A stretch of 45,614 nt of DNA. Origin: Candidatus Kaiserbacteria bacterium. GTDB taxonomy: Bacteria; Patescibacteriota; Minisyncoccia; Phycocordibacterales; UBA918. This document shows, piece by piece, positions 1 through 45,614 of the stretch (positions within the stretch are counted from its first letter, which is position 1; every line of letters starts with the position of its first letter). The notes under the pieces were generated by a model. The model was not told where the DNA came from, did no database searches, and saw only the letters and a program-made list of their open reading frames with translations. The translations under genes and the position numbers were made by a program. The stretch spans positions 1 through 45,614 of the forward strand of contig JAGQMJ010000004.1 of assembly GCA_020428685.1 (NCBI GenBank), in the 5' to 3' direction.

Positions 1-94
1 TGATTCTGGTTGATAGTGAAACCTCATGCTTTTCTCTAACGTCGATAATTAAAGTGTCTGCAGCACTTAGCTGCAAGAAAGTTTCTTTTGTCAT
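1..94 (-). CDS. Rhodanese-like domain protein, N-terminal fragment
   Basis: An ATG at 94 opens a frame that runs off the left edge, giving the first 31 residues only. After a short helix-like start the sequence reads LIIDVREKHEVS, which matches the opening of rhodanese domains (the IDVRE.EF motif before the first helix). Full rhodanese domains are about 100 residues, so the catalytic Cys loop lies outside the window and activity cannot be judged. An upstream ATG at 102 meets a stop after three codons, so 94 is the only sensible start. No Shine-Dalgarno sequence is visible. A tRNA gene with its own hairpin precedes it, so it is probably transcribed separately. Confidence 0.55.
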   Translation of the reverse strand, partial: MTKETFLQLSAADTLIIDVREKHEVSLSTRI

Positions 95-258
95 AAGTAC
101 ATTTTAACTGCAAAGCCGAGGGCGGACAAAGTTTTGCATGTTCATAGCGAGTTAGGACATACTATCCACTTTTTTGAAGAGTAAAATCAGTGAAAACTAA
201 GGCTATTCTGGTCACAAAGTCCTGACGAAAGCTAGCGCTTTCTTCTCGTCCACACATA

Positions 259-283
259 ACAAAGCCGCCTTACGGCGGCTTGT
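259..283 (-). terminator. Hairpin terminator after tRNA-Ala
   Basis: An 8-bp GC-rich stem (AAGCCGCC / GGCGGCTT) with a 4-nt loop lies just beyond the 3' end of the tRNA. The following tract on the minus strand is only moderately T-rich, so it may act partly as a processing or stability element. Confidence 0.6.
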
Positions 284-289
284 CATATG

Positions 290-362
290 TGGACTCGACA
301 GGACTTGAACCCGCTACCTCCTCAGTGCAAATGAGGCGCTCTACCAGATGAGCTACGAGCCC
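290..362 (-). tRNA. tRNA-Ala (anticodon UGC)
   Basis: The 73-nt minus-strand sequence folds into a standard cloverleaf. The acceptor stem GGGCTCG pairs with CGAGTCC, the anticodon stem CCTCA/TGAGG closes a 7-nt loop holding TGC, and the T loop is GTTCAAGTC. The acceptor stem contains the G3:U70 wobble pair, the known identity element for alanyl-tRNA synthetase, which agrees with the anticodon. CCA is not encoded. A promoter at 477-505 and a hairpin on the 3' side make this a single-gene unit. Confidence 0.97.
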
Positions 363-368
363 AAACGA

Positions 369-398
369 AGAAAATAAAAGTTTACTTTTATTTTTTCT
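369..398. other. AT-rich inverted repeat flanking the tRNA 5' end
   Basis: The arms GAAAATAAAAG and CTTTTATTTT surround the loop TTTA a few bases upstream of the mature tRNA 5' end. It may be a leader hairpin that guides 5' processing, or a weak terminator of readthrough from ddl. The sequence alone does not distinguish these. Confidence 0.35.
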
Positions 399-400
399 GA

Positions 401-439
401 GTGTTGGGCTAGCAAGCTTTTGCTTACGAGCCCAAACAC
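401..439 (-). other. Leader hairpin carrying a copy of the tRNA 5' end
   Basis: The minus-strand segment folds as an interrupted stem (GTGTT/AACAC, GGGCT/AGCCC, AAGC/GCTT) with an AAAA loop. It contains a 13-nt exact copy (425-437) of the tRNA-Ala 5' boundary, whose original is at 354-366. It lies between the tRNA promoter and the tRNA, so it should be part of the precursor leader. Confidence 0.5.
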
Positions 440-476
440 TGTTTGGAACTACTCAAGCTTTCGCTCAAGTGGGCCT

Positions 477-505
477 ATAATACGGCCCATGCGCTTCTAA
501 GTCAA
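477..505 (-). promoter_or_regulatory. Sigma70-type promoter for tRNA-Ala
   Basis: TTGACT (500-505) and TATTAT (477-482) are separated by exactly 17 bp on the minus strand. The predicted transcript starts near 470 and leads into the tRNA through an approximately 108-nt leader. It sits just after the ddl stop codon. Confidence 0.6.
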
Positions 506-522
506 GCCGAAAAAGACTGATT

Positions 523-1485
523 TTATACACATGCCGTATCAAGCAAATGTTTGATCAGGTAGTCAAATTCTAGGCCTACAGCCGCTGCTGCTTTTGGGAA
601 AAGTGACTGATTGGTAAGACCAGGTAAGGTATTGATTTCAAGGAAATAAACCTCACCATCTCTAATAATAAAATCACTTCTAGAGTAATGCCGACAATCA
701 ATGACCTTGTGGGCTAAGCTGGCAATCTCAGACAACTGTGCCTTCTCATGATAAGAAAATCTACCTGGGACAATCTCCTCGGTTTTGCCGTTGTATTTAT
801 CCTCGTGCGAGAACATTGGCACGCCCCCTGGTGGAATAATCTCGATAACCGGCAAAGCATAGATAGACTGATCTCTGAAGTCGTTCAAGACTCCAACAGT
901 CGCCTCTCTACCTCGAATGAACTGCTCAACCAAAACCTGCTCATGCACCTGCAACAATTCCTCTAGAGTAGCTTTTAGCACGTCCTCATTTGGTACGTAC
1001 TTTGCTCCCAATGAAGAACCGTTTGCTACAGGCTTTACAAATAATTCAGCTCCAACTTCTGAGAAAATGAAAGGTATTTCCTCATCCAGTCTATCTAGGT
1101 CATTTATGGTGACTCGGCGATGCTTAGGCATTTTTATGCCGTGCGAACGGAGTGTTTGCTTGGTTAGTTCTTTATTGAAGGCGATCGCTGAGGGTAGAGA
1201 GCGACTGCCAGTGAAAGGGATTTTTTTGCGTTGAAGGATCTTTTGCACCTGCCCATCTTCCCCGTACTGCCCATGCAGAGCAATAAAGACCACGTCAACA
1301 GCCTCGAGGGCTGAGTCTGGATTTCTGACCAGGCCATTTTCTAGCCACTCACCTTGCTTGGTAATCACGATATCTTTGTATGGATACTGTAGGTTTTTGA
1401 GTGCATTAATAACAGCGCTACCAGACTGCATAGAAACAGCATATTCTTCACTCGGCCCACCTCGTAAAACTGCGACTTTTTTCAT
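523..1485 (-). CDS. ddl: D-alanine--D-alanine ligase
   Basis: This ATP-grasp enzyme joins two D-alanines in the cytoplasm to make the dipeptide that ends peptidoglycan stem peptides. The 320 residues match the usual length of about 305-370. Visible family motifs are RGGPSEE near residue 9, ALHGQYGEDG near 69, PFTGS near 90, the ATP-binding segment FVKPVANGSSLGA near 150, EQFIRGREATVGVL near 187, and the C-terminal Mg-binding LEINTLPGLT near 285. The gene follows the nucleotide-sugar dehydrogenase by 19 nt and is probably the last member of the uvrA operon. A TATACT hexamer lies 10 nt before the ATG and could give an additional very short-leader transcript. Presence of ddl argues for a peptidoglycan wall. 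Confidence 0.96.
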   Translation of the reverse strand: MKKVAVLRGGPSEEYAVSMQSGSAVINALKNLQYPYKDIVITKQGEWLENGLVRNPDSALEAVDVVFIALHGQYGEDGQVQKILQRKKIPFTGSRSLPSAIAFNKELTKQTLRSHGIKMPKHRRVTINDLDRLDEEIPFIFSEVGAELFVKPVANGSSLGAKYVPNEDVLKATLEELLQVHEQVLVEQFIRGREATVGVLNDFRDQSIYALPVIEIIPPGGVPMFSHEDKYNGKTEEIVPGRFSYHEKAQLSEIASLAHKVIDCRHYSRSDFIIRDGEVYFLEINTLPGLTNQSLFPKAAAAVGLEFDYLIKHLLDTACV

Positions 1486-1504
1486 AATTATTACTAGTAT
1501 AACA

Positions 1505-2368
1505 TTAGTCCAAACCTCTCTTCCCCACTATTTCACTACCGTAGATATCGGTCAGTAAATCCAAATTTTTACTAGAGTCGATCAAAAGTGAGTTGTTGTA
1601 ATCCTTCATTGATGAAAGCAGTTCCGAAGCTTTATTATGACCAAGTAAGTCAGAATAATACTGCCTGAAAGCTTCAAAATCCTTTATAAAACAGTGTCCT
1701 CCGGCTCCTCTGCCAGAATCATACACAGGCTCTGTATGGGTTTTTCCAATTCTTGAGTCAGCTATCATAGCTTCGCGCACTATACTCCAGTTTGAGCCAG
1801 ACTTTTCTACCACATCAAAAAGAATATTCATGAAAACAACCTTTGAATACAAAAAGCAATTTCCGGCGTATTTTACAAGCTCGGATTCATCTGAGGTCAT
1901 TATTTTCTGGTATGGAGCGTTGGGTAATACCTCCAAAACCTCTTTTGCAGCTAAAGAAAACTTTTCTTCATTCATTGGCATTCCGATTATGTTTCGCTGC
2001 GGGTTGGCTGCATCATGAGCGGCAGTTTTTTCAACCAGAAATTCCGGACTATGTAAAATAATGATTTTTGGAAACCTGTCTTGCAGCTGTTTGATACGAC
2101 CGGGGATTGTCGTGGATTTTATAACAGCTATATTCCCTTCACCGATTATTGCTAAAGCACTCACGAGAGCAGAATCATCAAAGCCGTCTGGGGTGGTCGG
2201 AGTTGGAACTGCGATGAGGGTGATCCGACATCTTGCTATAGCATCTTTATTTGCCACGTAAGCCTCTTCAAGAGCGTAGCGAACAGTTTGGTAGCCACGC
2301 TTTTCAAAATCATCAGCATAGTTTTTACCTATCCAGCCCTGCCCAATAAATCCAATTTTTGTACTCAT
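1505..2368 (-). CDS. UDP-glucose/GDP-mannose dehydrogenase family protein, lacking the C-terminal domain
   Basis: The family oxidises nucleotide sugars to uronic acids with NAD, supplying surface polysaccharide. Recognisable parts are the Rossmann GFIGQGWIG near residue 6, VPTPTTPDG, KSTTIPG, HSPEFLVE, the central helix VKYAGNCFLYSK, and GRGAGGHCFIKD, which contains the catalytic Cys of the family GG.CF.KD motif. The protein is only 287 residues, while UDP-glucose dehydrogenases are about 390-450. It stops soon after the catalytic Cys and lacks the C-terminal UDP-binding domain. The ATG at 2368 was chosen because it places the Rossmann strand directly after the start; a TTG at 2386 would add six residues. 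No separate C-terminal piece is seen next to it. Substrate is not predictable. Confidence 0.8.
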   Translation of the reverse strand: MSTKIGFIGQGWIGKNYADDFEKRGYQTVRYALEEAYVANKDAIARCRITLIAVPTPTTPDGFDDSALVSALAIIGEGNIAVIKSTTIPGRIKQLQDRFPKIIILHSPEFLVEKTAAHDAANPQRNIIGMPMNEEKFSLAAKEVLEVLPNAPYQKIMTSDESELVKYAGNCFLYSKVVFMNILFDVVEKSGSNWSIVREAMIADSRIGKTHTEPVYDSGRGAGGHCFIKDFEAFRQYYSDLLGHNKASELLSSMKDYNNSLLIDSSKNLDLLTDIYGSEIVGKRGLD

Positions 2369-2399
2369 AGTTAGTCTAACCAACAAACACTTATGAAAG

Positions 2400-3635
2400 T
2401 TATTTTAGCAGACTTTGGCGGCTTTTTTTGCGATGAAAACTGATGGCAAAACGATGTGACTCTGCATTTACCATTAAAATTTCGAGTTTGAATTTTTCTA
2501 TCATATCCTTTTGCCCAATTAGTCGAATCGGTTTATGCTTTTCGTCTTTCACCACTCCGACTACCGGTATCACCAGATTAGCTTGCTTGAGAACTTTCTC
2601 AAGCGCATTTTTTTGCGCTGTGCTGCCGTCTGCGACTATCAGCTGAGGCAAAGACCACTCATCATGAGCCAGTCTTCTCTCAAGGATTTCTGCTAAGGCA
2701 CCTGGGTCATTAGCTTTGTCAAAGCCTCGCACCTTAAATTTTCGGTAGTCGCTTTTACTGATTTCACCATTATCAAAAACCGTCATTACTCCCACCATGT
2801 CTTTACTGTCGAAATGAGCAATGTCGTAAGCTTCGATACGAATTCTTTTTTCATCACGGTAGACCTTACTTTCATTTTTAATCAAAGCCACGTCTTGGAT
2901 ATGATTGAGCGCAAAGATTCTTTTCTTGATTTGGTTTGCCAGCTCAAACTTCTCTGCTTTTGCTGCCCTCATCATGTCAGCATTCAGTTCTTTCAACAAA
3001 AGTTTTTTCTTACCTTGAAAGAAAAGCTTTATATGTCTGATTGTCTGCAGATACTCTTCCTTAGTTTGCTTGTTTGGATAAAGTCCTATCTGACGATTAA
3101 AATCAATTTTTCCTTTTGCTAGTTTACTTTTTTCCGCACCGACCGGAACGGCTGTGTCGTAAAATTTGAAAAGACGCCTAACTATCTTGAGTGCCTCTTT
3201 AAATAATTGACCGCTAGTAAAAGGCCCAAACTCATAAAGCAATTTTGTGTCGTTCATTTTTTCAACTAAATCCTTCCCTCTAACCACCAGAACTCGGGGG
3301 AATTCTTCATCAGTAATCACTAAGTGATTGTAGCTTTTGTCATCCTTACTGCGAGAATTGTAGTAAGGTTTATGAGTTCTGATTAAATTGGTTTCAAGAA
3401 TCAAAGCTTCGAGCACGCTATCAGTTTCAGTGAATTCGATTGACTTTGCCTCTTCTACCATTTTTTCAATCAACTCTGAGCGTTTCTCACTTATGTCAGA
3501 AGAAAAATAGCTGGACACTCTACTTTGCAAAGATGTCGCTTTACCGATGTATAGAATTTTTTTTCTAGCACCAAGAAAAAAGTACACGCCAGGTGAATCT
3601 GGAATAGACAATTTCTTTAGCGACTCTTTAGTCAT
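2400..3635 (-). CDS. uvrC: Excinuclease ABC subunit C, short form without HhH domain
   Basis: UvrC makes both incisions in nucleotide excision repair after UvrA and UvrB load. The 411 residues contain the N-terminal GIY-YIG nuclease (GVYFF near 16, ILYIGKA near 28, catalytic Glu in LEALILETN near 80), a UVR helix for UvrB contact near 210-245, and the RNase H-like nuclease with EAYDIAHF, LIVADGS and ESHRFAISFH, so the D-D-H catalytic set looks complete. Typical UvrC is about 600 residues and ends with two helix-hairpin-helix motifs. Here the protein stops about 10 residues after the His motif, and the next gene follows within 31 nt, leaving no room for a frameshifted HhH. It starts 4 nt after uvrA ends, so the two are co-transcribed. 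Confidence 0.93.
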   Translation of the reverse strand: MTKESLKKLSIPDSPGVYFFLGARKKILYIGKATSLQSRVSSYFSSDISEKRSELIEKMVEEAKSIEFTETDSVLEALILETNLIRTHKPYYNSRSKDDKSYNHLVITDEEFPRVLVVRGKDLVEKMNDTKLLYEFGPFTSGQLFKEALKIVRRLFKFYDTAVPVGAEKSKLAKGKIDFNRQIGLYPNKQTKEEYLQTIRHIKLFFQGKKKLLLKELNADMMRAAKAEKFELANQIKKRIFALNHIQDVALIKNESKVYRDEKRIRIEAYDIAHFDSKDMVGVMTVFDNGEISKSDYRKFKVRGFDKANDPGALAEILERRLAHDEWSLPQLIVADGSTAQKNALEKVLKQANLVIPVVGVVKDEKHKPIRLIGQKDMIEKFKLEILMVNAESHRFAISFHRKKSRQSLLK

Positions 3636-3639
3636 AAGC

Positions 3640-6276
3640 TTAGAGAATTTTCTTTAAGTAACGCCCGGTATGAGATTTATCGTTCTCGGCTACTTCCTCT
3701 GGCATGCCTTTTGCCACAATATTTCCACCCTTTGCTCCTCCTTCGGGGCCGATATCAATGATGTAATCCGCACTCTTAACCAAATCAAGATTGTGTTCAA
3801 TCACCATGACGGTATTGCCACGATTTACTAGTTGTTGAAGAATCTCAATCAGCTTTTTAACGTCTTCGTAGTGCAATCCGATGGTTGGTTCATCAAGCAA
3901 ATAAATAGTCTTTTGCGTGTGAGGTCGGTAAAGCTCGGAAGCGATTTTTACTCGCTGTGCCTCACCACCAGAGAGAGTTGTTGCACTCTGCCCTAGCTCA
4001 AGATATCCAAGACCTACATCTAACAAAGACTTAAGGCGCTCCTGAATAGCAGGAACATCAATGAAGAATTGATGTGCCTCCTCTACTGTAAGGTGCAAGA
4101 TTTCATGGATATTTTTCTTCTTGTAGGTGACTTCTAGGGTTTCCTTAGTAAATCTAGTGCCGTCACAGATATCACAAGTGACGTAAACAGTTGGCAAGAA
4201 GTGCATCTCTACTGCAATGACTCCGTTACCCTGACAAGCTTCACATCGCCCGCCTTTGACATTGAAACTAAATCTTCCTGGCTTCCAACCTCTAGCACGC
4301 GCCTCACTAGTGGCGGCGAGCAAGTCTCGTATATGAGTAAAAGCGCCAGTGTAGGTAGCAGGGTTACTCCTCGGTGTGCGTCCAATTGGTGATTGGTCTA
4401 TCAGTACAGAGCGTCCTAGGTACTCGGTACCAGTGATGGAGGTACAATTATAAATCTTAGCTGTACGGTGCTTTCGCTCCAGTCTTGCTTTTAGATTTCT
4501 ATCCAGAATCTCGTACATAAAAGTAGACTTTCCTGAGCCAGATACTCCAGTGACGCAGATGAGTTTTCCTAGAGGGATATCTACGTTTAGATTTTTGATG
4601 TTGAACGCTTTCCCACCTTTAATCTTGATAGAACCTTTTTCAGCTGTCCTTCGCTCAGGTAGTGCAATCTCTTTATCCTTACGTAGATAATCCAGAGTCA
4701 CAGAGCCTGACTCGTTTTTCTTGTCGCTTAAAAGCTTTGGCAAATAATCCGCCACAATCACCTCACCTCCATGGACACCAGCACCCGGCCCGATATCTAC
4801 CAAGTAGTCAGCTGCATAAATAGTATCCTCGTCATGTTCTACCACGATGATAGTGTTGCCAAGATCACGCAACTCAAGTAGGGTCTTGATGAGTTTGTCG
4901 TTATCTCGTTGATGAAGTCCGATAGTCGGCTCATCAAGCACGTAGAGGGCTCCTACTAGTCCAGAACCAAGCTGAGAAGCAAGTCGAATTCTTTGTGCTT
5001 CACCTCCAGAAAGTGTGTTGGCACGACGGTTGAGCGTCAGGTATTCAATCCCAACATCCTTCATAAAATCCAATCGCTCAATCACTTCACGTAGAGCTGG
5101 CCATGCGATATCTTGTTCTTTTTTTGAAAGCTTTAGGTTACTGATGAAATCAGCCGCTTCCCCAACAGTAAGACTGGTGAAGTCTACAATGTTCATCCCT
5201 AGATCCTTTTTCTTATCGCCACCGAGATACACCCGAAGTGCCTCAGGGCGCAATCTAGCCCCTTTACAGATAGTGCACTCGTCACTCTGGAAAATGCCAA
5301 CCACACCTAGACCATTACATTCAGGACAGGCTCCATACGGGGAGTTGAATGAAAAAAGTCGCGGCTCAACCTCTGGGAAAGACGAACCGTCAGCAGGACA
5401 GATAAATTTTGCTGACAGAGTGCGCTCTGCTCCGTCTGGACTTTCAATCTTTACCAGGCCATTAGCTTCTAGAAGTGCCAGCTCTACAGCCTCAGACAAA
5501 CGCTCTCTTGAGCCTTTTGGGTCATCAGTGAATTCACTGACATAGATCTCATCAATCAGCACATCAATATCGTGACGTTTTGTTTTTGTTAAAACAATCT
5601 TGTCGCGCAACTGCTTGATTTCACCATCAATTTTGACTGTTTCGTAACCTTTTCCAAGTAAGTCATAGAGCATTTGGTAGTATTCACCTTTTCTTCCTAC
5701 CACTAAAGGTGCAAAAATAGCCACCCTACCTTTCGAAACTTCGATTCCCATTACTTTCTCAGACTGTTTCTTCGTAGCGTCTTTTACCTCTTTATCCTCG
5801 ATAGATTTCAAAACAATGCCGAGAATCTCGTCTTGTGAAAGTTTTTGAATCGGAACGTTTACATCCAAACAATACGGCTGTCCAATGCGCGCATAAACGA
5901 TACGAAGATAGTCGTAAATCTCTGTAATCGTCGCCACGGTTGAGCGAGGGTTCCTTGAAGCAGACTTTTGATCAATCGAAATAGCTGGTGAAAGACCTGA
6001 GATTTCATCCACATCAGGTTTTTGCATTTTATTTAAAAACTGTCGCGCATAAGGAGAGAGTGACTCAACATACCGCCTCTGCCCTTCCGCAAAAATAGTA
6101 TCGAAAGCAAGAGATGACTTGCCTGAGCCTGAAGGACCAGTAATTGCAATCATCTTGCCACGAGGCATCTCGACATCGATGTTCTTGAGATTATGTGTTC
6201 TAGCACCACGAATAACAATCTTGTCATTCTCAGGCAGTTCCCACTCGGTTTTAGTTTTTTTCTTTGGTGTAGACAT
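3640..6276 (-). CDS. uvrA: Excinuclease ABC subunit A, without the insertion domain
   Basis: UvrA is the damage-recognition ATPase of nucleotide excision repair. Two ABC modules are clear: Walker [10 protein letters not shown] at residues 47-55 and GVSGSGKST near 575, each with its own LSGGEAQR signature and DEPTIGLH Walker B. The second zinc module (RCEAC ... TCDIC) keeps all four Cys. The first reads ICPADG where E. coli has CPICG, so one ligand is Asp instead of Cys, although ACPEC is retained. Between the GLG after ACPEC and CTICKGARL only about 8 residues remain where E. coli has about 90, which corresponds to the insertion domain. This explains the 878-residue length versus about 940. 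A good promoter lies 43 nt upstream. Confidence 0.96.
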
Positions 6277-6318
6277 AAATACAATAATCCCTTACATGAT
6301 GGTAATGGGTTAGGTGTC

Positions 6319-6346
6319 ATTATACTGATATACAGCAGAGATACAA
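6319..6346 (-). promoter_or_regulatory. Sigma70-type promoter for the uvrA-uvrC operon
   Basis: TTGTAT (6341-6346) and a perfect TATAAT (6319-6324) are 16 bp apart on the minus strand. The predicted start is near 6312, giving a leader of about 36 nt before uvrA. The spacer contains CTGTATATCAG, which recalls one half of LexA-type SOS boxes, but the second half is not conserved. Confidence 0.65.
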
Positions 6347-7684
6347 TTAGATTCTAAAAGAAATAACAACGTGAGTTCCAACCCCTTTAATAGACTCGAC
6401 ACCAATTTTTCCATTCAATAATTCGACCAGCTGTCTTGTGATCCACATACCTAGTCCTGTACCAGTGGTAGAAGTACTATCAACGCCACCAACACGGATA
6501 AATGGAGCAAACAGCTTTTGTTGATCTTCAGCACTGATGCCCATACCGGTATCTTTGACGATGATAGTTAGTTCCCCGGGAATTTTTTGGCACTCAATCT
6601 CTACCTTTCCGCTATCTGTATACTTGATAGCGTTTGAGATGATGTTCGTCATTACTTGGATCATGCGCGATGAATCTGTATTGACCAAAATCTTGCTCTT
6701 AGGCTCGATGAAAGTGAGCTGAAGATTCTTCTCTACAGCCATAACCTGCAAATCGTCTACTACGGACTGAAGTACAGCATTGATTTCGACCTCCTTTTTA
6801 TCAATAGTCAGCTTGCCGGACTGCAGTCTAGCCACCTCGAGAAAATCGTTCACCAGCGTGACCAGCCTGTCTGCAGACTTCTTTATATTGCCTGCAAATC
6901 GCAACTCTTCTTTCTGCATCGTCTTAGATTCTTCTAGAAAGCTCGCATAACCTTTGATAGCGGTGAGCGGTGAGCGGAATTCGTGAGCAATCATATTTGA
7001 AAACATATCTCTCTCTTCCAGCTGAACAGCTAGTTTGCGAGTATTTTTTTGCCATTCTGTTTGCTTATTGAGCCAGTAGGCTAAAGAAATCAAGAAGAAG
7101 AAAATTGCTGTAAGTCCATAATAAGACTGCTGCAATCTACTCGCCATCAATCCATCAATCACACCAAATTTATGTTCAGAAAAAATATAGTATTTTGTAT
7201 CGTCCACATTGACCCCACGAAAGACCTGCCAAGTTCTTACATCATCTATGATTGACTCAAAAATGTACGACCCTTCAGAACTATCCAACGGCAGAGTCCT
7301 GTACAGCTGGTCAGTCTTTTCTGTTGTGCCTATTAAGTCCCGGTTACTTGCGTAAACAATTTCAAACTGATTGTCGCGTTTTGTAACAACACGAATCTTT
7401 GATATATCGCTATTTTCTTTGATATAGCCATCGATTAGAACCGGCATCAATTCATCTGGATTCTTAGATACGCTCAGTGTAAATGACAATGAATCGTGCA
7501 GGATACTTACACGTTTCTTTTCTGATGAATCTATATTGTTGTACGCAGTTTCAGAAAAATTCTGAGTGACCCAAATGAATAGTAGTGGAAATACAAATAA
7601 CAAAACGCCTACTAATAGCAGGCGTGAGTTATTTCTCATTACTTGTAGTCCTCTCTCTAAAGCATGTAGGACGAAGGAAATCAT
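6347..7684 (-). CDS. Membrane sensor histidine kinase
   Basis: A 445-residue two-component sensor. A first membrane segment (about 20-40) and a second (about 183-203) bracket an extracytoplasmic sensor region of about 140 residues with no recognised fold. The cytoplasmic part has the H box MIAHEFRSPLTAIKGY near residue 230 with the phospho-accepting His, then the ATPase boxes: N box MTNIISNAIKYTDSG, DTGMGIS and GTGLGMWITRQLVEL. All catalytic motifs look intact. Its ATG overlaps the stop of the upstream membrane-protein gene by 4 nt (ATGA), so translation is coupled. The double-receiver regulator two genes upstream is the likely partner. The signal sensed is unknown. Confidence 0.93.
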   Translation of the reverse strand: MISFVLHALERGLQVMRNNSRLLLVGVLLFVFPLLFIWVTQNFSETAYNNIDSSEKKRVSILHDSLSFTLSVSKNPDELMPVLIDGYIKENSDISKIRVVTKRDNQFEIVYASNRDLIGTTEKTDQLYRTLPLDSSEGSYIFESIIDDVRTWQVFRGVNVDDTKYYIFSEHKFGVIDGLMASRLQQSYYGLTAIFFFLISLAYWLNKQTEWQKNTRKLAVQLEERDMFSNMIAHEFRSPLTAIKGYASFLEESKTMQKEELRFAGNIKKSADRLVTLVNDFLEVARLQSGKLTIDKKEVEINAVLQSVVDDLQVMAVEKNLQLTFIEPKSKILVNTDSSRMIQVMTNIISNAIKYTDSGKVEIECQKIPGELTIIVKDTGMGISAEDQQKLFAPFIRVGGVDSTSTTGTGLGMWITRQLVELLNGKIGVESIKGVGTHVVISFRI

Positions 7685-10161
7685 GTTACATCAATGTTTT
7701 CAGTAACAACTTTTACTTCCCCTTCGTCTGAATCAGCCGAATTTTTCCTTCCTCTCAAGCTCACTCCAAGCATTATCAGTATTAACCCTAGCGCCAGTAT
7801 TCCGACTCCGGCCGCTACACTGTACGGCTCGTCACTTGATTTCAGTTCGCTAGTGTTGGTAATAACATTAGCTTCCTCGGCGTCGACTGGAGTAAACGCT
7901 TCCGCTCTCTTGATGAATGAGAATGGGTTACTTTGAGCGATGATTTCACCAGCATTGTCTGTGACTGCTGCATACACATCATGGCGACCATCTTCTAGCT
8001 CTCTATCAAATGTGTAAACGAATGACCCATCTGCGTCGGTCTTGATTGTCACAACTGTCGGTGAACTAAAGATGTAAAGAGTTACAAAACTATTTGGTAG
8101 TGACTTTCCTCTAATCTCTGTTTTGAGATGAGTATCGTCACCTCCTTCGCCACCAACCTTTTTAATCGGAGACACATTCTCAACCTGAATCAAATCATCA
8201 TGGACTAAGGCTAGAGATTCTTTTGGAGATTCGTACTCAATCACAGCTTCTACCTTACTGTCATTTGGGTCGTAGCCTCTTGCGATCTCAATCCCATCTG
8301 TCACTCCGTCATTATCAGTGTCAGAGAGTTCAGGGTTGGTTTTGTAGATATTAACTTCGTCGAAGTCTGAAATCCCGTCCTTGTCAGTATCGACAGACGA
8401 GTCGCCCGAACTTCTTTCCTTTCTAATCCCTTCAAACACAGCGACCTTTTCCTGCATTTTTTGGATTCGCAAATCCAAATCTTCTTCAATTGAGTCGGCG
8501 ATACCTTGAGTTCTTTCACTCTTTAGATTATCAAAAACAATTTCATCTTTCTTTTTACGCAAAGCGTCCTTAGCTGCTGAAATCAAGATTTCATCACCAG
8601 ACTGAACTGCGGCTGCGTAGTTTCTCAACAAAGCATTCATCTCAGCGCTGTTTTGTTTAAGGAGTAGGCTTGTCTCTACAGAAACACTGTCACTTTTTAC
8701 GTCCTCAAAATCAGAAACCTTTACAAACTCTCTTGCGTCGTCTGTTTTGGCAGGTGCAATCGACACTATCGGCTTCCTGGCATCAGACTGGATGGATAAA
8801 GGGGTGGTAGATTCGTTCTTTACAGTAACCAATATAGTCTTGCTTTTGATTACCTTTGAACCGTCCTTTGTCTGTGCGTACAACTCATACTTACCGTTTG
8901 GTATATCTTTTGTATCAAAAACGAATTGCCATTTTTCAAATCTTTTAGTGGCTAGAGCAACAAATCTTGAATTCAATGATTGGACTGGTCGCAAATAAAG
9001 CTCAATGTACGAGTACTTCTCTCCTGCTTCAATACCGATTGTGGCCGAGCCTGAAAGTTCTGAACTACCTGAATTGAAAATTCTGAATGTCTCTACCTGG
9101 TCGGTCGTTTGGACGATCTTTACGATGTTGTCGACACCTAAAGAATCTTTCTCAACAACTGTAGAATCCTTCTTAACAGCTTCTTGTGTTGGCAACTTAG
9201 GAACAATTTCTGTCTGCTCTGATTCGTTTGCATTCAAGACTGCTGCCTCCTCATGTGTCACTTCACCACTATCAACTAAACCTGAGTCTACTGTATTAAT
9301 AGGTGAATCGTCCGGCTGGTCAACAGTATGTTCAGTTAGCTTACCAACGAAAAATCTTTTTGATTCATAAGTTTTGTTGTCACCGGAAACTGTTCTAACG
9401 AAGAATTTTAAAGTGTAGTAATCTTTGACGAGTGATTCGTAAGGAATAATTACTCGGTAATTATTATTGGAAGTGATTTCAGTTCCAACGTCAATAAATC
9501 CAGAATGTCCTTCTCTCACTAGCTTTGACTTTACCTGATCAACATTGGTGGCTGAAAAAGAGACTGGGAAACTCTTTGTCACTTCATCTGGGATATTTGT
9601 GTTGAGCTGAAATGAGTCTGAGACAGTATTTTGAACCACAGAAACAGTATCAGTTGTACCTGCCACTAGAGCATTCTGGCCTGAAAAACTAAAGTTCTGA
9701 ATATAGTTTGGTGCCAAATAAGCTGAACCAACCATAATCATACAAAGTCCAGATGCGTAAGCTATTCTGTAGGCTGGCTTTTTAAAGAAATAGTCAAACT
9801 CCCTTTCGATAACTTTTGCCTTCTCAATAGAGCGCAGACTCATATTGGTTGGTAAAACAACTGGTTTCGTTTCTACCAGTTTCTTTTCTTTCTTGGTAGC
9901 AGAACTTTTTCTTGCCACCGTTTTCTTTGAAACACTTTTTCCAGCACCAGACTTCGCTTTAACCACCTTCGAAACTGGTCTTTTTTTAACTTTTGGCTTT
10001 GCCGGACGTTTGGTCGCAGTTTTTTTAATCGTTGTCTTGCCTACTTTTTTTACAACAACATTTTTTACCGAAACTTTTTTTGGAGACTTCTTAACAGCAG
10101 CCTTAGTAGCAGGCTTTTTAACCTTAGATACTTTTACGGTAGTTTCTTTTTTGGCTGCCAT
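7681..10161 (-). CDS. Membrane/surface protein with histone-H1-like Lys/Ala/Pro tail and thrombospondin type 3 repeats
   Basis: An 826-residue protein with an unusual layout. Residues 1 to about 95 are built from Lys, Ala, Pro, Val and Thr in patterns such as KKPATKAAVKKSPKK, like bacterial histone-H1-like proteins and AlgP tails that bind DNA. A hydrophobic segment follows at about 132-152, then several hundred residues of Ser/Thr/Val-rich extracytoplasmic sequence with Ig-like stretches. Near residues 590-640 lie two calcium-binding type 3 repeats (DTDKDGISDFDE and DTDNDGVTDGIE), then a further beta domain, and a membrane segment (about 785-805) with a short cytoplasmic tail. A single N-terminal and a single C-terminal membrane pass would leave both ends in the cytoplasm. 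The gene sits 12 nt after the response regulator and overlaps the sensor kinase gene, so all three are one operon. Function unknown. Confidence 0.85.
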   Translation of the reverse strand: MAAKKETTVKVSKVKKPATKAAVKKSPKKVSVKNVVVKKVGKTTIKKTATKRPAKPKVKKRPVSKVVKAKSGAGKSVSKKTVARKSSATKKEKKLVETKPVVLPTNMSLRSIEKAKVIEREFDYFFKKPAYRIAYASGLCMIMVGSAYLAPNYIQNFSFSGQNALVAGTTDTVSVVQNTVSDSFQLNTNIPDEVTKSFPVSFSATNVDQVKSKLVREGHSGFIDVGTEITSNNNYRVIIPYESLVKDYYTLKFFVRTVSGDNKTYESKRFFVGKLTEHTVDQPDDSPINTVDSGLVDSGEVTHEEAAVLNANESEQTEIVPKLPTQEAVKKDSTVVEKDSLGVDNIVKIVQTTDQVETFRIFNSGSSELSGSATIGIEAGEKYSYIELYLRPVQSLNSRFVALATKRFEKWQFVFDTKDIPNGKYELYAQTKDGSKVIKSKTILVTVKNESTTPLSIQSDARKPIVSIAPAKTDDAREFVKVSDFEDVKSDSVSVETSLLLKQNSAEMNALLRNYAAAVQSGDEILISAAKDALRKKKDEIVFDNLKSERTQGIADSIEEDLDLRIQKMQEKVAVFEGIRKERSSGDSSVDTDKDGISDFDEVNIYKTNPELSDTDNDGVTDGIEIARGYDPNDSKVEAVIEYESPKESLALVHDDLIQVENVSPIKKVGGEGGDDTHLKTEIRGKSLPNSFVTLYIFSSPTVVTIKTDADGSFVYTFDRELEDGRHDVYAAVTDNAGEIIAQSNPFSFIKRAEAFTPVDAEEANVITNTSELKSSDEPYSVAAGVGILALGLILIMLGVSLRGRKNSADSDEGEVKVVTENIDVT

Positions 10162-10173
10162 AAATATAAAAAT

Positions 10174-10980
10174 CTACTTTGCGATATCCTCAATTGTCTT
10201 AATCAGTTCTGACAAATCTGTCATTGCTTTAACATAAAACCCAGCTGCTCCTAGCTCTTTTGCCTTTCGCTTGTCTTCTTGTCCGTCTCGATTAGAGAAT
10301 ACAATTACCGGTATATCTTTCAAATCATTATCAGACTTAATCTCAGACAAAACCTCAAAGCCACTTTTACCCGGAAGCATCAAGTCCAAAATAATCACAT
10401 CAGGCTTGAACTGCTTCATTGAGTCTATCGCTTGCCGACCATCGCCACTAAACTCGTATGGAAATGAAGATTTCTCAAGCCTCAATGAAAGAAGGTTTCT
10501 AAGTAGTGGGTCATCTTCGACCACATAAACACGAATACCTTTAGTCGATGTGGCATTGTGGATCGGAGTGATATCAATCGCTGTACTACCTGAGAAATTG
10601 TCACCTTCTCCAAAGATAACTTTCATTTTCTGGATAATTGAATGCACGTCTTCGCTAGGAGTGATGTAGTCCGCGACACCAAGAGCCAAGACAGATTCAA
10701 TCTTGTCTTCCACGTCTTCGACTAATGCAAAAATAGGAAGAGCGTGAGACAGGTCGAGAGAGCGCAGCTTACTAAGCATGTCTACACAAGTGTGTCCGTC
10801 ATGAAGATGATTAAGAAGGACAATATCAATTTTATTTTCCTCCAACAGCTCAGACGAAACCGAATCACAAGAAGTCGTATGAATAGTAACTCCGTATGCT
10901 TCAAGAGAGCGCTCAAGATTAAAAATCTGGGTATTCTCATCACCAACAACCAGAACATGCTTATTTGTAAGTACTGACAT
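10174..10980 (-). CDS. Double-receiver response regulator (first receiver degenerate)
   Basis: 268 residues comprising two CheY-like receiver domains and no output domain. The second (about 148-265) is canonical: acidic pair VVEDD, phospho-acceptor in IILDLMLPGKSG, Ser in VFSNRDG and Lys in FYVKA. The first (about 8-125) keeps VVGDEN but has VLLNHLHDG where the phosphorylated Asp should be, so it is probably a pseudo-receiver used for protein contacts. The ATG at 10980 gives MSVLTNKHVLVVGD, where the receiver strand begins normally; a GTG at 11007 would add nine residues. It leads an operon with the H1-tailed membrane protein and a sensor kinase. Lacking a DNA-binding domain, it probably signals through protein interaction. 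Confidence 0.92.
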   Translation of the reverse strand: MSVLTNKHVLVVGDENTQIFNLERSLEAYGVTIHTTSCDSVSSELLEENKIDIVLLNHLHDGHTCVDMLSKLRSLDLSHALPIFALVEDVEDKIESVLALGVADYITPSEDVHSIIQKMKVIFGEGDNFSGSTAIDITPIHNATSTKGIRVYVVEDDPLLRNLLSLRLEKSSFPYEFSGDGRQAIDSMKQFKPDVIILDLMLPGKSGFEVLSEIKSDNDLKDIPVIVFSNRDGQEDKRKAKELGAAGFYVKAMTDLSELIKTIEDIAK

Positions 10981-10987
10981 TAGTTTA

Positions 10988-10996
10988 ATAATAACA
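10988..10996 (-). promoter_or_regulatory. Extended -10 promoter directly before the response regulator
   Basis: TGTTATTAT on the minus strand matches the extended -10 form TGnTATwAT, and its last base is 7 nt before the ATG at 10980. Transcription would start at or next to the start codon, giving a leaderless mRNA. Confidence 0.5.
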
Positions 10997-11030
10997 CCTG
11001 CACACACTTACTTACCGACTAACTCACAGT

Positions 11031-13061
11031 CTATTTCTTTTTCGACACCGAATCCTCTAGGTACTTAATTTCATCACGAATGATTGCAGCGGTTTCGAAA
11101 TCAAGCAGGGACACCGCCTCCTCCATTTGCTGTCTTTTTTCTTTTAAAACTTTTTTAGGGTTCTTCTTAAACAGCTCCATATCTACTTTGAGAAGTGTAT
11201 CTACCGTCTCGTCGTGCGAAGAGCGCATCTGGTCGGCAATAGACTTAATCTCTTTAATAATTGTCTTTGGAGTTATACCGTGTTCTTTATTGTAAGCTAA
11301 CTGCTTCTCTCTCCTGCGATGTGTTTCTCCAATAGCGTATATTAAAGCGTCAGTCATTTCGTCGGCGTACAAAACTACTCGACCGTTCACATTTCTGGCG
11401 GCGCGTCCGATGGTCTGTATTAAGGCTGTTTCGCTACGCAAAAAACCAGCTTTGTCAGCATCCAAAATCGCCACCAACTCAACCTCAGGCAAATCAAGAC
11501 CCTCTCGGAGAAGGTTAACTCCCACCAGACAATCAAACTTTCCTTTTCGGAAATCTGTCAGGATTTCAATTCTCTCAATTGTGTCTACATCACTGTGAAT
11601 GTACTTGGTTTTAATTTTCTTATCCTCAAGAAATTCTGCCAAGTCTTCCGCCATTTTCTTAGTCAAGGTAGTCACCAAAACTCTGGCTCCGCCTGTAATG
11701 ATTCTTTCGGATTCCTCGATAAAGTCTTTGATTTGACCAGGATATTTGTCAGTCTGAACAATTGGCCGAACGTCAATCTCTGGGTCAATGAGTCCAGTTG
11801 GTCTAATAATCTGCTCCACTGGCTTAATTCCGGCCTTCTCAAGCTCCGCCAATTCATATTTTCCGGGTGTAGCAGTGGTGTAGATTTGCTGACCAACCCT
11901 CTCCTTAAACTCCTCAAAGCGGAGCGGGCGGTTATCTACGGCTGAAGGAAGTCGGAATCCAAATTCAACCAGATTATCCTTGCGCGAACGGTCACCGGCG
12001 TACATCCCATTAAGCTGAGGAATTGTTACATGCGATTCGTCAATAATAGTAAGAAAATCAGGTGTTCCGTCTTCTTTGTGTGGAAAGTATGAAAGCAAAG
12101 TGTATGGAGCCTCGCCTGGTCCACGTCTATCAAAATGTCTTGAATAGTTTTCGATACCATTACAGTAGCCAACCTCGCGCATCAGAGCTAGGTCGTGCTG
12201 AGTACGGCGCTTTATCCTCTCTGCCTCTAGCAGCTTGCCTTCTTTTTTAAATTTTTGCAGTTGCTGCTTCAATTCCTCTTGGATATCAGCGATTGCCAGC
12301 TTTCGCTCTGCTTCCGGTGTCACGAAGTGCTTGGCTGGAAATAAATAAAACTCATTTGGTTCAGCGATAATTTCTCGAGTTATCTCGTCAATTTTTGTGA
12401 TCTTAGATATTGCATTTCCAGTAAATCCAAGTCGGTAAATCGCTCGCTCATTGGTCGGCATTATCTCGATCATATTGCCCACAGCCCTAAAGCTAGCTGG
12501 AGTCAGATCAGCGTTAGTCCGCTCAAACTGCATATCAATCAAAGTACGTAACATCTCAGCTCTTGTGCTTTCAAAACCTATTTCGAACTTCAGGAGCTTG
12601 CCTTTGTATTGCTCTGGCGAACCAAGACCATAGATACATGAAACCGAAGCAACAATTATCACATCTTGCCTGGTCAGAAGAGCCTGTGTACTGGCATGAC
12701 GAAGCCGATCAATTTCTTCATTGATTTGAGCTTCTTTCTCGATATAAGTATCGCTGGTCGACATGTACGCTTCTGGCTGGTAATAGTCATAGTAAGAAAC
12801 GAAATAGTGCACAGCGTTATTTGGAAAAAAGTCGCGGTATTCCTGTGCCAGCTGTGCCGCGAGAGTTTTATTGTGTGCAATCACCAAGGTAGGTTTTTGG
12901 ATTTGCTGGATAACATTGGCAGCCGTAAAAGTTTTGCCTGAGCCGGTCACACCCAAAAGAGTCTGAGTTTGCAAACCAGATTTAACACCTTCTACCAGAG
13001 TTTTGATAGCCTGAGGCTGATCCCCTGCTGGAGTTTTCTCCGTCGATAGTTCGAATTTCAC
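11031..13061 (-). CDS. uvrB: Excinuclease ABC subunit B
   Basis: UvrB is the helicase-like damage-verifying subunit of nucleotide excision repair. The 676 residues match the normal length. Visible are Walker A GVTGSGKT at 37-44, the beta-hairpin region YYDYYQPEAYMSTSDTYIEK used to probe DNA, the DESH Walker B near 340, helicase motifs including VGVNLLREGLDLPEVELV and QTIGRAARN, and the C-terminal UVR helix pair (DFETAAIIRDEIKYLE) that contacts UvrC. The start is a GTG with no Shine-Dalgarno, preceded 6 nt upstream by a TATAGT hexamer. A strong terminator of the preceding gene lies just upstream, so uvrB needs its own promoter. Unlike UvrA and UvrC here, it shows no domain loss. Confidence 0.97.
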   Translation of the reverse strand: MKFELSTEKTPAGDQPQAIKTLVEGVKSGLQTQTLLGVTGSGKTFTAANVIQQIQKPTLVIAHNKTLAAQLAQEYRDFFPNNAVHYFVSYYDYYQPEAYMSTSDTYIEKEAQINEEIDRLRHASTQALLTRQDVIIVASVSCIYGLGSPEQYKGKLLKFEIGFESTRAEMLRTLIDMQFERTNADLTPASFRAVGNMIEIMPTNERAIYRLGFTGNAISKITKIDEITREIIAEPNEFYLFPAKHFVTPEAERKLAIADIQEELKQQLQKFKKEGKLLEAERIKRRTQHDLALMREVGYCNGIENYSRHFDRRGPGEAPYTLLSYFPHKEDGTPDFLTIIDESHVTIPQLNGMYAGDRSRKDNLVEFGFRLPSAVDNRPLRFEEFKERVGQQIYTTATPGKYELAELEKAGIKPVEQIIRPTGLIDPEIDVRPIVQTDKYPGQIKDFIEESERIITGGARVLVTTLTKKMAEDLAEFLEDKKIKTKYIHSDVDTIERIEILTDFRKGKFDCLVGVNLLREGLDLPEVELVAILDADKAGFLRSETALIQTIGRAARNVNGRVVLYADEMTDALIYAIGETHRRREKQLAYNKEHGITPKTIIKEIKSIADQMRSSHDETVDTLLKVDMELFKKNPKKVLKEKRQQMEEAVSLLDFETAAIIRDEIKYLEDSVSKKK

Positions 13062-13067
13062 TTTGCT

Positions 13068-13086
13068 ACTATAACCCGTGTGCGGG
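13068..13086 (-). promoter_or_regulatory. Probable uvrB -10 element with short inverted repeat
   Basis: TATAGT (13068-13073) lies 6 nt before the GTG start of uvrB. Immediately upstream is CCCG-CACA-CGGG (13075-13086), a small inverted repeat inside the promoter spacer that could be an operator. A -35 match is poor. Confidence 0.35.
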
Positions 13087-13095
13087 AATAAAAAA

Positions 13096-13126
13096 AGCCG
13101 GCAAAACCCTTCGGGTTTTGCCGGCT
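13096..13126 (-). terminator. Strong intrinsic terminator of the HD-domain gene
   Basis: A perfect 14-bp stem (AGCCGGCAAAACCC pairing with its complement) has a TTCG-type loop and is followed on the minus strand by seven T residues. The stem begins inside the stop codon of the HD-domain gene. It should isolate uvrB from upstream transcription. Confidence 0.92.
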
Positions 13127-13877
13127 AAACTCTAACTTGATCATGTCTTCTGACATCACGCAGAAGCAGTCTTATTTGCTCCAACGTTGCCCATTCTAGC
13201 TCTGGGTAAAGACAGCCGACTTCTTTTGACATAGGTATGACATACTCAATCGTCTGCCTAATCACTCTGGCCCTCTTCTCAAAAGTTCCTGTCAATGTGT
13301 CCATGTTATGAAAACGATCATGAACCTTCAGGATACAGGCACGAACACCTCCGAACCGCACACGCTCAAATATAGCGATGTCGTGCTGTTTCTTGGTTTG
13401 CCATGGCAAGCGTGGTGGCTTTGTTACTGCAAACACCAAGAGAGGAACCTTGTTAAAGAAACCATGATTCCGTGCCACTCGAAAGTGCGACCACGATTCA
13501 TAATCTTCCACGAGATCGTGGAGGAAAATGCTGACCAGCATATCAACGTCTCTTATGCCTGATATTTTGACAGCACAAACGTATATCCATCTTTCATGAA
13601 CAATCAGAGGCTGACCATTTTCACGTTTTTTACCCCAATGCTCATCAGCCGCAGCTTTGCATGCACCCATTATCCTTTTGTACGCAAGGCTTTCTGCTCC
13701 AAACACATCCGCCGTCAGCCTGGCTATCTTGTGAAGCTTGATACTACTTTCAATGTCCTTTCTGATTCTTCTCAGCCTCCTCTTATCAATCTTGTCCTTT
13801 TTGTGAGAATTATAGTAACTACGCAAAAATTTTAGGTTGTCACCGAAGAGTGCAACCTGCTCTGCTTGAGGTTGCAT
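13125..13877 (-). CDS. HD-domain protein resembling small alarmone ((p)ppGpp) hydrolases
   Basis: A 250-residue single HD domain. The metal-binding pattern of RelA/SpoT-type hydrolases can be read in order: His in LIVHERW (H94), HD at 120-121 followed by the ED pair in HDLVEDYES, and a distal Asp in KVHDRFHNMDTL (D187), which parallels the KLADRLHNM motif of SpoT. No synthetase, TGS or ACT domain is present, as in small alarmone hydrolases of the MESH1 type. A basic N-terminal helix (about 25-45) precedes the domain. It has a clear Shine-Dalgarno, its own promoter and a perfect terminator, unlike most genes here, so it is a one-gene unit. Alarmone hydrolysis is inferred; other nucleotide phosphohydrolase roles remain possible. 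Confidence 0.78.
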   Translation of the reverse strand: MQPQAEQVALFGDNLKFLRSYYNSHKKDKIDKRRLRRIRKDIESSIKLHKIARLTADVFGAESLAYKRIMGACKAAADEHWGKKRENGQPLIVHERWIYVCAVKISGIRDVDMLVSIFLHDLVEDYESWSHFRVARNHGFFNKVPLLVFAVTKPPRLPWQTKKQHDIAIFERVRFGGVRACILKVHDRFHNMDTLTGTFEKRARVIRQTIEYVIPMSKEVGCLYPELEWATLEQIRLLLRDVRRHDQVRV

Positions 13878-13883
13878 TTTGTA

Positions 13884-13889
13884 CTCCTT
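13884..13889 (-). promoter_or_regulatory. Shine-Dalgarno of the HD-domain gene
   Basis: AAGGAG lies 6 nt before the ATG at 13877. It is one of the few good ribosome binding sites in the window and it fixes the start. Confidence 0.75.
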
Positions 13890-13911
13890 GGTGTGAGTTC
13901 AGAACTGCTGC

Positions 13912-13940
13912 TATATTGTAACAAATATAGAAAAAGTCAA
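13912..13940 (-). promoter_or_regulatory. Candidate sigma70-type promoter for the HD-domain gene
   Basis: TTGACT (13935-13940) and AATATA (13912-13917) are 17 bp apart on the minus strand, in the gap after tgt. The -10 match is imperfect; an overlapping TACAAT has a shorter spacer. Confidence 0.4.
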
Positions 13941-13956
13941 GCTGCAGCAGGCGCCG

Positions 13957-15156
13957 TTAGCTTATTAAAATTTGTTCACGCAATCTCTTGGTGAAATTTA
14001 CAATGTAATAAAGATTGTGAAGTGACGCCAAGTGTGGCCCAAGCATCTCCTGCGAACGAAATAAATGAGCCAAATATGCCTTGGTGTAGTTGGTACAGAC
14101 GTAACAATCACAAGACTCATCAGGCTTTGAAAAGTCACGCTGGTACTTTGTATTTAAAAGATTTGTCCGCTTATGACCCTCGTTGGTGCGCTCGTAAATA
14201 GTCCCAGTGCGGCCGATACGTGTCGGTGCTACACAATCAAAAGTGTCGCAGCCTAGAGCAACTCCTTCCACTATATCTTCTGGCTCACCGATACCAAGCA
14301 GATGTCTAGGCTTGTCTTCGGGCAATATTTCATTCACAGCTCTCAGCGCTTGCCCTAAGTCTTCCTTCGAAAAACTCCCACCAATACCAAAGCCATCAAA
14401 ATCCATCGCACTCAATACTTTTGCGCTCTCAGAACGTAAATCCAGATGTCGACCACCTTGCACTACACCATAGAGACCTTGTTTCTTCAGTGCTTCATAG
14501 TTTTGTTTATGTGCCATGATACTACGCTTGGCCCAGCGATGCGTCCGTTCCATTGCCTCTCTTTGATATTCGTAGTCGGCTGTTGGACTGGTACACTCAT
14601 CAAAAGCCACGATGATATCTGCTCCGATATTGTGCTGGATATCAATCGAACGCTCAGCCGTAAAGCGATGCATTGAGCCGTCTATATGTGAAGTAAAAGT
14701 CACTCCTTCCTCATCAATAATACAAAGCTTGCCATGATCTTCAGCCAGCTTCTTTGAGTAGACATTGAGTCCAGATTTTTCAGTTTTTTCTTCCACATCT
14801 CCTTTAGCAAACTTTGTTACCCCTTTGCCAAAAGCTGCTCCTAGCGAAAATACTTGGAAGCCGCCACTGTCTGTCATGGTTGGCATATTCCATCCAGAAA
14901 ACTTATGCAATCCTCCAGCCTCCTTCACCACATCGTCACCGGGCTGCAAAAAAAGGTGGTAAGTGTTTGCAAGCGCCACTTGGTTACCAACAAAATCCCG
15001 CATATCCTCTGGCTTGATACTCTTTACGGTACCCTTAGTACCCACCACTACGAAAGCGGGAGTTTCTATGTCTCCATGAGGGGTATGAATAACACCAGCC
15101 CGGCCTATAGTGCCGGGCTGTCGTTTAACTATTTCGAATGATATCGGTTTGTTCAT
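13957..15156 (-). CDS. tgt: Queuine/preQ1 tRNA-ribosyltransferase
   Basis: Tgt exchanges G34 of GUN-anticodon tRNAs for a queuosine precursor. The 399 residues show all key features: the base-binding TDSGGFQVFSL with D96, VVQGG near 231, GIGG near 257, the nucleophile Asp in GCDTFDCVAPTR (D304), and the zinc site C349, C351, C354 and H380. An extra segment of about 35-40 residues (about 107-145) is inserted between FSL and the EEGVTFTSHIDG motif, which accounts for the length over the usual 375. No queuosine synthesis genes lie in the window, so the base may be salvaged. It ends an operon with the FKBP and CapA-like genes. Confidence 0.96.
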   Translation of the reverse strand: MNKPISFEIVKRQPGTIGRAGVIHTPHGDIETPAFVVVGTKGTVKSIKPEDMRDFVGNQVALANTYHLFLQPGDDVVKEAGGLHKFSGWNMPTMTDSGGFQVFSLGAAFGKGVTKFAKGDVEEKTEKSGLNVYSKKLAEDHGKLCIIDEEGVTFTSHIDGSMHRFTAERSIDIQHNIGADIIVAFDECTSPTADYEYQREAMERTHRWAKRSIMAHKQNYEALKKQGLYGVVQGGRHLDLRSESAKVLSAMDFDGFGIGGSFSKEDLGQALRAVNEILPEDKPRHLLGIGEPEDIVEGVALGCDTFDCVAPTRIGRTGTIYERTNEGHKRTNLLNTKYQRDFSKPDESCDCYVCTNYTKAYLAHLFRSQEMLGPHLASLHNLYYIVNFTKRLREQILIS

Positions 15157-15189
15157 GAGTAATTTTGACCAAATCAGGCCGCAATCAGA

Positions 15190-15741
15190 CTACTTAATCT
15201 CAAGCAGTTCAATTGAAAATACTAGAGTAGCATTACCTGGGATTGGACCGATTCCTTGCTCACCGTAAGCTTTCTCTGGTGGAATGACTAGAATTCGTTC
15301 TCCTCCCACCTTCATACCGATCAGACCTTCTTCCCAACCTTTAATTACTCGTCCTTCACCGACTGTGAATTCAAAAGGTGCCCCTCGCTTTTTTGAATTA
15401 TCAAACTCCTTTCCTCCCTTTAGAGTTCCAGCATAATGAACCGAAACAGTATCTCCTGCTTTAACCTCATCTCCTGATCCTACTTTTACATCATCTATTA
15501 CCATATTTTTTAAGTTACCCTTACTATCAGACGCTGCTAAAAATGCTTCTGCTCTTGCTTGGTTTACGTTTGCTGACTGCCCAACCACCACAATACCCGG
15601 CGTCTCAGCCTGAATAGCCTGTGCTGATTGAACATCATTTGCTCCACGGAATAAAGTGCTCTCTACCTGAATCAGATACAAAGCCAACCCCATAAAAAAG
15701 ACACTCAGTCCCGCTCCAACTAATTCGAATTTATTAAACAT
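15190..15741 (-). CDS. Membrane-anchored FKBP-type peptidyl-prolyl cis-trans isomerase
   Basis: 183 residues with an uncleaved-looking N-terminal membrane segment (about 8-25), a linker, and a complete FKBP domain from about residue 85 to the end. Diagnostic motifs are VSVHYAGTLKGGKEFDNS, VGEGRVIKGWEEGLIGMKVG, and the AYGEQGIGPIPGNATLVF segment. FKBPs speed proline isomerisation. The anchor places this one on the outer face of the membrane, where it could help fold the secreted proteins encoded farther along. It starts 12 nt after the CapA-like gene. Confidence 0.93.
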   Translation of the reverse strand: MFNKFELVGAGLSVFFMGLALYLIQVESTLFRGANDVQSAQAIQAETPGIVVVGQSANVNQARAEAFLAASDSKGNLKNMVIDDVKVGSGDEVKAGDTVSVHYAGTLKGGKEFDNSKKRGAPFEFTVGEGRVIKGWEEGLIGMKVGGERILVIPPEKAYGEQGIGPIPGNATLVFSIELLEIK

Positions 15742-15753
15742 AATTAACAGTAG

Positions 15754-16887
15754 TTATTGGCTCATAATAGCCATTTTTGATGAAGTTGCAACCGAGGTAT
15801 CAAGAGGGACAATACCTTGCCTAATATATTTTGACAGTCGCGCATCACTTCTCCTCGACAAATCATCCAAGAAACTAAAGGTATCTCTAGCATCCATCAA
15901 CCTCGGTTGAGACAAAACCTTTTCACTTGTAACCGGCATTAATTCCAAGTACGGCTCAGATACTGCGTTAAATCTCAAAACCAAACCCTCTTGAGTTTCC
16001 TTAGAGAAATACTGATCAAAAATATAATTTCCTAGAGAGTAAAATACCAACACTCCATCTACCAAAGCCACGTCTTGCACCACATGTGGATGATGTCCAA
16101 TAATCAAATCAGCTCCGGCTACTACAAGCTGTTTTGCCAACTTCTCTTGCTTCTCACTATGGACATCATCATATTCAACACCCCAATGCACATAAGCAAT
16201 CTGCACATCACTGCGCGACTTAGCATGCAAAAAAACTTCCTCTAATTCTTCTTGACTTAGCTCCTCCTCAATAGACTTGATGCCGATGAGAGAAATGGTG
16301 GTATTTTCAAATTCAATATATGACACTGACTCGCCAGATAAGTCATTGGGCTGGCCAAATATCACATAACCACTTTGGGCCAAGTTGGTTTTAGTATTCT
16401 CAAACCCCAGCTCTCCGGAGTCATAACTATGATTGTTTGCCAATGAGAAATGTGTGAAGCCAAACTTATTGGCACTGCTCAACAGGCCTCGGTCGACAGA
16501 AAACCTAATTTCACCAGCCTTAGTTGGGAGATGAGTTGCTGGTATCGAAGCTTCAAAATTACCAACTACAAGCGACCGCTTTGAGTAATCATTAAAATCT
16601 AGGCCCTTAAAGGGATAATCGACTGATTTCTTTTTCATCAGTTTTTCAATATTCCTAGCCAGAAGCACATCGCCCACAAAAAAGACAGAGTCAGAACTAT
16701 CAGAAACTGCCGTAAGCATAGCTTGAGCACGAAAATCATCATTCAAACTTACACTAGCGATTGATTCTTGGTTTGCTATTTCTCCAATAGTAAGAACAGG
16801 CAAAGAAAGACTTAGCTTGGGACCAAGTAGAGCAACTAAAACAAAAACCAGAGCTAGTCCGGCAAAACGAAAATTCGTACCATTCAT
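15754..16887 (-). CDS. CapA-like metallophosphatase family protein
   Basis: 377 residues with an N-terminal membrane segment and a PGA_cap (CapA-type) calcineurin-like domain. Metal-site motifs include FFVGDVLLARN near 69, VGNFEASIP, SLANNHSYDSG, YVHWGVEYD and IIGHHPHVVQD, followed by the typical VFYSLGNYIFDQ. In firmicutes CapA takes part in poly-gamma-glutamate capsule attachment, but most family members elsewhere have no proven substrate, and no other capsule genes are seen here. The start codon overlaps the last base of the preceding gene's stop, so translation is coupled. Confidence 0.9.
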   Translation of the reverse strand: MNGTNFRFAGLALVFVLVALLGPKLSLSLPVLTIGEIANQESIASVSLNDDFRAQAMLTAVSDSSDSVFFVGDVLLARNIEKLMKKKSVDYPFKGLDFNDYSKRSLVVGNFEASIPATHLPTKAGEIRFSVDRGLLSSANKFGFTHFSLANNHSYDSGELGFENTKTNLAQSGYVIFGQPNDLSGESVSYIEFENTTISLIGIKSIEEELSQEELEEVFLHAKSRSDVQIAYVHWGVEYDDVHSEKQEKLAKQLVVAGADLIIGHHPHVVQDVALVDGVLVFYSLGNYIFDQYFSKETQEGLVLRFNAVSEPYLELMPVTSEKVLSQPRLMDARDTFSFLDDLSRRSDARLSKYIRQGIVPLDTSVATSSKMAIMSQ

Positions 16888-17306
16888 TAGAATATTTTAT
16901 AAGCAACACTAGGGTGAAAAACACCGACCTGGTACATCTGCATGAAAAATAGCACTCCGATTATGGCCAACAGAACTGACAAAACCCAAATCACTACAAT
17001 ATGTACTGTTGTCAGGTCCCGCCCACGACTTCTTGAGGCGATCGTTTCGGTAATATCTACTTCAATACCAAGCAGCTGAGATATTTCCTCTGGCTTTAGA
17101 GCTTCGTCGCTACGAAAAACCTTGTGTAAACCCTCAACTCTGGTTTGGTTGGTTTTTGTGTTTTCGCGAAGCACCATGATGGCAGTGTCAGCCTCATCCT
17201 TGCTATAACGCGCACTCAAAAGCACCGAACGAATTTCTTCATCCGCTGATCCTGGTGGAACACCATTTATTTTTAGAATTGCCTCAATTTGGTCTCGTTT
17301 AATCAT
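16887..17306 (-). CDS. Small membrane protein of unknown function
   Basis: 139 residues, not recognised. The first 90 are charged and predicted helical, and include EEISQLLGIEVD, which might be a short helix-turn-helix-like or dimerising segment. One membrane helix follows near 102-124 (VIWVLSVLLAIIGVLFF), so the N-terminal part should be cytoplasmic. It is packed between a PerM-type permease (3 nt upstream) and the CapA-like gene (1-nt overlap), so it is translated with them. Confidence 0.75.
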   Translation of the reverse strand: MIKRDQIEAILKINGVPPGSADEEIRSVLLSARYSKDEADTAIMVLRENTKTNQTRVEGLHKVFRSDEALKPEEISQLLGIEVDITETIASRSRGRDLTTVHIVVIWVLSVLLAIIGVLFFMQMYQVGVFHPSVAYKIF

Positions 17307-17309
17307 AAA

Positions 17310-18353
17310 CTATTCAACTTCGGTTACTCTTTGATCTTGGATAATATACTGATTGTAAATTTCTAACAATACCAAAAATAGAGTAACAACCACCGGCCCA
17401 ATAATGAATCCGATTGGACCAAACAAAAGTATGCCGCCCAAGACAGCAATAAGAATAATGAACGGGTGCATGTTGTTTCCTCGACTCATCAAGTAAGGGC
17501 CGATAAGATTATCCACTAGTCCGACGATCAAAACAGACCAAATCAACAGACCAACAGCGCTCACAACTTCGCCCGTAAAAAATAAGTATCCAATCGCCGG
17601 CACAGTAACGATAGTTGTACCAATACCTGGCATCAAAGCTCCCACAGAAGCGATCGAACCCCACAATATAGCCCTATCAATTCCAAAAAGCGTAAATCCG
17701 ACCGAAACGAGAGTTCCCTGAATCAAGGCTACTAATATCGTACCTGTCGCCACAGCTCGCACCGCACGTGCCATTCTTTCAAAAATGATTTCATCTTCGT
17801 GGTCTGGCAACGGGCTAGCTTTGATTACTAGCTTCAGAAGCTCCTTCCCGTCTCTAAAGAAATAGAACGAGCCAATAAGCGATATTACGAATACAAAAAT
17901 AGTTGAAACAGTTCCAGCAAAAATAGCACCTAGATTTCCAGTAAACCACTGTGCGCTAGCTACTATTTGATCGGTCAAATCTATCTCAAAGCCAGGCAGG
18001 ACAGTTTGTACAGCCGCCTCAAGCGAAGTGAGAGCTGAATCAATAGTAAGACCGCCTGAGTCTACTTCATGATAAAAAGTAACAATTTCTCTTACCACCA
18101 ACGAGGAAATAAGTATGAGCGGTAGTACTACGGCCACCAGCACTATCATCGTGGTGGCGAAAGCTGCTAAGGATTTATTGTTCTTAGGTACCCTTCTCTT
18201 TATTCGCTCGTACATCGGGTAGCAGATCGTCACAATAATCACCGACAAGGCCAAAGCACTGATAAAAGGTGCCATGATCAGCCAGACCATGTATCCAGAC
18301 AACAGCAAAAGTCCGAAGAAAAATGCGTACTCTACCACTCGACTCAATTTCAT
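17310..18353 (-). CDS. AI-2E family (PerM/UPF0118) membrane transporter
   Basis: 347 residues with seven to eight predicted membrane helices and the family arrangement: two N-terminal helices, a long extracytoplasmic section (about 65-145), and a C-terminal bundle with GSIASVGALMPGIGTTIVTVPA and DNLIGPYLMSRGNNMHP, both characteristic of this family. Members are reported to export AI-2, exchange ions or act in cell-envelope roles, so the substrate cannot be assigned. It opens the operon leading to tgt. A TATACT hexamer 10 nt before the ATG is a candidate -10. Confidence 0.92.
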   Translation of the reverse strand: MKLSRVVEYAFFFGLLLLSGYMVWLIMAPFISALALSVIIVTICYPMYERIKRRVPKNNKSLAAFATTMIVLVAVVLPLILISSLVVREIVTFYHEVDSGGLTIDSALTSLEAAVQTVLPGFEIDLTDQIVASAQWFTGNLGAIFAGTVSTIFVFVISLIGSFYFFRDGKELLKLVIKASPLPDHEDEIIFERMARAVRAVATGTILVALIQGTLVSVGFTLFGIDRAILWGSIASVGALMPGIGTTIVTVPAIGYLFFTGEVVSAVGLLIWSVLIVGLVDNLIGPYLMSRGNNMHPFIILIAVLGGILLFGPIGFIIGPVVVTLFLVLLEIYNQYIIQDQRVTEVE

Positions 18354-18363
18354 ATTATTAAAC

Positions 18364-18369
18364 AGTATA
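18364..18369 (-). promoter_or_regulatory. Candidate -10 element for the AI-2E transporter operon
   Basis: TATACT is preceded by CTG and stands 10 nt before the ATG at 18353. It lies between the upstream gene's terminator and this operon, so a promoter is expected here. No good -35 is visible. Confidence 0.35.
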
Positions 18370-18388
18370 CAGCATTAGTTTGCACAGA

Positions 18389-18414
18389 AAAGGGCCGGTG
18401 TTGACCAGCCCTTT
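18389..18414 (-). terminator. Terminator of the 57-residue membrane peptide gene
   Basis: An 11-bp stem (AAAGGGCTGGT with ACCGGCCCTTT, one G-U wobble in the minus-strand RNA) has a CAAC loop and ends in TTTT. The wobble would be an A-C mismatch in plus-strand RNA, so the hairpin is specific to minus-strand transcription. Confidence 0.75.
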
Positions 18415-18424
18415 ATTCATCAAA

Positions 18425-18598
18425 CTATTGAATTTTCTCTAGTATCTCGCTCTGAGATAATTTGGCAGCCATTTCGATGGTTACCAGCGTCTCTGTCGCA
18501 GCTCTATCTAGAGCAGCAAATGAGCTACTAAAAAAATGTGATAGTCCGTAAAGTACAATCAGGAAACCTATGGCTCTAAACATAGTATAAAATTGCAT
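18425..18598 (-). CDS. Single-helix membrane peptide, 57 residues
   Basis: The frame is open from a GTG at 18661, but a near-perfect promoter places the RNA start at about 18660. The ATG at 18598 behind a purine-rich AGGGGGG is therefore the likelier start. The 57 residues have one membrane helix (FRAIGFLIVLYGLSHFF) and a helical amphipathic C-terminus ending ILEKIQ. It is not recognised. The approximately 60-nt leader can form CCTTCGCT/AGCGAGG around GTCG, which would cover part of the purine-rich site, so translation might be conditional. Own promoter and terminator make it a one-gene unit. A leaderless GTG start giving 78 residues cannot be excluded. Confidence 0.55.
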   Translation of the reverse strand: MQFYTMFRAIGFLIVLYGLSHFFSSSFAALDRAATETLVTIEMAAKLSQSEILEKIQ

Positions 18599-18665
18599 CC
18601 CCCCTCGCTCGACAGCGAAGGTTTCAAATAAAATGAAGGACGCAAGTTCTTCCTGAACCACCTAT

Positions 18666-18693
18666 ATTATAGCACGATAGTTTAACCTGTAAA
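18666..18693 (-). promoter_or_regulatory. Strong promoter of the small membrane peptide gene
   Basis: TTTACA (18688-18693), a 16-bp spacer ending in TGC, and a perfect TATAAT (18666-18671) combine a -35 with an extended -10. It is the best promoter match in the window. Confidence 0.75.
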
Positions 18694-18699
18694 GAGTTT

Positions 18700-19254
18700 T
18701 TAATCTAGGAGTTTTTCTATTCTTTCCTTAAGCTCAACTTTTGTGACTGCTCCATGCTTTTGCATCACGACATTACCCTTTCTATCATAGATGACTGTTT
18801 CAGGCATGTTGTAGCCTTCTATAGATGAATAATATCTATCTGAGGGATCTAGCACCAACTTGAGACTACCTGTACTGTCTATAGTTTTCAGGTAGCTTAC
18901 CGCAGTCATACTTGGCTCAGCTCTATTTATTGCCAAGGCAACCACCTCAGCCTCTTCAAATTCCTGCATAACCTCCGAAAGCTTTTTAAGTTCAGCAGAA
19001 CAAGCAGGACACCAGCTCGCCCAAGAATTAACTACCAATACAGTTCCAACATAATCAGATAAATAAACTTCGTTACCATCAATATCAGTATACGGAGCCT
19101 GTCCTTGAACAGTTTTTAGTGAAGCCAAAGCGGGCGCCTCACTCTCAGGCACATTTCTGTTGTTGGTGACAACCTTCCAGGTATAAAAAGCAGCCAGCAA
19201 TAAAACAAGCCCAAATACCAGCAGCATAATAATACTTGTTTGCTTCTCGGTCAC
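18700..19254 (-). CDS. Membrane-anchored TlpA-like thioredoxin-fold protein
   Basis: 184 residues with an N-terminal membrane anchor (about 8-28) and a TlpA/ResA-type thioredoxin domain. The redox motif WCPAC is at 81-85 in NSWASWCPACSAEL, and the cis-Pro loop is MPETVIYD near 150. Such proteins reduce or rearrange disulfides outside the membrane. Many surface proteins encoded nearby contain paired Cys, which would be plausible clients. The start is a GTG with no clear ribosome site, 9 nt after the upstream gene, so it ends the DUF916-like operon. Confidence 0.9.
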   Translation of the reverse strand: MTEKQTSIIMLLVFGLVLLLAAFYTWKVVTNNRNVPESEAPALASLKTVQGQAPYTDIDGNEVYLSDYVGTVLVVNSWASWCPACSAELKKLSEVMQEFEEAEVVALAINRAEPSMTAVSYLKTIDSTGSLKLVLDPSDRYYSSIEGYNMPETVIYDRKGNVVMQKHGAVTKVELKERIEKLLD

Positions 19255-19263
19255 AATCTAAAA

Positions 19264-19746
19264 CTAGCCTTTAATAAATAACTCAAATTCAGCCGGCAAC
19301 TCCCCTTCTCTAGCAGGAATTAGATTAAATTCGACTTCTCTACCCATAAACCAAGCAGAAAATTCTGCCAAGCTTGAGGCAGTTGCCTCGATCTTAAATC
19401 TTTGGGCAGTTGGCACTTGCTGACAGTCTTCGGAATTATTAATCACTGTGAAATTGAGTCTTACCTGCTCAGGCATAGATTCCATCACAAGAGAGTCCGT
19501 TTCAAGGAGATCGCAAGGTGTAGGGAAATTGATTTCCCCGACCAAAGTATGTACCCCGTCGATATAATAATGCTTTGCATCTATTCGCTTAATGTCTGAA
19601 TACTTGTCAGTTGACACTTCTTCTTGTTGCACTGGCTGCAGGTCCACCTCCTCTAACTCACTACTTTTCAGGTGAGCAAATATAAACATACCTAGTACAA
19701 GAAGTACGAAAAGTACGATTATTAGTGTAATAGATTTTTGACTCAT
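19264..19746 (-). CDS. Small secreted or membrane-anchored protein of unknown function
   Basis: 160 residues with an N-terminal membrane helix (about 6-25), an acidic linker, and a compact beta-rich domain of about 100 residues containing HTLVGEINFPTPCDLL and a second Cys about 37 residues later (SEDCQQ). The Cys pair could form a disulfide. Not assigned to a known family. It lies between the DUF916/LytR_C fusion gene (33 nt upstream) and the TlpA-like gene, so a shared surface role is likely. Confidence 0.75.
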   Translation of the reverse strand: MSQKSITLIIVLFVLLVLGMFIFAHLKSSELEEVDLQPVQQEEVSTDKYSDIKRIDAKHYYIDGVHTLVGEINFPTPCDLLETDSLVMESMPEQVRLNFTVINNSEDCQQVPTAQRFKIEATASSLAEFSAWFMGREVEFNLIPAREGELPAEFELFIKG

Positions 19747-19779
19747 GATATAAAAATTATTTACGAGTAATCCTTATCA

Positions 19780-21438
19780 TTATTCTACACCATTTTTGAA
19801 ATCCTTACCTACAAACACAACTATCGGGGTTCTTTCTTCCGAGATGTCCGAGTAAGCTGAAAGTAGAGAGCCATCTATATGCTTACTAAGTTCTAATGCC
19901 TCATCTGCAAACTCTGGACTGAAGACTATAACTGTATTATTTTCTTCCAGACTAAAATCATTATCTAAATCAGTAATGGTAAACCCTTCCTTTTCAAGTT
20001 TTAGCTGTAATTCTGCACCCAAACCATTTACTCCGCTTTGGTTTACGATGCTAATCAGAGGAAACTCTTTAACCTGAACGTTACTATTGGCAGAAAGGTC
20101 AAGCTTTACCAACTCGTCGTAAGCCAACTGCTCAGAGGTAATCTTCACTTCAGAACCAGCAGCGTCAATCGTTACTTCGTAACTTCTGTTTTCAACCGAT
20201 GCCGACTTGATATATACAAATATCAGAACAACAAAGACAACAACCGTCGTAGACACAACAAAGAACACCTTATTGAGTGAGATAAATTTTGATAAGGTTT
20301 TCAACCAGTCGTGCCAAGTTTCTGTTTGTCTCAACTGGCTACGCAAATCTAAAATCCCAGCCTCAATCGGAGCAACCACCGAAACCTTAGCCCGCCTTAC
20401 CGGCTGAACATTTTGTTTCAAGGCATGCAGCTCAGGAGAAACTCCGGCCATAGCCAACATTTTTCTGATATACAACTTGATAGCCCAACTAACTAGTGCC
20501 ACAAAACCTCCTAATATCAAAATTATCAATCCAAGTATTTTCCAAGGAATTACCCAAAAAGCTGTTTCACTATCAGCAAACTGTCTACTATCCTCACCGT
20601 ATGCCAAAGTTGCAACGGCTGTGTAGCGACCCATATCAGCCAAAGACCATTGGCCCGACCAAGTAAAGTTGTACTTTCTAATACTTTCAGGCAATACATT
20701 TCCAAACATCGTGCTTCGATTGACTGGAATCACACCTCTTTCCTGTCCCCACATGTTGAAGATTTTAATGTCTCCTTGTGGCTGAATATGCACATTCCCC
20801 TTATTTTCAAACCTTAATTCAAACGAAACTTCAGGAGTTTCTGAAATTGCTTTTGTGCTTCTGAACTCACGAATAGCCCCCTTCTCAATCACATCCCCAG
20901 CAACTCTGAGGAAAATCAATGAGCTTACAACTTGTGAAGTTTCAACTTTCATCTTGTTTGGCTCATCACTGAGGGATTTTGTACCAATCATGACTGCCGC
21001 AAAATGTCCTCCTGGCGGCGCATCCTCCGGTACATGAATAGTAAACGGCACTTGAACAGACTGCTCAGGTGGAATAATAATTTCCTTATCTTTCAAGCTT
21101 ATCCACTCAGCTAGAGTTTGTCCGTCGGTTTCTGTTTCTAGAACTGATAAAAATTTCCCTTGGCCAGCTTCACCTTGAGGAGCAAAATTCACCACATCGG
21201 CAAAAACTCTAATTTCAAACTTGTTGGAATTAATAACCTTAACAGTACTTGTCCATGACTGCTCTGGGCTGCCAGACATTTCAAACAAAGTTGGTGACAC
21301 ACTCAAAGTCAAAGTCCCTTGAGCCGAAACCTGTGACGGCAAAAGAGCTAGTCCGGCAATCACACCAAGCATCAATAGAAAGTATTTACTTGTTCTTAAG
21401 GTCGATATCATGGTCTTGCGGTTTAGCGTCGTGTCCAT
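19780..21438 (-). CDS. DUF916-like membrane protein with C-terminal LytR_C domain
   Basis: 552 residues. A signal peptide ends near LPSQVSAQ (about 40). Residues 41-290 form two beta-sandwich-like units resembling DUF916/WxL-interacting proteins, with the recurring patterns VSPTLFEMSGSPEQS, IPPEQSVQVPFTIHVPEDAPPGGHFAAVMIG and LRFENKGNVHIQPQGDI. A membrane helix lies near 295-316, a second near 386-410, and the end (about 460-548) carries NQSGVNGLGAELQLKLEKEGF and FSPEFADEALEL, a LytR_C-type domain. The start at 21438 overlaps the previous gene by 53 nt; an ATG at 21411 gives a shorter signal peptide and is about equally plausible. DUF916 proteins bind wall components and partner proteins in firmicutes; the role here is inferred. 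Confidence 0.8.
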   Translation of the reverse strand: MDTTLNRKTMISTLRTSKYFLLMLGVIAGLALLPSQVSAQGTLTLSVSPTLFEMSGSPEQSWTSTVKVINSNKFEIRVFADVVNFAPQGEAGQGKFLSVLETETDGQTLAEWISLKDKEIIIPPEQSVQVPFTIHVPEDAPPGGHFAAVMIGTKSLSDEPNKMKVETSQVVSSLIFLRVAGDVIEKGAIREFRSTKAISETPEVSFELRFENKGNVHIQPQGDIKIFNMWGQERGVIPVNRSTMFGNVLPESIRKYNFTWSGQWSLADMGRYTAVATLAYGEDSRQFADSETAFWVIPWKILGLIILILGGFVALVSWAIKLYIRKMLAMAGVSPELHALKQNVQPVRRAKVSVVAPIEAGILDLRSQLRQTETWHDWLKTLSKFISLNKVFFVVSTTVVVFVVLIFVYIKSASVENRSYEVTIDAAGSEVKITSEQLAYDELVKLDLSANSNVQVKEFPLISIVNQSGVNGLGAELQLKLEKEGFTITDLDNDFSLEENNTVIVFSPEFADEALELSKHIDGSLLSAYSDISEERTPIVVFVGKDFKNGVE

Positions 21439-22393
21439 CCTTTACATACATCACAACCTCATCTCCATCTTCGTCATCATAAGCGTCTTGAGCAAAAGCT
21501 CGTCGGAACAACAAGGCTACTATGACAGCAGTCAAGAGAATCCCGATAAAGATAATAATCATTAGATTCATTGGCATCATGTAGAAGAAAGTTGTGTCAT
21601 ACAAAGATGCTCTTTGGTTTTCTCCATAGTCTAGAGATATATTGGCCTTAAATCTACCCAGATCATTATCAAGAGGGACAGAGCTTTTAAGAACAACTTT
21701 CTCACCTGGGGCAATAGCTTTTCCACCATAGTCAACTGGGACAGAAGTGACTTCAACTCCCTTCGAGTCATAGAAAATAATCTCTCCAGCTGGTGATGAC
21801 GGCAAATCACCCATGTTTTCAACCTCAATATCAATTGATCTATTATTATCTCCAGTCACGAACCGATTAATTATAAAGCTACTGATACGCATACTGTCCT
21901 TTCTCTCGTCTGCAATAGTAACTTTTACAATTACACCTTTAGCATCACCAGCCATTGCAACAGCTTCAGCCTTAGGCCTATTGGGAGCTTCAACGAAACC
22001 AATAAAAGCATGGTAAACCCCTGGCTCAGCATATGGATGAACCTTGATTGTAAGGGGAACTTCTACTGACTCTTTTGGCATCAGCTCTACCCTACCTCTG
22101 GTTATTTCCAGCCAGCTCGTGATTGTATTTGTCCGGTCGGTCATTACCGGTGAGACGAATTCTTTGATCTCTCCCGCTGAATCAATAGTAATCTCATTAA
22201 CAGTCACAAACATGACTGCTTTTCTAGTGTCGTAATCACTAGTAAGAGAGATAGTTTTGGTTATAGAGTCTCTAGGCTCAAGAGTTTCGTCAACTAGAAA
22301 TGGTCTAATTGTAATCTCAGATGCTAGCGAATAATTTGGTAACAGCAAGCAAATCAGCAAAGGTATCGCTGCCAAGTTAATCCTTTTTTTCAT
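21386..22393 (-). CDS. DUF916-like surface protein with C-terminal membrane anchor
   Basis: 335 residues. The ATG at 22393 starts directly with a signal peptide (MKKRINLAAIPLLICLLLP, cleavage near ASE). Two beta-sandwich units follow, with MPKESVEVPLTIKVHPYAEPG and VENMGDLPSSPAGEIIFYDSKG, the same layout as its neighbour and as the DUF916/WxL-interacting family. A membrane helix near 280-300 is followed by an acidic cytoplasmic tail. The frame remains open upstream to 22438, but that extension overlaps the previous gene and hides the signal peptide. An extended -10 element sits 6 nt before the ATG. It opens the operon that ends with the TlpA-like gene. Confidence 0.85.
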   Translation of the reverse strand: MKKRINLAAIPLLICLLLPNYSLASEITIRPFLVDETLEPRDSITKTISLTSDYDTRKAVMFVTVNEITIDSAGEIKEFVSPVMTDRTNTITSWLEITRGRVELMPKESVEVPLTIKVHPYAEPGVYHAFIGFVEAPNRPKAEAVAMAGDAKGVIVKVTIADERKDSMRISSFIINRFVTGDNNRSIDIEVENMGDLPSSPAGEIIFYDSKGVEVTSVPVDYGGKAIAPGEKVVLKSSVPLDNDLGRFKANISLDYGENQRASLYDTTFFYMMPMNLMIIIFIGILLTAVIVALLFRRAFAQDAYDDEDGDEVVMYVKDGHDAKPQDHDIDLKNK

Positions 22394-22399
22394 TTCTAT

Positions 22400-22408
22400 A
22401 TAATAGCA
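22400..22408 (-). promoter_or_regulatory. Extended -10 promoter before the DUF916-like operon
   Basis: TGCTATTAT ends 6 nt before the ATG at 22393, in the short gap after the giant surface-protein stop codon. A leaderless transcript is predicted. Confidence 0.5.
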
Positions 22409-22409
22409 T

Positions 22410-25400
22410 CTAGAACACCGGTACGGCCAGATAGACAATGTCAGTTTCGTACTCTCCGGCTGGCTGCATTTCCGTCACTAATACTCTAAATACTATATCT
22501 TCCGTTCCTCCGATTGGAAGAGAGCTGTACATAATTTCTGAAGGGGTCGTACTGAGTGCTGCATAGGTATCGGTCGGACCAAAGCGAGCTGAGCCACCCT
22601 CGAGGGTTGCGTCAGTCGTATGATACCCGACACAGCCAGTTGTCGCACCACTACAGGCTGTAGCCCATCCTGCTGGAACAGCATTACTTGAGGTAATATT
22701 ATCAATCGCAATTCCGTAGCTACTCATCATTTGTTGTCGCGCATATTGGAGCACCTGATACCCTTCTGTAGCGTTGGTGCTGACCGTGATTCTTTGGGCT
22801 GCTATCTGGTCATCATTGAACGGGATCGACCCAAACGTCACACCGGTAGCTGTAGTAGTAGCATCAGTCACTACCCCAGCTGTATTTGTGCCAGACGGTA
22901 ATCCAGAAATAGAAAACGTAAGAGCCGAGTTGCCAGACAAGACAGACGGGTAGCTCTCACCTATATCATGAGGCACGATTTCGTCATTTATTGACTTTGC
23001 AAGCCTAAAATAGTAAACAGCGCCAACTCTAGCTCCCGCTTGAGAAATAGTGAAGGAATATTCTTTGGATTGCTGTGCGCCATGAGTATGCCCCGTCACA
23101 TGAGCTGATGTTTCATTATGTGTACCACAACCATTTCCTAAACCTGAAATACATGACTCAGTGTCAGATAAAGTTGAAGAGCTGATTAAAGCATTGTCTA
23201 CGCCGCCACCATTTGTGTAGCACCACAGTGAATTCTCTACACAGGTAGTAGAAGCCACTACGTCGACAGGATTAGCGAATGATATATCATCTGAGAACTG
23301 CAGCTTAAACTTAACATCACTACCAGTGATATTTGCGCGCTCTCTTACGGTGACTCTGAGCATGAGCGTGTCATCTATTTCTATATTTGCTGGTGCAACA
23401 TTTTCATTCGCCAAAGGGCTGGTTGGAGTTTCACTGCCAACGTCGCTATACCAGCGCCAGTTCATGGTGACAGGAGAGAAGTCTGCTGTTCGTATTTGAG
23501 GATAATGCAAATATCCATCCAACGGAGAACCATCAGAAATCACCATCCTAAAACAATAAACTGTATCAGGGTTTGCTCCATTCTGCTGCACAAACCAATC
23601 GTACTCTATATCCTCTCCATCAAACACCACAAACGGGTTGGAAGCTGAGGGGTTGGTCGACTCCAAAGTACCTGCCACATCAGAAACAGAAACTAGCAAA
23701 TCTCCTGGTACTGGAGGGTCGGTCGAGAGAGCTGTGCCGTCCACAGTAGATGTGCCAACATACCCTCGCCAAATAGTTGAACTGGCGGTTTGACCAACAT
23801 CTTCCCACGTACTAACAGCAGTACAGGTCGTCAATCTTTCAGCATACTGGAGCTTAAATTGCTGGAACCCAGCCGGCATGTTGGCGTTTGAGACACGAAG
23901 ACTCATGCGGATACGCAAATAATCATCTTCACCTAGTGGAGAATCATTTGCAGTTATAGTGGTATTTTCTCCCAGATCACTGAGGCCAGGTGGCCATGGA
24001 TCTGTCGGAGTTAATGTGTCATTGTCGCTATAGAAGCGATAATAATTCTGCCGAATCGCTAAGTCAGCCACAGGCCACTGCACCAGCTCCACTCTGTACG
24101 ATAGATTCTGACCAGTATCACTACGCCATATTTCGTAAGTTGTAGTACTAGTTATTCTGGCTCCCATAATTGGTCTTGGGTAGGCATTGTTTGTTCCAGC
24201 TGCACTACTATTAACAAAAATCGAGGCATTATTCGCTGCATTTAGTGGAGTCGAGATAGCGAGCTCTATAGTCAAAGGCTCTGCTCCATTGATTGTAGAC
24301 CCGTTCTGGCGTTGGACATTCATCCCATTTGAACCAGTCTGAGTATTCTCAATCACCCAAGCTACCGATGTCTGACCAATACCAGTATCCGCTCCACTTT
24401 CAAGCTCATAAGAAACGGCCCCAATACTAGACAGCCAAACCTGATGTCCGAAATGAACCACGTTTGTACTAGCACCCATTCTTTTTTGTGAATGAATAAA
24501 AGTTCTAGCCAAAGAATTAACTGCTGTGATTGATTCTGTTTCAGCTGTTCCTGCAGCCGTGTAAGTATGCTCAGATCTTTGTACTACCCAGTTATTTCCA
24601 ACATACTCCACAACGGCATAACTCACATCCACGAAAGCGTTACCGGTTGCTCCACGTGTAAAGACTGGCTCATCACTACCAGCTGCCCAGCTAGATGTTA
24701 CCTGTCCAGCGTAGTAGTTTCTTGAAGTATTCCTATTCCTGATACCCGTTACATATACAACAACATCACTATCATCTGTCACAGAAGCAGACGTGCCCGT
24801 GGCAACCAAATCACTGTTTGTGAGAGTGATAACTCCGACGTCCCTAACTATCATTTCATTATCTGTAGAAACTGCCCCTACGAATTCAACAATCTCCCAA
24901 TCAACGAAAGTGTCTGAAATACTAGAACCTCGAGTGAATGTAATACTTGTCATAATATTACTTGGATTACTAATGTAAGCCGTCACATCGTCAGCATTCT
25001 GAGCACCTCCCGCAGTCAAGTCTCCAGCACCCGTATGATGACTGTTAGTAATTCTTACAAAAGCTTTGTTAGCAGCTGAAGGGGCTGTGTAATCGACCCC
25101 TGCAGTAATGGTAATAGACGAACCTGTAATAACTGAATTACCTCGTTGCACCTTGAAGTCACGCTTTGGAACTGTTGTAATTTCTGCATAAGTATCATAC
25201 CCCTGTAAATCCGCCCCATTGGCACTAACTCTAAAACAATAAGTAGTATTATTGAGTGCATTAGCGGTTGAAGTGATGCTGTACTCAAGATCAACATGTT
25301 CATCCGTATCTAAAGTTGTACTTGCAGTTAGGGATTCAGTATCTCTCACTCCACCGTTTGGAGTAAGGAAAGTGGTATTCTCATCTGTCACTCCTCCGAT

Positions 25401-28400
25401 TCCGTTTGCGATGTTTGTGGTATCTGAACCATTAGTTAGGTTGGCTGAGTCATACATATCCCAACCGTCCGCCACGGCATCGACATCCGTCCAAACTGTG
25501 TTCGCACTACAAGTCGTAAACTTCGGACTAAATTCAAGCCTAAATCTGGTCGGGACTGAAGATGTAGACCCTTGATTAGTAATACCAAAACGCAATCTGA
25601 TCGGGGAAGATAAATCAAAATCATTTAAAGCGGTGTCTTCTATTCCACCAGTGGCTGAAGTAGCACCTGACTCACTACCGTTGTCATTTCGCCAGTGAAT
25701 ATGCTTTACGACTAATTCACCACCGCTTAGGGTCGTCGAACCATTTTGAGTGGTTGGGATGGATGGCGCGACTGACCCGCTCGACACAATAATGTCATTT
25801 GTAGCGGAAGTAATTTCAAACTGCACAGTATCGTTACTCACAGCATCGGTAGTAATGTCCGCTACCACATAGACGCACATCGCTTGAGTGAGAGTAATAT
25901 TTACTGAACCGGTAAAGGTAGAGGTTCCGTTTGCGGCACTGAAGCCGTCTGTGTCAGTTGACCCAAACTGCGCTTCTCCCCCTCCATATGATTCACTAAT
26001 GCAATTGTAAGGACTGGTTGTATCTAGATCATAAAATAGTTTTACATTATCCAGTCCGACCGCTGCATCCACAGTGCCAATTTCTGAAATTGTAATACTG
26101 GTCACATTTCTGGAGCTAGAATTTTCTTTCAGAACAAAAGTACCTCCAAAATAAACATCAGGAGTTGGAATATCTGCTCCAGCGATAGCAGTGCCAGTGG
26201 CACTCACACGCACATCAGCGTCAATCGTTGCTGTAGGAAAAACTAAGTAATCATTGATAGGTTGACCTTCATTAGTAACTCTAAAACAATAGGTCTCTCC
26301 CTCTGAGGCAGACGTAGAAGCGACCATTGAGTACTCAACTTCCACGAATTCCGTAATACCAATCATGACTGGACTGGTGGTAGACCTTGTATCGCGCACA
26401 CCTCCATTTGATGACAAGAAAGAAGCATTCTCATCCGTCACACCACCTGTACTAACGGCGATGTTGGTTGTGTCAGAGCCGTCAGTCAGGTTTGCAGAAT
26501 CATACATATTCCACGCATCATCAGTCGAGCCCACATCTGTCCACACTGTAACATCATTACAGGTCGGCGCCGCCAAGCCGTATTCAACCTGAAAAGCAAC
26601 ATCTAGCGATGTGGTCGAACCTTCGTTAGAAATACCCATGCGCAATCTAACGGGAGTCTCCTTTGCTATTGCAAGCAAAGGTGCATCTTCAGCCCCTCCT
26701 TTAGCTGATGTAGCACCTGATTCACTACCGTCATCATTTCTCCAATGGTAGTGACCAAGCGTAAGATCCGGACTAACGATATTGGTTGTTCCACTAATCG
26801 CAACTGCTTCTGCTGGAAAGGCTGTAGTGCCAGACACAATAACATCTGTAGATGGGTCAGATATTTCTATAGCCATAGTGTCACCAGAATCAGCATCAAC
26901 CAAAATGTCTAGCACGGTATACAGACACAGTGCCTGGGTCGGCCCAATACTGGCAATAGTACCAGCAAAAACAGAACTTCCGTCTGGCCCGGAAAAACCA
27001 TTTGCATCTGTCCCTCCGTACTGTGACTCAGTCCCGGCGTAAGACTCACTAGCACAGTTGTATGGAGCAGAAGTGTCGTACTCGTAGTACATTTTGATAT
27101 TGGCCAGCTCAGTCTCACCGTCTACTGTACCCTTCTCGGTTATTCTGACAGAAGAAACCGTTCTCGAAGTGATACTTGTAACAGCAAATTTACCTCCGAC
27201 GTACAAATCGGTACTAGGTGACCTAGCTTCAGAAACTATCGCTCCAGATGCCGTCACCAGAGTATCGGGGCCGATGTCTGCTACAGTATCACCAACTCTG
27301 TCGTCGGCTGTTGGTCCCCACCAAGTCACATACATACGCTCGTAGTTGTTAAGCGTTAAAATAGGCTTTCCAAAATCATCGCCAGATGCATTTAACGGAC
27401 CATGCTCAGCCCCCCAAGTTGTCATTCCATCAGTTGAAGTAGCCCAATAGATATTACCAGTCAAAGAATTACCAATCGTATCCTCAAGGACGTAGGCTAT
27501 GTAAATATCACCATTATTTTGGTCATAACCAATTGTGGCTCCATGAAGACCTCTACCAGCAATATTTGTAAAGACATCGGTGGTATTAGTCCAACCAACC
27601 CCGTCATAAACAGCCGAACGCAAATCATGATCGGCTGTATTCATGTCATTATTATCAGCAGAGTAAAGTAAATATATGTAACCAGTATCAATATCTATAG
27701 TAGCTGATAAGCCTCCATCATATGTCGCACTCTCAACCGCGTTTGCATCAATTGTGTTCCAGGCTGACCAAGAACTTCCGTTCCAAATAGATGATCGAAT
27801 ATCATTAGCAGACACATCTCGATTAATCACCAAAACATTTCCCCCACTAAGCGGCATCATCAAATTGTGATCAGGTGAAAAATCAAACGGGGTTGTACCC
27901 ACCTCATTCCAACTAGTCGTTAAATTACAACTCGAAGAGCAAGACACAGCATAAGAATCTGATCCGTCATTAACCGCCATGTACACCTCACCATCAGTAG
28001 CAACAGTAAGAGAATGTGTGTTTACGTTTGCAGAAATCGTGGGAGACTGACCAGAATTAATTGAACCATTGGTAGGTGAACTCCCCATCAATAGCGTGTC
28101 GGTAGTCGTATCGAGTCTATTGTAAAACAAATCATCAAGACTACTGTCCATGGTGGCAATATGGATATAGTTACCAGTACTTCCCGGAGTCCAACGATCA
28201 TACCAAACCACAATTTTCAAACAGTCAGTCTGGCTATCAACCAAAACAGTTGAGCCCCAAGTATCACCCCCATCGGTGGTTTTTCGGTAAGCACACTGAC
28301 CAGTACTGTCTCGATAAAATGTATATCCAGTCTGATCACTAATGAATACGTTTTCAGAACCGGTGATGTTGTGTGAGCCGGAGTTCGTTGTAGCAGTACT

Positions 28401-28550
28401 ATCGATTACCACTCTAGCAGCCTCCACATGCATTGGATACAACAAAACCAGTTGCACAAGCAACACTCCAAACACCTGCAACAGCATCGACATCATGACG
28501 AATACTGAAACAGCATTATTAACACGTTCTAAAACACGCAGTTTATACAT
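22410..28550 (-). CDS. Giant secreted repeat protein with Asp-box region
   Basis: 2046 residues, the largest gene here. A long hydrophobic N-terminal segment (about 12-45, ending HVEAA) acts as a signal or anchor. Residues 50-430 contain Asp-box motifs (TTDGGDTWGS near 92, TSTDGMTTWG near 378), typical of sialidase-like beta-propellers, although no catalytic residues can be assigned. About 440-1130 holds two copies of a roughly 340-residue module, each including HWRNDDGSESGATSA-like and YDSANLTDGSDTTNI-like segments and a YCFRV motif. Looser copies of its second half occur near 1500-1800. The C-terminus (FGSIPFNDDQIAAQ ... VYLAVPVF) matches the end of the small secreted protein at 34940-36085. 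AGAGGA and GGAG precede the ATG. It follows the TolB-like gene by 34 nt. An adhesin-like role is inferred. Confidence 0.85.
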   Translation of the reverse strand: MYKLRVLERVNNAVSVFVMMSMLLQVFGVLLVQLVLLYPMHVEAARVVIDSTATTNSGSHNITGSENVFISDQTGYTFYRDSTGQCAYRKTTDGGDTWGSTVLVDSQTDCLKIVVWYDRWTPGSTGNYIHIATMDSSLDDLFYNRLDTTTDTLLMGSSPTNGSINSGQSPTISANVNTHSLTVATDGEVYMAVNDGSDSYAVSCSSSCNLTTSWNEVGTTPFDFSPDHNLMMPLSGGNVLVINRDVSANDIRSSIWNGSSWSAWNTIDANAVESATYDGGLSATIDIDTGYIYLLYSADNNDMNTADHDLRSAVYDGVGWTNTTDVFTNIAGRGLHGATIGYDQNNGDIYIAYVLEDTIGNSLTGNIYWATSTDGMTTWGAEHGPLNASGDDFGKPILTLNNYERMYVTWWGPTADDRVGDTVADIGPDTLVTASGAIVSEARSPSTDLYVGGKFAVTSITSRTVSSVRITEKGTVDGETELANIKMYYEYDTSAPYNCASESYAGTESQYGGTDANGFSGPDGSSVFAGTIASIGPTQALCLYTVLDILVDADSGDTMAIEISDPSTDVIVSGTTAFPAEAVAISGTTNIVSPDLTLGHYHWRNDDGSESGATSAKGGAEDAPLLAIAKETPVRLRMGISNEGSTTSLDVAFQVEYGLAAPTCNDVTVWTDVGSTDDAWNMYDSANLTDGSDTTNIAVSTGGVTDENASFLSSNGGVRDTRSTTSPVMIGITEFVEVEYSMVASTSASEGETYCFRVTNEGQPINDYLVFPTATIDADVRVSATGTAIAGADIPTPDVYFGGTFVLKENSSSRNVTSITISEIGTVDAAVGLDNVKLFYDLDTTSPYNCISESYGGGEAQFGSTDTDGFSAANGTSTFTGSVNITLTQAMCVYVVADITTDAVSNDTVQFEITSATNDIIVSSGSVAPSIPTTQNGSTTLSGGELVVKHIHWRNDNGSESGATSATGGIEDTALNDFDLSSPIRLRFGITNQGSTSSVPTRFRLEFSPKFTTCSANTVWTDVDAVADGWDMYDSANLTNGSDTTNIANGIGGVTDENTTFLTPNGGVRDTESLTASTTLDTDEHVDLEYSITSTANALNNTTYCFRVSANGADLQGYDTYAEITTVPKRDFKVQRGNSVITGSSITITAGVDYTAPSAANKAFVRITNSHHTGAGDLTAGGAQNADDVTAYISNPSNIMTSITFTRGSSISDTFVDWEIVEFVGAVSTDNEMIVRDVGVITLTNSDLVATGTSASVTDDSDVVVYVTGIRNRNTSRNYYAGQVTSSWAAGSDEPVFTRGATGNAFVDVSYAVVEYVGNNWVVQRSEHTYTAAGTAETESITAVNSLARTFIHSQKRMGASTNVVHFGHQVWLSSIGAVSYELESGADTGIGQTSVAWVIENTQTGSNGMNVQRQNGSTINGAEPLTIELAISTPLNAANNASIFVNSSAAGTNNAYPRPIMGARITSTTTYEIWRSDTGQNLSYRVELVQWPVADLAIRQNYYRFYSDNDTLTPTDPWPPGLSDLGENTTITANDSPLGEDDYLRIRMSLRVSNANMPAGFQQFKLQYAERLTTCTAVSTWEDVGQTASSTIWRGYVGTSTVDGTALSTDPPVPGDLLVSVSDVAGTLESTNPSASNPFVVFDGEDIEYDWFVQQNGANPDTVYCFRMVISDGSPLDGYLHYPQIRTADFSPVTMNWRWYSDVGSETPTSPLANENVAPANIEIDDTLMLRVTVRERANITGSDVKFKLQFSDDISFANPVDVVASTTCVENSLWCYTNGGGVDNALISSSTLSDTESCISGLGNGCGTHNETSAHVTGHTHGAQQSKEYSFTISQAGARVGAVYYFRLAKSINDEIVPHDIGESYPSVLSGNSALTFSISGLPSGTNTAGVVTDATTTATGVTFGSIPFNDDQIAAQRITVSTNATEGYQVLQYARQQMMSSYGIAIDNITSSNAVPAGWATACSGATTGCVGYHTTDATLEGGSARFGPTDTYAALSTTPSEIMYSSLPIGGTEDIVFRVLVTEMQPAGEYETDIVYLAVPVF
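25160..26170 (-). repeat. Internal module of the giant protein, copy 2
   Basis: This stretch encodes the second copy of the approximately 340-residue module: a YFGGTF...ISEIGTVDAAVGLDNVK half and an HIHWRNDNGSESG...YCFRVSANG half. It aligns with 26170-27230. Boundaries are approximate and drawn from the translated sequence. Confidence 0.75.
26170..27230 (-). repeat. Internal module of the giant protein, copy 1
   Basis: First copy of the module: a YVGGKF...ITEKGTVDGETELANIK half and an HYHWRNDDGSESG...YCFRVTNEG half. Similarity to copy 2 is obvious in protein and patchy in DNA, so the duplication is old. Each copy keeps the same Cys positions (YNCxSESY, TQAxC, PTCNDV/TTCSAN, YCFRV). Confidence 0.75.
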
Positions 28551-28584
28551 AACTCCATCCTCTTATAGTACCGCACTTTTATAA

Positions 28585-30426
28585 TTATTCTTGAGCAGTC
28601 TGTGAACTTGTCGCTGATTCTGGGTCAGGTTCAATTGGCAAAATAACTAAATCAGGAATTGTTGAAGTAGCCACAATATCTGGTGTGATAATCTCTGATA
28701 TATCAGGCGTACTTGTAGCCCTCAAATCAAGGGTGCTTGGAGCATCAACCCCTACAACCTCAGGAGTACTTGAGGCGTTACCGTCAGTCGGAGGTGTAGA
28801 TGAAGAATTAGTAACATCAGAACCCTTAGGACTTGGTTTTGACTGAATCAAGGCTCTAGTTTCACCAGTCGAATCTGTTTCAGGTAATTCGTCTGGCAAC
28901 TGTCTAGGTATAGACTGCAAAGGTACAATTTTGCCAGACACCAAATCAAAACCTTTCATCACAACATCACCGTTTTCATACATAGCTTCATACATCACCA
29001 CCATTCTAGGATTTGATACTGAAACCCCATCACCATCCTCGATTGTCGTGTAGGTGCGATTCTGAATATCGTATGTTTTTAGTGACTGCGTACCGTCATT
29101 TGAGCGGCTATTCCAAATAACCAAAGGCCCTCTAACATGAGGTGCTATGTCATGCCGAGGAGAATCTGTAATCTGTCTTTCGGTACCAGAGTTATACAAA
29201 ATTACCTCCCAATTATTTTGAACCCATCTTTGCCAAACGATGTAATCACCATGTCTGGTTGGCTCCATATTATTTACAAAACCATCGGTAATTTGAACCT
29301 CATCGCCAGTTTCTATGTCGTATGAAATAATCTGATATCTATCATCGACTAGTCTGTGCCAAACGATAGTTCTTGAGTACTCATCATAAAACGGTGAAGC
29401 ATCATCAACTTTATTGTGAGTAATTTGAGTCTGCATCCCATCTCTTACTAAAAAGATTTCCAAGTCACCATCACCATCCGGCAGCGCAACTAAAGAGTCA
29501 TTGAGCGGTAATTCGCCACTAGACTTCTGACAATAGAAGGAACCATCTTCTATTCGGGTACATTCATTCTCATTAAATGTAAAGCTTGAATCGCTCTCTA
29601 CTACTGACACAAATTCTCCATCATTCAAAGCTTCAGTTTCCTCATCTTCAAGCAAAACATCTTGTGAATCCTCCAAATCTTCTTCAGCACCAGAGTCAGC
29701 ATCATGACCTGTACCTGAATCACTAGATACTGAAACTATTGCGTCTTCCTCACCAGAAGCATCAACATCATCTTCATCAGACGAATTATCATTTGCTGGG
29801 ACTTCATCTTCTGAAGCAGATCCGCCACCATTTTGAGCTGACTGACCTGTACTTGTAGCAGCGGTCGAAGAAGCTATTGCTTCACTTGATGAGGCAGAAA
29901 CATTGCCGACAGTAGTGACAGTAGATGAACTTTGTGAAGAGTCTGCACTTAAATCTTCATCTTCTTCAATAACTGCTGACTCAATAATCTCATCAGAATC
30001 GACAGCATTATCAGAAACAGCAAGCACACTGCTGGAATCATTTGCAGTGTCACTTGTTTTAACTTCACCCTCTTCAGGTGGCGATATATCAGCGGCAGGT
30101 GGCGGACTTTCTTCAACAAAGCTTACTTCAGGAGCTTCTGCAACAATTGTTACTTTCGGAGGCTGCGGCACTTCAGGCTGAGCAACTGGTTCAACTTCAT
30201 CAGCATAAACATTCTGGAAAGGCTGAGAGAGGAAGCAGACACACAATAAAAGCGACAGTAATACTGCCTTTCTGGACATGAAAACTAATTTGTACAAGAG
30301 AACAGTTTCAGTTACAGAAGTAACTGTGCCAATATCAAATACCCTAGCAGAACACTTATTTTCAAAGCGTACAGAACTAGTTTTTAAATTGTTTTTATCT
30401 TCAGTTTTTGAACTTCTACGTGACAT
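28585..30426 (-). CDS. Secreted TolB-like beta-propeller protein with acidic low-complexity region
   Basis: 613 residues from the ATG at 30426. A hydrophobic signal segment (MSRKAVLLSLLLCVCFLS) begins about 50 residues in, so either the N-region is unusually long or translation starts at the internal ATG at 30279, giving about 560 residues. About 200 residues of Ser/Glu/Asp-rich low-complexity sequence follow. Then come TolB/WD40-like blades with repeated patterns such as DGDLEIFLVRDG, TIVWHRLVDDRYQIISYD, YIVWQRWVQNNWEVILYN and VIWNSRSNDGT. The C-terminus is Pro/Ser/Thr-rich without a clear anchor. It directly precedes the giant protein gene, so the two probably act together. Propellers of this kind usually bind proteins or sugars; the ligand is unknown. 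Confidence 0.8.
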   Translation of the reverse strand: MSRRSSKTEDKNNLKTSSVRFENKCSARVFDIGTVTSVTETVLLYKLVFMSRKAVLLSLLLCVCFLSQPFQNVYADEVEPVAQPEVPQPPKVTIVAEAPEVSFVEESPPPAADISPPEEGEVKTSDTANDSSSVLAVSDNAVDSDEIIESAVIEEDEDLSADSSQSSSTVTTVGNVSASSSEAIASSTAATSTGQSAQNGGGSASEDEVPANDNSSDEDDVDASGEEDAIVSVSSDSGTGHDADSGAEEDLEDSQDVLLEDEETEALNDGEFVSVVESDSSFTFNENECTRIEDGSFYCQKSSGELPLNDSLVALPDGDGDLEIFLVRDGMQTQITHNKVDDASPFYDEYSRTIVWHRLVDDRYQIISYDIETGDEVQITDGFVNNMEPTRHGDYIVWQRWVQNNWEVILYNSGTERQITDSPRHDIAPHVRGPLVIWNSRSNDGTQSLKTYDIQNRTYTTIEDGDGVSVSNPRMVVMYEAMYENGDVVMKGFDLVSGKIVPLQSIPRQLPDELPETDSTGETRALIQSKPSPKGSDVTNSSSTPPTDGNASSTPEVVGVDAPSTLDLRATSTPDISEIITPDIVATSTIPDLVILPIEPDPESATSSQTAQE

Positions 30427-30427
30427 T

Positions 30428-30472
30428 TTAAGGCTCAACCAAATAGTTGAAGTGCCATATTATTCCCATCAC
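30428..30472 (-). CDS. Possible 14-codon leader peptide before the TolB-like gene
   Basis: GTG at 30472 lies 6 nt after an extended -10 element and opens a 14-codon frame (MMGIIWHFNYLVEP). Its TAA stop is 1 nt before the ATG of the TolB-like gene, in a different frame. The geometry would couple translation of the two. A reading frame this short can arise by chance. Confidence 0.25.
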   Translation of the reverse strand: MMGIIWHFNYLVEP

Positions 30473-30478
30473 ATACTA

Positions 30479-30487
30479 ATAATACCA
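30479..30487 (-). promoter_or_regulatory. Extended -10 promoter of the TolB-like / giant protein operon
   Basis: TGGTATTAT lies in the 112-nt gap after the cohesin-dockerin gene. Transcription should begin about 7 nt further, at the GTG of the possible leader peptide. Confidence 0.45.
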
Positions 30488-30538
30488 GTATTGTTCAGTC
30501 TTTATCACCACACTTATCAACAGAGTTACTAACAACCC

Positions 30539-31285
30539 CTACTTGAAGAAAAAATCAGCCAATATTATAGAAAAATCTCTAAAGGTCATCTGGCCATCAC
30601 CATTAAAATCATATTTGATCTTTTTATCATTCCAAGCAGCCATAAAAGCACTAATATCTGAGAGAGAAACCTTTCCGTCCCCATTTATATCTGTCACAAT
30701 TTTTACTGCTACATTTACTCCAATACTGTCTAGGTTGGTATTTTCATCGTATACATAAAGACTAACCTTGGAACTATCAGACTCCTTTACTGAGACAGAT
30801 GTACCCTTTCCATCGCCTGCTAAAAGAACAACACTGGTTGCAGAGAAACTGTTTTGACCAGTAACTTTTGCCTTTAAATCAATTGAGGCAATTTTATGTT
30901 CACCAATGAATCCTTTCCGGTAAGTACCCCCTCTCAAAATCACCCTATCATCCTTAATAATTGGATCTTGGGTCCAAATAGTCAAAACCGATTGCCCCCT
31001 ATCAACGGCCAAGACTTGCACGGCGTTTGATTCAAACTGCAAAGTAATATCTACTGCATTGACAGGTACGTGGGCACTGGCATAAACGTCTATCGTAAAT
31101 CTCTGACCAGCCTCCACAGTCGAGGCAGAAGTTGCTAGTCTGACATAAGACACTCCACTATTACTAACCGCAGCCGCTCCGAGAATAGTAGCGAAAGTCA
31201 AAAGCGCGGGGAACATATACCGAACCGTACCACTCCTTTGTTGAGTTGAAAACAAATTTTTGAAGTAGTAAATGATTCGATTCAT
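30539..31285 (-). CDS. Cohesin plus dockerin protein, membrane anchored
   Basis: 248 residues. After an N-terminal membrane segment (about 24-42), residues 50-170 form a cohesin-type beta-sandwich with VNAVDITLQFESNAVQVLAV, SVLTIWTQDP, IILR-like strands and LAGDGKGTSV. Residues 193-240 form a dockerin with two calcium-binding loops, DINGDGKVSLSD and DFNGDGQMTFRD, separated by a helix. Cohesin and dockerin are the interacting halves of cellulosome assembly, and here both sit in one chain, allowing chain growth or adaptor behaviour. It is the last gene of the cohesin operon, 6 nt after the preceding gene. Whether this cohesin binds its own type of dockerin is unknown. Confidence 0.88.
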   Translation of the reverse strand: MNRIIYYFKNLFSTQQRSGTVRYMFPALLTFATILGAAAVSNSGVSYVRLATSASTVEAGQRFTIDVYASAHVPVNAVDITLQFESNAVQVLAVDRGQSVLTIWTQDPIIKDDRVILRGGTYRKGFIGEHKIASIDLKAKVTGQNSFSATSVVLLAGDGKGTSVSVKESDSSKVSLYVYDENTNLDSIGVNVAVKIVTDINGDGKVSLSDISAFMAAWNDKKIKYDFNGDGQMTFRDFSIILADFFFK

Positions 31286-31291
31286 GTTTTG

Positions 31292-31978
31292 TTATAGCGA
31301 CAGTAGGTCTGTTCGTAGTGTTGTAGCTTGTTGGCGCGCAACCAATAACGACTCTTGAACTCCACTAACTTCAACTAAAATTCCGACAATCTCATCTGAG
31401 CTAGCACTCTTTCCTTGTAGAAGGTTTGAAATGATTTCATCTTGAAGAGTAACAAGCTTAGAAAACAACTCGCTCTGCTTATGCTCCAAATCTGACAGCT
31501 CATGCCAATTAGAGACCTTGTAGTCCTCAAATTTATCGTCTCCAGAAATCAAACTTAGCTGGTCAACATAGTCTTCATAAACCTCAATCTCACGAGTAAA
31601 CCTGGAGACCATAACAGACTTTCTCTCCGCAAAGAAAGAGCCACATCTTCCGAACAATCTTTCTAACTCAACAAGTTGCGAATGATTAAGACCATCATTG
31701 AGTCGACTTAGTAAGTAATCAAAACTCTCTCTCTCATCTACTGAGCAGTCACGAACGATTGATTCAGTAATTTGATCAGCACCATTACGGGCTGTAGTTT
31801 CAGCAATCGCTACCAACAAAGTTTCTTGATCTGATATCTTCACCTCAGTAGCCAGCTCAAGTTCACTAAAACGACTATCAACAAGGACTGACACCAACCA
31901 CACCATCAGCATCACACCAACTAATAGAAAAACGAGATTCTTTGTATTCAACCATCCTGATTTATTTTCTGTTTGCAT
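31292..31978 (-). CDS. Membrane-anchored helical protein of unknown function
   Basis: 228 residues with one N-terminal membrane helix (about 14-31) and an otherwise helical, charged extracytoplasmic region with coiled-coil tendency. Two Cys are 40 residues apart (RDCSVDE and GRCGSFF). No family is recognised. It lies inside the cohesin operon, 10 nt after the second cohesin gene and 6 nt before the cohesin-dockerin gene, so it is probably a structural or spacer component of the same assembly. Confidence 0.75.
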   Translation of the reverse strand: MQTENKSGWLNTKNLVFLLVGVMLMVWLVSVLVDSRFSELELATEVKISDQETLLVAIAETTARNGADQITESIVRDCSVDERESFDYLLSRLNDGLNHSQLVELERLFGRCGSFFAERKSVMVSRFTREIEVYEDYVDQLSLISGDDKFEDYKVSNWHELSDLEHKQSELFSKLVTLQDEIISNLLQGKSASSDEIVGILVEVSGVQESLLVARQQATTLRTDLLSL

Positions 31979-31988
31979 ATCTGTTTGT

Positions 31989-33752
31989 TTAATCTTTCTT
32001 TTTTGTTAATTCTGTAACGTCTTCAATCTCTTTCTCAACTGCTCGCTGTGAATTTTGCAATGCTCTATCTAATATTTCTATCATATCAGATTCAGCCTTA
32101 GTGAGCTTTTTAGTTTTTCTTGACGACTGCATCAGTGATTCCTGCTCTCTTAACATACCTTGTAGTGAAGAGAATTCCCTGTGGAGTATTTCCAAAGCCT
32201 CAGTAGATTCAATCTTAACCTTCTTCCTAAACCGACGGAAATAAACAAACATGTACCATGTGCCGATAAATAAAGCGAAGAGCAAAATCACAAGTGGCAC
32301 CACGACAGACAGAACACTAATAATCATAGAGCCAATCTTGAGGTAGCCAGGCTGCTGCACAGCAATCCTGATAACATTTGAAACTTCACTTTGAGCACCA
32401 AATTCATCTGTCGCCTGAGCTGAGAGTTCATAAACTCCATTAAAGAACTTACCCTCAGGAATAAAGATAAACTCTCCCGTCTCGTCTGCTATCACTGTAT
32501 ATACAGAAGGATCTCCACCAACCCTCTTCAGTATCACATCTACCGATGCTCCAGCTCTGGTCAATCCTTTAATTACAGGAATCACTTCTTCATTAATCTC
32601 AGACGGATATTCTGTGAAGGCTGGCTTACTAAAAGCTTCAATAGTAAATGAGTATGTACCCACAATACTGTTACCAGCCTCATCAAAAGCTTCAATGATA
32701 ACTGAGTGGTAACCTGGATCTAATGCTGGCAATGAGATAGTGCTTGAACCTTTTTCGTCCACGTAATCAAAAGGTTCACTTGCATCAAGTTTAACTTTGA
32801 ACACCTTAACTTCAGACGTCTTGTCAGTCACCTGAACTGAAAGCACTTGGACTGGATTGTTCAAATCTGAATTTTCAGAGTGTTTAATATCAATCTTAGA
32901 AGGGTTCTCTGAGTCAACTGCTAGACGATAGTGAGCAACCTTACCCCAGCCGTCAGCATTCTTGAATTGAATGTGGAAATAAGAAACACCTTCATCCAAA
33001 TCTGTAAGAGATATTTCCTTGATAGGACTGTCGTACACTTTGGTTGGTATGGTTGTCGGATTTGAATCAAGCAATGTCCTCACTGCGGTCACCCCAGCAG
33101 GTAGCGACCAGCTAAGTACCGCGTCTTTTGACTTAGACCAAAACTTTGGGTCGCCGTGGGTAGTAGAAGTAATGACCGGAGCTGCCGGCGTATTGGCTGG
33201 TGCAACGTACTCAATTATCTCAGGTTCTGGTGCAGCAGATTGCGCCTGAATGGTGTATGTTCCACCATTCATGGCAGTGAGAATATTTGTCCCTTTGCCG
33301 TCATTTGCTAAGACTGAACCATTCTTAAACGATACTCTAGCAGTACCAGCTCCAGCCGCTCGAAATGTTACATTCATGATGGTTCCAGTTTGACCACTAT
33401 AGCCAGAAGGCAATCCACCACTGAAATTTATAGTCCCTGCGCTGTTTGAGAAGGTCGGCTCTGTAACCCAAAGATTAAAAATCGAATTATTTCTGTTGAC
33501 CGATACTACCGAAAGCTCGCGGGGATTGAAAGATAAAGAACCCTCAGCAGCGTTTACAGACTTGCCATCGGTATTAACCAGAACTCTGACTGAGAAGGTG
33601 CCGTTGGCGGAATACACTCCGGTACTTGGCGACAAAGAGAGCGAGGCTGCATTCGCGAAAGCATAACTGGCCAAAAACAATAACAGAGACAGGAGTGAAT
33701 ATGCGAGAAGTTTTAGTGATAAGATACCGGGTTTTGTAATCTGTGTATTCAT
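31989..33752 (-). CDS. Cohesin-domain membrane protein with cytoplasmic coiled coil
   Basis: 587 residues. A signal peptide (about 15-36, ending AFANAAS) precedes a cohesin domain at about 37-170, with VNAAEGSLSFNPRELSVVSV, SIFNLWVTEP, INFSGGLPSGYSG and LANDGKGTNI. Two or three Ig-like domains follow to about 465. A membrane helix (about 475-500) is followed by a basic stretch (YFRRFRKKVK) and a helical cytoplasmic tail of about 85 residues ending in a Lys/Glu-rich coil. It is thus a cohesin receptor spanning the membrane. The ATG comes 4 nt after the preceding cohesin gene and overlaps no other frame. Confidence 0.88.
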   Translation of the reverse strand: MNTQITKPGILSLKLLAYSLLSLLLFLASYAFANAASLSLSPSTGVYSANGTFSVRVLVNTDGKSVNAAEGSLSFNPRELSVVSVNRNNSIFNLWVTEPTFSNSAGTINFSGGLPSGYSGQTGTIMNVTFRAAGAGTARVSFKNGSVLANDGKGTNILTAMNGGTYTIQAQSAAPEPEIIEYVAPANTPAAPVITSTTHGDPKFWSKSKDAVLSWSLPAGVTAVRTLLDSNPTTIPTKVYDSPIKEISLTDLDEGVSYFHIQFKNADGWGKVAHYRLAVDSENPSKIDIKHSENSDLNNPVQVLSVQVTDKTSEVKVFKVKLDASEPFDYVDEKGSSTISLPALDPGYHSVIIEAFDEAGNSIVGTYSFTIEAFSKPAFTEYPSEINEEVIPVIKGLTRAGASVDVILKRVGGDPSVYTVIADETGEFIFIPEGKFFNGVYELSAQATDEFGAQSEVSNVIRIAVQQPGYLKIGSMIISVLSVVVPLVILLFALFIGTWYMFVYFRRFRKKVKIESTEALEILHREFSSLQGMLREQESLMQSSRKTKKLTKAESDMIEILDRALQNSQRAVEKEIEDVTELTKKKD

Positions 33753-33756
33753 AAAA

Positions 33757-34821
33757 CTATTTTAATTCTTCATTATCATCGGTCTCATCTTCATAACCAT
33801 CATCTTCTTCACCATCAATCAGGGTAGCCTGAGTCTTTCGACGTCGATATCTCCAAACCACCACCAATGCTACCAAGAGGACGATTGATGCGATAACGAT
33901 CAAAGAAGTAACTAACTGACCTCTCGAAATGGTTCTCATCGAGTCATCTGGTATCAGGTTGGCGATGTACTCATTACCAGCTTTATCGATAGCCTTTACT
34001 CTAATAATACTATTCAAAGATTGGTCTTCGAGCACATGGAAAGGCGGCTGCTTCACTCTCAACCAAGGCGCATCCGCTCTTCCCCACTGAAAAGTACCAA
34101 ATTGGGTCAATGGCTCTTCCATTACTTCGTAGTGATCAACACCAGTTTGTTTATCGGTGGTTTCAAACGCTACGTAATATTTACCATTAAAAGCTTTTTC
34201 GTCCTTCTGCAATGACAAACTAAACTCTTCTGGAGGTGTCTTATCATCAGCCACCTCACCCTTCCAATCATTAACCATCACAGTACCTGGCTTTTGACTC
34301 AATTCAATTTTTGAGCCGTATAGTGCCAAATCAGCTTTTGTCCCCCTGCCGTCATTTAGGTAAGCTGTTGTCTCTGGACCAAAACTTACTTCAGCATTTG
34401 TTTCTGAACTACCGCCAATACTAAACCCAGGTGAACGAAATACGATTCTTGTCAGAACATTTGTCAGTCGTGGGTCACCAATCACACGTCCGCAGTATCC
34501 ATTTGGGATCCCGCCAGCAAAAGTAATAGTCTTATTCTCACGGTTAATAACCGGCCTTTCAACCCACATACTCAAAATTGAGTCTCCAATAGAAACATCC
34601 ACCGGCTCAATATTGCTTGTATATGTAATGACAGCATCTACTGCATTGACACACTCACCTACTTCTTCGTCAGTATCAAGTCTTATAGACATCGTTATCG
34701 CGTCACCTCGGTTGAGAGTCTTAATAGCTGGATCAATATATAAAGAAGCTGCTTCGGTAAAACTAGCAGGCTGCAAGAACACAACAAGAGCCATCACAAA
34801 AAATAAGCGCACGAAATTCAT
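33757..34821 (-). CDS. Cohesin-domain membrane protein
   Basis: 354 residues. The ATG at 34821 begins with a signal peptide (MNFVRLFFVMALVVFLQP). The cohesin domain (about 25-170) shows VNAVDAVITYTSNIEPVDV, SILSMWVERP, ITFAGGIPNGYCG and YLNDGRGTKA, matching the two other cohesins of the operon strand by strand. An extra Cys pair (GECVNA, GYCGR) may add a disulfide. A second beta domain follows, then a membrane helix near 305-325 with an RRRK stop-transfer and an acidic tail. The frame stays open to 34872, but that extension enters the upstream terminator. It is the first gene of the cohesin operon. Confidence 0.87.
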   Translation of the reverse strand: MNFVRLFFVMALVVFLQPASFTEAASLYIDPAIKTLNRGDAITMSIRLDTDEEVGECVNAVDAVITYTSNIEPVDVSIGDSILSMWVERPVINRENKTITFAGGIPNGYCGRVIGDPRLTNVLTRIVFRSPGFSIGGSSETNAEVSFGPETTAYLNDGRGTKADLALYGSKIELSQKPGTVMVNDWKGEVADDKTPPEEFSLSLQKDEKAFNGKYYVAFETTDKQTGVDHYEVMEEPLTQFGTFQWGRADAPWLRVKQPPFHVLEDQSLNSIIRVKAIDKAGNEYIANLIPDDSMRTISRGQLVTSLIVIASIVLLVALVVVWRYRRRKTQATLIDGEEDDGYEDETDDNEELK

Positions 34822-34827
34822 ATTCTT

Positions 34828-34836
34828 ATTATAGCA
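34828..34836 (-). promoter_or_regulatory. Extended -10 promoter of the cohesin operon
   Basis: TGCTATAAT, with a perfect -10 hexamer, ends 6 nt before the ATG at 34821. It directly follows a terminator, so a promoter is required here. TCGACA lies 19 bp upstream of the hexamer as a possible weak -35. The mRNA should be leaderless. Confidence 0.6.
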
Positions 34837-34870
34837 AGCAAACCAAAAAATATGTCGACTGTTCACATAC

Positions 34871-34902
34871 AAAAAACCCCTCTCGTGGTGGGAGATAGGG
34901 TC
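34871..34902 (-). terminator. Terminator of the small secreted protein gene
   Basis: Minus-strand RNA forms ACCC/GGGT plus TCTC/GAGA pairing around a 7-nt loop, followed by six T residues. It separates the small secreted protein gene from the cohesin operon. Confidence 0.75.
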
Positions 34903-34915
34903 TTTTGTGTTTTAA

Positions 34916-34929
34916 CTCCAAGCTTGGAG
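34916..34929. repeat. 14-bp perfect palindrome
   Basis: CTCCAAGCTTGGAG lies between the stop codon at 34940 and the terminator. It could extend the terminator fold or be a protein site; it has no central loop. Confidence 0.5.
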
Positions 34930-34939
34930 CCAATATTCT

Positions 34940-36085
34940 TTAGAACACTGGCGTTGCTACGTATGTCAATGTAGCGGTGTAATCTTCTGCAGCCTCTTGA
35001 AGGGCTGTAGTTTCTACTTTGTAAATGACGTCGGCATTACCTTCGCCAGATACAGTTCCGTCTGATGGTCCATCGTGTCTGAATACTTCAACAGGTGTTG
35101 TAGATGCAGATACGAAGTTGTCTCCCCCTGAGAAAAAGTCTGAAAGACCGCCAGTTAGAGTTGTGTCGTTAGACGACAGACCCCAGTGACCGTATTCATT
35201 TTCTGCTCCAGGAGTCGCACCCGGTGATTCCCATGCTACAGGTGTAGTATCGTAGCTTCCATCCCGGAAACCATCGATATCTGCGCCATTAGCTGAAAGA
35301 AGTTGTTGATCTACTTGTACTGTAACTACAAAACCATTTGCAGCGTTTGTGGACACTTCTAGGTTTTGTGCAGCTGTACTTGCAGTATCAGCAACCAAAG
35401 TTCCAAATGGGATAGCAGTAGCTGTAGTGTCTCCACCAGTTGTGTCAGCTGTGTTAACCAGCGTTCCGTCTGCTACTCCATTTACTGTGAAAGTAAAAAG
35501 TGTATCAACAGAGGCTGTAACTGTAACTGCATCAACGATAGCTACTCTAGTCTTACCAGTATCACCTGCCCCGACAGTCAATTCAATTTCGTATGAAGTG
35601 GCTGAACCTGGGTTTGTGATTTGGTTTGAACCAGTTGAACCAAAGGTAGCATTTGTTCCGATTTCGATGATAACTGTTTGACCAGCACCAACTGTGTCTG
35701 TTCCACTTTCGATGTCAATCACTTGACCCGCAGCAGTAACATTCCAGTTTGCACCAGAAGCAGCACCATCAATCAAATCTTCGTCTGTACCATTAACCCT
35801 AAGGTCAAGGTCAGCTGCTACCAAACTTCCAATGCCAGTAAATCCAGCAGGGAAAGTCAGACTAATAATTTCACCAGCTGAGAGACCTGTTGGGGTCACG
35901 AACTCAATGGTGTGGTTAGCGACAACACTGGGAGCTGAGTCCGATAGTGTATCACTGTAAGAGGTGACATTAGCAGCTTCCGCAAAGCGGAGTGAAGGTA
36001 GGCCAAATGACCATAGAAGAACGGCCATGACTACAATCGCTGCAGTTGCTTGGAGTACAGAGAACGAGTTATTTGCTCGATTCAT
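34940..36085 (-). CDS. Secreted Thr/Ala-rich surface protein with WxL-like C-terminal domain
   Basis: 381 residues. A signal segment (about 10-38, ending AEAAN) precedes a beta-rich domain (about 40-190) with regular TG/AG turns. The C-terminal part (about 200-381) has IPFGTLVADTASTAAQNLEV, STNAANGFVVTV and ends YTATLTYVATPVF. The end matches the giant protein C-terminus (VSTNATEGYQV ... VYLAVPVF). The overall pattern of an FG.i strand, a ...GW/GF-type strand and a final YT.TLT strand recalls WxL cell-wall domains, although the WxL motif itself is absent. The protein has no Cys and a regular composition, so it could be an abundant subunit of the surface layer. It has a long upstream region with a GATAAT hexamer 14 nt before the ATG and its own terminator. 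Confidence 0.82.
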   Translation of the reverse strand: MNRANNSFSVLQATAAIVVMAVLLWSFGLPSLRFAEAANVTSYSDTLSDSAPSVVANHTIEFVTPTGLSAGEIISLTFPAGFTGIGSLVAADLDLRVNGTDEDLIDGAASGANWNVTAAGQVIDIESGTDTVGAGQTVIIEIGTNATFGSTGSNQITNPGSATSYEIELTVGAGDTGKTRVAIVDAVTVTASVDTLFTFTVNGVADGTLVNTADTTGGDTTATAIPFGTLVADTASTAAQNLEVSTNAANGFVVTVQVDQQLLSANGADIDGFRDGSYDTTPVAWESPGATPGAENEYGHWGLSSNDTTLTGGLSDFFSGGDNFVSASTTPVEVFRHDGPSDGTVSGEGNADVIYKVETTALQEAAEDYTATLTYVATPVF

Positions 36086-36322
36086 ATACTCTACGTTGTA
36101 TTATCCCCTACAGTCTGTATACCTGTGGTAAGGACACAAACGAGTAAACTCGTACAGTACTGCGGTCTCCACTCCGAGTACAAAAATGCACTGTAAGGAT
36201 ACTCACGAAGTAACGCTTGGCTGAAGCGCTCACATACAAAAAGTACGTGCAGTAATGCTAATTGATTACCTCCTTCGTCAGTACTATTACATTGTACGAT
36301 GCGGCAAAAAATTTTTTGTCAC
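36086..36322 (-). promoter_or_regulatory. Long upstream region of the small secreted protein gene
   Basis: A 237-nt stretch without a gene. It holds a candidate -10 GATAAT (36100-36105), the inverted repeat TACAG-T-CTGTA (36109-36119) just upstream of it, a CGAGT/ACTCG hairpin and a stem CACGTAC-TTTTT-GTATGTG (36231-36249). It is the largest gap among the surface genes and may hold upstream control elements or an RNA leader. Confidence 0.4.
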
Positions 36323-36345
36323 TTATACACAAATTTTGTGTATAA
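36323..36345 (-). terminator. AT-rich hairpin after the dockerin gene
   Basis: TTATACACAA and TTGTGTATAA form an almost continuous palindrome 6 nt beyond the dockerin stop codon, followed on the minus strand by an A6T6 block (36306-36317). It is likely a terminator. Each arm also equals the 9-mer TTATACACA, identical to DnaA box R2 of E. coli oriC. Confidence 0.5.
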
Positions 36346-36351
36346 AATAAA

Positions 36352-37455
36352 TTATCCTGTCCAATTGAAGAGCAAAATTGAAAAATCTTCCAAGCTTACC
36401 CGCCCATTTCCGTTAATATCAGCTGGAGGATTTGAATCACCACCATTTGTCTGCCACCAGAAAATAAGAATTGAGAAGTCAATCAAATTTATAGAGCCGT
36501 CGCGATTCAAGTCTGAAGGTGAAGTAGTTTTACCATCAACACCCACAAAAAGCTGTAGTGAGGAGCTAAAGCTACTCTGAGTAGTCAAAGGCGGCGTACC
36601 GACGACACTACGCGCTCTCATAGTGTGTTCTGCGATCGATAGTCTACTAGTATTGAAGTTCACAGACCAGTCACCAGCAGCACTAGCTGTCGTATTTTCA
36701 ATTATTTGACCGTTATTGAAATGAAGTTGTACCGCACTGTTGGGAACAGCGAATCCAGAAACCAAAATATTATCTCCTGGGTTTACATTTTGATTCGCCA
36801 CTTTTATTGTTGGCGGCAATACAATGCCGTTAATATTTGTAATTGCCCCTTGAGTCACGTCAAAAGTGTTGTTGAGTGTAATTGAGCGAGTTCCAGCACT
36901 GTCTGTTGCCCATATACCAAGTGTAGCTGTTCCGGGTGACGCTTTAGCGGAGAACTCAAAATTACCTGAGCTGTCAGAACGTACATTACCAACACTAACA
37001 GTATCTAAAAGAAAGTTAATGGTTCTGGTCGGGTAAGCTTTTCCTTTGATACTAACGAGAGTATCTCCAAGATCTTTTGTTCCTCCACCACCACCTGAGG
37101 AACCACCACCAGAAGTACCCCCACCACCTGAACCGGCTGGCTCAATCTTACAGATAGACGAACAAAAGTCTCCATCATCGTTGTTTCCGTCGTCACACTC
37201 CTCAGAGTAAATAGTTTGTAAAATTCCGTCGCCACAGTACGGTCCAAAAAAACACTGCGGTGTACATTGTCTACCAGCAATAGTTTGGCTATAGACACCC
37301 ACTTCACCCAGCACGTCACAGTCCTCTCCCCCGTCTACAATTTCATTTCCACAAATGCTGATAGTGATAGTAGTAGTAGATACCAAAGCTGCATTGCTGA
37401 CAGAGGGAAAGCTTAGCGAAACTAAGAATAAGAAAAATAGAATTATAGCTCTCAT
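36352..37455 (-). CDS. Secreted dockerin protein with Cys-rich N-terminal domain
   Basis: 367 residues from the ATG at 37455, which begins a signal peptide (MRAIILFFLFLVSLSFPSV). Next comes a DUF4215-type Cys-rich region (ICGNEIVDGGEDCD, YCGDGILQ, EECDDGNNDDGDFCSS) with about ten Cys, a Gly/Ser linker near 110-130, and two beta domains. The end is a C-terminal dockerin with two calcium loops, DLNRDGSINLID and DINGNGRVSLED, each followed by FSIL.F.W. It has no membrane anchor, so retention at the surface would depend on the dockerin meeting one of the cohesins encoded at 30.5-34.8 kb. No catalytic motif is seen. It starts 1 nt after the DUF916-like gene, so translation is coupled. Confidence 0.87.
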   Translation of the reverse strand: MRAIILFFLFLVSLSFPSVSNAALVSTTTITISICGNEIVDGGEDCDVLGEVGVYSQTIAGRQCTPQCFFGPYCGDGILQTIYSEECDDGNNDDGDFCSSICKIEPAGSGGGGTSGGGSSGGGGGTKDLGDTLVSIKGKAYPTRTINFLLDTVSVGNVRSDSSGNFEFSAKASPGTATLGIWATDSAGTRSITLNNTFDVTQGAITNINGIVLPPTIKVANQNVNPGDNILVSGFAVPNSAVQLHFNNGQIIENTTASAAGDWSVNFNTSRLSIAEHTMRARSVVGTPPLTTQSSFSSSLQLFVGVDGKTTSPSDLNRDGSINLIDFSILIFWWQTNGGDSNPPADINGNGRVSLEDFSILLFNWTG

Positions 37456-37456
37456 A

Positions 37457-38410
37457 CTATCTGCGTACTGGGCGCATCTTGCGACGCGCATGCCAGACAT
37501 AGATACCGGCTATCATTACTGCAAACACAGGCAATAAAACAGAGATCTTGTGTGCTATAGATAGACCGATAAAACCAAATCCGGCTAGCTGCAGTGTGCC
37601 AGCTGGCAAAACATTTAAACTCAAGTCACCTTCTTGCTTTATATCATCGCCATTGAAAATCTTGTAGCGTGCAATGTAGCTTCCGGCTGGAAGTTTTGTC
37701 GGCAATTCAGCTGTGACAGTTTCTGTACCATATGGTGGTATTTTTGGAATCTTTCCAATCTGCTTTGTTTCTTCAAGCAAAACTTTTCCGGCTCTATCAA
37801 AAATCCTAACATCTACTTTAGATGGAGACACATCGACGTTTCCTGTATTCTCAATCAACATATCAAATCGAATCTTTCCAGGGAAGAATAGCCAACCAAA
37901 CTTAGTTCCTTCATTAAGGTCACCAACAGAAATTTTTCTTACTCTAAAATCTTTAATCTCTCTATCAATAACAGAGAGATCAATGTCAACCAATGCACCT
38001 AGTGAAATATTGACTGCTCCTGGAGACACCTGGTCGTTATCAGGCAGGGTTCGGATACGGATAGCCCCTTCGTAGTCTTTGAAATCAGCATTTGATGGCA
38101 CCTTGATTCTTACTGTCATTGGCACCTTCTGAACACCTCGAGGCATCTTAATTTCATCACCTTCGACCACCGTTACCCAGTCTTGTATCTCTGGTGCATC
38201 AATAGTGATCTCTGCCTTCTGGGCGATATTGGACTCACCACGGACAAGCAGAATCTGCTGCTCATAGGTAGAGTTCCTAGTGAGGCTAGTATTTCGTACA
38301 TATGGTGGAGTAATACCAAAACCTGCGAACACTTCAGTCACACCCGTACTTAAAAAAAGTACCGGCAAGAACAAACCAAACACAACCCACTTTCGCAAAT
38401 TCACATTCAT
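37457..38410 (-). CDS. DUF916-like surface protein with C-terminal membrane anchor
   Basis: 317 residues. A signal peptide ends near TEVFAG (about 30). Two beta-sandwich units follow, with FGITPPYVRNTSLTRNSTYE, MPRGVQKVPMTVRIKVPSNA, DYEGAIRIR, and LIENTGNVDVSPSKVDVRIFD, the layout of the DUF916/WxL-interacting family. A membrane helix near 285-305 ends in a basic tail (HARRKMRPVRR). AGAAGGA 7 nt before the ATG is a good ribosome site. It is coupled to the dockerin gene, suggesting the pair functions together. The third DUF916-like gene of the window. Confidence 0.84.
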   Translation of the reverse strand: MNVNLRKWVVFGLFLPVLFLSTGVTEVFAGFGITPPYVRNTSLTRNSTYEQQILLVRGESNIAQKAEITIDAPEIQDWVTVVEGDEIKMPRGVQKVPMTVRIKVPSNADFKDYEGAIRIRTLPDNDQVSPGAVNISLGALVDIDLSVIDREIKDFRVRKISVGDLNEGTKFGWLFFPGKIRFDMLIENTGNVDVSPSKVDVRIFDRAGKVLLEETKQIGKIPKIPPYGTETVTAELPTKLPAGSYIARYKIFNGDDIKQEGDLSLNVLPAGTLQLAGFGFIGLSIAHKISVLLPVFAVMIAGIYVWHARRKMRPVRR

Positions 38411-38417
38411 GTATAAG

Positions 38418-38430
38418 TCCTTCTATTATC
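38418..38430 (-). promoter_or_regulatory. Ribosome site and overlapping -10-like hexamer before the DUF916-like gene
   Basis: AGAAGGA (38418-38424) is a good Shine-Dalgarno for the ATG at 38410. GATAAT (38425-38430) adjoins it, with TTGCTT 17 bp upstream. If this hexamer is the true -10, transcription would start after the Shine-Dalgarno, so only one of the two can be in use. Confidence 0.4.
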
Positions 38431-38452
38431 GAAAAAAAAACCCTAAAAAGCA

Positions 38453-38480
38453 ACAACCACTGCTGGATAACAGTGGTTGT
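38453..38480 (-). terminator. Terminator of the 627-residue surface protein gene
   Basis: A 10-bp perfect stem (ACAACCACTG / CAGTGGTTGT) with an 8-nt loop is followed on the minus strand by T5 and then T9 tracts. Confidence 0.88.
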
Positions 38481-38507
38481 GCGATAGCGATTTTAGTTGT
38501 GTACTAC

Positions 38508-40391
38508 TTACCAGTCAGCCGGTTCTGCAATCTTTCCGACAAATGTGTTGAGTCCGGTGTAATTACCTGCCAATGTGATAGTTATCGGAACTGCAATACC
38601 CCAATAAGTATCCTTCGTAAGTTGTGTTGAAGTAGCTGAAGTTTGATTAACATTAATCTCTAGCTCTTGTGCTGTCGATGAGGACAGAGTCAATGCTTCT
38701 GGTCCAGCATAAGCAAATAATGTGGACGTACCGAATTTTTGCTCACTTTCAGGAATTGTTGATGTAGCTGAAACAGGACATTCTGTAGCAGGTGTAAATG
38801 TCCCACACATAGACTCACCTTGTATCTCTTGGTCAATACCTGTGTTTCCTTCATTGACTATGGTTGATGTAGCTATAAGCGTTCCTGTGTCATTTCCAGG
38901 CTCAATACCTCCGTATACAATTTCTGTTGCAAGGATATTGATTGACAAGTAACTGATAAGTTCTACTGGAGCAGCTGTAGCGACAATTGTACTGGAAGCA
39001 CCATCATCATCTATGCCGCTGATAGCTGCTGACCAAGTGGTTGCATCCTGTGCTGCTGGAGTACCACTGTCTGTTGGGTCAGCCACAAACCAAAGCGGGA
39101 ACGTACAAGAGTAATCCATGTAATCCTGTGTTGGGCTAGCACATGTAGAAGTTGCTGTACAAGACAAATTCCAAGTCGTGGTAGCAACAGCGCTGTCGTA
39201 ACAGTTATTAGGATTATAATTTGCACCAGTTCCGTTACATGTGGTTGTACCTATGTCAGTCCTATAGACCAAAGCAGTGAATCCAGCAATTTCATCTGTA
39301 GTTGATGCAGCTGTCAGACAACTGTTAGCGTCATGGATAGTGAAGTTCAGAACACTACCTGGTGTTTCTCCAGCAGGTACTGAAAGAGTCAAATCAGTAC
39401 CAACTCCTCCAACACCGTACAACTCTACTTCTGCACTCAACACAGTTGGTGCCACGTTGTTTACGTCAAAGTTTGCTTGAAGTGGGTTGGCGGAAGCTTC
39501 ATGACCGTGAGAGTCAACTATGTAGCCATAAGCAGGATAAGTATCGTCTCTAATAATTGCCGGCAAAGTAAATGTTGCACTAGCATCACTCAAGACGGTG
39601 ATCGTTGTTGATGCTAAAAAGTTTGAGTCACAAGTGTTTGTTACAGGATTGTAATCAGTATTTGTCTGACAAACAACAAGGTAGATACTGTCTTCCCCAC
39701 CAACGATATCTGGGTCGGAAGAAGTCGAGAAGAATGTAAGAACTCCAGCTGGGTCAACCGGACCGTTGTTTGCAAAATTATTTAGAACTGGTCGTGAGTT
39801 CACATGGAACGGAGAAGAGTTAGTTGCGCTGTATCCTTGTACTGGGACAGTATTACATCGAGGATTTGATGGGTCGTCGTCACACACCCAAGCAAACCAA
39901 GTATTAACCTCTGCAAACGGTGCAGCCTCAGTGGTCGTGGTCGATACTGTTGCTAGAGTATTACTAACTGTAGCTGTTGATACACCCCACTGTACACCAC
40001 CTCCACAAGCAGGAGCAGCTGTTCCTAAGCTAAAGATGTCAGCCGCGGCATTAGCTGTTGGTGACGCGTTGGTGCTACATATAAGGAGGAAATATGGTGC
40101 ACCGTTACTGTCGCCACCCAAAGCAGACCACACGATTGCATCACCTGAGTTGGTAGGCGTTGAGGTGGATGACTCAGTAACCTCATAAGCATCGATCACA
40201 AATGATGGCGGCGTATTCAAAACCGTCAGCGTTGTGGTTGCTGTCTGAGCCGACACCTTACTTAGCTCCTTTGAACCAAAGTCAAAAACAAAGGCCATTA
40301 CAAATACTAATAAACCCGCCAAGGCAGTCACTACTGTGATTTTACCGGCGGTACGCATATAGCGTGGGAACTCATGATTGTTGTACGACAT
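38508..40391 (-). CDS. Secreted Thr/Ser/Ala-rich surface protein, paralogue of the right-edge protein
   Basis: 627 residues with a signal or anchor segment near 17-38, then repeated beta domains rich in Thr, Ser, Ala and paired Cys. The C-terminal 250 residues align with the gene at the right edge: NNCYDSA/NNCYIAT, FVADPTDSG/FHADPTDQDG, VELISYLSINI/VELLTLRALDV, and the end YWGIAVPITITL...TGLNTF versus YWGIEVPFGTAS...TGTNYF. The function is unknown; the paralogy and secretion suggest a structural surface role. No Shine-Dalgarno is visible; the upstream region is AT-rich with a TACAAT hexamer about 30 nt before the start. It has its own strong terminator. Confidence 0.8.
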   Translation of the reverse strand: MSYNNHEFPRYMRTAGKITVVTALAGLLVFVMAFVFDFGSKELSKVSAQTATTTLTVLNTPPSFVIDAYEVTESSTSTPTNSGDAIVWSALGGDSNGAPYFLLICSTNASPTANAAADIFSLGTAAPACGGGVQWGVSTATVSNTLATVSTTTTEAAPFAEVNTWFAWVCDDDPSNPRCNTVPVQGYSATNSSPFHVNSRPVLNNFANNGPVDPAGVLTFFSTSSDPDIVGGEDSIYLVVCQTNTDYNPVTNTCDSNFLASTTITVLSDASATFTLPAIIRDDTYPAYGYIVDSHGHEASANPLQANFDVNNVAPTVLSAEVELYGVGGVGTDLTLSVPAGETPGSVLNFTIHDANSCLTAASTTDEIAGFTALVYRTDIGTTTCNGTGANYNPNNCYDSAVATTTWNLSCTATSTCASPTQDYMDYSCTFPLWFVADPTDSGTPAAQDATTWSAAISGIDDDGASSTIVATAAPVELISYLSINILATEIVYGGIEPGNDTGTLIATSTIVNEGNTGIDQEIQGESMCGTFTPATECPVSATSTIPESEQKFGTSTLFAYAGPEALTLSSSTAQELEINVNQTSATSTQLTKDTYWGIAVPITITLAGNYTGLNTFVGKIAEPADW

Positions 40392-40450
40392 AATAAATAA
40401 ATAACTAACTTTCTCTCCATTGTACCGACAACTTTGATTGCCTGTGCTGA

Positions 40451-40485
40451 GTTATACACAGAGAGAAACCAAAACTGTGTATAAC
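40451..40485 (-). terminator. Inverted repeat after the ABC permease gene
   Basis: GTTATACACAG and CTGTGTATAAC form an 11-bp perfect stem with a 13-nt loop between the permease stop and the next gene. There is no clear T tract, so termination may be weak. Its arms contain TTATACACA, as at 36323-36345. Confidence 0.4.
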
Positions 40486-40494
40486 CTCTTTTAA

Positions 40495-41709
40495 TTATTC
40501 GTATCTAATGGCGTCTAGTGGATTGAGTGTGGATGCTCGTTTGGCTGGGAAAATACCTGTCAAATACCCTACAGCTGCCGAGAAAATAGTAATGAAGGCC
40601 AAGAAATCAAGTGGAAACGAGAACAAAGAAACAGCTTTCCCTCCAAACTGGCCCGCCACGATATTGAGAAACAAATTAACTGCCAGCCCCAAGGAAACAC
40701 CCATCAAAATACCGGTCACTCCCCCGAGAAAACCTACGACCACAGACTCCGACACGAAAAGATACTTCACATCGTTTGGTGAAGCACCGATGGTTCGCAT
40801 GATACCAATCTCTTTTGTTCGCTCGAGGAGCGTCACTGTCATAGTGTTGAACATTCCGATAGCAGACACCACAAGAGCGATTCCACCAAAAGTAGCTAGG
40901 ACTGCTTGAATTCCTTGGAAAATCTTAGAAGCCTGCTCCACTGTCTTTGATAGTGCTGTTACTCTGTAGCCATCCTCAATCAATTTAGTTTCAACCAGCG
41001 GTAGATTTTCATTAGAATCCACACGAACTTGAATTCTTTCGTACTCTTCGATACCAACATAATTCCTCAACTCTGGCAGCATCATCATGGCATTGAGCAC
41101 CCCCTCTTCTTTTGTGATACCCCGAACAGTGTATTCTTTGTCTATTAAGATTTCATTAACATCATCTGTCCCATCATCTGCCGGCACCAGCAGTCGCAGT
41201 GAAACTTTTTGCCCAATGAAGGCAGGCACATCTTCATCTGCAATTCCAAAAAGCTTGAGCGTCGCTGGAGAAAGCATGATTGTACTAGTGTCTCCTGCAT
41301 CTTCTTCTGTAAATACCTCTCCTTCAGTCGCTGTCACACCAGCGTAGCGCAAATATGGCGGCTCCACTCCTTGCACAAAGACGTTACCGGTCAAACCTTT
41401 ATATGTCACAAGAGCTGGAAACTTGGCTAGTGGAGCCGCATCCAACACGGCTGGGTTTGTTTCAAATTCTGTCACAGTCTCAGGAGTAAGTCGCAAACCT
41501 TGAGCACCAGTAGAAGAAACACCAAGCGAGAGCAGAGTCTCACCAAAAACGATCTGCTCAAGAATAATTTGCTGCAAACCAAAGCCTAAGCCAACCAAAA
41601 CAACCACCGCTCCAGTACCAACACCCATACCAAGAATAGTCAGCCAAGTACGCAGAGGGTTGGTCTTGAACATTCTTGTTGATAGCTGTGCCAAATCTTG
41701 AACTCTCAT
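40495..41709 (-). CDS. MacB/FtsX-type ABC transporter permease
   Basis: 404 residues with the MacB layout: an N-terminal membrane helix (about 20-45, WLTILGMGVGTGAVVVLVGLG), a large extracytoplasmic MacB_PCD domain, and three C-terminal helices of an FtsX domain containing LLERTKEIGIMRTIGASPNDV, the coupling segment to the ATPase, and the terminal AKRASTLNPLDAIRYE. Such systems export or mechanically handle envelope substrates rather than import. It follows the ATPase gene by 9 nt. Placement inside the surface locus suggests a role in releasing or displaying the secreted proteins. Confidence 0.95.
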   Translation of the reverse strand: MRVQDLAQLSTRMFKTNPLRTWLTILGMGVGTGAVVVLVGLGFGLQQIILEQIVFGETLLSLGVSSTGAQGLRLTPETVTEFETNPAVLDAAPLAKFPALVTYKGLTGNVFVQGVEPPYLRYAGVTATEGEVFTEEDAGDTSTIMLSPATLKLFGIADEDVPAFIGQKVSLRLLVPADDGTDDVNEILIDKEYTVRGITKEEGVLNAMMMLPELRNYVGIEEYERIQVRVDSNENLPLVETKLIEDGYRVTALSKTVEQASKIFQGIQAVLATFGGIALVVSAIGMFNTMTVTLLERTKEIGIMRTIGASPNDVKYLFVSESVVVGFLGGVTGILMGVSLGLAVNLFLNIVAGQFGGKAVSLFSFPLDFLAFITIFSAAVGYLTGIFPAKRASTLNPLDAIRYE

Positions 41710-41718
41710 AATAATGAA

Positions 41719-43041
41719 CTAACTCTTATAACTTACATCCACTCCTTGTGCGATGACCTTCTCAAAGTACCGTGTCATATCGTCAGCTTCTGCTTCACTA
41801 AGTGAAAGACCGCCAGCTTTAACTCCTTTCATTAGTCGTTGATTCAAATCATCATCTTCAATCACACCAGTGATTCGATCAGCAATCAACTCCGTCATGT
41901 TGGTATTCTGCTCTTTAGACAACTTAATATTGTACTTATGAGTCAAATGTTCGCTGATTCTTTCAGACAGCTTATGCTGACTGAAAAAGATACTATCATT
42001 ATCTTTTCTGGCTCTAAATCGTCTAATATCATCAGCTTGATTAATCATTTTTTCGGTCACACCAGCCATGCGCCTCGCCTCAGATTCAGGTATTTCCACC
42101 CCTCCTTTCTCGAGTGACATCACAAGACTTTTAATGTATGAATCACGATCAATCTTTCCTTGGATGAACAGTCCAGTAGCATGCTCGAGACGGATAATCT
42201 GATCAAAAGTAAAATCCTGAGTCAGGTAATTGACCATACTTTTTACACGAAGAGTTTCTACAGAATCATACGGGAATAGACGAGCCAGCTGTTCTAGCTC
42301 TGTCACAATCGTCTCCCCTTCTCGAACAGGTTTAATTTGCTTACGTTGTGGATTGACAACCTCACGCACAATAAACCCGTCTTTTAGGTAGTACACACGG
42401 TGAGCATAACTAAGGTGAGCCGCATTGTGAGAAACCATAATGACAGTTCTTCTGTCGAAGGTGTTAATCTCATCAATTTTATCCATCACCTGCTGAGTAG
42501 ACACAGAGTCGAGGTTTCCTGTTGGCTCATCTGCCAAAAGAATTTTAGGATCATTAACCATCGAACGAGCCACCGACACACGCTGCTGCTGACCTCCAGA
42601 AAGCATGGGGGTGATTTTATGTGACACATGCCCTACCCCAAACCTGTCGAGTAGTGACTGCGCTCTACGATCACGTGTTGCCTTATCTGCATTACAAAAA
42701 ATCATTGGTAGAGCCACATTGTCGAGCACAGTTAAGGAAGGGATTAGGTTGAACTGCTGGAAGATAATTCCCATCACATACCGCTGGAAATAAACTCGCT
42801 CTGACGGCGGATAAGAGTAAATATCATCTCCCTTAATTAAAAGTGTTCCTTCTCCAGGCGGCAATGAACCCTGAATTGAATACATGAGAGTAGACTTTCC
42901 TGATCCAGAAGCACCGAAAAGAATGATGTATTCACCTTCAAAAATATCTGTACTTACGTTCTGTAAGGCCTTAAATTCGTTAGACTTACCTTTATTGTAA
43001 ATAATAGATAAATCACGACACACAATGAGTGGTTTTGCCAT
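41719..43041 (-). CDS. ABC transporter ATPase (MacB/LolD type) with long C-terminal extension
   Basis: 440 residues. The first 225 are a standard LolD/MacB ATPase: Walker A GASGSGKST at 43-51, Q loop in IFQQFNLIPSLTV, signature LSGGQQQRVSVA near 149, Walker B ILLADEPTGNLD near 170 and the His switch VSHN near 203. About 210 further residues are helical and charged, with no membrane segment, and include LARLFPYDSVETLRVK and an ARRMAGVTEKMINQAD stretch. Typical members end near 230, so the extension is extra and should be cytoplasmic. A TGTCATAAT element 8 nt before the ATG is a likely promoter. Partner permease follows directly. Confidence 0.94.
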   Translation of the reverse strand: MAKPLIVCRDLSIIYNKGKSNEFKALQNVSTDIFEGEYIILFGASGSGKSTLMYSIQGSLPPGEGTLLIKGDDIYSYPPSERVYFQRYVMGIIFQQFNLIPSLTVLDNVALPMIFCNADKATRDRRAQSLLDRFGVGHVSHKITPMLSGGQQQRVSVARSMVNDPKILLADEPTGNLDSVSTQQVMDKIDEINTFDRRTVIMVSHNAAHLSYAHRVYYLKDGFIVREVVNPQRKQIKPVREGETIVTELEQLARLFPYDSVETLRVKSMVNYLTQDFTFDQIIRLEHATGLFIQGKIDRDSYIKSLVMSLEKGGVEIPESEARRMAGVTEKMINQADDIRRFRARKDNDSIFFSQHKLSERISEHLTHKYNIKLSKEQNTNMTELIADRITGVIEDDDLNQRLMKGVKAGGLSLSEAEADDMTRYFEKVIAQGVDVSYKS

Positions 43042-43049
43042 GTAACCAC

Positions 43050-43058
43050 ATTATGACA
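43050..43058 (-). promoter_or_regulatory. Extended -10 promoter before the ABC transporter genes
   Basis: TGTCATAAT ends 8 nt before the ATG at 43041, giving a leader of only one or two bases. Confidence 0.45.
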
Positions 43059-43097
43059 TCCCACACCCCCAAGTGGCCGCTGGACTATCCCCAGCAC

Positions 43098-44636
43098 CTA
43101 CGCCCCGATGTTCTTTACCCATCCGAAGGTCGACTCGAAGTTCTCAAGAATCAAATCGATAATGTTCTTTTCTTGAATCGGTGTAAACAGCACGAAGTTC
43201 TCGGACTGAATTTTGTTCCCTGCCTCGTCGGTACATGTTAGGTAAAACTGGTACACAGTGGCAGGTGCAAAATCAACCACCACCTCAACATGCTTGGAAT
43301 TGTAGGAAATAATTTCTTTCTCAATCGTGAAAGGCTCTGTTCCTCCAGCCACACCCTCCTGATAAGTCATCAAGCAAAGTGAAGGTTCATCTGTATCCCA
43401 CTCAATAATAGTCTGAATACGTGATTCACTACCCGGGAAAAGGGTCGATTCATTGGTTACATTTGTAATGATTGGCGGCGCAATATCACGAACAGTAATG
43501 AACTGAATCGGCTGACTCTTGATTCGGTCACCGCCGGAGTTTTCGGAAGTAACAAAGGCTACATAACGAGTTCCGAGAGTTAGGTCGGCCAACCGCATTT
43601 GATGTGTAGTCGCCAAGGTTGGCCGACCGACTGAGTTCTGTGCACCGGTTGTCTGATCTTGATATTCAACCAGAGCCTTAGCAGGCACAGTAGTATCCCA
43701 AGCCAATGTAGCCGCATTTTCTTCAACCTTCACCACTCTAAGATTTCTAATATCTGGTGCTGTAGCCTTAGTTTTAAAGGTAAAATTACGACTCTCTCCT
43801 TTGATACCCACCCCGTCAGTCGAAAGAACCTTAAAACTGTACTCTGTAAAAGGCTCAAGTCCGATCAGTTGAATTTCGTGGTCTGTGGTATCCGCTCCGG
43901 TAGATTGTTGTGAAAAGGCATAATTATTACCATCAAAACCTCGTGTTGGAGAAAACAACACTTCCGAAGAAGCTTCGCGGTCTGTCACCCACTTTACAAT
44001 TGCCGTAGTTGTTTCAGGTATCACAGTCGGCGGCCCCACAATAGTAAGATCTTCAGTAATACCATTAATTGCTTTAACAGTTTCGTTAACAATTTCCTGC
44101 AGCTTTTCAGGGTCTGTAATATCGTTTATAAGCTCAATCACTCTTAGTGTGGCGGTTGAATCTGCAATTGTGTCAGTGGTAATCTGTGACTCATCGTCTG
44201 GCTTATTGCCATCGCCGGCCTGAGACTTTGTACCTTCTCCTTGTGCAGAAGCTTGACCGTCGCCTGTCTGAGGATCGCCAGATGTCTGCACTCTGTAATC
44301 GGCTGAAATTCCCTGGTTACCATTTTCATCTGCCGAAACAACTCTGAAGTAGTACACCCTGCCTGACTCGAGATTATTAAGTGTGATTGAATGCTCAGTT
44401 CTATCTGCCACTGGAATACGCACGATACCGTAGTCTGGTTGCAAGCCGTAGTTGACCAAAGAATCTGCCTCTTCATCTGTCTCCCAAGTAATAGTGACGC
44501 TATTCTCGGTAACATCTATCAGGGCCACGTTATCAATCTCGGGTGCCACTTTGTCTTCAGCCACAACCAAGGAAGGCTGTAGCATGAAGACAGCCATCAG
44601 TAACACTGCACAAGAACGCAATAAACCTCCTTTCAT
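43098..44636 (-). CDS. Secreted protein with fibronectin type III-like domains
   Basis: 512 residues from the ATG at 44636, which gives a signal peptide ending near PSLVVAED. Several fibronectin III-like domains follow: VTENSVTITWETDEEADSLV with SGRVYYFRVVSADENGNQG near 40-110, a second after an acidic Gln/Gly-rich linker (about 215-300, EFTEYSFKVLSTDGVG-like), a third (about 305-390) and a fourth (about 395-485) with YQFYLTCTDEAGN. No membrane anchor is seen at the C-terminus. AAAGGAGG lies just inside the frame, 4 nt before an in-frame TTG at 44621, which is an alternative start that keeps the signal peptide. Binding or spacer function is inferred. Confidence 0.85.
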   Translation of the reverse strand: MKGGLLRSCAVLLMAVFMLQPSLVVAEDKVAPEIDNVALIDVTENSVTITWETDEEADSLVNYGLQPDYGIVRIPVADRTEHSITLNNLESGRVYYFRVVSADENGNQGISADYRVQTSGDPQTGDGQASAQGEGTKSQAGDGNKPDDESQITTDTIADSTATLRVIELINDITDPEKLQEIVNETVKAINGITEDLTIVGPPTVIPETTTAIVKWVTDREASSEVLFSPTRGFDGNNYAFSQQSTGADTTDHEIQLIGLEPFTEYSFKVLSTDGVGIKGESRNFTFKTKATAPDIRNLRVVKVEENAATLAWDTTVPAKALVEYQDQTTGAQNSVGRPTLATTHQMRLADLTLGTRYVAFVTSENSGGDRIKSQPIQFITVRDIAPPIITNVTNESTLFPGSESRIQTIIEWDTDEPSLCLMTYQEGVAGGTEPFTIEKEIISYNSKHVEVVVDFAPATVYQFYLTCTDEAGNKIQSENFVLFTPIQEKNIIDLILENFESTFGWVKNIGA

Positions 44637-44643
44637 TAAGTTA

Positions 44644-44652
44644 AGTGTATCA
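44644..44652 (-). promoter_or_regulatory. Extended -10 promoter before the fibronectin III-like gene
   Basis: TGATACACT ends 7 nt before the ATG at 44636. Initiation at the ATG would be leaderless; initiation at the TTG at 44621 would use the AAGGAGG that follows. Confidence 0.4.
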
Positions 44653-44686
44653 CGGTAATTGTTTGAGAGATTCAACATATTCAGTA

Positions 44687-45614
44687 TTAGTCAGAAATCG
44701 CTGTGAAGTAGTTGGTTCCAGTATGTGGCGCACTAGCTGTACCAAATGGCACCTCAATTCCCCAATAAACACTGTCTGTAACTGGCGGAGCATCTACGAC
44801 CGGCTTTGAAAGGTCAACTTCTAGGTTGGTACCTGTCACTGAGAGTGAGCTACATACCGCACAAGCCGCATAATCAAATGTAGTAGTGGCAAACCTTTGC
44901 TGTGTAGCTGGAATGACAGAAGCAACACCGTCTGTCATATCTGTACCAGCAATCTGCACATCGATAGCTTCGTTACCAATATTCAACAGCGATGTAGAAG
45001 GGTTGAATGTACCAGTATTTTCATTAACGTCTACCGTTCCATAACCGATAGCGTTTTGTACATCGAGCGCTCGCAAGGTGAGAAGTTCTACCGCAAGTGA
45101 AGTTCCAAAGTCTACTGCTCCATCTGCATCAGACACTTCCATGAAAGCGAACCATTCCTCGCCACCATCTTGATCGGTCGGATCGGCATGGAATTGGAAG
45201 TCAGCTGAACAGCTCAAAGTACATGAATTACCTGAACAATTAGTGAATGAACAAGCAGTACTTGTGGCAATGTAACAATTATTATTGTCTGGCGTACAGG
45301 CAGCTCCAGCTGATGTTTTGTAGAAGGTTGTTGTTGCGTATGCCAAGTCACCATAACCATTGAAGTCAGAAACGGTAGTAGAAGCGATGATCGTAGTAGT
45401 TGCTCCAGGCGTCAGAGAAATATCCACTCCGTTATTTAATGAAATAGAACTCAAAACTGGGTCGAAAGCCAAAGTAAGCTCTGGAATTGATCCATACGCA
45501 TCGAGAGCTGAGCCAGCGTCAGTCACCCTGAAACAATATGCATCGTTTACTGCGTTTACCGTTAGTTGCACTGAGTACTCAAGCTCTGTGTAGCGATTCT
45601 GGTCGATGTTTAGA
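44687..45614 (-). CDS. Secreted surface protein, C-terminal part (cut by the right edge)
   Basis: The frame is open through the right edge, so the N-terminus and signal peptide lie outside the window; an internal GTG at 45571 is not a convincing start. The visible 308 residues begin with ELEYSVQL...YCFRVTDAGSALDAYGS, the same motif as the repeated module of the giant protein. They continue with a Cys-rich segment (NNNCYIATSTACSFTNCSG) and end with the YWGIEVPFG...TGTNYFTAI domain shared with the 627-residue protein at 38508-40391. It thus links the two surface families. Function unknown. Confidence 0.8.
   Translation of the reverse strand, partial: LNIDQNRYTELEYSVQLTVNAVNDAYCFRVTDAGSALDAYGSIPELTLAFDPVLSSISLNNGVDISLTPGATTTIIASTTVSDFNGYGDLAYATTTFYKTSAGAACTPDNNNCYIATSTACSFTNCSGNSCTLSCSADFQFHADPTDQDGGEEWFAFMEVSDADGAVDFGTSLAVELLTLRALDVQNAIGYGTVDVNENTGTFNPSTSLLNIGNEAIDVQIAGTDMTDGVASVIPATQQRFATTTFDYAACAVCSSLSVTGTNLEVDLSKPVVDAPPVTDSVYWGIEVPFGTASAPHTGTNYFTAISD

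Follow-up and report, generated by a model that had tools for sequence, protein, structure and literature searches.

A predicted membrane-anchored cohesin-dockerin protein in a surface operon of a Candidatus Kaiserbacteria bacterium, and two classes of cohesins and dockerins within its genus

Results

Genes of the operon

We analysed a stretch of 45,614 nucleotides (the window) from the genome of a Candidatus Kaiserbacteria bacterium of the Patescibacteria, assembled into 64 contigs with a total of 808 kb and estimated to be 88.5% complete. The window contains an operon of surface-protein genes in the order H-G-F-E-D-C-B-T-I-J-K-L, all on the reverse strand. Gene T (30539..31285, ATG at 31285, stop at 30539) encodes a 248-aa protein with an anchor, a cohesin and a dockerin. 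It is adjoined upstream by B (31292..31978), a 228-aa protein with a transmembrane (TM) segment, a helical bundle and the conserved residues Cys78 and Cys112. The bundle was modelled with confidence (pLDDT 89.5), and a known sensor fold was considered for it and rejected, as no solved structure matched at E<=0.001. C (31989..33752) consists of a signal peptide, a cohesin, Ig-like domains, a TM helix and a cytoplasmic coiled coil, and D (33757..34872) of a signal peptide, a cohesin with two extra cysteines and an insertion, and a TM helix. In both proteins the cohesin is N-terminal and the TM helix C-terminal. F (36352..37500) is a secreted Cys-rich/Ig-like protein that ends in a symmetric dockerin (36355-36519).

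The other members of the operon are the surface proteins E (34940..36085) and H (38508..40391), an Ig-like protein with a C-terminal TM segment (G, 37457..38410), a low-complexity and β-propeller-like protein that directly follows T in most loci (I, 28585..30438), a giant surface protein of 2046 aa (J, 22410..28550), an Ig-like TM protein (K, 21386..22438) and a protein with a LytR_C domain (L, 19780..21438). The operon thus holds three cohesins, as the earlier note had counted (C, 33246-33659; D, 34300-34761; T, 30770-31156), and two dockerins (F and T). The D cohesin had no Pfam cohesin match, and no enzymes were found in the operon. Elsewhere in the window, adjacent genes at 6347-11007 encode a histidine kinase, a TSP3/Ig-like surface protein of 826 aa and a double response regulator.

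E and the C-terminal domain that J has in common with it weakly resemble the C-terminal pilin domain of the CPR Pam pilus. E, its second-locus counterpart E' (described below) and the J C-terminus matched the NCBIfam model of the Pam pilus pilin subunit (NF058581) below its cut-off of 55 bits (19.7 bits for E, and 21.9 bits for the best match in the genome), and 9 of the 11 E orthologues matched it too, the best with an E value of 5e-7. The operon proteins scanned had no match to the other Pam pilus models. It is therefore from a weak profile resemblance that we regard it as plausible that the operon builds a pilus-like surface structure. A WxL/WxLIP surface cluster was considered and found little support: the single match was a sub-threshold WxLIP_PGBD (DUF916) domain in L (23.5 bits, cut-off 27.3), and the 11 E proteins had no match to the WxL domain.

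Cohesins and dockerins elsewhere in the genome

Part of the operon set is repeated at a second cohesin/dockerin locus on contig C64 (L006, 4808-11615). This locus holds E' (4808-5947), a DUF916-like protein, the dockerin protein F', which has a region resembling the N-terminus of E, an Hsp20-like protein of 157 aa and the cohesin protein C'. Both cohesin/dockerin loci of the genome hold a protein with such a weak match to NF058581. The genome has three dockerins above the cut-off (T, F and F') and four cohesins (C, D, T and C'), one per chain. In this 88.5% complete genome we found no dockerin-bearing enzyme, and of the features that define a cellulosome, neither dockerin-bearing glycoside hydrolases nor a multi-cohesin scaffoldin.

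Domain structure of T

T carries one cohesin and one dockerin in a single chain, which is the layout of an adaptor scaffoldin. Its hydrophobic helix (31163..31228, about residues 20-41) follows a basic N-terminus with a TVRxxF motif, a stretch conserved among T proteins. The helix is preceded by four positive and no negative residues, and by 4-8 positive residues among T proteins generally, for which a conserved signal-peptidase site was not found at the TM helix. The segment reads as an uncleaved signal anchor, which would place the cohesin and the dockerin outside the cell. The cohesin (30746..31159, residues 43-180) is joined by a linker (30695..30745, residues 181-197) to the dockerin (30545..30694, residues 198-247).

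The dockerin matched Pfam PF00404 (E value of 3e-6, 27.8 bits, cut-off 22.9, residues 198-241), as did all 12 T orthologues scanned. Its two F-hand calcium loops present D199, N201, D203 and D210, and D226, N228, D230 and D237, at ligand positions 1, 3, 5 and 12; the six aspartates are invariant in an alignment of 12 T sequences. Profile score and loops together indicate a type I dockerin (PF00404) with putative cohesin binding. For the cohesin, Pfam PF00963 gave no match to the window T protein at E<=1 and matched 3 of the 12 T orthologues, the best with an E value of 6e-7. An AlphaFold2 model of the single chain, built from 21 orthologues (mean pLDDT 76.8, pTM 0.54), showed a helix at residues 20-40, a jelly-roll at about 46-180 with pLDDT mostly of 80-91, a low-confidence linker (pLDDT about 47-57) and two dockerin helices. 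The best solved match of the jelly-roll was the cohesin 2vo8 (Z score of 16.4, RMSD of 2.4 Å over 130 residues); the non-cellulosomal cohesin 2xdh from Archaeoglobus fulgidus scored a Z of 15.8, and nearly all of the top 50 structural matches were cohesins. The predicted fold of the T β domain is clearly the cohesin jelly-roll. Searched against PDB sequences, the cohesin profile gave just partial matches, to a scaffoldin cohesin of R. flavefaciens. Invariant residues of the T cohesin are N76, W104, GGT 119-121, GF 125-126, H130 and AGDGxG 156-161. The open reading frame, the PF00404 match, the modelled jelly-roll and the hydrophobic segment confirm the earlier description of the 248-residue T as essentially anchor, cohesin and dockerin.

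Conservation of T and its locus

Relatives recovered by protein search carried the labels Ca. Kaiserbacteria, Paceibacterota or Parcubacteria. T was present, as a single copy each, in 21 of the 38 genomes of the genus. Comparison of 20 T loci from a second collection of Patescibacteria genomes showed B directly upstream of T, and C directly before B, in all 20. The whole order from H to L was kept as far as the contigs reach, except in one rearranged locus (L071). Since the T orthologues, at 41-65% identity, keep this gene order, the T reading frame is not a chance one. In the OLB19 genome (L072, 10001-10675) T is broken, and its frame lacks the second F-hand. Several genes nearby are split as well, perhaps through sequencing error.

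The core of F (dockerin), D (cohesin) and C (cohesin) also occurs without T in other families of the order. Cohesins are frequent beyond the genus: at the thresholds used, a profile of fused chains matched in 100 of 297 genomes from the order and in 110 of 384 from the class, mostly to C-type proteins. Short TM-cohesin-dockerin chains were also seen in other families of the order (L116, 1426-2142; L114, 1414-2175; L119, 1468-2187; L110, 1486-2250). About 15 genomes of the genus have lone genes, not part of a surface operon, for TM-cohesin-dockerin proteins of 239-264 aa (loci L040-L047, L095 and L098). We call these paralogues of T by the name T2; their identity to T is about 27%.

Two classes of cohesins and dockerins

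The dockerins of F and F' are symmetric, with a repeat spacing of 29-31 and a helix-to-helix identity of 0.70-0.73 over seven residues. Those of T and T2 are asymmetric: in each of the 23 examined the spacing is exactly 27, and the helix identities are 0.19 (T) and 0.22 (T2). In a tree of 49 dockerins over 55 columns, T and T2 stood apart from the F types with support of 97/96 from a bootstrap that had not settled. The exceptions were L116 and L119, very long-branched fused chains that fell on the F side; both modules of L116, itself on a long branch, grouped with the F/C class. In a tree of 70 cohesins, C, C' and D formed one clade (96/93), which persisted in a second tree with the longest branches dropped (96/91). 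The cohesins of T (99/99), T2 and most other fused chains lay outside it. The cohesins and dockerins of the genus thus form two classes, T and T2 on one side and the F dockerins with the C and D cohesins on the other.

In solved complexes, symmetric dockerins have dual binding modes and asymmetric dockerins a single one (PMC5429695). Taken together with the spacing, the helix identities and the split in the trees, this makes it unlikely that the T dockerin shares the partner of the F dockerin. The earlier note had proposed that the T dockerin could fit the cohesins of its operon and so extend chains or link two membrane receptors. This proposal was weakened, given a T dockerin unlike the F/F' type and a T cohesin outside the clade of C, D and C'. 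Class membership is not the same as specificity, as a fused gene inherits both of its domains together whatever partners they bind. In a mirror-tree (distance-matrix) comparison of dockerins with cohesins (n = 15), no partner reached significance once the species signal had been corrected for (all p > 0.09).

A genome with a single cohesin-dockerin chain

In one genome of the genus (G048, 98% complete, 1% contamination), the matches at E<=10 were limited to a lone cohesin and a lone dockerin, which share a 244-aa T2 chain. The calcium loops of this dockerin are intact, and G048 has no homologue of E. Because the sole cohesin and the sole dockerin sit in one chain, the predicted pairing of this dockerin can only be with its own kind or with a non-cohesin partner, and the case concerns T2 rather than T. 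G012 was considered as a second such genome and rejected, because contig ends interrupt its E gene and operon genes may be missing.

Ten genomes had T but no T2, and five had T2 but no T. In the genomes with T and without T2, the other cohesins were C, D and C', apart from one extra divergent match in G022, leaving the T cohesin with no other clear member of its class beside it. G048 and the ten T genomes without another detected fused chain indirectly favour the other proposal of the earlier note, that the T dockerin may fit its own cohesin and T could then polymerise. As the chain is anchored, the product would be lateral rows in the plane of the membrane and not a free polymer.

Discussion

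Pairing of T with itself and its rivals

We tentatively favour, at a little short of an even chance, a non-cellulosomal role for T as a membrane-anchored link protein that forms rows of T on T, with F docked on C and/or D and F not bridged to C by T. The dockerin of one T would bind, in a single orientation, the cohesin of a neighbouring anchored T, or that of T2 where present, and F' and C' would make the same type of pair as F and its receptor at the second locus. T-T pairing is preferred to an adaptor role between F and C or D on the basis of the two classes, the tree splits and the single chain of G048. Since the chain is membrane-anchored, the product would be lateral rows, dependent on calcium and lying head to tail in the membrane plane, where they may cluster or brace the apparatus. 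That T and T2 each join head to tail through their own cohesin and dockerin into calcium-dependent surface rows is possible, with the balance somewhat against it. In cellulosomes, a scaffoldin typically uses its dockerin to bind cohesins that sit on a different protein.

The main rival, and a serious one, is a pair between the T dockerin and the D cohesin. The T dockerin would sit on the D (or C) cohesin in the same membrane while the T cohesin takes another dockerin, so that T would be an adaptor that cross-links receptors. The Ruminococcus adaptor scaffoldin ScaC works in this adaptor manner (PMC5429695). D and T share the operon and co-occur, and the D cohesins of T-bearing operons carry two extra cysteines (in the motifs ECVN and GYCGR) and an insertion. 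Both motifs were present in 19 of 20 such D proteins, the exception being truncated, and the cysteines and insertion were missing from all six D proteins examined from loci without T. Moreover, F' would pair with C' at a second locus that lacks D, which leaves the D cohesin without an obvious dockerin. However, the change in D is probably a single event in one lineage, other families also have D alongside dockerins that are all of the F type (L050, L051, L053 and L054), neither module of T belongs to the F/C/D classes, and G048 offers its T2 chain no further cohesin as a partner. We consider this arrangement rather unlikely.

The choice left by G048 also includes a non-cohesin partner. The T dockerin might be a calcium-stabilised fold that grips another surface protein, such as B, or the cell wall; B always adjoins T, and a dockerin-like sequence is no proof of cohesin binding. 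We judge this improbable, as cohesin and dockerin co-segregate in one chain across families and the intact paired F-hands of T have the look of cohesin-binding dockerins. Docking in cis is more doubtful still. Modules of the same class in one chain, with a linker of about 17 residues that could reach the chain's own cohesin face, would allow the dockerin to fold back into a capped or latent form, opened by loss of calcium or by a competing partner. However, the pTM of 0.54 and the linker pLDDT of about 47-57 gave no sign of a fixed arrangement in the single-chain model, which is uninformative on how the two domains are placed.

Meaning of the operon

The genomes of Patescibacteria are very small, and many of these bacteria attach to other cells. 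A conserved operon that encodes three cohesins and two dockerins along with a giant pilin-like adhesin offers a concrete and testable case of surface assembly in this group, in which T may tie the surface apparatus into rows and not hold enzymes. If T pairs with itself, it would be a natural example of a cohesin-dockerin polymer that assembles itself, and would give protein engineering a useful orthogonal pair.

Comparison with known systems

ScaC of Ruminococcus flavefaciens is described as a monovalent adaptor scaffoldin (PMC5429695, PMC4959524), and T resembles it as a short chain with one cohesin and one dockerin of the single-mode type. However, ScaC is a cellulosome component with a dockerin of the enzyme-borne group and a cohesin that takes enzymes, whereas T is membrane-anchored, its genome showed no dockerin-bearing enzyme, and its dockerin differs in class from those of F and F'. 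Archaea and bacteria are already known to have non-cellulosomal cohesins and dockerins (PMC9012536, PMC9705933). With the ORF2375/ORF2376 pair of A. fulgidus, T shares a cohesin fold close to 2xdh, a non-cellulosomal setting and few modules with no polyvalent scaffoldin; the pair used experimentally there joins the dockerin of one chain to the cohesin of another (PMC9705933). T differs in being TM-anchored and in lying within a possibly pilus-like operon. ANME archaea likewise have non-cellulosomal cohesins and dockerins in surface proteins, with both in some chains (PMC9012536), but those chains hold up to five cohesins, whereas T has one, together with an N-terminal anchor and a fixed operon. 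The likeness to the CPR Pam pilus lies in the weak pilin-domain matches of E, E' and the J C-terminus, all of them below the curated cut-off. Our literature search found no paper on the Pam pilus system, and no earlier description of a cohesin/dockerin surface set in Patescibacteria. What is new here, beside these systems, is the occurrence of two cohesin/dockerin classes within one genus.
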